From Xestospongia bergquistia (Eukaryota > Porifera > Demospongiae > Haplosclerida > Petrosiidae): a stretch of 64,000 nt of DNA. The stretch covers positions 4,538,775 through 4,602,774 of the forward strand of contig OZ014418.1 of NCBI GenBank assembly GCA_963965975.1, written 5' to 3'. Under the pieces are notes generated by a model, which ran no database searches, was not told where the DNA came from, and saw nothing but the letters and a program-made list of their open reading frames with translations. This document shows, piece after piece, positions 1 to 64,000 of the stretch. How positions within the stretch are numbered: position 1 is the stretch's first letter; each line of letters begins with the position of its first letter. Position numbers and translations under genes: made by a program.

Positions 1-286
1 CATTTTATTTAGTTAGTCCCCTAGAGTCCTTTCGACCGACCTGTTTACTTCATAAACTTCACTCAATAGTCTAACCCTTCTAAACTCTTTAATTTATAGA
101 CTTCTGAGTGTTAATGCAAACCAACTTACTAAACTGTTAATAACATTTTATTTAGTTAGTCCCCTAGAGTCCTTTCGACCGACCTGTTTACTTCATAAAC
201 TTCACTCAATAGTCTAACCCTTCTAAACTCTTTAATTTATAGACTTCTGAGTGTTAATGCAAACCAACTTACTAAACTGTTAATAT
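1..286 (+). repeat. Tandem pair of near-identical monomers
   Basis: Bases 1-142 and 144-285 are identical. Both carry variants rare in the rest of the window: CCCCTAGAG in place of CCCATAGAG, TTTCGACCGACC, TTCATAAAC, TCTAACCC and TTTATAGACTTCTGAG. This is a single-monomer duplication recent enough to show no differences. The first copy starts at the window edge, so more copies may lie upstream. Confidence 0.95.
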
Positions 287-1338
287 CAGTTTAAATAGTT
301 AGTCCCATAGAGTCCTTTAGAATGAGCAGTTTACTTTGTAAAAATTACTCAATAGTCTAAACCTTCTAAATTCTTTAAATTAAGGACTTTAGAGTGTTAA
401 TGCAAACGAACTTACTAAACTGTTAATAACAGTTTATTTAGTTAGTTTCATAGAGTCCTTTAGACTGGCAAGTTTACTATATAAACTTCATTGAATACTC
501 TAAACCTTCTAAACTCTTTAATTTAAAGACTTTAGAGTGTTAATGCAAACCAACTTACTGAACTGTTAATAGCAGTTTATTTCTTTAGTCCCATAGAGTC
601 CTTTAGAATGTGCAGTTTACTTTATAAACTTTACTCAATAGTCTAAACCTTCTAAATTCTTTAACTTAAAGACTATCGAGTGTAAATGCAAACCAACTTA
701 CTGAACTGTTAATAGCAGTTTATTACTTTAGTCCCATTGAGTCCTTTAGAATGAGCAGTTTACTTTATAAACTTTACTCAATAGTCTAAACATTCTAAAT
801 TCTTTAAATTAAAGACTTTAGAGTGTTAATGCAAACCAACTTACTAAACTGTTCATAGCAGTTTGTTTAGTTAGTCCCATAGAGTCCTTTAGAACTATCA
901 GTTTACTTTATAAACTTTACTCAATAGTTTAAACCTTCTAAAGTCTTTAAATTAAAGACTTCAGAGTGTTAATGCAAACCAACTTACTAAACTGTTATTA
1001 GCAGTTTAATTAGTTAGTCCCATAGAGCCCTTTAGAATGAGCAGTTTATTTTATGAAATTTACTCAATAGTCTAAACCTTCTAAAGTCTTTAAATTAAAG
1101 GCTTTAGAGTGTTAATGCAAACCAACTTACTAAACTGTTAACAGCAGTTTATTTAAGTAGTTTCATAGAGTCCTTTAGACTGAGCTTTTTACTTTATAAA
1201 ATTCACTCAATAGTCTAAACCTTCTAAAGTCTCTAAATTAAAAACTTTAGAGTGTTAATGCAAACCAACTTACTAAACTCTTAATAGCAGTTTACTTCTT
1301 TAGTCCCATAGAGTCCTTTAAACTGAGCAGTTTACTTT
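287..1338 (+). repeat. Satellite monomers, mixed subtypes
   Basis: About seven monomers of several subtypes, including GAATGAGCAG, GACTGGCAAG, GAACTATCAG and TTTCATAGAG types. No two neighbours are identical. One monomer boundary (417-435) carries a perfect dyad. Nothing but satellite is visible. Confidence 0.9.
417..435. other. Perfect 19-bp dyad at a monomer boundary (example)
   Basis: AAACTGTTA, a central A, then TAACAGTTT: 9-bp perfect inverted arms. The same site occurs at each monomer boundary in both arms. In many monomers the right half reads TAGCAGTTT or TAATAGTTT, which weakens the symmetry by one base. Confidence 0.9.
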
Positions 1339-3169
1339 ATAAACTTTACTCAATAGTCTCAACATTCTAAAATCTTTAAATTAAAGACTTTAGAGTGTTA
1401 ATGCAAACCAACTTACTAAACTGTTAATAGCAGTTTATTTCTTTAGTCCCATAGAGTCCTTTAGACTGATCGGTTTACTTTATAAACATTACTCAACTGT
1501 TTAAAACTTCTAAAGTCTTTAAATTAAAGACTTTATAGTGTTGATGCAAACCAACCTACTAAACTGTTAATAGCAGTTTATTTAGTTAGTCCCATAGAGT
1601 CCTTTAGACCTTTCAGTTTACTTCACAAACTTCACTCAATAGTCTAATCCTTCTAAAGTCTTTAAATTAAGACTTTAAAGGGTTAATGCAAACCAACTTA
1701 CTAAACTAGAAATAGCAGTTAATTTAGTTATCCCCATAGTGTCCTTTAGAACTATCAGTTTACCTTACAAACTTCACTCAATAGTCTAAAGCTTCTAAAG
1801 TCTTTAATTTAAAGACTTTTAAGTGTTAATGCAAACCAACTTACTAAACTGTTGACAGCAGTTTATTTAGTTAGTTTCATAGAGCCCTTTAGACTGAGCT
1901 GTTTACTTTATAAACTTCACTCAATACTCTGAACCTTCTCAAGTCTTTAAATTAAAGACTTTAGAGCGTTAATGCAAACAAACTTACTAAACTGTTAATA
2001 GCAGTTTATTTCTTTAGTCCCATAGAGACCTTTAGACTAAGCAGTTTACTTTATAAACTTTACTCAATAGTCTAAACCTTCTAAAGTCTTTAAATTAAAA
2101 ACTTTAGAGTGTTAATACAAACCAACTTACTGAACTGTTAATAGCAGTTTATTTCGTTAGTCCCATAGAGTCCTTTAGACTGAGCAGTTTACTTTATAAA
2201 CTTTACTCAATAGTTTAAACATTCTAAAGTCTTTAAATTAAAGACTTTAGAGTGTTAATGCAAACCAACTTACTAAACTGTTAATATCAGCTTATTTAGT
2301 TAGTCCCATAGAGTCCTTTAGACTTATCAGTTTACTTTATCAACTTTACTCAATAGTTTAAACATTTTAAAGTCTTTAAATTAAAGACTTCAGAGTGTTA
2401 ATGCAAACCAACTTACTAAACTGTTATTACCAGTTTAATTAGTTAGTCCCATAGAGCTCTTTAGAATGAGCACTTTATTTGATGAAATTCGCTCAATAGT
2501 CTAAACCTTCTAAAGTCTTTAAATTAAAGTCTTTAGAGTGTTAATGCAAACCAACTTACTAAACTGTTAACAGCAGTTTATTTACTTAGTTTCATAGAGT
2601 CCTTTAGACTGAGCTTTTTACTTTAGAAACTTCACTCAATAGTCTAAACCTTCTAAAGTCTTTAAATTAAAGACTTTAGATTGTTAATGCAAACCAACTT
2701 ACTAAACTGTTAACAGCAGTTTATTTCTTTAGTCCCATAGAGTCCTTTAAACTGAGCAGTTTACTTTCTAAACATTACTCAATAGTCTAAACCTTCTAAA
2801 GTCTTTTAATTAAAGACTTTAGATTGTTAATGCAAACCAACTTACTAAACTGTTAACAGCAGTTTATTTCTTTAGTCCCATAGAGTCCTTTAAACTGAGC
2901 AGTTTACTTTCTAAACATTACTCAATAGTCTAAACCCTCTAAAGTCTTTAAATTAAAGACTTTAGAGTGTTAATGCAAACCAACTTACTAAACTGTTAAT
3001 AGCAGTTAATTTTGTTAGCCCCGTAGAGTCCTTTAGACCTATCAGTTTACTTTACAAACTTCACTCAATAGTCTAAACCTTCTAAAGTCTTTAAATTAAA
3101 GACTTTAGAGGGTTAATGCAAACCAACTTACTAAACTGTTAATAGCAGTTTATTTCTTTAGTCCCATAG

Positions 3170-3182
3170 AGTCCTTTAGACT
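3170..3182. other. Short dyad in a typical monomer (AGTC/GACT)
   Basis: AGTC, a CTTTA loop, then GACT: 4-bp arms around 5 bases. It is intact in monomers with the GACTGAGCAG, GACTGACCAG or GACTTATCAG variable segment. In GACCTATCAG and GAATGAGCAG monomers the outer pair is lost. Confidence 0.75.
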
Positions 3183-3186
3183 GAGC

Positions 3187-3203
3187 AGTTTACTTTATAA
3201 ACT
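3187..3203. other. Short dyad AGTTTA/TAAACT in a typical monomer
   Basis: AGTTTA, a CTTTA loop, then TAAACT: 6-bp arms around a 5-base loop. Present in most monomers of both arms. The TTTACAAAC subtype shortens it. Confidence 0.8.
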
Positions 3204-3223
3204 TTACTCAATAGTCTAAACCT

Positions 3224-3252
3224 TCTAAAGTCTTTAAATTAAAGACTTTAGA
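3224..3252. other. 29-bp near-perfect palindrome in a typical left-arm monomer
   Basis: TCTAAAGTCTTTAA, one central A, TTAAAGACTTTAGA: 14-bp perfect arms around a single base. This is the strongest symmetry in the monomer and is intact or nearly intact in most of the roughly 445 copies. Frequent variants are TCTTTAATTTAAAGA at the centre and ACTCTTTAA or GACTTCAGAG in one arm. In single-stranded DNA or RNA it could fold as a hairpin once the centre opens; as duplex it is a possible two-fold binding site. Both roles are inferences. Confidence 0.9.
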
Positions 3253-4479
3253 GTGTCAATGCAAACTAACTTACAAAACTGTTAATAATAGTTTATTTAG
3301 TTATTCCCATAGAGTCCTTTAGACCGAGCTGTTTACTTTATAACCTTCACTCAATAGTCTAAACCTTCTAAACTCTTTAATTTAAAGACTTCAGAGTGTT
3401 AATGCAAACGAACTTACTAAACTGATAATAACAGTTTATTTAGTTAGTCCCATAGAGTCCTTTAGAATGTGTAGTTTAATTTACAAACTTCACTCAATAG
3501 TCTAAACCTTCTAAAGTCTTAAAGTTAAAAACTTTATAGTGTTAAAGCAAACCAACTTACTAAACTGTTAATAGCAGTTTATTTAGTTAGTCCCATACAG
3601 TCCTTTAGACAGAGTTGTTTACTTTCTAAACTTCACTCAAAAGTCTAAACCTTCTAAACTCTTTAATTTAAACACTTCAGAGTGTTAATGCAAACAAACT
3701 TTCTAAACTGTTATTAGCAGTTTAATTAGTCCCATAGAGTCCTTTAGAATGAGCAGTTTACTTTATAAAATTTACTCAAAAGTCTAAACCTTCTAGTCTT
3801 TAAAATAAATATTTTAGAATGTAAATGCAAACCAACTTACTAAACTGTTAATAACAGTTTATTTAGTTAGTTTCATAGAGTCCTTTAGACTGACCAGTTC
3901 ACTTTATAAACTTCACTCAATAGTCAAAACTTTCTAAACTCTTTAATTTAAAGACTTTAGAGTGTTAATGCAAACCAACTTACTGAACTTTTAATAGCAG
4001 TTTATTTCTTTATTCCCATAGAGTCCTTTAGATTGAGCAGTTTACTTTATAAACATTACTCAATAGTCTAAACCTTCTAAAGTCTTTAAATTAAAAACTT
4101 TAGAGTGTTAATGCAAACCAACTTACTAAACTGTTAATAGCAGTTTATTTAGTTAGTCCCATAGAGTCCTTTAGACCTATCAGTTCACTTTATAAACTTT
4201 ACTCAATAGTTTAAACCTTCTAAAGTCTTTAAATTAAAGACTTCAGAGGTTAATGCACACCAAGTTACTAAACTGTTATTAGCAGTTTAATTAGTTAGTC
4301 CCATAGAGCCCTTTAGAAAGAGCAGTTTATTTTATGAAATTTACTCAATAGTCTAAACATTCTAAAGTCTTTAAATTAAAGACTTTAGAGTGTTATCGCA
4401 AACTAACTTACAAAACTGTTAATAATATTTTATTTAGTTAGTCCCATAGAGTCCTTTAGACCTATCAGTTTACTTTACA

Positions 4480-4720
4480 AACTTCACTCAATAGTCTAAT
4501 CCTTATAAAGTCTTTAAATTAAGACTTTAGAGGGTTAATGCAAACCAACTTACTAAACTAGTAATGACAGTTTATATATTTAGTTTCATAGAGTCCTTTA
4601 TACTGACCAGTTTACTTTATAACTTCACTCAATAGTCTAAACATTCAAAACTCTTTAATCTTATGACTTTATAGTGTTAATGTAAACAAACTTACTGAAC
4701 TTTTAATAGCAGTTTATTTC
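4480..4720 (+). repeat. TAATCC / ACTAGTAAT / TTCAAAACTC variant cassette, left-arm copy
   Basis: Neighbouring monomers carry linked rare variants: GTCTAATCC, GGGTTAATG, AAACTAGTAATGACAG, a TTTCATAGAG and GACCAG body, ATTCAAAACTC, AATGTAAAC and GAACTTTTAATAGCAG. The same linked set recurs at about 11,046-11,286 (inside block copy 2), at 25,620-25,850, and many times in the right arm as its reverse complement. It serves as a marker of common descent. Confidence 0.85.
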
Positions 4721-7700
4721 TTTTCTCCCATAGAGTCCTTTAGATTGAGAAGTTTACTTTATAAACTTTACTCAATAGTGTAAACATTCTAAAGTCTTTA
4801 AATTAAAGACTTTAGAGTGTTAATGCAAACGAACTTACTAAACTGTTAATAGCAGTTTATTTCTTTAGTCCCATAGAGTCCTTTAGACTGAGCAGTTTAC
4901 TTTAAAAAACTTTACTCAATAGTTTAAACCTTCTAAAGTCTTTAAATTAAAGACTTTAGAGTGTTAATGCAAACTAACTTACTAAACTGTTAATAGCTGT
5001 TTATTTAGTTAGTGCCATAAAGACCTTTAGACTGAGCAGTTTACTTTATAAACTTCTCTCAATAGTTTAAACCTTCTAAAGTCTTTAAATTAAAGACTTT
5101 AGAGTGTTAATGCAAACCAACTTACTAAATTGTTAATAGCAGTTAATTTAGTTAGTCACATAGAGTCCTTTAGACCTATCAGTTTACTTTACAAACTTCA
5201 CTCAATAGTCTAAACCTTCTAAAGTCTTTAAATTAAAGAGTTTAGAGGGTTAATGCAAACCAATATACTAAAATGTTAATAGCAGTTCATTTCTTTAGTC
5301 TCATAGAGTCCTTTAGACTGAGTAGTTTACTTTATAAACTTTACTCAATAGTCTAAACCTTCTAAAGTCTTTAAATTAAAGACTTTAGAGCGTTATCACA
5401 AACTAACTTACTAAACTGTTAATAATAGTTTATTTAGTTAGTCCCATAGAGTCCTTTAGACCTATCAGTTTACTTTACAAACTTTACTCAATAGTCTAAA
5501 GCTTCTAAAGTCTTTAATTTAAGGACTTTTGAGTGTTAATGCAAACCAACTTACTTAACTGTTAATAGCAGTTTATTAAGTTTGTTTCATAGAGCCCTTT
5601 AGACTGAGCTGTTTACTTTATAAACTTCATTCAATACTCTAAACTTCTAAAGTCTTTAAATTAAATACTTCAGACCGTTAATGCAAACCAACTTACTAAA
5701 CTGTTAATAGCAGTTTATTTCTTTAGTCCCATTAAGTACTTTAGACTGAGCAGTTTACTTTATAAAATTTACTCTATAGTCTAAACCTTCTAAAGTCTTT
5801 AAATTAAAGACTTTAGAGTGAAATGTAAACTAACTTACTAAAATGTTAATAACAGTTTATTTACTTAGTTTCATGGAGTCCTTTAGACTGACCAGTTTAC
5901 TTTATAAACTTCGCTCAATAGTCTAAACCATTTAAAGTCTTTAATTTAAAGACTTTAGAGTGTTAACGCAAACCAACTTACTAAACTGTTAATAGCAGTT
6001 CATTTCTTCAGTCCCATAGAGTCCTTTACACTGAGCAGTCTACCATATAAACTTTACTCAATAGTCTAAACCTTCTAAAGTCACTAATTTAAAGACTTTA
6101 AAGACTTAATGCAAACCAACTTACTGAACTGTTAATAGCAGTTTATTTCTTTAGTCCCATAGAGTCCTTTAGACTGAGCAGTTTACTTTATAAACTTTTT
6201 TCAATAGTTTAAACCTTCTAAAGTCTTTAAATTAAAGGCTTTAGAGTGTTAATGCAAACCAACTTACTAAACTGTTAATAGCAGTTAATTTAGTTAGTCC
6301 CATAGAGTCCTTTAGACCTATCAGTTTACTTTTGCAAACTTCACTCAATAGTCTAAATTTCTAAAGTCTTTAAATTAAAGACTTTAGAGGGTTAATGCAA
6401 ACCAACTTACTAAACTGTTAATAGCAGTTTATTTCTTTAGTCCCATAGAGTCCTTTAGAATGAGCAGTTTACCTTATAAACTTTACTCAATACTCTAAAC
6501 CTTCTAAAGTCTTTAAATTAAAAACTTTAGAGTGTTAATGCAAACCAACTTACTAAACTGTTAACAACAGTTTCTTTAGTACTTTCAGAGAGCCCTTTAG
6601 ACTGAGCTGTTTACTTTATAAACTTCACTTAATACTCTGAACATTCTAAACTCTTTAATTTAAAGACTTCAGAGTTTTAATGCAAACCAACTTACTAAAC
6701 TGTTAATAACAATATATTTAGTTAGCCCCATAGAGTCTTTTAGAATGAGCAGTTTACTTTAGGAAACTGACTCAATAGTCTAAACATTCTAAAGTCTTTA
6801 AATTAAAGACTTTAGAGTGTTAATGCAAACGAACTTACTAAACTGTTAATAACATTTTATTTATTTAGTTTCATAGAGTCCTTTAGACTGACCATTTTAC
6901 TTTATAAACTTCGCTCAATAGTCTAAACCTTCTAAAGTCTTTAATTTTAAAGACTTTAGAGTGTTAATGCAAACCAACTTACTGAACTGTTAATAGCAGT
7001 TTATTCCTTTAGTCCCATACAGTCCTTTAGACAGAGCAGTTCACTTTATGAAATTTACTCAATGTTTAAACCTTCTAAAGTCTTTAATTTTAAGACTTTC
7101 GCCTGTTAATGCAAACCAACTTACTATACTGTTAATAGCAGTTAATTTAGTTAGTCCCATAGAGTCCTTTAGACCTATCAGTTTACTTTACAATCTTCAC
7201 TAAATAGTCTAAACCTTCTAAAATCTTTATATTAAAGACTTAAGAGTGTTAATGCAAACCAACTTACTAAACTGTTAAAAGAAGTTTATTTCTTTAGTCT
7301 CATAGAGTCCTTTAGACTGAGCAGTTTACTTTATAAACTTTACTCAATAGTCTAAAGCTTCTAAAGTCTTTAAATTAAAGACTTAAGAGTGTTAATGCAA
7401 ACCAACTTACTAAACTGTTAACAGCAGTTTATTTAGTTAGTTTCATAGAGCCCTTTAGACTGAGCTGTTTACTTTATAAAAATCACTCAATACTCTAAAC
7501 CTTCGAAACTCTTTAATTTAAAGACTTCAGAGTTTTAATGCAAACCAACTTACTAAACTGTTAATAACAGTTTATTTAGTTAGCCCCATAGAGTCTTTTA
7601 GAATGAGCAGTTTACTTTAAAAAACTGACTCAATAGTCTAAACCTTCTAAAGTCTTTAAATTAAAGACATTAGAGTGTTAATGCAAACGAACTTACTAAA

Positions 7701-7904
7701 CTGTTAATAACAGTTTATTTAGTTAGTTTCACAGAGTCCTTTAGACTGACCAGTTTACTTTATAAACTTCGCTCAATAGTCTAAACCTTCTAAAGTCTCT
7801 AATTTAAAGACTTTAGAGTATTAATGCAAACCAACTTACTGAACTGTTAATAACTGTTCATTTCTTTAGTCCCATAGAGTCCTTTAGACTGAGCAGTCTA
7901 CCGT

Positions 7905-10900
7905 ATAAACTTTACTCAATAGTCTCAACATTCTAAAATCTTTAAATTAAAGACTTTAGAGTGTTAATGCAAACCAACTTACTAAACTGTTAATAGCAGT
8001 TTATTTCTTTAGTCCCATAGAGTCCTTTAGACTGATCGGTTTACTTTATAAACATTACTCAACTGTTTAAAACTTCTAAAGTCTTTAAATTAAAGACTTT
8101 ATAGTGTTGATGCAAACCAACCTACTAAACTGTTAATAGCAGTTTATTTAGTTAGTCCCATAGAGTCCTTTAGACCTTTCAGTTTACTTCACAAACTTCA
8201 CTCAATAGTCTAATCCTTCTAAAGTCTTTAAATTAAGACTTTAAAGGGTTAATGCAAACCAACTTACTAAACTAGAAATAGCAGTTAATTTAGTTATCCC
8301 CATAGTGTCCTTTAGAACTATCAGTTTACCTTACAAACTTCACTCAATAGTCTAAAGCTTCTAAAGTCTTTAATTTAAAGACTTTTAAGTGTTAATGCAA
8401 ACCAACTTACTAAACTGTTGACAGCAGTTTATTTAGTTAGTTTCATAGAGCCCTTTAGACTGAGCTGTTTACTTTATAAACTTCACTCAATACTCTGAAC
8501 CTTCTCAAGTCTTTAAATTAAAGACTTTAGAGCGTTAATGCAAACCAACTTACTAAACTGTTAATAGCAGTTTATTTCTTTAGTCCCATAGAGTCCTTTA
8601 GACTAAGCAGTTTACTTTATAAACTTTACTCAATAGTCTAAACCTTCTAAAGTCTTTAAATTAAAAACTTTAGAGTGTTAATACAAACCAACTTACTGAA
8701 CTGTTAATAGCAGTTTATTTCGTTAGTCCCATAGAGTCCTTTAGACTGAGCAGTTTACTTTATAAACTTTACTCAATAGTTTAAACATTCTAAAGTCTTT
8801 AAATTAAAGACTTTAGAGTGTTAATGCAAACCAACTTACTAAACTGTTAATATCAGCTTATTTAGTTAGTCCCATAGAGTCCTTTAGACTTATCAGTTTA
8901 CTTTATCAACTTTACTCAATAGTTTAAACATTTTAAAGTCTTTAAATTAAAGACTTCAGAGTGTTAATGCAAACCAACTTACTAAACTGTTATTACCAGT
9001 TTAATTAGTTAGTCCCATAGAGCTCTTTAGAATGAGCACTTTATTTGATGAAATTCGCTCAATAGTCTAAACCTTCTAAAGTCTTTAAATTAAAGTCTTT
9101 AGAGTGTTAATGCAAACCAACTTACTAAACTGTTAACAGCAGTTTATTTACTTAGTTTCATAGAGTCCTTTAGACTGAGCTTTTTACTTTAGAAACTTCA
9201 CGCAATAGTCTAAACCTTCTAAAGTCTTTAAATTAAAGACTTTAGATTGTTAATGCAAACCAACTTACTAAACTGTTAACAGCAGTTTATTTCTTTAGTC
9301 CCATAGAGTCCTTTAAACTGAGCAGTTTACTTTCTAAACATTACTCAATAGTCTAAACCTTCTAAAGTCTTTTAATTAAAGACTTTAGATTGTTAATGCA
9401 AACCAACTTACTAAACTGTTAACAGCAGTTTATTTCTTTAGTCCCATAGAGTCCTTTAAACTGAGCAGTTTACTTTCTAAACATTACTCAATAGTCTAAA
9501 CCCTCTAAAGTCTTTAAATTAAAGACTTTAGAGTGTTAATGCAAACCAACTTACTAAACTGTTAATAGCAGTTAATTTTGTTAGCCCCGTAGAGTCCTTT
9601 AGACCTATCAGTTTACTTTACAAACTTCACTCAATAGTCTAAACCTTCTAAAGTCTTTAAATTAAAGACTTTAGAGGGTTAATGCAAACCAACTTACTAA
9701 ACTGTTAATAGCAGTTTATTTCTTTAGTCCCATAGAGTCCTTTAGACTGAGCAGTTTACTTTATAAACTTTACTCAATAGTCTAAACCTTCTAAAGTCTT
9801 TAAATTAAAGACTTTAGAGTGTCAATGCAAACTAACTTACAAAACTGTTAATAATAGTTTATTTAGTTATTCCCATAGAGTCCTTTAGACCGAGCTGTTT
9901 ACTTTATAACCTTCACTCAATAGTCTAAACCTTCTAAACTCTTTAATTTAAAGACTTCAGAGTGTTAATGCAAACGAACTTACTAAACTGATAATAACAG
10001 TTTATTTAGTTAGTCCCATAGAGTCCTTTAGAATGTGTAGTTTAATTTACAAACTTCACTCAATAGTCTAAACCTTCTAAAGTCTTAAAGTTAAAAACTT
10101 TATAGTGTTAAAGCAAACCAACTTACTAAACTGTTAATAGCAGTTTATTTAGTTAGTCCCATACAGTCCTTTAGACAGAGTTGTTTACTTTCTAAACTTC
10201 ACTCAAAAGTCTAAACCTTCTAAACTCTTTAATTTAAACACTTCAGAGTGTTAATGCAAACAAACTTTCTAAACTGTTATTAGCAGTTTAATTAGTCCCA
10301 TAGAGTCCTTTAGAATGAGCAGTTTACTTTATAAAATTTACTCAAAAGTCTAAACCTTCTAGTCTTTAAAATAAATATTTTAGAATGTAAATGCAAACCA
10401 ACTTACTAAACTGTTAATAACAGTTTATTTAGTTAGTTTCATAGAGTCCTTTAGACTGACCAGTTCACTTTATAAACTTCACTCAATAGTCAAAACTTTC
10501 TAAACTCTTTAATTTAAAGACTTTAGAGTGTTAATGCAAACCAACTTACTGAACTTTTAATAGCAGTTTATTTCTTTATTCCCATAGAGTCCTTTAGATT
10601 GAGCAGTTTACTTTATAAACATTACTCAATAGTCTAAACCTTCTAAAGTCTTTAAATTAAAAACTTTAGAGTGTTAATGCAAACCAACTTACTAAACTGT
10701 TAATAGCAGTTTATTTAGTTAGTCCCATAGAGTCCTTTAGACCTATCAGTTCACTTTATAAACTTTACTCAATAGTTTAAACCTTCTAAAGTCTTTAAAT
10801 TAAAGACTTCAGAGGTTAATGCACACCAAGTTACTAAACTGTTATTAGCAGTTTAATTAGTTAGTCCCATAGAGCCCTTTAGAAAGAGCAGTTTATTTTA

Positions 10901-13900
10901 TGAAATTTACTCAATAGTCTAAACATTCTAAAGTCTTTAAATTAAAGACTTTAGAGTGTTATCGCAAACTAACTTACAAAACTGTTAATAATATTTTATT
11001 TAGTTAGTCCCATAGAGTCCTTTAGACCTATCAGTTTACTTTACAAACTTCACTCAATAGTCTAATCCTTATAAAGTCTTTAAATTAAGACTTTAGAGGG
11101 TTAATGCAAACCAACTTACTAAACTAGTAATGACAGTTTATATATTTAGTTTCATAGAGTCCTTTATACTGACCAGTTTACTTTATAACTTCACTCAATA
11201 GTCTAAACATTCAAAACTCTTTAATCTTATGACTTTATAGTGTTAATGTAAACAAACTTACTGAACTTTTAATAGCAGTTTATTTCTTTTCTCCCATAGA
11301 GTCCTTTAGATTGAGAAGTTTACTTTATAAACTTTACTCAATAGTGTAAACATTCTAAAGTCTTTAAATTAAAGACTTTAGAGTGTTAATGCAAACGAAC
11401 TTACTAAACTGTTAATAGCAGTTTATTTCTTTAGTCCCATAGAGTCCTTTAGACTGAGCAGTTTACTTTAAAAAACTTTACTCAATAGTTTAAACCTTCT
11501 AAAGTCTTTAAATTAAAGACTTTAGAGTGTTAATGCAAACTAACTTACTAAACTGTTAATAGCTGTTTATTTAGTTAGTGCCATAAAGACCTTTAGACTG
11601 AGCAGTTTACTTTATAAACTTCTCTCAATAGTTTAAACCTTCTAAAGTCTTTAAATTAAAGACTTTAGAGTGTTAATGCAAACCAACTTACTAAATTGTT
11701 AATAGCAGTTAATTTAGTTAGTCACATAGAGTCCTTTAGACCTATCAGTTTACTTTACAAACTTCACTCAATAGTCTAAACCTTCTAAAGTCTTTAAATT
11801 AAAGAGTTTAGAGGGTTAATGCAAACCAATATACTAAAATGTTAATAGCAGTTCATTTCTTTAGTCTCATAGAGTCCTTTAGACTGAGTAGTTTACTTTA
11901 TAAACTTTACTCAATAGTCTAAACCTTCTAAAGTCTTTAAATTAAAGACTTTAGAGCGTTATCACAAACTAACTTACTAAACTGTTAATAATAGTTTATT
12001 TAGTTAGTCCCATAGAGTCCTTTAGACCTATCAGTTTACTTTACAAACTTTACTCAATAGTCTAAAGCTTCTAAAGTCTTTAATTTAAGGACTTTTGAGT
12101 GTTAATGCAAACCAACTTACTTAACTGTTAATAGCAGTTTATTAAGTTTGTTTCATAGAGCCCTTTAGACTGAGCTGTTTACTTTATAAACTTCATTCAA
12201 TACTCTAAACTTCTAAAGTCTTTAAATTAAATACTTCAGACCGTTAATGCAAACCAACTTACTAAACTGTTAATAGCAGTTTATTTCTTTAGTCCCATTA
12301 AGTACTTTAGACTGAGCAGTTTACTTTATAAAATTTACTCTATAGTCTAAACCTTCTAAAGTCTTTAAATTAAAGACTTTAGAGTGAAATGTAAACTAAC
12401 TTACTAAAATGTTAATAACAGTTTATTTACTTAGTTTCATGGAGTCCTTTAGACTGACCAGTTTACTTTATAAACTTCGCTCAATAGTCTAAACCATTTA
12501 AAGTCTTTAATTTAAAGACTTTAGAGTGTTAACGCAAACCAACTTACTAAACTGTTAATAGCAGTTCATTTCTTCAGTCCCATAGAGTCCTTTACACTGA
12601 GCAGTCTACCATATAAACTTTACTCAATAGTCTAAACCTTCTAAAGTCACTAATTTAAAAACTTTAAAGACTTAATGCAAACCAACTTACTGAACTGTTA
12701 ATAGCAGTTTATTTCTTTAGTCCCATAGAGTCCTTTAGACTGAGCAGTTTACTTTATAAACTTTTTTCAATAGTTTAAACCTTCTAAAGTCTTTAAATTA
12801 AAGGCTTTAGAGTGTTAATGCAAACCAACTTACTAAACTGTTAATAGCAGTTAATTTAGTTAGTCCCATAGAGTCCTTTAGAACTATCAGTTTACTTTTG
12901 CAAACTTCACTCAATAGTCTAAATTTCTAAAGTCTTTAAATTAAAGACTTTAGAGGGTTAATGCAAACCAACTTACTAAACTGTTAATAGCAGTTTATTT
13001 CTTTAGTCCCATAGAGTCCTTTAGAATGAGCAGTTTACCTTATAAACTTTACTCAATACTCTAAACCTTCTAAAGTCTTTAAATTAAAAACTTTAGAGTG
13101 TTAATGCAAACCAACTTACTAAACTGTTAACAACAGTTTCTTTAGTACTTTCAGAGAGCCCTTTAGACTGAGCTGTTTACTTTATAAACTTCACTTAATA
13201 CTCTGAACATTCTAAACTCTTTAATTTAAAGACTTCAGAGTTTTAATGCAAACCAACTTACTAAACTGTTAATAACAATATATTTAGTTAGCCCCATAGA
13301 GTCTTTTAGAATGAGCAGTTTACTTTAGGAAACTGACTCAATAGTCTAAACATTCTAAAGTCTTTAAATTAAAGACTTTAGAGTGTTAATGCAAACGAAC
13401 TTACTAAACTGTTAATAACATTTTATTTATTTAGTTTCATAGAGTCCTTTAGACTGACCATTTTACTTTATAAACTTCGCTCAATAGTCTAAACCTTCTA
13501 AAGTCTTTAATTTTAAAGACTTTAGAGTGTTAATGCAAACCAACTTACTGAACTGTTAATAGCAGTTTATTCCTTTAGTCCCATACAGTCCTTTAGACAG
13601 AGCAGTTCACTTTATGAAATTTACTCAATGTTTAAACCTTCTAAAGTCTTTAATTTTAAGACTTTCGCCTGTTAATGCAAACCAACTTACTATACTGTTA
13701 ATAGCAGTTAATTTAGTTAGTCCCATAGAGTCCTTTAGACCTATCAGTTTACTTTACAATCTTCACTAAATAGTCTAAACCTTCTAAAATCTTTATATTA
13801 AAGACTTAAGAGTGTTAATGCAAACCAACTTACTAAACTGTTAAAAGAAGTTTATTTCTTTAGTCTCATAGAGTCCTTTAGACTGAGCAGTTTACTTTAT

Positions 13901-14470
13901 AAACTTTACTCAATAGTCTAAAGCTTCTAAAGTCTTTAAATTAAAGACTTAAGAGTGTTAATGCAAACCAACTTACTAAACTGTTAACAGCAGTTTATTT
14001 AGTTAGTTTCATAGAGCCCTTTAGACTGAGCTGTTTACTTTATAAAAATCACTCAATACTCTAAACCTTCGAAACTCTTTAATTTAAAGACTTCAGAGTT
14101 TTAATGCAAACCAACTTACTAAACTGTTAATAACAGTTTATTTAGTTAGCCCCATAGAGTCTTTTAGAATGAGCAGTTTACTTTGAAAAACTGACTCAAT
14201 AGTCTAAACCTTCTAAAGTCTTTAAATTAAAGACTTTAGAGTGTTAATGCAAACGAACTTACTAAACTGTTAATAACAGTTTATTTAGTTAGTTTCACAG
14301 AGTCCTTTAGACTGACCAGTTTACTTTATAAACTTCGCTCAATAGTCTAAACCTTCTAAAGTCTCTAATTTAAAGACTTTAGAGTATTAATGCAAACCAA
14401 CTTACTGAACTGTTAATAACTGTTCATTTCTTTAGTCCCATAGAGTCCTTTAGACTGAGCAGTCTACCGT
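7905..14470 (+). repeat. 46-monomer block, copy 2
   Basis: Second tandem copy, offset 6,566 bp. I saw only isolated differences from copy 1: GAGACC at about 2,026 against GAGTCC, CAAACAAAC at about 1,975 against CAAACCAAC, TTCACTCAA against TTCACGCAA at about 9,200, TTTAAAGAC against TTTAAAAAC at about 12,657, and GACCTATCAG against GAACTATCAG at about 12,880. The right edge at about 14,477 returns to GTCTACCGTATAAACTTTA, the sequence found just before copy 2, followed by TCTAAACC rather than TCTCAAC. This is the expected join of a head-to-tail duplication by unequal exchange. Such identity against the general monomer divergence indicates a very recent event, or an assembly error. Confidence 0.93.
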
Positions 14471-16691
14471 ATAAACTTTACTCAATAGTCTAAACCTTCT
14501 AAAGTCTTTAAATTAAAGACTTTACAGTGTTAATGCAAACCAACTTACTGAACTGTTAACAGCAGTTTATTTAGTTAGTCCCATAGAGTCCTTTAGACCT
14601 ATCAGTTTACTTTACAAACTTCACTCAAAAGTCTAAACCTTCTAAAGTCTTTAAATTAAAGACTTTTGAGTGTTAATGCAAAAAAACTTACGTAACTGTT
14701 AACAGTAGTTTATTTAGTTTGTTTCATAGAGTCCTTTAGAAAGAGCTATTTACTTTGTAAACTTCACTCAATACTCTAAACCTTCTAAAGTCTTTAAATT
14801 AAAGACTTTAGAGTGTTAATGCAACCCAACTTACCAGATTGATAATAGCAGTTTATTTCTTTAGTCCCATAGAGTCCTTTAGACTGAGCAGTTTACTTTA
14901 TAAACTTTACTCAATAGTCTAAACCTTCTAAAGTCTTTAAATTAAAGACTTTAGAGTGTTATCGCAAACTAACTTACAAAAGTGTTAATAATAATTTAGT
15001 TAGTTAGTCCCATAGAGTCCTTTTGACCGAGCTGTTTACTTTATAAACTTAACTCAATTGTCTAATCCTTCTAAACTCTTTAATTTAAAGACTTCAGAGC
15101 GTTAATACAAACCAACTTACTAAGCTGTTAATAGCAGTTTATTTAGTTAGTCCCATAAAGTCCTTTAGAATGAGCAGTTTACTTTATAAACTTCACTCAA
15201 TAGTCTAAACCTTCTAAACTCTTCAATTTAAAGACTTTAAAGTGTTAATGCAAACCAACTTACTGAACTGTTAATAGCAGTTCATTTCTTTAATCCCATG
15301 GAGTCCTTAGACTAAGCAGTTTACTTTATAAACTTCACTCAATAGTATAAACCTTCTAAAGTCTTTAAATTAAAGACTTTAGAGTGCTAATGAGAACCAA
15401 CTTACTAAACTGTTAATTGCAGTTTATTTCTTTAGTCCCATAGAGTCCTTTCAACCGAGCAGTTTACTTTATAAACTTTACTCAATAGTCTAAACCTTCT
15501 AAAGTCTTTAAATTAAAGACTTTAGAGTGTTATCACAAACTAACTCACCAAACTGTTAATAATAGTTTGTTTAGTTAGTCCCATAGAGTCCTTTAGACCT
15601 ATCAGTTTACTTTACAAACTTCACTCAATAGTCTAAAGCTTCTAAAGTCTTTAAATTAAAGACATTTGAGTGTTAATGCAAACCAACTTACTAAACTGTT
15701 AACAGCAGTTTATTTAGTTAGTTTCATAGAGTCCTTTAGACTGAGCTGCTTACTTTATAAACTTCACTCAATACTCTAAACCTTCTAAAGTCTTTAAATT
15801 AATGACTTTAGAGCGTTAATGCAAACCAACTTACTAAACTGTTAATAGCATTTTATTTCTTTAGTCCCATAGAGTCCTTTAGACTGAGCAGTTTACTTTA
15901 TAAACATTACTCAATAGTCTAAACTTTGTAAAGTCTTTAAATTAAAGACTTTAGAGTGTTATCGCAAACTAACTTACTAAACTGTTAGTAACATTTTATT
16001 TAGTTAGTCCCATAGAGTCCATTAGACCGAGTTGTTTACTTTATAAACTTCACTCAATAGTCTAAACCTTCTAAAGTCTTTAATTTAAAGACTTCAGAGT
16101 GTTAATGAAAACCAATTTCCTAAACTGTTATTAGCAGATTAATTAGTCCCATAGAGTCCTTTAGAATGAGCAGTTTACTTTATAAAATTTACTCAATAGT
16201 CTAAACCTTCTAGTCTTTAAATTAAATATTTTAGAGTGTAAATACAAGCCAACTTACAAAACTGTTAATAACAGTTTATTTAGTTAGTTTCATAGAGTCC
16301 TTTAGACTGACCAGTTTACTTTATAAACTTCACTAAATAGTTTAAACTTTCTAAACTCTTTAATTTAAAGACTTTAGATTGTTAATGCAAGCCTACTTAC
16401 TGAACTTTTAATAGCAGTTTATTTCTTTAGTCCATAGAGTCCTTTAGACTGAGCAGTTAACTTTATAAACATTACTCAATAGTTTAAACCTTGTAAAGTC
16501 TTTAAATTAAAGACTTTAGAGTGTTAATGCAAACAAACTTACTGAATTGTTAATAGCAGTTTATTTCTTTAGTCCCATAGTGTCCTTTTCATTGAGCAGT
16601 TTACTTTATAAAATTTACTCAATAGTTTAAACCTTCTAAAGTCTTTAAATTAAAGACTATAGAGTGTTAATGCAAACCAACTTACTAAACA
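14471..16691 (+). repeat. Satellite monomers, mixed; holds precursor-like parts of neighbouring blocks
   Basis: About 15-16 monomers. At 15,531-15,800 three consecutive monomers (TATCACAAACTAACTCACC; GACATTTGAGTG; GAGCTGCTTAC) match the start of the 13-monomer repeat that begins at 16,692, about nine monomers upstream of it. At about 16,010-16,560 a run of four monomers (GAGTTGTTTAC; a short monomer with CAGATTAATTAGTCCC; CTTCTAGTC with ATATTTTAGAG; GAACTTTTAATAGCAG) matches 3,600-4,020 and 10,160-10,580 but is clearly more diverged. The stretch also includes GCAACCCAACTTACCAGA near 14,823, whose reverse-complement relative appears in the right arm. Confidence 0.88.
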
Positions 16692-18549
16692 GTTAATAGC
16701 AGTTAATTTAGTTAGTCCCATAGAGTCCTTTAGACCTATCAGTTTACTTTATAAACTTCACTCAATAGTCTAAACCTTCTAAAGTCTTTAAATTAAAGAC
16801 TTTAGAGTGTTATCACAAAATAACTCACCAAACTGTTAATAATAGTTTGTTTAGTTAGTCCCATAGAGTCCTTCAGACCTATCAGTTTACTTTACAAACT
16901 TCACTCAATAGTTTAAAGCTTCTAAAGTCTTTAAATTAAAGACATTTGAGTGTTAATGCAAACCAACTTACTAAACTGTTAACAGCAGTTTATTTAGTTA
17001 GTTTCATAGAGTCCTTTAGACTGAGCTGCTTACTTTATAAACTTCACTCAATACTCTAAACCTTCTAAAGTCTTTAATTTAAAGACTTTAGAGTGTTAAT
17101 GCAAACCAACTTACTGAACTGTTAATAGCTGTTCATTTCTTTCGTCCAATAGAGTCCATTAGACTGAGCAGTCTACCTTATAAACTTTACTTAATAGTCT
17201 AAACCTTCTAAAGTCTTTAAATTAAAGACTTTAAAGTGTTAATGCAAACCAACTTACTGAACTGTTAATAGCAGTTTATTTAGTTAGTCCCATAGAGTCC
17301 TTTAGACCTATCAGTTTAATTTACAAACTTCACTCAATAGCCTAAACCTTCTAAAGTCTTTAAATTAAAGACTTTTGAGTGTTAATGCAAACCAACTTAC
17401 TAAACTGTTAACAGCTGTTTATTTAGTTAGTTTCATAGAGCCCTTTAGACTGAGCTGTTTTCTTTATAAACATCACTCAATACTCTAAACCATCTAAAGT
17501 CTTTAAATTAAAGACTTTAGAGCGTTAATGCAAACCAACTTACTAAACTGTTAATAGCAGTTTATTTCTTTAGTCCCATAGAGTCCTTTGACTGAGCAGT
17601 TTACTTTATAAACTTTACTCTATAGTCTAAACCTTCTAAAGTCTTTAAATTAAAGACTTTAGAGTGTTAATGCAAACAAACTTACAAAACTGTTAATAAT
17701 AGTTTATTTAGTTAGTCCCATAGAGTCCTTTAGACCGAGCTGTCTACTTTATAAAATTCACTCAATAGTTTGAATCTTCTAAACTCTTTAATTTAAAGAC
17801 TTAAGAGTCTTAATGCAAACCAACTTACTAAACTGTTAATAACAGTTTAATTAGTTAGCGCCATAGAGTCCTTTAGAATGATCAGCTTACTTTAAAAAAC
17901 TGACTCAATAGTCTAAACCTTCTAAAGTCTTTAAATTAAAGACATTAGAGTGTTAATGCAAACAAACTTACTAAAGTGTAAATAACAGTTTATTTAGTTA
18001 GTTTCATAGAGTCCTTTAGACTGAACAGTTTACTTTATAATCTTCGCTGAATTGCCTAAACCTTCTAAAGTCTTTAATTTAAAGACTTTAGAGAATTAAT
18101 GCAAACCAACTTACTGAACTGTTAATAGCAGTTTATTTCCTTAGTCCCATAGAGTCCTTTAGAATGAGCAGTTTACTTTACAAACTTCACTAAATAGTCT
18201 AAACCTTCTAAAGTCTTTAAATTAAAGACTTTTGAGTGTTAATGCAAACCAACTTACTAAACTGTTAATTGCAATTAATTTAGTTGGTCCCATAGAGTCC
18301 TTTAGACTTATCAGTTTACTTTACAAACTTCACTCAATAGTCTAAACCTTTTAAAGTCTTTAAATTAAAGACTTTAGAGGGTTAATGCAAACCAACTTAC
18401 TAAACTGTTAGTAGCATTTTATTTCTTTAGTCCCATAGAGTCCTTTAGACTGAGCAGTTTACTTTATAAAATTTACTCAATAGTCTAAACCTTCTAAAGT
18501 CTTTAAATAAAAGACTTTAGAGTGTTGTCACAAACTAACTTACTAAACT
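16692..18549 (+). repeat. 13-monomer higher-order repeat, copy 1
   Basis: Unit of 1,858 bp. Its 13 monomers can be told apart in order by: 1 GACCTATCAG with TATCACAAAATAACTCACC; 2 TAGTTTGTTTAG with GACATTTGAG; 3 TTTCATAGAG with GAGCTGCTTAC; 4 TAGCTGTTCATTTC with GTCTACC; 5 GACCTATCAGTTTAATTTAC; 6 CAGCTGTTTATTTAG with GAGCCC; 7 CTTTAGTCCC with CTCTATAGTC; 8 GACCGAGCTGTCTAC; 9 GCGCCATAGAG with GATCAGCTTAC; 10 GAACAGTTTAC with CTTCGCTGAATTGCC; 11 TTTCCTTAGTCCC with CACTAAATAG; 12 GCAATTAATTTAGTTGG; 13 GTAGCATTTTATTTC with TTGTCACAAAC. This copy lacks one A at about 17,590 (CTTTGACTG against CTTTAGACTG), giving 1,858 rather than 1,859 bp. Confidence 0.95.
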
Positions 18550-20408
18550 GTTAATAGCAGTTAATTTAGTTAGTCCCATAGAGTCCTTTAGACCTATCAG
18601 TTTACTTTATAAACTTCACTCAATAGTCTAAACCTTCTAAAGTCTTTAAATTAAAGACTTTAGAGTGTTATCACAAAATAACTCACCAAACTGTTAATAA
18701 TAGTTTGTTTAGTTAGTCCCATAGAGTCCTTTAGACCTATCAGTTTACTTTACAAACTTCACTCAATAGTCTAAAGCTTCTAAAGTCTTTAAATTAAAGA
18801 CATTTGAGTGTTAATGCAAACCAACTTACTAAACTGTTAACAGCAGTTTATTTAGTTAGTTTCATAGAGTCCTTTAGACTGAGCTGCTTACTTTATAAAC
18901 TTCACTCAATACTCTAAACCTTCTAAAGTCTTTAATTTAAAGACTTTAGAGTGTTAATGCAAACCAACTTACTGAACTGTTAATAGCTGTTCATTTCTTT
19001 CGTCCAATAGAGTCCATTAGACTGAGCAGTCTACCTTATAAACTTTACTTAATAGTCTAAACCTTCTAAAGTCTTTAAATTAAAGACTTTAAAGTGTTAA
19101 TGCAAACCAACTTACTGAACTGTTAATAGCAGTTTATTTAGTTAGTCCCATAGAGTCCTTTAGACCTATCAGTTTAATTTACAAACTTCACTCAATAGCC
19201 TAAACCTTCTAAAGTCTTTAAATTAAAGACTTTTGAGTGTTAATGCAAACCAACTTACTAAACTGTTAACAGCTGTTTATTTAGTTAGTTTCATAGAGCC
19301 CTTTAGACTGAGCTGTTTTCTTTATAAACATCACTCAATACTCTAAACCATCTAAAGTCTTTAAATTAAAGACTTTAGAGCGTTAATGCAAACCAACTTA
19401 CTAAACTGTTAATAGCAGTTTATTTCTTTAGTCCCATAGAGTCCTTTAGACTGAGCAGTTTACTTTATAAACTTTACTCTATAGTCTAAACCTTCTAAAG
19501 TCTTTAAATTAAAGACTTTAGAGTGTTAATGCAAACAAACTTACAAAACTGTTAATAATAGTTTATTTAGTTAGTCCCATAGAGTCCTTTAGACCGAGCT
19601 GTCTACTTTATAAAATTCACTCAATAGTTTGAATATTCTAAACTCTTTAATTTAAAGACTTAAGAGTCTTAATGCAAACCAACTTACTAAACTGTTAATA
19701 ACAGTTTATTTAGTTAGCGCCATAGAGTCCTTTAGAATGATCAGCTTACTTTAAAAAACTGACTCAATAGTCTAAACCTTCTAAAGTCTTTAAATTAAAG
19801 ACATTAGAGTGTTAATGCAAACGAACTTACTAAAGTGTAAATAACAGTTTATTTAGTTAGTTTCATAGAGTCCTTTAGACTGAACAGTTTACTTTATAAT
19901 CTTCGCTGAATTGCCTAAACCTTCTAAAGTCTTTAATTTAAAGACTTTAGAGAATTAATGCAAACCAACTTACTGAACTGTTAATAGCAGTTTATTTCCT
20001 TAGTCCCATAGAGTCCTTTAGAATGAGCAGTTTACTTTACAAACTTCACTAAATAGTCTAAACCTTCTAAAGTCTTTAAATTAAAGACTTTTGAGTGTTA
20101 ATGCAAACCAACTTACTAAACTGTTAATTGCAATTAATTTAGTTGGTCCCATAGAGTCCTTTAGACTTATCAGTTTACTTTACAAACTTCACTCAATAGT
20201 CTAAACCTTTTAAAGTCTTTAAATTAAAGACTTTAGAGGGTTAATGCAAACCAACTTACTAAACTGTTAGTAGCATTTTATTTCTTTAGTCCCATAGAGT
20301 CCTTTAGACTGAGCAGTTTACTTTATAAAATTTACTCAATAGTCTAAACCTTCTAAAGTCTTTAAATAAAAGACTTTAGAGTGTTGTCACAAACTAACTT
20401 ACTAAACT
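18550..20408 (+). repeat. 13-monomer higher-order repeat, copy 2
   Basis: Unit of 1,859 bp with the same 13 subtypes in the same order as copy 1. I saw only isolated differences, such as GAATATTC against GAATCTTC near 19,630 and CAAACGAAC against CAAACAAAC near 19,817. Confidence 0.95.
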
Positions 20409-22267
20409 GTTAATAGCAGTTAATTTAGTTAGTCCCATAGAGTCCTTTAGACCTATCAGTTTACTTTATAAACTTCACTCAATAGTCTAAACCTTCTAAA
20501 GTCTTTAAATTAAAGACTTTAGAGTGTTATCACAAAATAACTCACCAAACTGTTAATAATAGTTTGTTTAGTTAGTCCCATAGAGTCCTTTAGACCTATC
20601 AGTTTACTTTACAAACTTCACTCAATAGTCTAAAGCTTCTAAAGTCTTTAAATTAAAGACATTTGAGTGTTAATGCAAACCAACTTACTAAACTGTTAAC
20701 AGCAGTTTATTTAGTTAGTTTCATAGAGTCCTTTAGACTGAGCTGCTTACTTTATAAACTTCACTCAATACTCTAAACCTTCTAAAGTCTTTAATTTAAA
20801 GACTTTAGAGTGTTAATGCAAACCAACTTACTGAACTGTTAATAGCTGTTCATTTCTTTCGTCCAATAGAGTCCATTAGACTGAGCAGTCTACCTTATAA
20901 ACTTTACTTAATAGTCTAAACCTTCTAAAGTCTTTAAATTAAAGACTTTAAAGTGTTAATGCAAACCAACTTACTGAACTGTTAATAGCAGTTTATTTAG
21001 TTAGTCCCATAGAGTCCTTTAGACCTATCAGTTTAATTTACAAACTTCACTCAATAGCCTAAACCTTCTAAAGTCTTTAAATTAAAGACTTTTGAGTGTT
21101 AATGCAAACCAACTTACTAAACTGTTAACAGCTGTTTATTTAGTTAGTTTCATAGAGCCCTTTAGACTGAGCTGTTTTCTTTATAAACATCACTCAATAC
21201 TCTAAACCATCTAAAGTCTTTAAATTAAAGACTTTAGAGCGTTAATGCAAACCAACTTACTAAACTGTTAATAGCAGTTTATTTCTTTAGTCCCATAGAG
21301 TCCTTTAGACTGAGCAGTTTACTTTATAAACTTTACTCTATAGTCTAAACCTTCTAAAGTCTTTAAATTAAAGACTTTAGAGTGTTAATGCAAACAAACT
21401 TACAAAACTGTTAATAATAGTTTATTTAGTTAGTCCCATAGAGTCCTTTAGACCGAGCTGTCTACTTTATAAAATTCACTCAATAGTTTGAATCTTCTAA
21501 ACTCTTTAATTTAAAGACTTAAGAGTCTTAATGCAAACCAACTTACTAAACTGTTAATAACAGTTTATTTAGTTAGCGCCATAGAGTCCTTTAGAATGAT
21601 CAGCTTACTTTAAAAAATTGACTCAATAGTCTAAACCTTCTAAAGTCTTTAAATTAAAGACATTAGAGTGTTAATGCAAACGAACTTACTAAAGTGTAAA
21701 TAACAGTTTATTTAGTTAGTTTCATAGAGTCCTTTAGACTGAACAGTTTACTTTATAATCTTCGCTGAATTGCCTAAACCTTCTAAAGTCTTTAATTTAA
21801 AGACTTTAGAGAATTAATGCAAACCAACTTACTGAACTGTTAATAGCAGTTTATTTCCTTAGTCCCATAGAGTCCTTTAGAATGAGCAGTTTACTTTACA
21901 AACTTCACTAAATAGTCTAAACCTTCTAAAGTCTTTAAATTAAAGACTTTTGAGTGTTAATGCAAACCAACTTACTAAACTGTTAATAGCAATTAATTTA
22001 GTTGGTCCCATAGAGTCCTTTAGACTTATCAGTTTACTTTACAAACTTCACTCAATAGTCTAAACCTTTTAAAGTCTTTAAATTAAAGACTTTAGAGGGT
22101 TAATGCAAACCAACTTACTAAACTGTTAGTAGCATTTTATTTCTTTAGTCCCATAGAGTCCTTTAGACTGAGCAGTTTACTTTATAAACTTTACTCAATA
22201 GTCTAAACCTTCTAAAGTCTTTAAATAAAAGACTTTAGAGTGTTGTCACAAACTAACTTACTAAACT
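20409..22267 (+). repeat. 13-monomer higher-order repeat, copy 3
   Basis: Unit of 1,859 bp, same order. Differences include AAAATTGAC against AAAACTGAC near 21,615, TTAATAGCAATTAAT against TTAATTGCAATTAAT near 21,984, and ATAAACTTTACTC against ATAAAATTTACTC near 22,190. After 22,267 the sequence no longer starts a fourth copy: it reads AATAGTTTATTTAGTAAG where copies 2 and 3 begin with AGCAGTTAATTTAGTTAG. Confidence 0.94.
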
Positions 22268-25200
22268 GTTAATAATAGTTTATTTAGTAAGTCCCATAGA
22301 GTCCTTTAGACCTATCAGTTTACGTTACAAACTTCACTCAATACTCTAAAGCTTCTAAAGTTTTTAATTTAAAGACTTTTGAGTGTTAATGTAAACAAAC
22401 TTACTAAACTGTTAACAGCAGTTTATTTAGTTAGTTTCATAGAGCCCTTTAGACTGAGCTGTTTACTTTCAGAACTTCACTCAATACTCTAAACCTTCTA
22501 AAGTCTTTGAATTAAAGACTTTAGAGCGTTAATGCAAACGACTTACTAAACTGTTAATAGCAGTTTATTTCTTTAGTCCCATATAGTCCTTTAGACTGAG
22601 CAGTTTACTTTATAAACTTTATTCAATAGTCTAAACCTTCTAAAGTCTTTAAATTAAAGACTTTAAAGTGTTAATGCAAACTAACTTATAAAACTGTTAA
22701 TAATAGTTTACTTATTTAGCCCCAAAGAGTCCTTTAGACCGAGCTCTTTACTTTATAAACTTCACGCAATAGTCTACAGTTTCTAAATTCTTTATTTTAA
22801 AGACTTCAGAGTCTTAATGCAAACCAACTTACTAAACTGTTAATAACAGTTTATTTAGTTAGCCCAATAGAGTACTTTAGAATGAGCAGTTGACTTTAAA
22901 AAATTGACTCAATAGTCTAAACCTTCTAAAGTCTTTAAATTAAAAACTTTAGAGTGTTAATGCAAACGAACTTACTAAACTGTTAATAACTTTTTATTTA
23001 GTTAGTTTCATAGAGTCCTTTAGACTGACCAGTTTACTTTATAAACTTCGCTCAATAGTCTAAACCTTCTAAACTCTTTAATTTAAAGACTTTAGAGTGT
23101 TAATGCAAACCAACTTACTGTACTGTTAATTGCAGTTTATATGTTTAGTCCCATAGAGTCCTTTAGACTGAGCAGTTTACTTTATAAACATTACTCAATA
23201 GTTTAATACTCCTAAAGTCTTAAAATTAAAGACTTTAGAGTGTTAATGCAAACGAACATACTAAACTGTTAATAACAGTTTATTTAGTTAGTTTAATAGA
23301 GTCCTTTAGACTGACCAGTTTACTTTATAAACTTCGCTCAATAGTCAAAACCTTCAAAGTCTTTAAATTAAAGACTTTAGAGTGTTAATGCAAACAAACT
23401 TACTAAACTGTTAATAGCAGTTAATTTAGTTAGTCCCATAGAGTCCTTTAGACCTATCAGTTTACTTTACAAACTTCACTCAATAGTCTAAACCTTCTAA
23501 AGTCTTTAAATTAAAGACTTTAAAGGGTTAATGCAAACCAACTTACTAAACTGTTAATAGCAGTTTATTTCTTTAGTCCCATAGAGTCCTTTAGACTGAG
23601 CAGTTTACTTTATAAGCTTTACTCAATAGTCTAAACCTTCTAAAGTCTTTAAATTAAAGACTTTAGAGTGTTATCACAAACTAACTTACTAAACTGTTCA
23701 TAATAGTTTATTTAGTTAGTCCCATAGAGTGCTTTAGTCCTATAAGTTTACTTTACAAAATTCACTCAATAGTCTAAAGCCTCTAAAGTCTTTAATTTAA
23801 AGACTTTTGAGTGTTAATGCAAACAAACTTACTAAACTGTTAACAGCAGTTTATTTATTTAGTTTCATAGAGCCGTTTAGACTGAGCTGTTTACTTTATA
23901 AACTTCACTCAATACTCTAAACCTTCTAAATTCTTTACATTAAAAAGTTTAGAGCGTTAATGCAAAGCAAATTACTAAACTGTTAATAGCAGTTTATTTC
24001 TTTTCTCCCATAGAGTCCTTTAGACTGAGCAGTTTACTTTATAATCTTTACTTAAATAGTCTATACCTTCTAAAGTCTTTAAATTAAAGACTTTAGAGTG
24101 TTATGCAAACTAACTTACAAAACTGTTAATAATATTTTACTTATTTAGTCCCAAACAGTCCTTTAGACCGAGCTGTTTACTTTATAAACATCACTCAATA
24201 GTCTAAAGCTTCCACACTGTTTAATTTAAAGACTTCAGAGTGTTAATGCAAACCAACTTACTAAACTGTTAATAAGAGTTTATTTAGTTAGCCCCATAGA
24301 GTCCTTTAGAATGAGCAGTTTACTTTAAAAAACTGACTCAAAAGTCTAAAACTTCTAAAATTTTTAAATTAAAGACTTTAGAGTGTTAATGCAAACGAAC
24401 TTACTAAACCGTTAATAACAGTTTCTTTAGTTAGTTTCATAGAGTCCTTTAGACTGACCAGTTTACTTTATAAACTTCGCTCAATAGTCTAAACCTTCTA
24501 AAGTCTTTAATTTAAAGACTTTAGAGTGCTAATGCAAACCAACTTACTGAACTGTTAATAGCAGTTAATTTCTTTAGTCCCATAGAGTCCTTTAGAGTGA
24601 GCAATCTACCTTATAAACATTACTCAATAGTCTAAACCTTCTAAAGTCTTTAAATTAAAGACTTTAAAGTGTTAATCCAAACCAACTAACTGAACTGTTA
24701 ATAGCAGTTTATTTAGTTAGTCCCATAGAGTCCCTAAGACCTATCAGTTTACTTTACAAATTTCACTCAATAGTCTAAACCTTCTAAAGTCTTTAAATTA
24801 AAGACTTTAGAGTGTTAACGCAACCCAACTTACCAGACTGTTAATAGAGTTTATTTCTTTAGTCCCATAGAGTCCTTTAGACTGAGCAGTTTACTTTATA
24901 AACTTTTCTCAATAGTCTAAACCTTCTAAAGTCTTTAAATTAAAGACTTTAGAGTGTTATCGCAAACTAACTTACAAAACTGTTAATAATAGTTTATTTA
25001 TTTAGTCCCATGGAGTCCTTTAGAACGAAGTGTTTACTTTATAAACTTCACTCAATAGTCTAAACCTTAAAAACTCTTTAATTTAAAGACTTCAGAGCAT
25101 TAATGCAAACCAACTTACTAAACTGTTAATAGCAGTTTATTTAGTTAGTCCCATAAAGTCCTTTAGAATGAGCAGTTTATTTTATAAACTTCACTCAATA

Positions 25201-26319
25201 GTCTAAATCTTCTAAACTCTTCAATTTAAAGACTTTAAAGTGTTAATGCTAATCAACTTACTGAACTGTTAATATGAGTTTATTTCTTTAGTCCCATAGA
25301 GTCCTTTAGACTGAGCAGTTTGCTTTATAAACTTTACTCAACAGTCTAAACATTCTAAAGTCATTAAATTAAGGACTTTAGAGTGTTAATGCAAACCAAC
25401 TTACTAAACTGTTAATAGCAGTTTATTTCTTTAGTCCCATAGAGTCCTTTAGACATAGCAGTTTACTTTATAAACTTTACTCAATAGTTTAAACCTTCTG
25501 AAGTCTTTAAATTAAAGACTTTAGAGTGTTAATGCAAACCAACTTACTAAACTGTTAAGAATAGTTTATTACTTAGATCCATAGAGTCCTTTAGAACTAT
25601 CAGTTTACTTTACAAACTTCACTCAATAGTCTAATCCTTCTAAAGTCTTTAAATTAAAGACTTTAGTGGGTTAATGCAAACCAACTTACTAAACTAGTAA
25701 TAACAGTTTATTTAGTTTGTTTCATAGAGTCCTTTAGACTGACCAGTTTACTTTATAAACTTCACTCAATAGTCTAAACTTTCAAAACTCTTTAATTTAA
25801 AGACTTTAGAGTGTTAATGTAAACCAACTTACTGAACTTTTAATAGCAGTTTATTTCTTTAGTCCCATAGAGTCCTTTAGATTGAGCAGTTTACTTTATA
25901 AACATTACTCAATAGTCTAAACCTTCTAAAGTCTTTAAATTAAAGACTTTAGGGAGTTAATGCAAACCAACTTACTAAACTGTTAATAGCAGTTTATTTC
26001 TTTAGTCCCATAGAGTCCTTTAGACTGAGCTGTTTACTTTATAAACTTTACTCAATAGTTTAAACCTTCTAAAGTCTTTAAATTAAAGACTTTAGAGTTT
26101 TAATGCAAACCAACTTACTAAACTGTTAATAGCAGTTAATTTAGTTAGTCCCATAGAGTCCTTTAGACCTATTAGTTTACTTTACAAACTTCACTCTATA
26201 GTCTAAACCTTCTAAAGTCTTTAAATTAAAGACTTTAGAGGATTAATGCAGACAAACTTTCTAAACTGTTAATAGCAGTTTATTTCTTTAGTCCCATAGA
26301 GTGTTATCACAAACAAACA
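22268..26319 (+). repeat. Satellite monomers, mixed, up to the strand switch
   Basis: About 28 monomers without a recent duplication that I can detect. The order of subtypes still follows the 13-monomer scheme loosely (GACCTATCAG, then TTTCATAGAG/GAGCTG, CTTTAGTCCC, GACCGAGCT, GAATGAGCAG, GACTGACCAG). Substitutions and 1-4 base indels are more common here than in the duplicated blocks. This suggests older sequence that has not been homogenised lately. Confidence 0.85.
25620..25850 (+). repeat. TAATCC / ACTAGTAAT / TTCAAAACTC variant cassette, second left-arm locus
   Basis: Carries GTCTAATCC, GGGTTAATG, AAACTAGTAATAACAG, TTTCATAGAG with GACCAG, TTTCAAAACTC, AATGTAAAC and GAACTTTTAATAGC in the same order as 4,480-4,720. 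It differs from that copy by several substitutions, so it is an older paralogue rather than part of the recent 46-monomer duplication. Confidence 0.85.
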
Positions 26320-26345
26320 GTTTCGTAAGTTGGTTTGCATTGACA
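26292..26345. other. Strand-switch junction between the two satellite arms
   Basis: The + monomer reads normally to GTCCCATAGAG, then jumps to GTGTTATCACAAAC, skipping about 80 bp of the monomer. Both broken sites share AGAGT, so an internal deletion at microhomology fits. The + sequence ends at about 26,313-26,320 and the next bases (GTTTCGTAAGTTGG, then TTTGCATTGACACTC) are a monomer on the other strand. The two sides form an imperfect inverted repeat: 26,301-26,318 against 26,329-26,346, 18-base arms with 13 matches around a spacer of about 10 bases. No foreign sequence lies at the junction. Confidence 0.93.
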
Positions 26346-27604
26346 CTCAAAAGTCTTTGATTTAAAGACTTTAGAAGGTTTAGACTATTTAGTGAAGTTT
26401 GTAAAGTAAACTGATAAGTCTAAAGGACTCTATCGGACTAACTAAATAAACCGCTACTAAAAGTTCAGTAAGTTGGTTTGCATTAACACTTTAAAGTCTT
26501 TAATTTAAAGACGTTAGAAGGTTTATACTATTGAGTCTTTTTTTTAAAGTAAACAGCTCATTCTAAAGGACTCAATGGGGCTAACTAAATAAACTGTTAT
26601 TAACAGTTTAGTAAGTTTGTTTGGATTAACACTCTGAAGTCTTTAAATTAAAGAGTTTAGAAGGTTTAGACTATTGAGTGAAGTTTATCAAGTAAAGAGC
26701 TCGGTCTAAAGGACTCTTTGGGACTAACTAAATAAACTATTATTAACAGTTTTGTAAGTTAGTTTGCATTAACTCTCTAAAGTCATTAATTTAAAGACTT
26801 TAGAAGGTTTAGACTATTGAGTAAAGTTTATAAAGTAAACTGCTCAGTCTAAAGGACTCTATGGGACTAAAGAAATCAACTGCTATTAACAGTTTAGTAA
26901 GTTGGTTCGCATTAACGCTCTAAAGTCTTTAATTTAAAGACTTTAGAAGGTTTAGAGTATTGAGTGAAGTTTATAAAGTAAACAGCTCAGTCTAAAGGGC
27001 TCTATGAAACTAACTAAATAAACTGCTGTTAACAGTTTAGTAAGTTGGCTTGAATTAACACTCAAAAGTCTTTAAATTAAAGACTTTAGACGCTTTAGAC
27101 TATTGAGTTAATTTTGTAAAGTAAACTGATAGGTCTAAAGGACTCCATGGGACTAACTGAAAAAACTATTATTAACAGTTTAGCAAGTTAGTTTGTGATA
27201 ACACTCTAAAGTCTTTAATTTAAAGACTTTAGAAGGTTTAGACTATTGAGTAAAGTTTATAAAGTAAACTGCTCAGTCTAAAGGACTCTAAGGGACTAAA
27301 GAAATAAACTGCTATTAACCGTTTAGTAAGTTGGTTTGCATTAACCCTCTAAAGTCTTTAATTTAAAGACTTCAGAAGGTTTAGACTATTGAGTGAAGTT
27401 TGTAAAGTAAACTGATAGGTCTAACGGACTCTATGGGACTAACTAAATTAACTGCTATTAACAGTTTAGTAAGTTGGTTTGCATTAACACTTTAAAGTCT
27501 TTAATTTAAAGACTTTAGAAGGTTTAGACTATTGAGTAAAGTTTATAAAGTAAACTGCTCAGTCTAAAGGACTCTATGGGACTAAAAAAATAAATTGCTA
27601 TTAA
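26320..27604 (-). repeat. Right-arm monomers next to the switch, keeping the left-arm subtype order
   Basis: About nine monomers. Read as reverse complement and moving away from the switch, the first are: a GACTTATCAG/CACTAAATAG type, a GAATGAGC type with TTTAAAAAAAAGACTC, a GACCGAGCTC type, a CTTTAGTCCC type, a GAGCCC type and a GACCTATCAG type. This is monomers 11/12, 9, 8, 7, 6, 5 of the left-arm 13-monomer unit in the expected reverse order, with number 10 missing. Sequence divergence from the left arm is substantial. Confidence 0.75.
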
Positions 27605-28600
27605 AAGTCTGGTGAGTTGGGTTGCATTAACAATCTAAAGTCTTTAATTTAAAGACTTTAGAAGGTTTAGAGTGTTGAGTGATGTTTACAAAGTAAACAG
27701 CTCTTTCTAAAGGACTCTATGATACTAACTAAATAAACTGATGTTAACAGTTTCGTAAGTTGGTTTGCATTATCACTCAAAAGTGTTTAATTTAAAGACT
27801 TTAGAAGGTTTAGACTATTGAGTGAAGTTTGTAAAGTAAACTGACAGGTCAAAAGGACTCTATAGGACTAACTAAATAAACTGCTATTAACAGTTCAGTA
27901 AGTTGGTTTGCATTAACACTTTAAAGTCTTTAATTTAAAGAATTTAGAAGGTTTAGACTATTGAGTAAAGTTTATAAGGTAGACGGCTCAGTCTAAAGGA
28001 CTCTATGGGACTAAAGAAATCAACTGCTATTAACAGTTTCGTAAGTCGGTTTGCATTAACACTCTGAAGTCTTTAAATTAAAGACTTTAGAAGGTTTAGA
28101 CTATTGAGCGAAATTTATAAAGTAAACTGGTCAGTCTAAAGGGCTCTATGAAACTAACTAAATAAACTGATGTGAACAGTTTAGTAAGTTGGTTTGCATT
28201 AACACTCAAAAGTCTTTAATTTAAAGACTTGAAAGGTTCAGAGTATTGAGTGAAGTTTATAAAGTAAACAGCTCAGTCTAAAGGGCTCTATGAAACTAAC
28301 TAAATAAACTGCTGTCAACAGTTTAGTAAGTTGGTTTGCATTAACACTTAAAAGTCTTTAAATTAAAGACTTTAGAAGCTTTAGACTATTGAGTGAAGTT
28401 TGTAAGGTAAACTGATAGTTCTAAAGGACACTATGGGGATAACTAAATTAACTGCTATTTCTAGTTTAGTAAGTTGGTTTGCATTAACCCTTTAAAGTCT
28501 TAATGTAAAGACTTTAGAAGGATTAGACTATTGAGTGAAGTTTGTGAAGTAAACTGAAAGGTCTAAAGGACTCTATGGGACTAACTAAATAAACTGTTAT
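27605..28600 (-). repeat. Inverted relative of left-arm 14.27-14.86 kb and 8.14-8.54 kb
   Basis: Seven monomers match left-arm blocks by linked rare variants in reverse complement. At 27,605-27,620, GGTGAGTTGGGTTGC mirrors GCAACCCAACTTACCAGA (14,823); at 27,747, TTTCGTAAGTTGG mirrors the CTTACGTAACTG neighbour (14,690); at 27,980, AAGGTAGACGGC mirrors GTCTACCGTATAAAC (14,463). At 28,297-28,480, GCTGTCAACAG, GACACTATGGGGATAAC, GCTATTTCTAGTTTAG, GAAAGGTC and GTGAAGTAAAC together mirror 8,140-8,420 (and 1,574-1,854). Between the two halves the right arm joins what are distant blocks on the left. Confidence 0.85.
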
Positions 28601-31090
28601 TAACAGTTTAGTAAGTTGGTTTGCATTAGCATCTAAAGTCTTTAATTTAAAGACTTTAGAAGGTTTAAACAATTGAGTAAAGTTTATAAAGTAAACTCCT
28701 CAGTTTAAAGGACTCTATTGGACTAAAAAAATAAACTGCTATTAACAGTTTAGTAAGTTGGTTTGCATTAACCCTCTAAAGTCTTTAATTTAAAGACTTT
28801 AGAAGGTTTAGACTATTGAGTGAAGTTTTTTAAAGTAAACTGATAGGTCTAAAGGACTCTATGGTACTAACTAAATTAACTGCTATTAACAGTTTAGTTA
28901 GTTCGTTTGCATTAACACTCTAAAGTCTTTAATTTAAAGACTTTAGAAGGTTTAAACTATTGAGTAAACTTTATAAAGTAAACTGCTCAGTCTAAAGGAC
29001 TCTATGGGACTAAAGAAATAAACTGCTATTAACAGTTCAGTAAGTTGGTTTGCATTAACACTCTAAAGTCTTTAATTTAAAGACTTTAGAAGGTTTAGAG
29101 TATTGGGTAAAGTTTATATGGTAGACTGCTAAGTTTAAAGGACTCTATGGGACTAAAGAAATGAAATGCTATTAACAGTTCAGTAAGTTTGTTTGCATTA
29201 ACACTCTAAAGTCTTTAAATTAAAGACTTTAGAAGGTTTAGACTATTGAGTAAAGTTTATAAAGTAAACTGCTCAGTGTAAAGGACTCTATGGGACTAAA
29301 GAAATAAACTGCTATTAACAGTTATAGTAAGTTTTTTTGCATTAACGCTCTAAAGTCTTTAATTTAAAGACTTTAGAAGGTTTAGATTATTGAGTGAAGT
29401 TTATAAAGTAAACAGCTCTGTCTAAAGGGCTCTACGAAACTAAATAAATAAACTATTATTAACAGTTTAGTAAGTTAGTTTGTGATAACACTCTAAAGTC
29501 TTTAATTTAAAGACTTTAGAAGTTTTAGACTATTTAGTAAAGTTTATAAAGTAAACTGCTCAGTCTAAAGGACTCTATGGGACTAAAGAAATAAACTGCT
29601 ATTAACAGTTTAGTAAGTTGGTTTGCATTAACACTCTAAAGTCTTTAATTTAAAGACTTTAGAAGGTTTAAACTATTCAGTAAAGTTTATAAAGTAAACT
29701 GCTCAGTCTAAAGGACTCTATGGGACTAAAGAAATAAACTGCTGTTAACAGTTTAGTAAGTTGGTTAGCATTAACCCTCTAAAGTCTTTAATTTAAAGAC
29801 TTTAGAAGGTTTAGACTGTTGAGTGAAGTTTTTTAAAGTAAACTGATAGATCTAAAGGACTCTATGGGACTGACTAAATTAACTGCTATTAACAGTTTAG
29901 TAAGTTCGTTTGCATTAACACTCTAAAGTCTTTAATTTAAAGACTTTAGAAGGTTTAAACTATTGAGTAAAGTTTATAAAGTAAACTGCTCAGTCTAAAG
30001 GACTCTATGGGACTAAAGAAATAAACTGCTATTAACAGTTTAGTAAGTTGGTTTGCATTAAGACTCTAAAGTCATTAATTTAAAGACTTTAGAAGGTTTA
30101 GACTATTGAGTAAAGTTTATAAAGTAAACTGCTCAGTGTAAAGGACTCTATGGGACTAAAGATATAAACTGCTATTAACAGTTTAGTAAGTTTGTTTGCA
30201 TTAACGCTCTAAAGTCTTTAATTTAAAGACTTTAGAAGGTTTAGAGTATTGAGTGAAGTTTATAGAGTAAACAGCTCATTCTAAAGGGCTCTATGAAACT
30301 AACTAAATAAACTATTATTAACAGTTTAGTAAGTTAGTTTGTGATAACACTCTAAAGTCTTTAATTTAAAGACTTTAGAAAGTTTAACTATTGAGTAATG
30401 TTTATAAAGTTAACTGCTCGGTCTAAAGGACTCTATGGGACTAAAGAAATAAACTGCTATTAACAGTTTAGTAAGTTGGTTTGCATTAACCCTCTAAAGT
30501 CTTTAATTTAAAGACTTTAGAAGGTTTAGACTATTGAGTGAAGTTTGTAAAGTAAACTGATAGGTCTAAAGGACTCTATGGGACTAACTAAATTAACTGT
30601 TATTAACAGTTTAGTCAGTTTCTTTGCATTAACACTCTAATGTCTTTAATTTAAAGACCTTAGAAGGTTTAGACTATTCAGTAAAGTTTATAAAGTAAAC
30701 TGCTCAGTCTAAAGGACTCTATGGGACTAAAAAAATAAACTGCTATTAACAGTTTAGTAAGTTGGTTTGCATTAACCCTCTAAAGTCTTTAATTTAAAGA
30801 CTTTAGAAGGTTTAGACTATTGAGTGAAGTTCGTAATGTAAACTGATAGGTCTAAAGGACTCTATGGGATAACCCAATTAACTGTTATTAACATTTTAGT
30901 AAGTTTGTTTGCATTAACACTCTAAAGTCTTTAATTTAAAGACTTTAGAAGGTTTGAACTATTGAGTAATGTCTATAAAGTAAACTGCTCAGTCTAAAGG
31001 ACTCTATGGGACTAAAGAAATAAACTGCTATTAACAGTTTAGTAAGTTGGTTTGCATTAAGACTCTTAAGTCTTTAATTTAAAGACTTTA
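28601..31090 (-). repeat. Right-arm monomers with a 7-monomer periodicity
   Basis: About 17 monomers. A subtype with GTGAAGTTTTTTAAAGTAAA occurs at 28,825 and 29,828 (offset 1,003 bp, seven monomers), and its neighbours also correspond (TTAGTTCGTTTGC types, CTCAGTGTAAAGG types and GGCTCTA types). The copies have many differences, so this is an older 7-monomer duplication. Confidence 0.7.
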
Positions 31091-33240
31091 GAAGCTTTAG
31101 ACTATTGAGTGAAGTTTGTATAGTAAACTGATAGGTTTAAAGGACTCAATGGGACTAACTACATAAACTATTATTAACAGTTTGGTAAGTTAGTTTGCGA
31201 TAACACTCTAAAGTCTTTAATTTAAAGACTTTAGAAGGTTTAGACTATTGAGTGAAGTTTATATAGTAAACTGCTCAGTCTAAAGGACTTTATGGGATTA
31301 AAGAAATGAACTGCTATTAACAGTTCAGTAAGTTTGTTTGCATTAACTCTTTAAAGTCTTTAAATTGAAGAGTTTAGAAGGTTTAGACTATTGAGTGAAG
31401 TTTATAAAGTAAACTGCTCATTCTAAAGGACACTATGGGACTAACTAAATAAAATGCTATTAACAGTTTAGTAAGTTGGTTTGCATTAACGCTCTGAAGT
31501 CTTTAAATTAAAGAGTTTAGAAGGTTTAGACTATTGAGTGAAGTTTATAGAGTAAACAGTTCGGTCTAATGGACTCTATGGGACTAACTAAATAAACTAT
31601 TTTTAACAGTTTTGTAAGTTAGTTTGCGATAACTCTCTAAAGTCTTTATTTTAAAGATTTTAGAAGGTTTAGACTATTGAGTAAAGTTTATAAAGTAAAA
31701 TGCTCAGTCTAAAGGACTCTATGGGACTAAAGAAATAAACTGCTATTAACAGTCTGGGGAGTTGGGTTGCATTAACAATCTAAAGTTTTTAATTAAAAGA
31801 CTTTAGAAGCTTTAGAGTATTGAGTGAAGTTTACAAAGTAAACACCTCTTTCTAGAGGACTCTATGAGACTAAATAAATAAACTGCTGTTAACAGTTTAG
31901 TAAGTTGGTTTCCATTAACACTCGAAAGTCTTTAATTTAAAGACTTTAGAAGGTTTAGACTATTGAGCGAAGTTTGTAAAGTAAACTGACAGGTCTAAAG
32001 GACTCTACGGGACTAACTAAATAAACTGCTATTAACAGTTCTGTAAGTTGGTTAGCATTAACACTTTAAAGTCTTTAATTTAAAGACTTTAGAAGGTTTA
32101 GACTATTGAGTAAAGATTATAAGGTAGACCGCCAAGTCTAAAGGTCTCTATAGGACTAAAGAAATAAACTGCTATTAACAGTTTAGTAAGTTTGTTTGCA
32201 TTAACGCTCTAAAGTCTTTAATTTAAAGACTTTAGAAGGTTTAGAGTATTGAGTGAAGTTTATAAAGTAAACAGCTCAGTCTAAAGGGCTCAATGAAACT
32301 AACTAAATAAACTGCTGTTAACAATTTAGTAAGTTTGTTTGCATTAACACTCAAAAGTGTTTAAATTAAAGACTTTAGAAGGTTTAGACTATTGAGTGAA
32401 GTTTGTAAAGTAAACTGATAGGTCTAAAGGACTCTATGGGACTAACTAAATAAACTATTATTAACAGTTTAGTAAGTTAGTTTGTGATAACACTCTAAAG
32501 TCTTTAATTTAAAGACTTTAGAAGGTTTAGACTATTGAGTAAAGTTTACAAAGTAAACTGCTCAGTCTAAAGGACTCTATGGGACTAAAGAAATAAATTG
32601 CTATTAACAGTTTAGTAAGTTTGTTTGCATTAACCCTCTAAAGTCTTTAATTTAAAGACTTTAGAAGGTTTAGACTAATGGGTAAAGTTTATAAGGTAGA
32701 CTGCTAAGTTTATAGGACTCTATGGGACTAAAGAAATGAACTGCTATTAACAGTTCAGTAAGTTTGTTTGCATTAACACTCTAAAGTCTTTAAATTAAAG
32801 ACTTTAGAAGGTTTAGACTATTGAGCGAAGTTTATAAAGTAAACTGGTCAGTTTAAAGGACTCTATGAAACTAACTAAATAAACTGTTATTAACAGTTTA
32901 GTAAGGTCGTTTGCATTAAAACTCTAAAGTCTTTAATTTAAAGACTTTAGAAGGTTTAGACTATTGAGTAAAGTTTATAAAGTAAACTGCTCAGTGTAAA
33001 GGACTCTATGGGACTAAAGCAATAAACTGCTATTAACAGATTAGTAACTGTTTGCATTAACGCTCTAAAGTCTTTAATTTAAAGACTTTAGAAGGTTTAG
33101 AGTATTGAGTGAAGTTTACAAAGTAAACAGCTCAGTCTAAAGGGCTCTATGAAACTATCTAAATAAACTGCTGTTAACAGTTTAGTAAGTTGGTTTGCAT
33201 TAACACTCAAAAGTCTTTAAATTAAAGACTTTATAAGGTT
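31091..33240 (-). repeat. 15-monomer block, copy 1
   Basis: Block of about 2,143 bp. Diagnostic sites recur downstream: GGTTTAAAGGACTCAATGGG at 31,135 and 33,277; GGACTTTATGGGATTAAAG near 31,285 and 33,428; CTGGGGAGTTGGGTTGC at 31,754 and 33,897; CACCTCTTTCTAGAGG near 31,834 and 33,978. Identity is lower than in the 36-monomer block, with several substitutions per monomer in places. Confidence 0.85.
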
Positions 33241-35460
33241 TAGACTATTGACTGAAGTTTGTAAAGTAAACTGATAGGTTTAAAGGACTCAATGGGACTA
33301 ACTAAATAAACTATTATTAACAGTTTGGTAAGTTAGTTTGTGATAACACTCTAAAGTCTTTAATTTAAAGACTTTAGAAGGTTTAGACTATTGAGTGAAG
33401 TTTATATTGTAAACTCCTCAGTCTAAAGGACTTTATGGGATTAAAGAAATGAACTGCTATTAACAGTTCAGTAAGTTGGTTTGCATTAACCCTTTAAAGT
33501 CTTTAAATTGAAGAGTTTAGAAGGTTTAGACTATTGAGTGAAGTTTATAAAGTAAACTGCTCATTCTAAAGGACACTATGGGACTAACTAAATAAACTGC
33601 TATTAACAGTTTAGTAAGTTGGTTTGCATTAACGCTCTGAAGTCTTTAAATTAAAGAGTTTAGAAGGTTTAAACTATTGAGTGAAGTTTATAGAGTAAAC
33701 AGTTCGGTCTAAAGGACTCTATGGGACTAACTAAATAAACTATTTTTAACAGTCTTGTAAGTTAGTTTGCGATAACTCTCTAAAGTCTTTATTTTAAAGA
33801 TTTTAGAAGGTTTAGACTATTGAGTAATGTTTATAAAGTAAAATGCTCAGTCTAAAGGACTCTATGGGACTAAAGAAATAAACTGCTATTAACAGTCTGG
33901 GGAGTTGGGTTGCATTAACACTCTAATGTCTTTAATGTAAAGACTTTAGAAGCTTTAGAGTATTGAGTGAAGTTTACAAAGTAAACACCTCTTTCTAGAG
34001 GACTCTATGAGACTAACTAAATAAACTGCTGTTAACAGTTTAGTAAGTTGGTTTGCATTAACACTCAAAAGTCTTTAATTTAAAGACTTTAGAAGGTTTA
34101 GACTATTGAGCGATGTTTGTAAAGTAAACTGACAGGTCTAAAGGACTCTACGGGACTAACTAAATAAACTGCTGTTAACAGTTCTGTAAGTTGGTTTGCA
34201 TTAACACTTTAAAGTCTTTAATTTAAAGACTTTAGAAGGTTGAGACTATTGAGTAAAGATTATAAGGTGGACTGCCAAGTCTAAAGGTCTCCATGGGACT
34301 AAAGAAATAAACTGCTATTAACAGTTTAGTAAGTTTGTTTGCATTAACGCTCTAAAGTCTTTAATTTAAAGACTTTAGAAGGTTTAGAGTATTGAGTGAA
34401 GTTTATAAAGTAAACAGCTCAGTCTAAAGGGCTCTATGAAACTAACTGAATAAACTGCTGTTAACAATTTAGTAAGTTTGTTTGCATTAACACTCGAAAG
34501 TCTTTAAATTAAAGACTTTAGAAGGTTTAGACTATTGAGTGAAGTTTGTAAAGTAAACTGATAGGTCTAAAGGACTCTATGGGACTAACTAAATAAACTA
34601 TTATTAACAGTTTAGTAAGTTAGTTTGTGATAACACTCTAAAGTCTTTAATTTAAAGACTTTAGAAGGTTTAGACTATTGAGTAAAGTTTACAAAGTAAA
34701 CTGCTCAGTCTAAAGGACTCTATGGGACTAAAGAAATAAATTGCTATTAACAGTTTAGTAAGTTGGTTTGCATTAACCCTCTAAAGTCTTTAATTTAAAG
34801 ACTTTAGAAGGTTTAGACTATTGGGTAATGTTTATAAGGTAGACTGCTAAGTTTAAAGGACTCTACGGGACTAAACAAATAAACTGCTAATAACAGTTCA
34901 GTAAGATGGTTTGCATTAACACTTTAGAGTCTTTAATTTAAAGACTTTAGAAGGTTTAAACTATTGGGTAAAGTTTATAATGTAGACTGCTAAGTTTAAA
35001 GGACTCTATGGGACTAAAGAAATGAACTGCTATTAACAGTTCAGTAAGTTTGTTTGCATTAACACTCTAAATTCTTTAAATTAAAGACTTTAGAAGGTTT
35101 AGACTATTGAGCGAAGTTTATAAAGTAAACTGGTCAGTTTAAAGGACTCTATGAAACTAACTAAATAAACTGTTATTAACAGTTTAGTAAGGTCGTTTGC
35201 ATTAACACTCTAAAGTCTTTAATTTAAAGACTTTAGAAGGTTTAGACTATTGAGTAAAGTTTATAAAGTAAACTGCTCAGAGTAAAGGACTCTATGGGAC
35301 TAAAGCAATAAACTGCTATTAACAGATTAGTAACTGTTTGCATTAACGCTCTAAAGTCTTTAATTTAAAGACTTTAGAAGGTTTAGAGTATTGATTGAAG
35401 TTTACAAAGTAAACAGCTCAGTATAAAGGGCTCTATGAAACTAACTAAATAAACTGCTGT
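33241..35460 (-). repeat. 15-monomer block, copy 2, with one extra monomer
   Basis: Matches 31,091-33,240 at offset about 2,143 bp up to about 34.8 kb and about 2,286 bp (16 monomers) beyond it. The difference is one added monomer: two adjacent monomers with TTATAAGGTAGACTGC-like or TTATAATGTAGACTGC-like segments (about 34,830 and 34,975) stand where copy 1 has one. The last seven monomers (about 34,460-35,460) also resemble the first seven of the following 36-monomer block at offset about 1,000 bp. Confidence 0.8.
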
Positions 35461-38400
35461 TAACAGTTTAGTAAGTTTGTTTGCATTAACACTCAAAAGT
35501 CTTTAAAATAAAGACCTTATAAGGTTTTGACTATTGACTGAAGTTTGTAAAGTAAACTGATAGGTCTAAAGGACTCTATGGGACTAACTAAATAAACTAT
35601 TATTAACAGTTTAGTAAGTTAGTTTGTGATAACACTCTAAAGTCTTTAATTTAAAGACTTTAGAAGGTTTAGACTATTGAGTAAAGTTTATAAAGTAAAC
35701 TGCTCAGTCTAAAGGACTCTATGGGACTAAAGAAATAAATTGCAAGTAACAGTTTAGTAAGTTGGTTTGCATTAACCCTCTAAAGTCTTTAATTTAAACA
35801 CTTTAGAAGGTTTAGACTATTGGGTAAAGTTTATAAGGTAGACCGCTAAGTTTAAAGGACTCTATGGGACTAAACAAATAAACTGCTATTAACAGTTCAG
35901 TAAGATTGTTTGCATTAACACTTTAAAGTCTTTAATTTAAAGACTTTAGAAGGTTTAGACTATTGGGTAAAGTTTATAAGGTAGACTGCTAAGTTTAAAG
36001 GACTCTATGGGACTAAAGAAATGAACTGCTATTAACAGTTCAGTAAGTTTGTTTGCATTAACACTCTAAATTCTTTAAATTAAAGACTTTAGAAGGTTTA
36101 GACTATTGAGCGAAGTTTATAAAGTAAACTGGTCAGTTTAAAGGACTCTATGAAACTAACTAAATAAACTGTTATTAACAGTTTAGTAATGTCGTTTGCA
36201 TTAACACTCTAAAGTCTTTAATTTAAAGACTTTAGAAGGTTTAGACTATTGAGTAAAGTTTATAAAGTAAACTGCTCAGTGTAAAGGACTCTATGGGACT
36301 AAAGCAATAAACTGCTATTAACAGATTAGTAACTTTGTTTGCATTAACGCTCTAAAGTCTTTAATTTAAAGACTTTAGAAGGTTTTGAGTATTGAGTGAA
36401 GTTTATAAAGTAAATAGCTCAGTCTAAAGGGATCTATGAAACTAACTAAATAAACTGCTGTTAACAGTTTAGTAAGTTGGTTTGCATTAACACTCAAAAG
36501 TCTTTAAATTAAAGACTTTAGAAGGTTTAGACTCTTGAGTGAAGTTTGTAAAGTAAACTGATAGGTCTAAAGGACTCTATGGGGCTAACTAAATAAACTA
36601 TTATTAACAGTTTAGTAAGTTAGTTTGTGATAACACTCTAAAGTCTTTAATTTAAAGACTTTAGAAGGTTTAGACTATTGAGTAAAGTTTATCAAGTAAA
36701 CTGGTCAGTCTAAAGGACTCTATGGGACTAAAGAAATAAACTGCTATTAACAGTTTAGTAAATTGGTTTGCATTAACCCTCTAAAGTCTTTAATTTAAAG
36801 ACTTTAGAAGGTTTAGACTATTGAGTGAAGTTTGTAAAGTAAACTGATAGGTCTAAAGGACTCTATGGGACTAACTAAATTAACTGCTACTAACAGTTTA
36901 GTAAGTTTGTTTGCATTAACGCTCTAAAGTCTTTAATTTAAAGACTTTAGAAGGTTGAGAGTATTGAGTGAAGTTTATAAAGTAAACAGCTCAGTCTAAA
37001 GGGCTCTATGAAACTAACTAATAAACTGCTGTTAACAGTTTAGTAAGTTGGTTTGCATTAACACTCAAAAGTCTTTAAATTAAAGACTTTATAAGGTTTA
37101 GACTATTGACTGAAGTTTGTAAAGTAAACTGATAGGTCTAAAGGACTCTATGGGACTAACTAAATAAACTATTATGAACAGTTTAGTAAGTTAGTTTGTG
37201 ATAACACTCTAAAGTCTTTAATTTAAAGACTTTAGAATGTTTAGACTATTGAGTAAAGTTTATAAAGTAAACTGGTCAGTCTAAAGGACTCTATGGGACT
37301 AAAGAAATAAATTGCTATTAACAGTTTAGTAAGTTTGTTTGCATTAACCCTCTAAAGTCTTTAATTTAAAAACTTTAGAAGGTTTAGACTATTGGGTATT
37401 GTTTATAAGGTAGACTGCTAAGTTTAATGGACTCTATGGGACTAAACAAATAAACTGCAATTAACAGTTCAGTAAGATGGTTTGCATTAACACTTTAAAG
37501 TCTTTAATTTAAAGACTTTAGAAGGTTTAGACTATTGGGTAAAGTTTATAAGGTAGACTACTAAGTTTAAAGGACTCTATGGGACTAAAGAAATGAACTG
37601 CTATTAACAGTTTAGTAAGTTCGTTTGCATTAACACTCTAAAGTCTTCATATTAAAGACTTTAGAAGGTTTAGACTATTGAGCGAAGTTTATAAAGTAAA
37701 CTGGTCAGTCTAAAGGACTCTATGAAACTAACTAAATAAACTGTTATTAACAGTTTAGTAAGGTCGTTTGCATTAACACTCTAAAGTCTTTAATTTAAAG
37801 ACTTTAGAAGGTTTAGACTATTGAGTAAAGTTTATAAAGTAAACTGCTCAGTGTAAAGGACTCTATGGGACTAAAGAAATAAACTGCTATTAACAGTTTA
37901 GTAAGTTTGTTTGCATTAACGCTCTAAAGTCTTTTATTTAAAGACTTTAGAAGGTTTAGAGTATTGAGTGAAGTTTATAAAGTAAACAGATCAGTCTAAA
38001 GGGCTCTATGAAACTAACTAAATAAACTGCTGGTAACAATTTAGTAAGTTTGTTTGCATTAACACTCAAAAGTCTTTAAATTAAAGACTTTAGAAGGTTT
38101 AGACTATTGAGTGAAGTTTGTAAAGTAAACTAATAGGTCTAAAGGACTCTATGGGACGAACTAAATAAACTATTATTAACAGTTTAGTAAGTTAGTTTGT
38201 GATAACACTCTAAAGTCTTTAATTTAAAGACTTTAGAAGGTTTAGACTATTGAGTAAAGTTTATAAAGTAAACTGCTCAGTCTAAAGGACTCTATGGGAC
38301 TAAAGAAATAAACTGCTATTAACAGTTTAGTAAGTTTGTTTGAATTAATCCTCTAAAGTCTTTAATTTAAAGACTTTAGAAGGTTTAGACTATTGAGTGA

Positions 38401-40604
38401 AGTTTCTAAAGTAAACTGATAGGTCTAAAGGACTCTATGGGACTAACTATAATAACTGCTATTAACTGTTTCGTAGGTTGGTTTGCATTAACACTCTAAA
38501 GTCTTTAATTTAAAGCCTTTAGAAGGTTTAAACTATTGAGTGAAGTTTATAAAGTAAACTGCTCAGTCTAAAGGACTCTATGGGACTAAAGAAATAAACT
38601 GCTATTAACAGTTTAGTAAGTTGGTTTGCATTCACACTCTAAAGTCTTTAATTTAAAGACTTTAGAAGTTTAGACTATTGGGTAAAGTTTATAAGGTAGA
38701 CTTCTAAGTTTAAAGGACTCCATGGGACTAAAGAAATGAACTGCTATTAACTGTTCAGTAAGTTGGTTTGCATTAACACTCTAAAGTCTTTAAATTAAAG
38801 ACTTTAGAAGGTTTAAACTATTGAGTGAAGTTTATAAATTAAACTTGTCAGTCTAAAAGACTCTATGAAACAAACTAAATAAACTGTTATTAACAGTTTA
38901 GTAAGTTCGTTTGCATTAACACTCTAATGTCTTTAATTTAAAGACTTTAGAAGGTTTATACTATTGAGTAAAGTTTATAAAGTAAACTGCTCAGTGTAAA
39001 GAACTCTATGGGACTAAAGAAATAAACTGCTATTAACAGTTTAGTAAGTTTGTCTGCATTAACGCTCTAAAGTCTTTAATTTAAAGACTTTAGAAGGTTT
39101 TGAGTATTGAGTGAAGTTTATAAAGTAAACAGCTCAGTCTAAAGGGCTCTATTAAACTAACTAAATAAAGTGCTGTTAACAGTTTAGTAAGTTGGTTTGC
39201 ATTAACACTCAAAAGTCTTTAAATTAAAGACTTTAGACGCTTTAGACTATTGAGTGAAGTTTGTAAAGTAAACTGATAGGTCAAAAGGACTATATGGGAC
39301 TAACTAAATAAGCTATTATTAACAGTTTAGTAAGTTAGTTTGTGATAACACTCTAAAGTCTTTAATTTAAAGACATTAGAAGGTTTGGACTATTGAATAA
39401 ATTTTATAAATTAAACTGCTCAGTCAAAAGGACTCTATCGGACTAAAGAAATAAACTGCCATTAACTGTTTGGTAAGTATGTTTGCATTAACCCTCTAAA
39501 GTCTTTAAATTAAAGACTTTAGAAGGTTTAGACTTTTGAGCGAAGTTTATAAAGTAAACTGGACAGTCTAAAGGACTCTATGAAACTAACTAAATATAAT
39601 ATTATTAACAGTTTAGTAAGTTCATTCGCATTAACACTCTAAAGTCATTAATTTAAAGACTTTAGAAGGTTTAGACTATTGAGTAAAGTTTATAAAGTAA
39701 ACTGCTCAGTCTAAAGGACTCTATGGGACTAAAGAAATAAACTGCTATTAAAAGTTCAGTAAGTTGGTTTATATTAACAGTCAAAAGTTTTTAAATTAAA
39801 GAGTTTCGAATGTTTAGACTATTGAGTTAAGTTTATAAAGTAAACACCTCAGTCTAAAGGACTCTATGAAACTAACTAAATAAACTGTTATTACTAGTTT
39901 AGTAAGTTGGTTTACATTAACCCTCTAAAGTCTTTAATTTAAAGACTTTAGAAGGATTAGACTATTGAGTGAAGTTCGTAAAGTAAACTGATAGGTCAAA
40001 AGGACTCTTTGGGACTAACTAAATAAACTGCTATTAACAGTTCAGCAAGTTGGTTTCCATTAACCCTCTAAAGTCTTTAATTTAAAGACTTTAGAAGGAT
40101 TAGACTATTGAGTGAAGTTCGTAAAGTCAACTGATAGGTCTAAAGGACTCTTTGGGACTAACTAAATAAACTGCTATTAACAGTTCAGCAAGTTGGTTTC
40201 CATTAACACTCTAAAGTCTTTAATATATAGACTTTAGAAGGTTTAAACATTTGAGTAAAGTTTATAAAGTAAACTGCTCAGTCTAAAGGACTCTATGGGA
40301 CTAAAGAAATAAACTGCTATTAACAGTTTAGTAAGTTGGTTTGCATTAACACTCTAAAGTCTTTAATTTAAAGACTTTAGAAGGTTTAGACTATTTATTA
40401 AAGTTTATAAAGTAAACTGCTCAGTTAAAGGACTCTATGGGACTAAAGAAACTAACTGCTGTTAACAGTTTAGTAACTTGGTTTGCATTAGCCCTCTAAG
40501 GTCTTTAATTTAAAGACTTTAGAAGGCTTAGACTATTTAGTGAAGTTTGTAAAGTAAACTGATAGGTCTAAAGGAATCTATTGGCTAACTAAATTAACTG
40601 CTAT
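35461..40604 (-). repeat. 36-monomer block, copy 1
   Basis: Block of 5,144 bp (36 monomers). Its start is fixed by TAACAGTTTAGTAAGTTTG at 35,461, which recurs at 40,605; bases before it differ (GCTGT here, GCTAT before copy 2). Private variants such as CTTTAAAATAAAGACC (35,501), GGAATCTATTGGCTAAC (40,573), TCTATCGGACTAAAG and CTTTAATATATAGAC all recur exactly 5,144 bp later. It holds the ACTAGTAAT cassette (39,755-39,965) and a near-identical monomer pair (GGATTAGAC with GAAGTTCGTAAAGT, about 39,953 and 40,096). Confidence 0.94.
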
Positions 40605-43600
40605 TAACAGTTTAGTAAGTTTGTTTGCATTAACACTCAAAAGTCTTTAAAATAAAGACCTTATAAGGTTTTGACTATTGACTGAAGTTTGTAAAGTAAA
40701 CTGATAGGTCTAAAGGACTCTATGGGACTAACTAAATAAACTATTATTAACAGTTTAGTAAGTTAGTTTGTGATAACACTCTAAAGTCTTTAATTTAAAG
40801 ACTTTAGAAGGTTTAGACTATTGAGTAAAGTTTATAAAGTAAACTGCTCAGTCTAAAGGACTCTATGGGACTAAAGAAATAAATTGCAATTAACAGTTTA
40901 GTAAGTTGGTTTGCATTAACCCTCTAAAGTCTTTAATTTAAACACTTTAGAAGGTTTAGACTATTGGGTAAAGTTTATAAGGTAGACCGCTAAGTTTAAA
41001 GGACTCTATGGGACTAAACAAATAAACTGCTATTAACAGTTCAGTAAGATTGTTTGCATTAACACTTTAAAGTCTTTAATTTAAAGACTTTAGAAGGTTT
41101 AGACTATTGGGTAAAGTTTATAAGGTAGACTGCTAAGTTTAAAGGACTCTATGGGACTAAAGAAATGAACTGCTATTAACAGTTCAGTAAGTTTGTTTGC
41201 ATTAACACTCTAAATTCTTTAAATTAAAGACTTTAGAAGGTTTAGACTATTGAGCGAAGTTTATAAAGTAAACTGGTCAGTTTAAAGGACTCTATGAAAC
41301 TAACTAAATAAACTGTTATTAACAGTTTAGTAATGTCGTTTGCATTAACACTCTAAAGTCTTTAATTTAAAGACTTTAGAAGGTTTAGACTATTGAGTAA
41401 AGTTTATAAAGTAAACTGCTCAGTGTAAAGGACTCTATGGGACTAAAGCAATAAACTGCTATTAACAGATTAGTAACTTTGTTTGCATTAACGCTCTAAA
41501 GTCTTTAATTTAAAGACTTTAGAAGTTTTTGAGTATTGAGTGAAGTTTATAAAGTAAATAGCTCAGTCTAAAGGGATCTATGAAACTAACTAAATAAACT
41601 GCTGTTAACAGTTTAGTAAGTTGGTTTGCATTAACACTCAAAAGTCTTTAAATTAAAGACTTTAGAAGGTTTAGACTCTTGAGTGAAGTTTGTAAAGTAA
41701 ACTGATAGGTCTAAAGGACTCTATGGGGCTAACTAAATAAACTATTATTAACAGTTTAGTAAGTTAGTTTGTGATAACACTCTAAAGTCTTTAATTTAAA
41801 GACTTTAGAAGGTTTAGACTATTGAGTAAAGTTTATCAAGTAAACTGGTCAGTCTAAAGGACTCTATGGGACTAAAGAAATAAACTGCTATTAACAGTTT
41901 AGTAAATTGGTTTGCATTAACCCTCTAAAGTCTTTAATTTAAAGACTTTAGAAGGTTTAGACTATTGAGTGAAGTTTGTAAAGTAAACTGATAGGTCTAA
42001 AGGACTCTATGGGACTAACTAAATTAACTGCTACTAACAGTTTAGTAAGTTTGTTTGCATTAACGCTCTAAAGTCTTTAATTTAAAGACTTTAGAAGGTT
42101 GAGAGTATTGAGTGAAGTTTATAAAGTAAACAGCTCAGTCTAAAGGGCTCTATGAAACTAACTAATAAACTGCTGTTAACAGTTTAGTAAGTTGGTTTGC
42201 ATTAACACTCAAAAGTCTTTAAATTAAAGACTTTATAAGGTTTAGACTATTGACTGAAGTTTGTAAAGTAAACTGATAGGTCTAAAGGACTCTATGGGAC
42301 TAACTAAATAAACTATTATGAACAGTTTAGTAAGTTAGTTTGTGATAACACTCTAAAGTCTTTAATTTAAAGACTTTAGAATGTTTAGACTATTGAGTAA
42401 AGTTTATAAAGTAAACTGGTCAGTCTAAAGGACTCTATGGGACTAAAGAAATAAATTGCTATTAACAGTTTAGTAAGTTTGTTTGCATTAACCCTCTAAA
42501 GTCTTTAATTTAAAAACTTTAGAAGGTTTAGACTATTGGGTATTGTTTATAAGGTAGACTGCTAAGTTTAATGGACTCTATGGGACTAAACAAATAAACT
42601 GCAATTAACAGTTCAGTAAGATGGTTTGCATTAACACTTTAAAGTCTTTAATTTAAAGACTTTAGAAGGTTTAGACTATTGGGTAAAGTTTATAAGGTAG
42701 ACTACTAAGTTTAAAGGACTCTATGGGACTAAAGAAATGAACTGCTATTAACAGTTTAGTAAGTTCGTTTGCATTAACACTCTAAAGTCTTCATATTAAA
42801 GACTTTAGAAGGTTTAGACTATTGAGCGAAGTTTATAAAGTAAACTGGTCAGTCTAAAGGACTCTATGAAACTAACTAAATAAACTGTTATTAACAGTTT
42901 AGTAAGGTCGTTTGCATTAACACTCTAAAGTCTTTAATTTAAAGACTTTAGAAGGTTTAGACTATTGAGTAAAGTTTATAAAGTAAACTGCTCAGTGTAA
43001 AGGACTCTATGGGACTAAAGAAATAAACTGCTATTAACAGTTTAGTAAGTTTGTTTGCATTAACGCTCTAAAGTCTTTTATTTAAAGACTTTAGAAGGTT
43101 TAGAGTATTGAGTGAAGTTTATAAAGTAAACAGATCAGTCTAAAGGGCTCTATGAAACTAACTAAATAAACTGCTGGTAACAATTTAGTAAGTTTGTTTG
43201 CATTAACACTCAAAAGTCTTTAAATTAAAGACTTTAGAAGGTTTAGACTATTGAGTGAAGTTTGTAAAGTAAACTAATAGGTCTAAAGGACTCTATGGGA
43301 CGAACTAAATAAACTATTATTAACAGTTTAGTAAGTTAGTTTGTGATAACACTCTAAAGTCTTTAATTTAAAGACTTTAGAAGGTTTAGACTATTGAGTA
43401 AAGTTTATAAAGTAAACTGCTCAGTCTAAAGGACTCTATGGGACTAAAGAAATAAACTGCTATTAACAGTTTAGTAAGTTTGTTTGAATTAATCCTCTAA
43501 AGTCTTTAATTTAAAGACTTTAGAAGGTTTAGACTATTGAGTGAAGTTTCTAAAGTAAACTGATAGGTCTAAAGGACTCTATGGGACTAACTATAATAAC

Positions 43601-45748
43601 TGCTATTAACTGTTTCGTAGGTTGGTTTGCATTAACACTCTAAAGTCTTTAATTTAAAGCCTTTAGAAGGTTTAAACTATTGAGTGAAGTTTATAAAGTA
43701 AACTGCTCAGTCTAAAGGACTCTATGGGACTAAAGAAATAAACTGCTATTAACAGTTTAGTAAGTTGGTTTGCATTCACACTCTAAAGTCTTTAATTTAA
43801 AGACTTTAGAAGTTTAGACTATTGGGTAAAGTTTATAAGGTAGACTTCTAAGTTTAAAGGACTCCATGGGACTAAAGAAATGAACTGCTATTAACTGTTC
43901 AGTAAGTTGGTTTGCATTAACACTCTAAAGTCTTTAAATTAAAGACTTTAGAAGGTTTAAACTATTGAGTGAAGTTTATAAATTAAACTTGTCAGTCTAA
44001 AAGACTCTATGAAACAAACTAAATAAACTGTTATTAACAGTTTAGTAAGTTCGTTTGCATTAACACTCTAATGTCTTTAATTTAAAGACTTTAGAAGGTT
44101 TATACTATTGAGTAAAGTTTATAAAGTAAACTGCTCAGTGTAAAGAACTCTATGGGACTAAAGAAATAAACTGCTATTAACAGTTTAGTAAGTTTGTCTG
44201 CATTAACGCTCTAAAGTCTTTAATTTAAAGACTTTAGAAGGTTTTGAGTATTGAGTGAAGTTTATAAAGTAAACAGCTCAGTCTAAAGGGCTCTATTAAA
44301 CTAACTAAATAAAGTGCTGTTAACAGTTTAGTAAGTTGGTTTGCATTAACACTCAAAAGTCTTTAAATTAAAGACTTTAGACGCTTTAGACTATTGAGTG
44401 AAGTTTGTAAAGTAAACTGATAGGTCAAAAGGACTATATGGGACTAACTAAATAAGCTATTATTAACAGTTTAGTAAGTTAGTTTGTGATAACACTCTAA
44501 AGTCTTTAATTTAAAGACATTAGAAGGTTTGGACTATTGAATAAATTTTATAAATTAAACTGCTCAGTCAAAAGGACTCTATCGGACTAAAGAAATAAAC
44601 TGCCATTAACTGTTTGGTAAGTATGTTTGCATTAACCCTCTAAAGTCTTTAAATTAAAGACTTTAGAAGGTTTAGACTTTTGAGCGAAGTTTATAAAGTA
44701 AACTGGACAGTCTAAAGGACTCTATGAAACTAACTAAATATAATATTATTAACAGTTTAGTAAGTTCATTCGCATTAACACTCTAAAGTCATTAATTTAA
44801 AGACTTTAGAAGGTTTAGACTATTGAGTAAAGTTTATAAAGTAAACTGCTCAGTCTAAAGGACTCTATGGGACTAAAGAAATAAACTGCTATTAAAAGTT
44901 CAGTAAGTTGGTTTATATTAACAGTCAAAAGTTTTTAAATTAAAGAGTTTCGACTGTTTAGACTATTGAGTTAAGTTTATAAAGTAAACACCTCAGTCTA
45001 AAGGACTCTATGAAACTAACTAAATAAACTGTTATTACTAGTTTAGTAAGTTGGTTTACATTAACCCTCTAAAGTCTTTAATTTAAAGACTTTAGAAGGA
45101 TTAGACTATTGAGTGAAGTTCGTAAAGTAAACTGATAGGTCAAAAGGACTCTTTGGGACTAACTAAATAAACTGCTATTAACAGTTCAGCAAGTTGGTTT
45201 CCATTAACCCTCTAAAGTCTTTAATTTAAAGACTTTAGAAGGATTAGACTATTGAGTGAAGTTCGTAAAGTCAACTGATAGGTCTAAAGGACTCTTTGGG
45301 ACTAACTAAATAAACTGCTATTAACAGTTCAGCAAGTTGGTTTCCATTAACACTCTAAAGTCTTTAATATATAGACTTTAGAAGGTTTAAACATTTGAGT
45401 AAAGTTTATAAAGTAAACTGCTCAGTCTAAAGGACTCTATGGGACTAAAGAAATAAACTGCTATTAACAGTTTAGTAAGTTGGTTTGCATTAACACTCTA
45501 AACTCTTTAATTTAAAGACTTTAGAAGGTTTAGACTATTGATTAAAGTTTATAAAGTAAACTGCTCAGTTAAAGGACTCTATGGGACTAAAGAAACTAAC
45601 TGCTGTTAACAGTTTAGTAACTTGGTTTGCATTAGCCCTCTAAGGTCTTTAATTTAAAGACTTTAGAAGGCTTAGACTATTTAGTGAAGTTTGTAAAGTA
45701 AACTGATAGGTCTAAAGGAATCTATTGGCTAACTAAATTAACTGCTAT
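40605..45748 (-). repeat. 36-monomer block, copy 2
   Basis: Tandem copy at offset 5,144 bp. I noted only about five differences: GCAAGTAAC at 35,742 against GCAATTAAC; GGTTTTGAG against GTTTTTGAG near 41,525; CGAATGTTT against CGACTGTTT near 44,941; TAAAGTC against TAAACTC near 45,500; ATTTATTAAAG against ATTGATTAAAG near 45,538. That is about 99.9% identity by eye. The right edge at 45,748 changes from TTTAGTAAG to TTTAATAAGTTAG. This is the most recent large event in the right arm. Confidence 0.94.
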
Positions 45749-48700
45749 TAACAGTTTAATAAGTTAGTTTGCATTAACATCTAAAGTCTTTAATTTAAAG
45801 ACTTTAGAAGGTTTAAACTATTGAGTAAAGTTTATAAAGTACACTGCTAAGTCTAAAGGACTCTATGGGACTAAAGAAATCATCTGCTATTAACAGTTTA
45901 GTAAGTTGGTTTGCATTAACACTCTAAAGTCTTTAATTTAAAGACTTTAGAAGGTTTAGACTATTGAGTGAAGTTTTTTAAAGTAAACTGATAGGTCTAA
46001 AGGACTCTATGGGACTAACTAAATGAACTGCTATTAACAGTTTAGTAAGTTCGTTTGCATTAACACCCTAAAGACTTTAATTTAAAGATTTTAGAAGGTT
46101 TAAACTATTGAGTAAATTTTATAAAGTAAACTGCTCAGTCTAAAGGAGTCTATGGGACTAAAGAAATAAACTGCTATTAACAGTTTAGTCAGTTGGTTTG
46201 CATTAACAATCTAAAGCCTTTAATTTAAAGACTTTAGAATGTTTAGACTATTGGGCAAAGTTTATAAGGTAGACTGCTAAGTTTAAAGGACTCTATGGGA
46301 CTAAAGAAATGAACTGCTATTAACAGTTCAGTAAGTTGGTTTGCATTAACACTCTAAAGTCTTTAAATTAAAGACTTTAGAAGGTTTAGACTATTGATCG
46401 AAGTTTATAAAGTAAACTGGTCAGTCTAAAGGACTCTATGAAACTAACGAAATAAACTGTTATTAACAGTTTAGTAAGTTCGTTTGCATTAACACTCTAA
46501 TGTCTTTAATTTAAAGACTTTAGAAGGTTTAGACTATTGAGTAAATTTTATAAAGTAAACTGCTCAGTGTAAAGGACTCTATGGCACTAAAGAAATAAAC
46601 TGCTATTAACAGTTTAGTAACTTTGTTTGCATTAACGCTCTAAAGTCTTTAATTTAAAGACTTTAGAAGGTTTAGAGTATTGAGTGAAGTTTATAAAGTA
46701 AACAGCTAAGTCTAAAGGGCTCTATGAAACTAACTAAATAAACTGCTGTTAACAGTTTAGTAAGTTTGTTTGCATTAACACTCAAAAGTCTTTAAATTAA
46801 AGACTTTATAAGGTTTAGACTATTGAGTGAAGTTTGTAAAGTAAACTGATAGGTCTAAAGGACTCTATGGGACTAACTAAAGAAACTATTATTAACAGTT
46901 TAGTAAGTTAGTTTGTGATAACACTTTAAAGTCTTTAATTTAAAGACTTTAGAAGGTTTAGACTATTGAGTAAAGATTATAAAGTAAACTGCTCAGTCTA
47001 AAGGACTCTATGGGACTAAAGAAATAAACTGCTATGAACAGTTTAGTAAGTTGGTTTGCATTAACCCTTTAAAGTCTTTAATTTAGAGACTTTAGAAGGT
47101 TTAGACTATTGAGTGAAGTTTGAAAGTAAACTGATAGGTCTAAAGGACTCTATGGGACTAACTAAATTAACTGTTGTTAACAGTTTAGTAAGTTGGTTTG
47201 CATTAAAAATCTAAAGTCTTTAATTTAAAGACTTTAGAAGGTTTAAACTATTGAGTAAAGTTTATAAGGTAAACTACTCAGTCTAAAGAACTCTATGGGA
47301 CTAAAGAAATAAACTGCTATTAACAGTTTAGTAAGTTGGTTTGCATTAACCCTCTAAAGTCTTTAATTTAAAGACTTTAGAAGGTTTAGACTATTGAGTG
47401 AAGTTTTTTAAAGTAAACTGATAGGTCTAAAGGACTCTATGGGACTAAAGAAGTAAACTGCTATTAACAGTTTAGTAAGTTGGTTTGCATTAACACTCTA
47501 AAGTCTTTAATTTAAAGACTTTAGAAGGTTTAGACTATTGAGTGAAGTTTGTAAAGTAAACTGATAGGTCTAATGGACTCTATGGCACTAACTAAATTAA
47601 CTGTTATTAACAGTTTAGTAAGTTGGTTTGCATTAACACTCTAAAGTCTTTAATTTAAAGACTTTAAAAGGTTTAAACTATTGAGTAAAGTTTATAATGT
47701 AAACTGCTCAGTCTAAAGGACTCTATAGGACTAAACAAATAAACTGCTATTAACAGTTTAGTAAGTTGGTTAGCATTAACCCTCTAAAGTCTTTAATTTA
47801 AAGACTTTAGAAGCTTTAGACTATTGAGTGAAGTTTTTTAAAGTAAACTGATAGGTCTAAAGGAGTCTATGGGACTAAAGAAATAAACTGCTATTAAAAG
47901 TTTAGTAAGTTGGTTTGCATTAACACTCTAAAGTCTTTAATTTAAAGACTTTAGAATGTTTAGACTATTTGGTAAAGTTTATAAGGTAGACTGCTAAGTT
48001 TAAAGGACTCTATGGGACTAAAGAAATGAACTGCCATTAACAGTTAAATAAGTTTGTTTGCATTAACACTCTAAAGTCTTTAAATTAAAGACTTTAGAAG
48101 GTTTAGACTATTGAGCGAGGTTTATAAAGTAAACTGGTCAGTCTAAAGGACTCTATTAAACTAACAAAATAAACTGTTATTAACAGTTTAGTAAGTTCGT
48201 TTGCATTAACACTCTAAAGTCTTTAATTTAAAGACTTTAGAAGGTTTAGACTATTGAGTAAAGTTTATAAAGTAAACTGCTCAGTGTAAAGGACTCTATG
48301 GGACTAAAGAAATAAACTGCTATTAACAGTTTAGTAAGTGTGTTTGCATTAACGCTCCAAAGTCTTTAATTTAAAGACTTTAGAAGGTTTAGAGTATTGA
48401 GTGAAGTTTATATAGTAAACAGCTCAGTCTAAAGGGCTCTATGAATCTAACTAAATAAACTGCTGTTAAAAGTTGAGTAAGTTGCTTTGCATTTACACTC
48501 AAAAGTCTTTCAATTAAAGACTTTAGAAGGTTTAGACTATTGAGTGAAGTTTGTAAAGTAAACTGATAGGTCTAAAGGACTCTATGGGACTAAATAAATT
48601 AACTGCTATTAACAGTTTAGTAAGTTGGTTAGCATTAACACTCTAAAGTCTTTAATTTAAAGACTTTAGAAGGTTTAAACTATTGAGTAAAGTTTATAAA

Positions 48701-50984
48701 GTAAACTGTTCAGTCTAAAGGACTCTATGGGACTAAAGAAATAAACTGCTATTAACAGTTTAGTAAGTTTGTTTGCGTTAAGCCTCTAAAGTCTTTAATT
48801 TAAAGACTTTAAAAGGTTTAGACTATTGAGTGAAGTTTGTAAAGTAAACTGATAGGTCTAAAGGACTCTATGGGACTAACTAACTTAACTGCTATTAACA
48901 GTTTAGTAAGTTAGTTTGCATTAACACTTTAAAGTCTTTAAATTAAAGACATAAGAAGGTTTAAACTATTGAATAAAGTTTATTAAGTAAACTGCTCAGA
49001 CTAAAGGACTCTATGGGACTTAACAAATAAACTGCTATTAACAGTTCAGTAAGATGGTTTGCATTAACACTCTAAAGTCTTTAATTTAAAGACTTTAGAA
49101 GGTTTAGACTATTGGGTAAAGTTTATAAGGTAGATTGCTAAGTTTAAAGGACTCTATGGGTCTAAAGAAATGAACTGCTATGAAAAGTTCAGTAAGTTTG
49201 TTTGTATTAACACTCTAAAATCTTTAAATTAAAGACTTTAGAAGGTTTAGACTATTCAACGAAGTGTATAAAGTAAACTGGTCAGTCTAAAGGACTCTAT
49301 GAAACTAACTAAATAAACTGTTATTAACAGTTTAGTAAGTTCGTTTGCATTAACACTCTAAAGTCTTTAATTTAAAGACTTTAGAAGGTTTCGACTACTT
49401 AGTAAAGTTTACAAAGTAAACTGCTCAGTGTAAAGGACTCTATGGGACTAAAGAAATAAACTGCTATTAACAGTTTAGTAAGTTTGTTTGCATTAACGCT
49501 CTAAAGTCTTTAATTTAAAGACTTTAGAAGGTTTAGAGTATTGAGTGAAGTTTATAAAGTAAACAGCTCAGTCATAAAGGACTCTATGAAACTAACTAAA
49601 TAAACTGCTGTTAACAGTTTAGTAAGTTGGTTTGCATTAACACTCTAAAGTCTTTAAATTAAAGACTTTATAAGGTTTAGACTTTTGAGTGAAGTTTGTA
49701 AAGTAAACTGATAGGTCTAAAGGACTCTATGGGACTAACTAAATAAACTATTATTAAAAGTTTAGTAAGTTAGTTTGTGATAACACTCTAAAGTCTTTAA
49801 TTTAAAGACTTTAGAAGGTTTAAACTATTGAGTAAATTTTATAAAGTAAACTGCTCAGTCTAAAGGACTCTATGGGACTAAAGAAATAAACTGCTATTAA
49901 CAGTTTAGTAAGATTGTTTACATTAACACTCTACATTCTTTAATTTAAAGACTTTAGAAGGTTTAAACTATTGAGTAAAGTTTATAAAGTAAACTGGTCA
50001 GTCTAAAGGACTCTATGGGACTAAAGAAATTAACTGCTATTAACAGCTCAGTAAGTCGGTTTGCATTAACACGCTAAAGTCTTTAAATTAAAGACTTTAG
50101 AAGGTTTAGACTATTGAGCGAAGTTTATAAAGTTAACTACTCAGTCTAAAGGACTCTATGGGACTAAAGAAATGAACTGCTATTAACAGCTCAGTAAGTC
50201 GGTTTGCATTAACACTCTAAAGTCTTTAATTTAAAGACTTTAGAAGGTTTAGACTATTTGGTGAAGTTTATAAGGTAGACTGCTAAGTTTAAAGGACTCT
50301 ATGGGACTAAAGAAATAAACTGCTATTAACAGTTTGGTAAGTTTGTTTGCTTTAACGCTCTAAAGTCTTTAATTTAAAGACTTTAGAAGGTTTAGAGTAT
50401 GGAGTGAAGTTTATAAAGTAAACAGCTCAGTCTAAAGGGCTCTATGAAACTAACTAAATAAACTGCTTTTAACAGTTTAGTAAGTTGGTTTGCATTAACA
50501 CTCAAAAGTCTTTAAATTAAAGACTTTATAAGGTTTAGAGTGTTGAAGGAAGTTTGTAAAGTAAGCTGATAGATCTAAAGGACTCTATGGGACTAACTAA
50601 ATAAACTATTATTAACAGTTTAGTAAGTTAGTTTGTGATAACACTCTAAAGTCTTTAATATAAGACTTTAGAAGGTTTAGACTATTGAGTAAAGTTTATA
50701 AAGTAAACTGCTCAGTCTAAAGGACTCTATGGGACTAATGAAATAAACTGCTATTAACAGTTTAGTAAGTTGGTTTGCATTAACCCTCTAAAGTCTTTAA
50801 TTTAAAGACTTTAGAAGCTTTAGACTATTGAGTGAAGTTCGTAAAGTAAACTGATAGGTTTAAAGGACTCTATGGGACTAAAGAAATAAACTGCTATTAA
50901 CAGTTTAGTAAGTTGGTTTGCATTAACACTCTAAAGTCTTTAATTTAAAGACTTTAGAAGGTTTAAACTATTGAGTGAATTTTG
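45749..50984 (-). repeat. Right-arm monomers, mixed subtypes
   Basis: About 37 monomers, all satellite. A GTTTTTTAAAGTAAAC subtype recurs at about 45,970, 47,405 and 47,827. A local neighbour pair with CAGCTCAGTAAGTCGG stands at 50,047 and 50,189 (offset 142 bp). No recent block duplication was found here. The subtypes are those seen elsewhere in the arm. Confidence 0.8.
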
Positions 50985-51569
50985 TAAAGTAAACTGATAG
51001 GTCTAAAGGACTCTATGGGAATAACTAAATTAACTGCTATTAACAGTTTAGTAAGTTTGTTTGCATTAACACTCTAAAGTCTTTAATTTAAAGACTTTAG
51101 AAGGTTTAAACTATTGAGTGAAGTTTATAAAGTAAACTGCTAAGTGTAAAGGACTCGATGGGACTAAAGAAATAAACTGCTATGAACAGTTTAGTAAGTG
51201 GGTTTGCATTAACACTCTAAAGTCTTTAATTTAAAGACTTTAGAAAGTTTAGATTTTGAGTAAAGTTTATAAAGTAAACTGCTCAGTCTAAAGGACTCTA
51301 TGGGACTAAAAAATAAACTGCTATTAAATGTTCAGTAAGTTGGTTTATACTAACAGTCAAAAGTCTTTCAATTAAAGAGTTTTGAATGTTTAGACTATGG
51401 AGTGAAGTTTATAAGTTAAACTGGTCAGTCTAAAGGACTCTATGAAACTAACTAAATAAACTGTTATTACTAGTTTAGTAAGTTGGTTTGCATTAACCCT
51501 CTAAAGTCTTTAATTTAAAGACTTTAGAAGGATTAGACTATTGAGTGAAGTTTGTAAAGTGAACTGATA
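50985..51569 (-). repeat. 4-monomer block, copy 1
   Basis: A unit of 570 bp (four monomers). Bases from about 51,000 to 51,495 recur at 51,570-52,065. Rare markers shared are GGACTCGATGGGAC (51,151 and 51,721), TTTAGTAAGTGGG, the shortened TTTAGATTTTGAG, CTATTAAATGTTCAG and GACTATGGAGTG. The edge changes from CCCTC to CACTC after the second copy. Confidence 0.9.
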
Positions 51570-52065
51570 GGTCTAAAGGACTCTATGGGAATAACTAAAT
51601 TAACTGCTATTAACAGTTTAGTAAGTTTGTTTGCATTAACACTCTAAAGTCTTTAATTTAAAGACTTTAGAAGGTTTAAACTATTGAGTGAAGTTTATAA
51701 AGTAAACTGCTAAGTGTAAAGGACTCGATGGGACTAAAGAAATAAACTGCTATGAACAGTTTAGTAAGTGGGTTTGCATTAACACTCTAAAGTCTTTAAT
51801 TTAAAGACTTTAGAAAGTTTAGATTTTGAGTAAAGTTTATAAAGTAAACTGCTCAGTCTAAAGGACTCTATGGGACTAAAAAATAAACTGCTATTAAATG
51901 TTCAGTAAGTTGGTTTATACTAACAGTCAAAAGTCTTTCAATTAAAGAGTTTTGAATGTTTAGACTATGGAGTGAAGTTTATAAGTTAAACTGGTCAGTC
52001 TAAAGGACTCTATGAAACTAACTAAATAAACTGTTATTACTAGTTTAGTAAGTTGGTTTGCATTA
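51570..52065 (-). repeat. 4-monomer block, copy 2 (shortened at its end)
   Basis: Nearly identical to 51,000-51,495. It ends with the ACTAGTTTAG monomer and then continues with a CACTC monomer; the GGATTAGAC monomer that follows this cassette elsewhere is missing. The break suggests a later exchange that removed it. Confidence 0.88.
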
Positions 52066-54789
52066 ACACTCTAAAGTCTTTAATATAAAGACTTTAGAAG
52101 GTTTAAACTATTGAGTAAAGTTTATAAAGTAAACTGCTCAGTCTAAAGGACTCTATGGGACTAGCTAAATAAACTATTATTAAAAGTTTAGTAAGTTAGT
52201 TTGTGATAACACTCTAAAGCCTTTAATTTAAAGACTTTAGAAGGTTTAGAGTATTGAGTGAAGGTTATAAAGTAAACAGCTCAGTCTAAAGGGCTCTATG
52301 AAACTAACAAAATTAACTGCTGTTAACAGTTTAGTAAGTTGGTTTGCATTAACACTCTAAAGTCTTTAATTTAAAGACTTTAGAAGGTTTAGACGATTGA
52401 GTGAAGTTTGTAAAGTAAACTGATAGGTCTAAAGAACTCTACGGGTCTAACTGAATAAACTGCTATTAACAGTTCAGTAAATTTGTTTGCATTAACACTC
52501 TAAAGTCTTTAATATAAAGACTTTAGAAGGTTTAAACTATTGAGTAATGTTTATAAAGTAAACTGCTCAGTCTAAAGGACTCTATGGGACTAAAGAAATA
52601 AACTGCTATTAACAGTTTAGTAAGTTGGTTTGCATTAACACTCTAAAGTCTTTAATTTAAAGACTTTAGAAGGTTTAGACTATTGAGTGAAGTTTGTAAA
52701 GTAAACTGATAGGTTTAAAGAACTCTATGGGACTAACAAAATTAACTGCTATTATCAGTTTAGTAATTTGGTTTGCATTAACACTCTAAAGTCTTTAATT
52801 TAAAGACTTTAGAAGGTTTAAACTATTGAGTAAAGTTTATAAAGTAAACTGCTCAGTCTAAAGGACTCTATGGGACTAAAGAAATAAACTGCTATTAACA
52901 GTTTAGTAAGTTGGTTTGCATTAACACTCTAAAGTCTTTAATTTAAAGACTTTCGAATGTTTAGACTATTGGGTAAAGTTTATAAAGTAAACTGCTCAGT
53001 CTAAAGGACTCTATGGGACTAAAGAAATAAACTGCTATTAACAGTTTAGTAAGTTGGTTTGCATTAACACTCTAAAGTCTTTAATTTAAAGACTTTAGAA
53101 AGTTTAGACTATTCAGTGAAGTTTGTAAAGTAAACTGATAGGTCTAAAGGACTCTATGGGACTAACTAAATTAACTGCTATTAACAGTTTAGTAAGTTTG
53201 TTTGCAATAACACTCTAAAGTTTTTAATTTAAAGACTTTAGAAGGTTTAAACTATTGAGTAAAGTTTATAAAATAAACTGCTCAGTCTAAAGGACTCTAT
53301 GGGATTAAAGAAATAAACTGCTATGAACAGTTTAGTAAGTTGGTTTGCATTAACACTCTAAAGTCTTTAATTTAAAGACTTTAGAAAGTTTAGATTTTGA
53401 GTAAATTTTATAAAGTAAACTGCTCAATCTAAAGGACTCTATGGGACTAAAGAAATAAACTGCTATTAAAAGTTCAGTAAGTTGGTTTATATTAACAGTC
53501 AAAAGTCTTTATATTAAAAATTTTTGACTGTTTAGACTATTGCGTGAAGTTTATAAAGTAAACTTGTCATTCTAAAGGACTCTATGAATCTAACTAAATA
53601 AACTGTTATTACTAGTTTAGTAAGTTGGTTTGCATTATACCCTCTAAAGTCTTTAATTTAAAGACTTTAGAAGGATTAGACTATTGAGTAAAGTTTATAA
53701 AGTGAACTGGTCAGTCTAATGGACTCTATGAAACTAACAACTAACTAAATAAACTGTCATTACTAGTTTTGTAAGTTAGTTTTCATTAACCCTCTAAAGT
53801 CTTTAATATAAGGACTTTAGAAGGTTTAAACTATTGAGTAAAGTTTGTAAAGTAAACTGCTCAGTCTAAAGGACTCTATGGGACTAAAGAAATAAACTGC
53901 TATTAACAGTTTAGTAAGTTGGTTTGCATTAACACTCTAAAGTCTTTAATTTAAAGACTTTAGAAGGTTTAGACTATTGAGTGAAGTTTGTAAAGTAAAC
54001 TGATAGTTCTAAAGGACTCTATGGGACTAAAGAAATAAACTGCTATTAACAGTTTAGTAAGTTGGTTTGCATTAACACTCTAAAGTCTTTAAAGTAAAGA
54101 CTTTAGAAGATTTAGACTATTGAGTGAAGTTTGTAAAGTAAACTGATAGGTCTAAAAAACTCTATGGGACTAACTAAATTAACTGCTATTAACAGTTTAG
54201 TAAGTTGGTTAGCATTAACACTCTAAAGTCTTTAATTTAAAGACTTTAGAAGGTTTAAACTATTGAGTAAAGTTTATAAAGTAAACTGCTCAATCTAAAG
54301 GACTCTATGGGACTAAAGGAATGAACTGCTATTAACAGTTTAGTAAGTTTGTTTGCATTAACACTCTAAAGTCTTTAATTTAAAGACTTTAGAAGGTTTA
54401 GACTATTGAGTGAAGTTTGTAAAGTAAACTGATAGGTCTAAAGGACTCTATGGGACTAACTAAATTAACTGCTATTAAATGTTCAGTAAGTTGGTTTATA
54501 TTAACAGTCAAAAGTCTTTCAATTAAAGAGTTTTGAATGTTTAGACTATGGAGTGAAGATTATAAGTTAAACTGGTCAGTCTAAAGGACTCTATGAAACT
54601 AACTAAATAAACTGTTATTACTAGTTTAGTAAGTTGGTTTGCATTAACCCTCTAAAGTCTTTAATTTAAAGACTTTAGAAGGATTAGACTATTGAGTGAA
54701 GTTTGTAAAGTAAACTGATAGGTCTAAAGGACTCTACGGGTCTAACTAAATAAACTGCTATTAACAGTTCAGTAAGTTTGTTTGCATTA
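52066..54789 (-). repeat. 18/19-monomer block, copy 1
   Basis: Matches 54,790-57,199 at offset 2,724 bp. Markers: GGGACTAGCTAAATAAAC (52,157 and 54,881), GGTTATAAAGTAAACAGC, CTATTATCAGTTTAGTAATT (52,748 and 55,472), and AACTAACAACTAACTAAAT (53,732; AACTAACAACAAACTAAAT at 56,456). The last part, 54,479-54,789, instead resembles 51,898-52,065 at offset 2,581 bp (18 monomers), and carries one additional GGATTAGAC monomer. The duplicated unit thus began near 51,898 and the two copies differ by one monomer. Confidence 0.87.
53731..53751 (-). repeat. 8-bp insertion variant inside a monomer
   Basis: The usual GAAACTAACTAAAT reads GAAACTAACAACTAACTAAAT, an 8-bp gain that looks like slippage on the CTAA-rich segment. 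It recurs at about 56,455 (with one substitution) and 59,604, always followed by AAACTGTCATTACTAG. At about 60,611 the same GTCATTACTAG context lacks the insertion. Confidence 0.85.
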
Positions 54790-57199
54790 ACACTCTAAAG
54801 TCTTTAATATAAAGACTTTAGAAGGTTTAAACTATTGAGTAAAGTTTATAAAGTAAACTGCTCAGTCTAAAGGACTCTATGGGACTAGCTAAATAAACTA
54901 TTATTAAAAGTTTAGTAAGTTAGTTTGTGATAACACTCTAAAGCCTTTAATTTAAAGACTTTAGAAGGTTTAGAGTATTGAGTGAAGGTTATAAAGTAAA
55001 CAGCTCAGTATAAAGGGCTCTATGAAACTAACAAAATTAACTGCTGTTAACAGTTTAGTAAGTTGGTTTGCATTAACACTCTAAAGTCTTTAAATTAAAG
55101 ACTTTATAAGGTTTAGACTATTGAGTGAATTTTGTAAAGTAAACTGATAGGTCTAAAGAACTCTACGGGTCTAACTAAATAAACTGCTATTAACAGTTCA
55201 GTAAATTTGTTTGCATTAACACTCTAAAGTCTTTAATATAAAGACTTTAGAAGGTTTAAACTATTGAGTAAAGTTTATAAAGTAAACTGCTCAGTCTAAA
55301 GGACTCTATGGGACTAAAGAAATAAACTGCTATTAACAGTTTAGTAAGTTGGTTTGCATTAACACTCTAAAGTCTTTAATTTAAAGACTTTAGAAGGTTT
55401 AGACTATTGAGTGAAGTTTGTAAAGTAAACTGATAGGTTTAAAGTACACTAAGGGACTAACAAAATTAACTGCTATTATCAGTTTAGTAATTTGGTTTGC
55501 ATTAACACTCTAAAGTCTTTAATTTAAAGACTTTAGAAGGTTTAAACTATTGAGTAAAGTTTATAAAGTAAACAGCTCAGTCTAAAGGACTCTATGGGAC
55601 TAAAGAAATAAACTGCTATTAACAGTTTAGTAAGTTGGTTTGCATTAACACTCTAAAGTCTTTAATTTAAAGACTTTAGAATGTTTAGACTATTGGGTAA
55701 AGTTTATAAAGTAAACTGCTCAGTCTAAAGGACTCTATGGGACTAAAGAAATAAACTGCTATTAACAGTTTAGTAAGTTTGTTTGCATTAACACTCTAAA
55801 GTCTTTAATTTAAAGACTTTAGAAAGTTTAGACTATTGAGTGAAGTTTGTAAAGTAAACTGATAGGTCTAAAGGACTCTATGGGACTAACTAAATTAACT
55901 GCTATTAACAGTTTAGTAAGTTTGTTTCCAATAACACTCTAAAGTTTTTAATTTAAAGACTTTAGAAGGTTTAAACTATTGAGTAAAGTTTATAAAATAA
56001 ACTGCTCAGTCTAAAGGACTCTATGGGATTAAAGAAATAAACTGCTATGAACAGTTTAGTAAGTTGGTTTGCATTAACACTCTAAAGTCTTTAATTTAAA
56101 GACTTTAGAAAGTTTAGATTTTGAGTAAATTTTATAAAGTAAACTGCTCAATCTAAAGGACTCTATGGGACTAAAGAAATAAACTGCTATTAAAAGTTCA
56201 GTAAGTTGGTTTATATTAACAGTCAAAAGTCTTTAAATTAAAAAGGTTTGACTGTTTAGACTATTGCGTGAAGTTTATAAAGTAAACTTGTCATTCTAAA
56301 GGACTCTATGAATCTAACTAAATAAACTGTTATTACTAGTTTAGTAAGTTGGTTTGCATTATACCCTCTAAAGTCTTTAATTTAAAGACTTTAGAAGGAT
56401 TAGACTATTGAGTAAAGTTTATAAAGTGAACTGGTCAGTCTAATGGACTCTATGAAACTAACAACAAACTAAATAAACTGTCATTACTAGTTTAGTAAGT
56501 TAGTTTTCATTAACCCTCTAAAGTCTTTAATATAAGGACTTTAGAAGGTTTAAACTATTGAGTAAAGTTTGTAAAGTAAACTGCTCAGTCTAAAGGACTC
56601 TATGGGACTAAAGAAATAAACTGCTATTAACAGTTTAGTAAGTTGGTTTGCATTAACACTCTAAAGTCTTTAATTTAAAGACTTTAGAAGGTTTAGACTA
56701 TTGAGTGAAGTTTGTAAAGTAAACTGATAGTTCTAAAGGACTCTACGGGACTAAAGAAATAAACTGCTATTAAAAGTTTAGTAAGTTGGTTTGCATTAAC
56801 ACTCTAAAGTCTTTAAAGTAAAGACTTTAGAAGATTTAGACTATTGAGTGAAGTTTGTAAAGTAAACTGATAGGTCTTAAAAACTCTATGGGACTAACTA
56901 AATTAACTGCTATTAACAGTTTAGTAAGTTGGTTAGCATTAACACTCTAAAGTCTTTAATTTAAAGACTTTAGAAGGTTTAAACTATTGAGTAAAGTTTA
57001 TAAAGTAAACTGCTCAATCTAAAGGACTCTATGGGACTAAAGGAATGAACTGCTATTAACAGTTTAGTAAGTTTGTTTGCATTAACACTCTAAAGTCTTT
57101 AATTTAAAGACTTTAGAAGGTTTAGACTATTGAGTGAAGTTTGTAAAGTAAACTGATAGGTCTAAAGGACTCTATGGGACTAACTAAATTAACTGCTAT
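54790..57199 (-). repeat. 18/19-monomer block, copy 2
   Basis: Tandem copy of 52,066-54,475 with scattered substitutions, for example GTACACTAAGGGAC at about 55,445 against GAACTCTATGGGAC, and AAAAGGTTTGAC near 56,241 against AAAATTTTTGAC. Homology stops where copy 1 turns to ATGTTCAG (54,479) and this copy continues with ACAGTTTAG. Confidence 0.87.
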
Positions 57200-59560
57200 T
57201 AACAGTTTAGTAAGTTGGTTTGCATTAAACTCTAAAGTCTTTAATTTAAAGACTTTAGAAGGTTTAAACTATTGAGTAAAGTTTATAAAGTAAACTGCTC
57301 AGTCTAAAGGTCTCTATGGGACTAAAGAAATAAACTGTTATTAATAGTTTAGTAAGTTAGTTTGCATTAACACTCAAAAGTCCTTAATTTAAAGACTTTA
57401 GAAGGTTTAGACTACTGGGTGAAGTTTATAAGGTAGACTGCTAATTTAAAGGACTCTATGGGACTAACTAAATTAACTGCTATTAACAGTTTAGTAAGTT
57501 GGTTTGCATTAACACTCTAAAGTCTTTAATTTAAAGACTTTAGAAGGTTTAAACTATTGAGTAAAGTTTATAAAGTAAACTGCTCAGTCTAAAGGACTCT
57601 ATGGGACTAAAGGAATAAACTGCTATTAACAGTTTAGTAAGTTTGTTTGCTTTAACCCTCTAAAGTCTTTAATTTAAAGACTTTAGGAGGTTTAGACTAT
57701 TGAGTGAAGTTTGTAAAGTAAACTGATAGGTCTAAAGGACTCTATGGGTCTAACTAAATTAACTGCTATTAACAGTTTAGTAAGTTGGTTTGCATTAAAC
57801 TCTAAAGTCTTTAATTTAAAGACTTTAGAAGGTTTAAACTATTGAGTAAAGTTTATAAAGTAAACTGCTCAGTCTAAAGGACTCTATGGGACTAAAGAAA
57901 TAAACTGTTATTAACAGTTTAGTAAGTTAGTTTGCATTAACACTCAAAAGTCATTAATTTAAAGACTTTAGAAGGTTTAGACTTCTTGGTGAAGTTTATA
58001 AGGTAGACTGCTAAGTTTAAAGGACTCTAAGGGACTAAAGAAATAAACTGCTATTAACAGCTCAGTAAGTTAGTTTGCATTAACACTCTAAGGTCTTTAA
58101 ATTAAAGGCTTTAGAAGGTTTAGACTATTGAGCGAAGTTTATAAAGTAAACTGGTCAGTCTAAAGGACTCTATGAAACTAACTAAATAAACTGCTATTAA
58201 CAGTTTAGTAAGTTCGTTTGCGTTAACACTCTAATGTCTTTAAATTAAAGACTTTAGAAGGTTTAGACTATTGAGTAAAGTTTATAAAGTAAACTGCTCA
58301 GTCTAAAGGACTCTACGGGACTAAAGAAATAAACTGCTATTAACAGTTTAGAAAGTTTGTTTGCATTATCGCTCTAAAGTCTTTAATTTAAAGACTTTAG
58401 AAGGTTTAGAGTATTGAGTGAAGTTTATAAAGTAAACAGCTCAGTCTAAAGGGCTCTATGAAACTAAATAAATAAACTGCTTTTAACAGTTTAGTAAGTT
58501 GGTTTGCATTAACACTCAAAAGTCTTTAAATTAAAGACTTTATAAGGTTTAGACTATTGAATGAAGTTTGTAAAGTAAACTGATAGGTCTAAAAGACTCT
58601 ATGGGACTAACTAAATAAACTATTATTAACAGTTTAGTAAGTTAGTTTGTGATAACACTCTAAAGTCTTTTATTTAAAGACTTTACAAGGTTTAGACTAT
58701 TGAGTAGAGTTTATAAAGTAAACTGCTCAGTCTAAAGGACTCTATGGGACTAAAGAAATGAACTGCTATTAACAGTTAAGTAAGTTGGTTTGCATTAACC
58801 CTCTAAAGTCTTTAATTTAAAGACCTTAGAAGCTTTAGACTATTGAGTGAAGTTTGTAAAGTAAACTGATAGGTCTAAAGGACTCTATGGGACTAAAGAA
58901 ATAAACTGCTATTAACAGTTTAGTAAGTTGGTTTGCATTAACACTCTAAAGTCTTTAATTTAAAGACTTTAGAAGTCTTAAACTATTGAGTGAAGTTTGC
59001 AAAGTAAACTGATAGATCTAAAGGACTCTATGGGACTAACTAAATTAACTGCTATTAACAGTTTAGTAAGTTTGTTTGCAATAACACTCTAAAGTTTTTA
59101 ATTTAAAGACTTTAGAAGGTTTAGACTATTGAGTAAAGTTTATAAAGTAAACTGCTCAGTCTAAAGGACTCTATGGGATTAAAGAAATAAACTGCTATGA
59201 ACAGTTTAGTAAGTTGGTTTGCATTAACACTCTAATGTCTTTAATTTAAAGACTTTAGAAAGTTTAGACTTTGAGTAAATTTTATAAAGTAAACTGCTCA
59301 ATCTAAAGGACTCTATGGGACTAAAGAAATAAACTGCTATTAAAAGTTCAGTAACTTGGTTTATATTAACAGTCAAAAGTCTTTAAATTAAAAAGTTTTG
59401 ACTGTTTAGACTATTGCGTGAAGTTTATAAAGTAAACTTGTCATTCTAAAGGACTCTATGAAACTAACTAAATAAGCTGTTATTACTAGTTTGGTAAGTT
59501 GGTTTGCATTAACCCTCTAAAGTCTTTAATTTAAAGACTTTAGAAGGATTAGACTATTGA
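57200..59560 (-). repeat. 30-monomer-spaced block, copy 1
   Basis: Matches 61,490-63,850 at offset 4,287-4,290 bp (30 monomers); similarity begins somewhat earlier, from about 56,890. Markers: CATTAAACTC short monomers, GGTCTCTATGGG (57,310 and 61,600), AAGTCCTTAATTT, TAGACTACTGGGTGAAG, CAGCTCAGTAAG with AAAGGCTTTAG (58,060 and 62,350). Inside it the CATTAAACTC monomer repeats after 570 bp (57,222 and 57,792), a four-monomer step that is also present in copy 2 (61,512 and 62,082). Differences are commoner than in the 36-monomer block. Confidence 0.85.
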
Positions 59561-61180
59561 GTGAAGTTTATAAAGTAAACTGGTCAGTCTAATGGACTCT
59601 ATGAAACTAACAACTAACTAAATAAACTGTCATTACTAGTTTAGTAAGTTGGTTTTCATTAACCCTCTAAAGTCTTTAATATAAAGACTTTAGAAGGTTT
59701 AGACTATTGAGTAAAGTTTGTAAAGTAAGCTGATAGTTCTAAAGGACTCTATTGGACTAACTAAATTAACTGCTATTAACAGTTTAGTAAGTTGTTTGCA
59801 TTAACATTCTAAAGTCTTTAATTTAAAGACTTTAGAAGGTTTAAACTATTGAGTAAAGTTTATAAAGTAAACTGCTCAGTCTAAAGGACTCTATGGGACT
59901 AAAGAAATAAACTGCTATTAACAGTTTAGTAAGTTGGTTAGCATTAACACTCTAAAGTCTTTAATTTAATGACTTTAGAAGGTTTAAACTGTTGAGTAAA
60001 GTTTATAAAGTAAACTGCTCAGTCTAAAGGACTCTATGGGACTAAAGAAATACACTGCTATTGACACTTTTGTAAGTTGGTTTGCATTAACCCACTAAAG
60101 TCTTTAATTTAAAGACTTTAGAAGGTTTAGACTATTGAGTGAAGTTTGTAAAGTAAACTGATTGGTCTAAAGGACTCTATGGGACTAACTAAATTAATTG
60201 CTATTAACAGTTTAGTAAGTTGGTTTGCATTAACACTCTAAAGTCTTTAATTTAAAGACTTTAGAAGGTTTAAACTATTGAGTAAAGTTTATAAAGTAAA
60301 CTGCTCAGTCTAAAGGACTCTATGGGACTAAAAAATAAACTGCTATGAACAGTTTAGTTAGTTGGTTTGCATTAACACTCTAAAGTCTTTAATTTAAAGA
60401 CTTTAGAAAGTTTAGATTTTGAGTAAAGTTTATAAAGTAAACTGCTCAATCTAAAGGACTCTATGGGACTAAAGAAATAAACTGCTATTAAATGATCAGT
60501 GAGTTGGTTTATATTAACAGTCAAAAGTCTTTAAATTAAAGAGTTTTGAATGTTTAGACTATTGAGTGAAGTTTATAAAGTAAAATGGTCAGTCTAAAGG
60601 ACTCTATGAAACTAACTAAATAAACTGTCATTACTAGTTTAGAAAGTTGGTTTGCATTAACCCTCTAAAGTCTTTAATTTAAAGACTTTAGAAGGATTTG
60701 ACTATTGAGTGAAGTTTGTAAAGGAAACTGATAGGTCTAAAGGACTCTATAGGACTAACTAAATAAACTGCTATTAACAGTTTAGTAAGTTGGTTTGCAT
60801 TAACACTCTGAAGTCTTTAATTTAAAGACTTTAGAAGGTTTAAACTATTGAGTAAAGTTTATAAAGTAAACTGCTCAATCTAAAGGACTCTATGGGACTA
60901 AAGAAATAGACTGCTATTAACAGTTTAGTAAGTTTGTTTGCATTAACGCTCTAAAGTCTTTAATTTAAAGACTTTAGAAGGTTTAGAGTATTGAGTGAAG
61001 TTTATAAAGTAAACAGCTCAGTCTAAAGGGCTCTATGAAACTAACTAAATAAACTGCTGTTAACAGTTTAGTAAGTTGGTTTGCATTAACACTCAAAAGT
61101 CTTTAAATGAAAGACTTTAGAAGGTTTAGACAATTGAGTGAAGTTTGTAAAGTAAACTGATAGATCTAAAGGACTCTATT
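59561..61180 (-). repeat. Right-arm monomers between the two 30-monomer-spaced copies
   Basis: About 11 monomers. It begins with the AACTAACAACTAACTAAAT insertion (59,605), relating it to 53,732 and 56,456. It contains another ACTAGTTTAG/GGATTTGAC cassette at about 60,480-60,720. All satellite. Confidence 0.8.
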
Positions 61181-63850
61181 GGACTAACTAAATTAACTGC
61201 TATTAACAGTTTAGTAAGTTGGTTAGCATTAACACTCTAAAGTCTTTAATTTAAAGACTTTAGAAGGTTTAAACAATTGAGTAAATTTTATAAAGTAAAC
61301 TGCTCAGTCTAAAGGACTCTATGGGACTAAAGGAATAAACTGCTATTAACAGTTTAGTAAGTTTGTTTGCATTAACCCTCTAAAGTCTTTAATTTAAAGA
61401 CTTTAGAAGGTTTAGACTATTGAGTGAAGTTTGTAAAGAAAACTGATAGGTCTAAAGGACTCTATGGGACTAACTAAATTAACTGCTATTAACAGTTTCG
61501 TAAGTTGGTTTGCATTAAACTCTAAAGTCTTTAATTTAAAGACTTTAGAAGGTTTAAACTATTGAGTAAAGTTTATAAAGTAAACTGCTCAGTCTAAAGG
61601 TCTCTATGGGACTAAAGAAATAAACTGTTATTAACAGTTTAGTAAGTTAGTTTGCATTAACACTCAAAAGTCCTTAATTTAAAGACTTTAGAAGGTTTGG
61701 ACTACTGGGTGAAGTTTATAAGGTAGACTGCTAATTCAAAGGACTCTATGGGACTAACTAAATTAACTGCTATTAACAGTTTAGTAAGTTGGTTAGCATT
61801 AACACTCTAAAGTCTTAAATTTAAAGACTTTAGAAGGTTTAAACTATTTAGTAATGTTTATAAAGTAAACTGCTCAGTCTAAAGGACTCTATGGGACTAA
61901 AGGAATAAACTGCTATTAACAGTTTAGTAAGTTTGTTTGCTTTAACACTCTAAAGTCTTTAATTTAAAGACTTTAGAAGGTTTAGACTATTGAGTGAAGT
62001 TTGTAAAGTAAACTGATAGGTCTAAAGGACTCTATGGGACTAACTAAATTAACTGCTATTAACAGTTTAGTAAGTTGGTTTGCATCAAACTCTAAAGTCT
62101 TTAATTTAAAGACTTTAGAAGGTTTAAACTATTGAGTAAAGTTTATAAAGTAAACTGCTCAGTCTAAAGGACTCTATGGGACTAAAGAAATAAACTGTTA
62201 TTAACAGTTTAGTAAGTGAGTTTGCATTAACACTCAAAAGTCATTAATTTAAAGACTTTAGAAGGTTTAGACTACTGGGTGAAGTTTATAAGGTAGACTG
62301 CTAAGTTTAAAGGACTCTATGGGACTAAAGAATAAACTGCTATTAACAGCTCAGTAAGTTTGTTTGCATTAACACTCTAAAGTCTTTAAATTAAAGGCTT
62401 TAGAAGGTTTAGACTATTGAGCGAAGTTTATAAAGTAAACTGGTCAGTCTAAAGGACTCTATGAAACTAACAAAATAAACTGCTATTAACAGTTTAGTAA
62501 GTTCGTTTGCATTAACACTCTAATGTCTTTAAATTAAAGACTTTAGAAGGTTTAGACTATTGAGTAAAGTTTATAAAGTAAACGTCTCAGTCTAAAGGAC
62601 TCGACGGGACTAAAGAAATAAACTGCTATAACACTTTAGTAAGATGTTTGCATTAACGCTCAAAAGTCTTTAATTTAAAGACTTTAGAAGGTTTAGAGTA
62701 TTGAGTGAAGTTTATAAAGTAAACAGCTCAGTCTAAAGGGCTCTATGAAACTAACTAAATAAACTGCTGTTAACAGTTTAGTAAGTTGGTTTGCATGAAC
62801 ACTCAAAAGTCTTTAAATTAAAGACTTTATAAGGTTTAGACTATTGAATGAAGTTTGTAAAGTAAACTGATAGGTCTAAAAGACTCTATGGGACTAACTA
62901 AATAAACTATTATTAACAGTTTAGTAAGTTAGTTTGTGATAACACTCTAAACTCTTTTATTTAAAGACTTTAGAAGGTTTAGACTATTGAGTAAAGTTTA
63001 CAAAGTAAACTGCTCAGTGTAAAGGACTCTATGGGACTAAAGAAATGAACTGCTATTAACAGTTAAGTAAGTTGGTTTGCATTAACCCTCTAAAGTCTTT
63101 AATTTAAAGACTTTAGAAGCTTTAGACTATTGAGTGAAGTTTGTAAAGTAAACTGATAGGTCTAAAGGACTCTATGGGACTAAAGAAATAAACTGCTATT
63201 AACAGTTTAGTAAGTTGGTTTGCATTAACACTCTAAAGTCTTTAATTTAAAGACTTTAGAAGGTTTAAACTATTGAGTAAAGTTTGTAAAGTAAACTGAT
63301 AGATCTAAAGGACTATATGGGACTAACTAAATTAACTGCTACTAACAGTTTAGTTAGTTTGCTTGCATTAACACTCTGAAGTCTTTAATTTAAAGACTTT
63401 AGAAAGTTTAAACTATTGCGTAAAGTTTATAAAGTAAACTGCTCAGTCTAAAGGACTCTATGGGACTAAAGAAATAAACTGCTATGAACAGTTTAGTAAG
63501 TTGGTTTGCATTAACCCTCTAAAGTCTTTAATTTAAAGACTTTAGAAAGTTTAGATTTTGAGTAAAGTTTATAAAGTAAACTGCTCAATTTAAAGGACTC
63601 TATGGGACTAAAGAAATAAACTGCTATTAAAAGTGCAGTAAGTTGGTTTATATTATCATTCAAAAGTCTTTAAATTAAAGAGTTTTGAATGTTTAGACTA
63701 TTGAGTGAAGTTTATAAAGTAAACTGGTCAGTCTAAAGGACTCTATGAAACTAACTAAATAAACTGTTATTACTAGTTTAGTAAGTTGGTTTGCATTAAC
63801 CCTCTAAAGTCTTTAATTTAAAGACTTTAGAAGGATTAGCCTATTGAGTA
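61181..63850 (-). repeat. 30-monomer-spaced block, copy 2
   Basis: Related to 56,890-59,560 at offset about 4,290 bp. Differences include TTTAGTAAGTGAG near 62,207 against TTTAGTAAGTTAG, CATCAAACTC near 62,083 against CATTAAACTC, GTGCAG near 63,634 against GTTCAG, and one shortened monomer near 62,625 (GCTATAACACTTTAG, with AAGATGTTTGC). The match ends at about 63,850, where copy 1 goes on to GGTCAGTCTAATGG and this one to GAGAGGTC. Confidence 0.85.
63232..63260. other. 29-bp palindrome in a typical right-arm monomer
   Basis: TCTAAAGTCTTTAA, a central T, TTAAAGACTTTAGA: the same 14-bp perfect arms as in the left arm, read from the other strand. It is intact in a large share of right-arm monomers, while neighbouring segments vary. 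Confidence 0.9.
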
Positions 63851-64000
63851 AAGTTTGTAAAGCAAGCTGAGAGGTCTAAAGGACTATATGGGACTAAATA
63901 AATAAACTGCTATTAACAGTTCAGTAAGTTTGTTTGCACTAACACTCTAAAGTCTTTAATATAAAGACTTTAGAAGGTTTAAACTATTGAGTAAAGTTTA
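63851..64000 (-). repeat. Satellite at the window edge, continuing
   Basis: One full and one partial monomer (CAGTTCAGTAAGTTTGTTTGC, CTTTAATATAAAG), of the kind seen at 52,480 and 54,765. The array is cut by the window end with no sign of an array edge. Confidence 0.85.

Follow-up and report, generated by a model that had tools for sequence, protein, structure and literature searches.

How did two long arms of one satellite come to meet in opposite orientations, and what does the place within the repeat at which they meet say about the origin of the switch? The window, the whole stretch of 64,000 nt that was analysed (C8:4538775-4602774, in a genome of 146,460,797 bases in 21 contigs), was satellite throughout, composed of a single 143-bp repeat (TRF), and contained no N bases. 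The strand switch described by the first-pass annotation was real, with TRF, GC skew and alignment agreeing on a minus left arm and a plus right arm (Table 1); the sign of the GC skew changed at ~26 kb, the same place as the orientation. The ~184 and ~263 opposed monomers first counted were also recovered, both by TRF and by wrap-around alignment, where monomers longer than 130 bp were taken as full. Mean identity to the consensus was 0.924 for left-arm and 0.927 for right-arm monomers (wrap-around alignment). Monomers compared in pairs were 0.871 identical inside the left arm, 0.881 inside the right arm and 0.874 between left and right, and both arms were therefore one repeat population.

Table 1. 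Features of the window and distribution of the strand-switch junctions read (positions are those of the window; J, junction; D, intramonomer dyad)
Feature	Position	Strand	Details
Left arm, 143-bp satellite	4..26302	-	TRF 184.2 copies; 184 full monomers by wrap-around alignment
Right arm, identical satellite	26316..64000	+	TRF 263.6 copies; 262 full monomers by wrap-around alignment
Strand-switch junction J0	26292..26345	.	TRF, alignment; word unique in genome
AGAGT microhomology bordering the 82-bp deletion in the last left monomer	26298..26302	-	
Satellite stub between deletion and right arm	26303..26318	-	Last base at monomer phase 13; TCA allele
10-nt loop of imperfect hairpin	26319..26328	.	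Stems 26301-26318 and 26329-26346, 13/18 matches
Dyad D2 copy, 29-nt near-palindrome	26346..26374	+	Consensus stem 14, loop 1
Dyad D1 copy, TAAACTG-7 nt-CAGTTTA	26590..26610	+	Intramonomer inverted repeat; centre 10 nt from J0 centre
Junctions on C8			J0, J1, J6
Junctions on C2			J2, J4, J7, J8
Junctions on C3			J5, J12
Junctions on C5			J3
Junctions on C9			J13-J16
Junctions on C10			J9, J10
Junctions on C12			J11

The last monomer of the left arm kept CATAGAGT and then lacked 82 bp, from one AGAGT to the next, in agreement with the loss of about 80 bp at AGAGT noted at first. The stub that followed (GTTATCACAAACAAAC, 26303-26318) ran into a right arm that started as AACAGTTTCG at 26316, with the AAC at 26316-26318 common to both. 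Read as GTGTTATCACAAACAAAC, the stub had 14 of 18 matches to the minus consensus at one phase, against 8 matches at the runner-up phase. It carried a minority allele, and its word GTGTTATCACAAAC occurred in the window 3 times on the plus strand (junction copy included) and 23 times on the minus strand. Because the stub had the TCA allele and the right-arm monomer facing it the common ATG type, the stub was no simple copy of the facing monomer. Phases at J0, assigned by hand, were 13 for the left side and 3 for the right; giving AAC to the right arm changes them to 16 and 0 (phase difference 10, range 10-16 along the AAC overlap; centre at phase 8); automatic alignment skipped the stub and gave 96 and 0 (47 nt).

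An imperfect hairpin around about 10 bases had been described at the junction, and a repeat of this size had been said to be able to form a very large hairpin or cruciform. The small hairpin was present, with a 10-nt loop, and was the best fold of the 46 nt, yet its stability was no better than that of shuffled sequence (74 of 200 shuffles folded equally well; z -0.25). The 171-nt stretch folded better than 200 of 200 shuffles (z -3.5); in that fold the right arm paired with the intact left monomer at ~26243-26270, the stub was unpaired with the right arm, and the second stem was the ordinary palindrome of the repeat. The hairpin at J0 is nothing more than opposed satellite. The very large hairpin found no footing: the arms were not mirror copies, their longest exact inverted match was 272 bp (1666-1937 or 8232-8503 against 28233-28504, ~20-26 kb apart) and the small hairpin was unstable, so that only imperfect pairing is expected, of the kind open to this satellite wherever two stretches of it are opposed. 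None of the longest exact inverted matches around J0 was centred on the junction. The 272-bp match between the arms may reflect exchange between opposite orientations.

A young fold-back of the palindrome type, from snap-back replication or sister fusion, would have duplicated the array in mirror image, and the fold-back geometry and short spacer (the 10-nt loop) at J0 are what such an event would leave. The arms at J0, however, were not mirror copies. Identity averaged over the 10, 20, 50 or 150 mirrored monomer pairs nearest the junction, calculated at several offsets, was flat over offsets (0.84-0.90 for the first 10 monomers; 0.869-0.877 over 150). The first eight mirrored pairs ranged from 0.82 to 0.95, against a non-mirror mean of 0.871, and the nearest relatives of the monomers flanking J0 were found elsewhere in the arms. 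With mirrored pairs at background at every offset tried, a young fold-back palindrome was rejected for J0, and this origin is very improbable. Mirror identity was also not clearly raised at any of the junctions compared (J0-J6 and J8-J13; 1-8 mirrored pairs each, one pair at J5). Only J10 was slightly raised, its mirrored pairs scoring 0.905 and 0.908 where the 7 other pairs available had a mean of 0.859 and reached at most 0.887.

The same result bears on the fear that J0 is an artefact of assembly or library, whether through a misjoin in the repetitive array or through a read from a chimeric fold-back molecule. Satellite arrays are easily misassembled and the sequence comes from one assembly, but a fold-back molecule would give near-perfect mirror arms, and the background identity of the mirrored pairs in the assembled sequence therefore argues against a fold-back read. 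J0 also has a specific deletion and a stub in a window free of N, and comparable but non-identical junctions were present on seven contigs, all of which makes an artefact improbable.

Direct block duplications were observed in the arms (1338-14491, 16914-22188, 35460-45758 and 52056-57202), with exact stretches of up to 3.4 kb and offsets of 6,566, 1,858/1,859, 5,144 and 2,724 bp. They are recent local amplification of multi-monomer blocks. Duplications this large are satellite turnover of the kind able to erase a mirror.

The switch had been called single, which was correct within the window but not for the array on C8, where at least three switches were found in sampled pieces (hidden pairs between samples are possible). 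This array measured ~506 kb (~4.5007-5.0063 Mb), with non-satellite DNA on both sides (twenty 10-kb samples). Its orientation was plus to 4527.08 kb, minus to 4565.09 kb (J0), plus in every sampled piece to 4933.63 kb and then, in the pieces sampled, minus as far as the end of the array. The left arm was thus part of a 38.0-kb minus block that started at C8:~4527080 (J1), ~11.7 kb left of the window; the minus orientation of C8:4530000-4538774 rests on two matches, both minus, with most of that stretch unread. The plus block to the right of J0 sampled plus for ~368 kb, to C8:~4933630.

The left edge of the array (C8:4500700-4510000) belonged to another subfamily, with 18 occurrences of ACTTAATGG and 0 of ACTCTATGG, and the interior pieces counted had mostly ACTCTATGG; edge and interior subfamilies are a record of layered array growth. 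Non-satellite DNA interrupted arrays near switch points (C8:4529706 onwards; C12:4319600-4321389), possibly as mobile-element insertions. Open frames flanking the C8 array encoded, among others, a TPR region of leprecan and a HECT domain that narrowly passed its cut-off, so that the host is probably an animal. At C8:5.10 Mb, long open frames contained a short motif repeated in both directions (NTGILG-like and IPVLPT-like), a minisatellite of coding length. The start of the contig (C8:1-1399) was N in the parts displayed (first 300 or first 400 bases).

Across the genome, exact words of the satellite occurred 758 times (41-mer) and 166 times (73-mer). Among the matches listed, the satellite was on C1, C2, C3, C8, C9, C10 and C12, with one region on each; a similarity search added C5, at 4.47 and 5.22 Mb. 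The 41-mer was in plus orientation in 54 of 54 matches listed on C1, and the C1 array may have few or no switches. From its size and placement, the 143-bp array is probably pericentromeric. The telomere words TTAGGG x5 and TTAGG x6 had no match in the assembly, which unassembled ends could explain, and the beetle telomere word TCAGG x5 had one match, in the interior of C2.

Seventeen switch junctions were read, on 7 contigs (C2, C3, C5, C8, C9, C10 and C12; Table 1). Junctions were chosen by bracketing between opposite-strand matches, with their sequence disregarded, apart from J0, which was preset, and J1, which lay in one of the twenty samples; some wider brackets, e.g., C5:4475767-5221825, were left out. 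An 18th junction (C12:4318766-4322200) was dropped, with 3 of 4 90-base probes not satellite. Neighbouring junctions read were 7.4 to 435 kb apart. With switches this common, the premise that tandem satellites keep one orientation over long distances fails in this genome and J0 is not exceptional: this satellite has a whole population of switches to which J0 belongs, and the point of interest is where those switches lie within the repeat. Each of the 17 junctions had a distinct sequence, and phases were mostly distinct too; the junction word of J0 and the pattern of J2 each occurred at one place in the genome.

The phase difference between the two sides was ≤16 nt in 10 of the 17 junctions (9 of 16 without J0). 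The chance of such a difference was 0.231 with independent phases, 0.205-0.25 with microhomology of ≥2-5 bp and 0.364 with ≥6 bp. Nominal P was 0.0016 for independent phases, 0.0031 for microhomology of a few bp (chance 0.25) and 0.05 for ≥6 bp; without J0 it was 0.004, 0.0075 and 0.08 under the same three nulls. Differences of ≤7 nt were observed in 8 of 17 (nominal P = 1.5e-4) and of ≤31 nt in 12 of 17 (P = 0.025). All these P values should be read as nominal, since the analysis tried several cut-offs, nulls and sets of dyads, and junctions on the same contig may be non-independent.

The strongest inverted repeats computed from the consensus were D2 (stem 14, loop 1, centre 45), D1 (TAAACTG-CTATTAA-CAGTTTA; stem 7, loop 7, centre 141) and D3 (stem 6, loop 5, centre 88). 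Among the 12 junctions with a difference of ≤31 nt, 7 had a fold-back centre no more than 6 nt from D1 or D2 (P = 0.0012; 0.015 with D3 as a third target), and none had one that close to D3. In 4 of the remaining 5 junctions, one breakpoint lay no more than 5 nt from D1 or D2 (P = 0.018). The cleanest junction, at C2:12307586, was a long near-perfect palindrome centred on D2, and at C2:12320748 a clean example for D1 spanned that dyad as a near-perfect palindrome; when its exact pattern was searched for elsewhere, the C2 site was the only match. J0, centred 10 nt from D1, was therefore outside the 7 close ones. J3 was 14 nt from D1, and J10, J11 and J15 folded at other, weaker palindromes of 4-6 bp (AGCT, TTAA and TTAATGAATTAA), off D1 and D2.

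Follow-up was mixed. Of J14, J15 and J16, which were read after the idea had been formed, one (J15) had a phase difference of ≤16 nt, with a difference of 0 and a position off the dyads. J14 had its centre 4.5 nt from D1 and a difference of 21 nt; J16 was messy (difference 34; one side at phase 88), with neither a small difference nor a dyad position. Conservation was higher in the D2 core (monomer phases 34-56) than elsewhere in the monomer (0.960 vs. 0.918; 444 window monomers of 135-150 bp), possibly owing to a protein site or to biased exchange.

The reading preferred for J0, at a probability of about 0.55, is a genuine old switch, made by a break or template-switch join that was seeded by intramonomer palindromes and later eroded. 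In the order of events and the enzyme pathway that we infer, a polymerase template switch or a break at or beside D1 would have joined plus and minus copies near equal phase. A 19-nt tip would have been lost between the two AAC copies of a clean, C2-like D1 junction, and 82 bp between two AGAGT copies; later turnover of the satellite, through block duplications and unequal exchange, would have removed any mirror copy. The clean C2 junction at D1 less 19 nt between its AAC copies reads CCAACAGTTTAGTAAGTTGG, which comes close to CAAACAAACAGTTTCGTAAGTTGG at J0. Between J0 and that clean D1 junction, the phase sums differ by 19, which is what a 19-nt tip deletion requires and hence fits a D1-derived origin. 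The suggestion of the first-pass annotation that J0 is the scar of an inversion or a fold-back-type join is upheld by the small phase difference, by the microhomology and by the presence, 38.0 kb to the left, of a partner junction whose phases agree to ~20 nt. The scar stands, but it is one of many switches and makes no giant perfect hairpin, so that neither the uniqueness nor the folding first attributed to it was retained.

A single cut-and-flip inversion of the 38.0-kb block (J1, C8:~4527080, to J0), closed by end joining and with no special part for the palindromes, is the closest competitor and is possible at clearly less than even odds. Such an inversion demands equal phase pairs at its two ends, and those of J1 (1-10, 137-128) and J0 (16-13, 0-3) were equal to ~20 nt, a gap for which small deletions could account; repeat divergence was also equal on all sides of J1 and J0 (0.92-0.93 to consensus). 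Both ends of the block lie near D1 and their phases are similar, which makes one inversion and two separate switches about equally likely. Against the inversion, this block was the only one of the 4 reversed blocks read at both ends in which the end phases roughly agreed; those of C2 J4/J2, C2 J7/J8 and C9 J14/J15 did not. The monomers just before J1 were of ACTTAAT types, whereas 6 kb on either side of J0 lacked ACTTAATGG, which argues weakly in the same direction.

The palindrome-seeded join is itself opposed by several observations. No copying of the facing arm was evident and the stub allele differed from it; J0 was 10 nt from D1; J10, J11 and J15 were off the dyads; the follow-up was mixed; and the excess of differences ≤16 nt had P = 0.05 under the strictest null.

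Opposed arms of one satellite have been described as macro-dyad symmetries of pericentromeric satellites in Tribolium madens, T. freemani and T. castaneum, and, according to the authors of that paper, macro-dyad satellite arrays are documented only in Tribolium (PMC13081366). The likeness extends to an abundant pericentromeric satellite, opposed subarrays of kb to tens of kb, short inverted repeats in the units and a degenerate unit at the switch (PMC13081366). Opposed subarrays of one satellite in this size range were found here (a 38.0-kb minus block beside a plus block; 17 junctions). By analogy, reversals might be a selected architecture, with opposed arms and dyads helping to specify or organise the centromere, as has been proposed for the Tribolium macro-dyads (PMC13081366). 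The occurrence of the satellite in one region on most contigs, among the matches listed, and the higher conservation of D2 would suit this presumed link to the centromere. The junctions read here had varying sequences and spacings, in contrast to T. madens with its conserved inversion sites, and the uniformly plus 41-mer matches listed on C1 suggest an array with perhaps few or no switches; a selected architecture is accordingly unlikely. It is proposed, tentatively and at somewhat under even odds, that hot spots for inversion are built into the monomer: the two strongest of its internal palindromes would repeatedly seed switches, the array would keep turning parts of itself around, and macro-dyads would arise as a by-product, outside the beetle genus and without a conserved inversion element.

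Orientation changes in centromere-like satellites are now emerging from complete assemblies. Many distinct switches that point to monomer palindromes, in a genome that by its size and telomere words is probably outside Tribolium, make the question of their origin directly testable. A limited search of the open literature by title returned nothing tying satellite strand switches to intramonomer palindromes.

Primate alpha-satellite resembles the present arrays in its orientation changes inside centromeric arrays, with monomers reoriented at breakpoints (PMC11062924). It differs in the scale of its inversions, which are large (3.2 Mb in orangutan) and include polymorphic inverted blocks in macaque, as against 7.4 to 435 kb between the junctions read here; in the alpha-satellite passages of that paper, breakpoints were not tied to monomer palindromes (PMC11062924). 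Short dyads are an established theme in work on centromeric DNA (PMC9070824). The dyad-rich centromeric DNA of Kasinathan and Henikoff, as described in PMC9070824 and PMC13081366, is alike in having short dyad symmetries in a centromere-like satellite; in those descriptions the work concerns centromere specification and not the origin of strand switches. In T. madens, an element of ~110 bp gave rise to the satellites, and TmSat2 has monomers of 704 bp (PMC13081366), whereas the monomer here is 143 bp. No recurrent conserved inversion-site sequence was found among the 17 junctions read. The inversion sites of T. madens TmSat1 fall into two main, highly conserved types, with 2044 and 3486 copies that are 98-99% alike (PMC13081366), whereas the junctions here are individual, many of them at intramonomer dyads.
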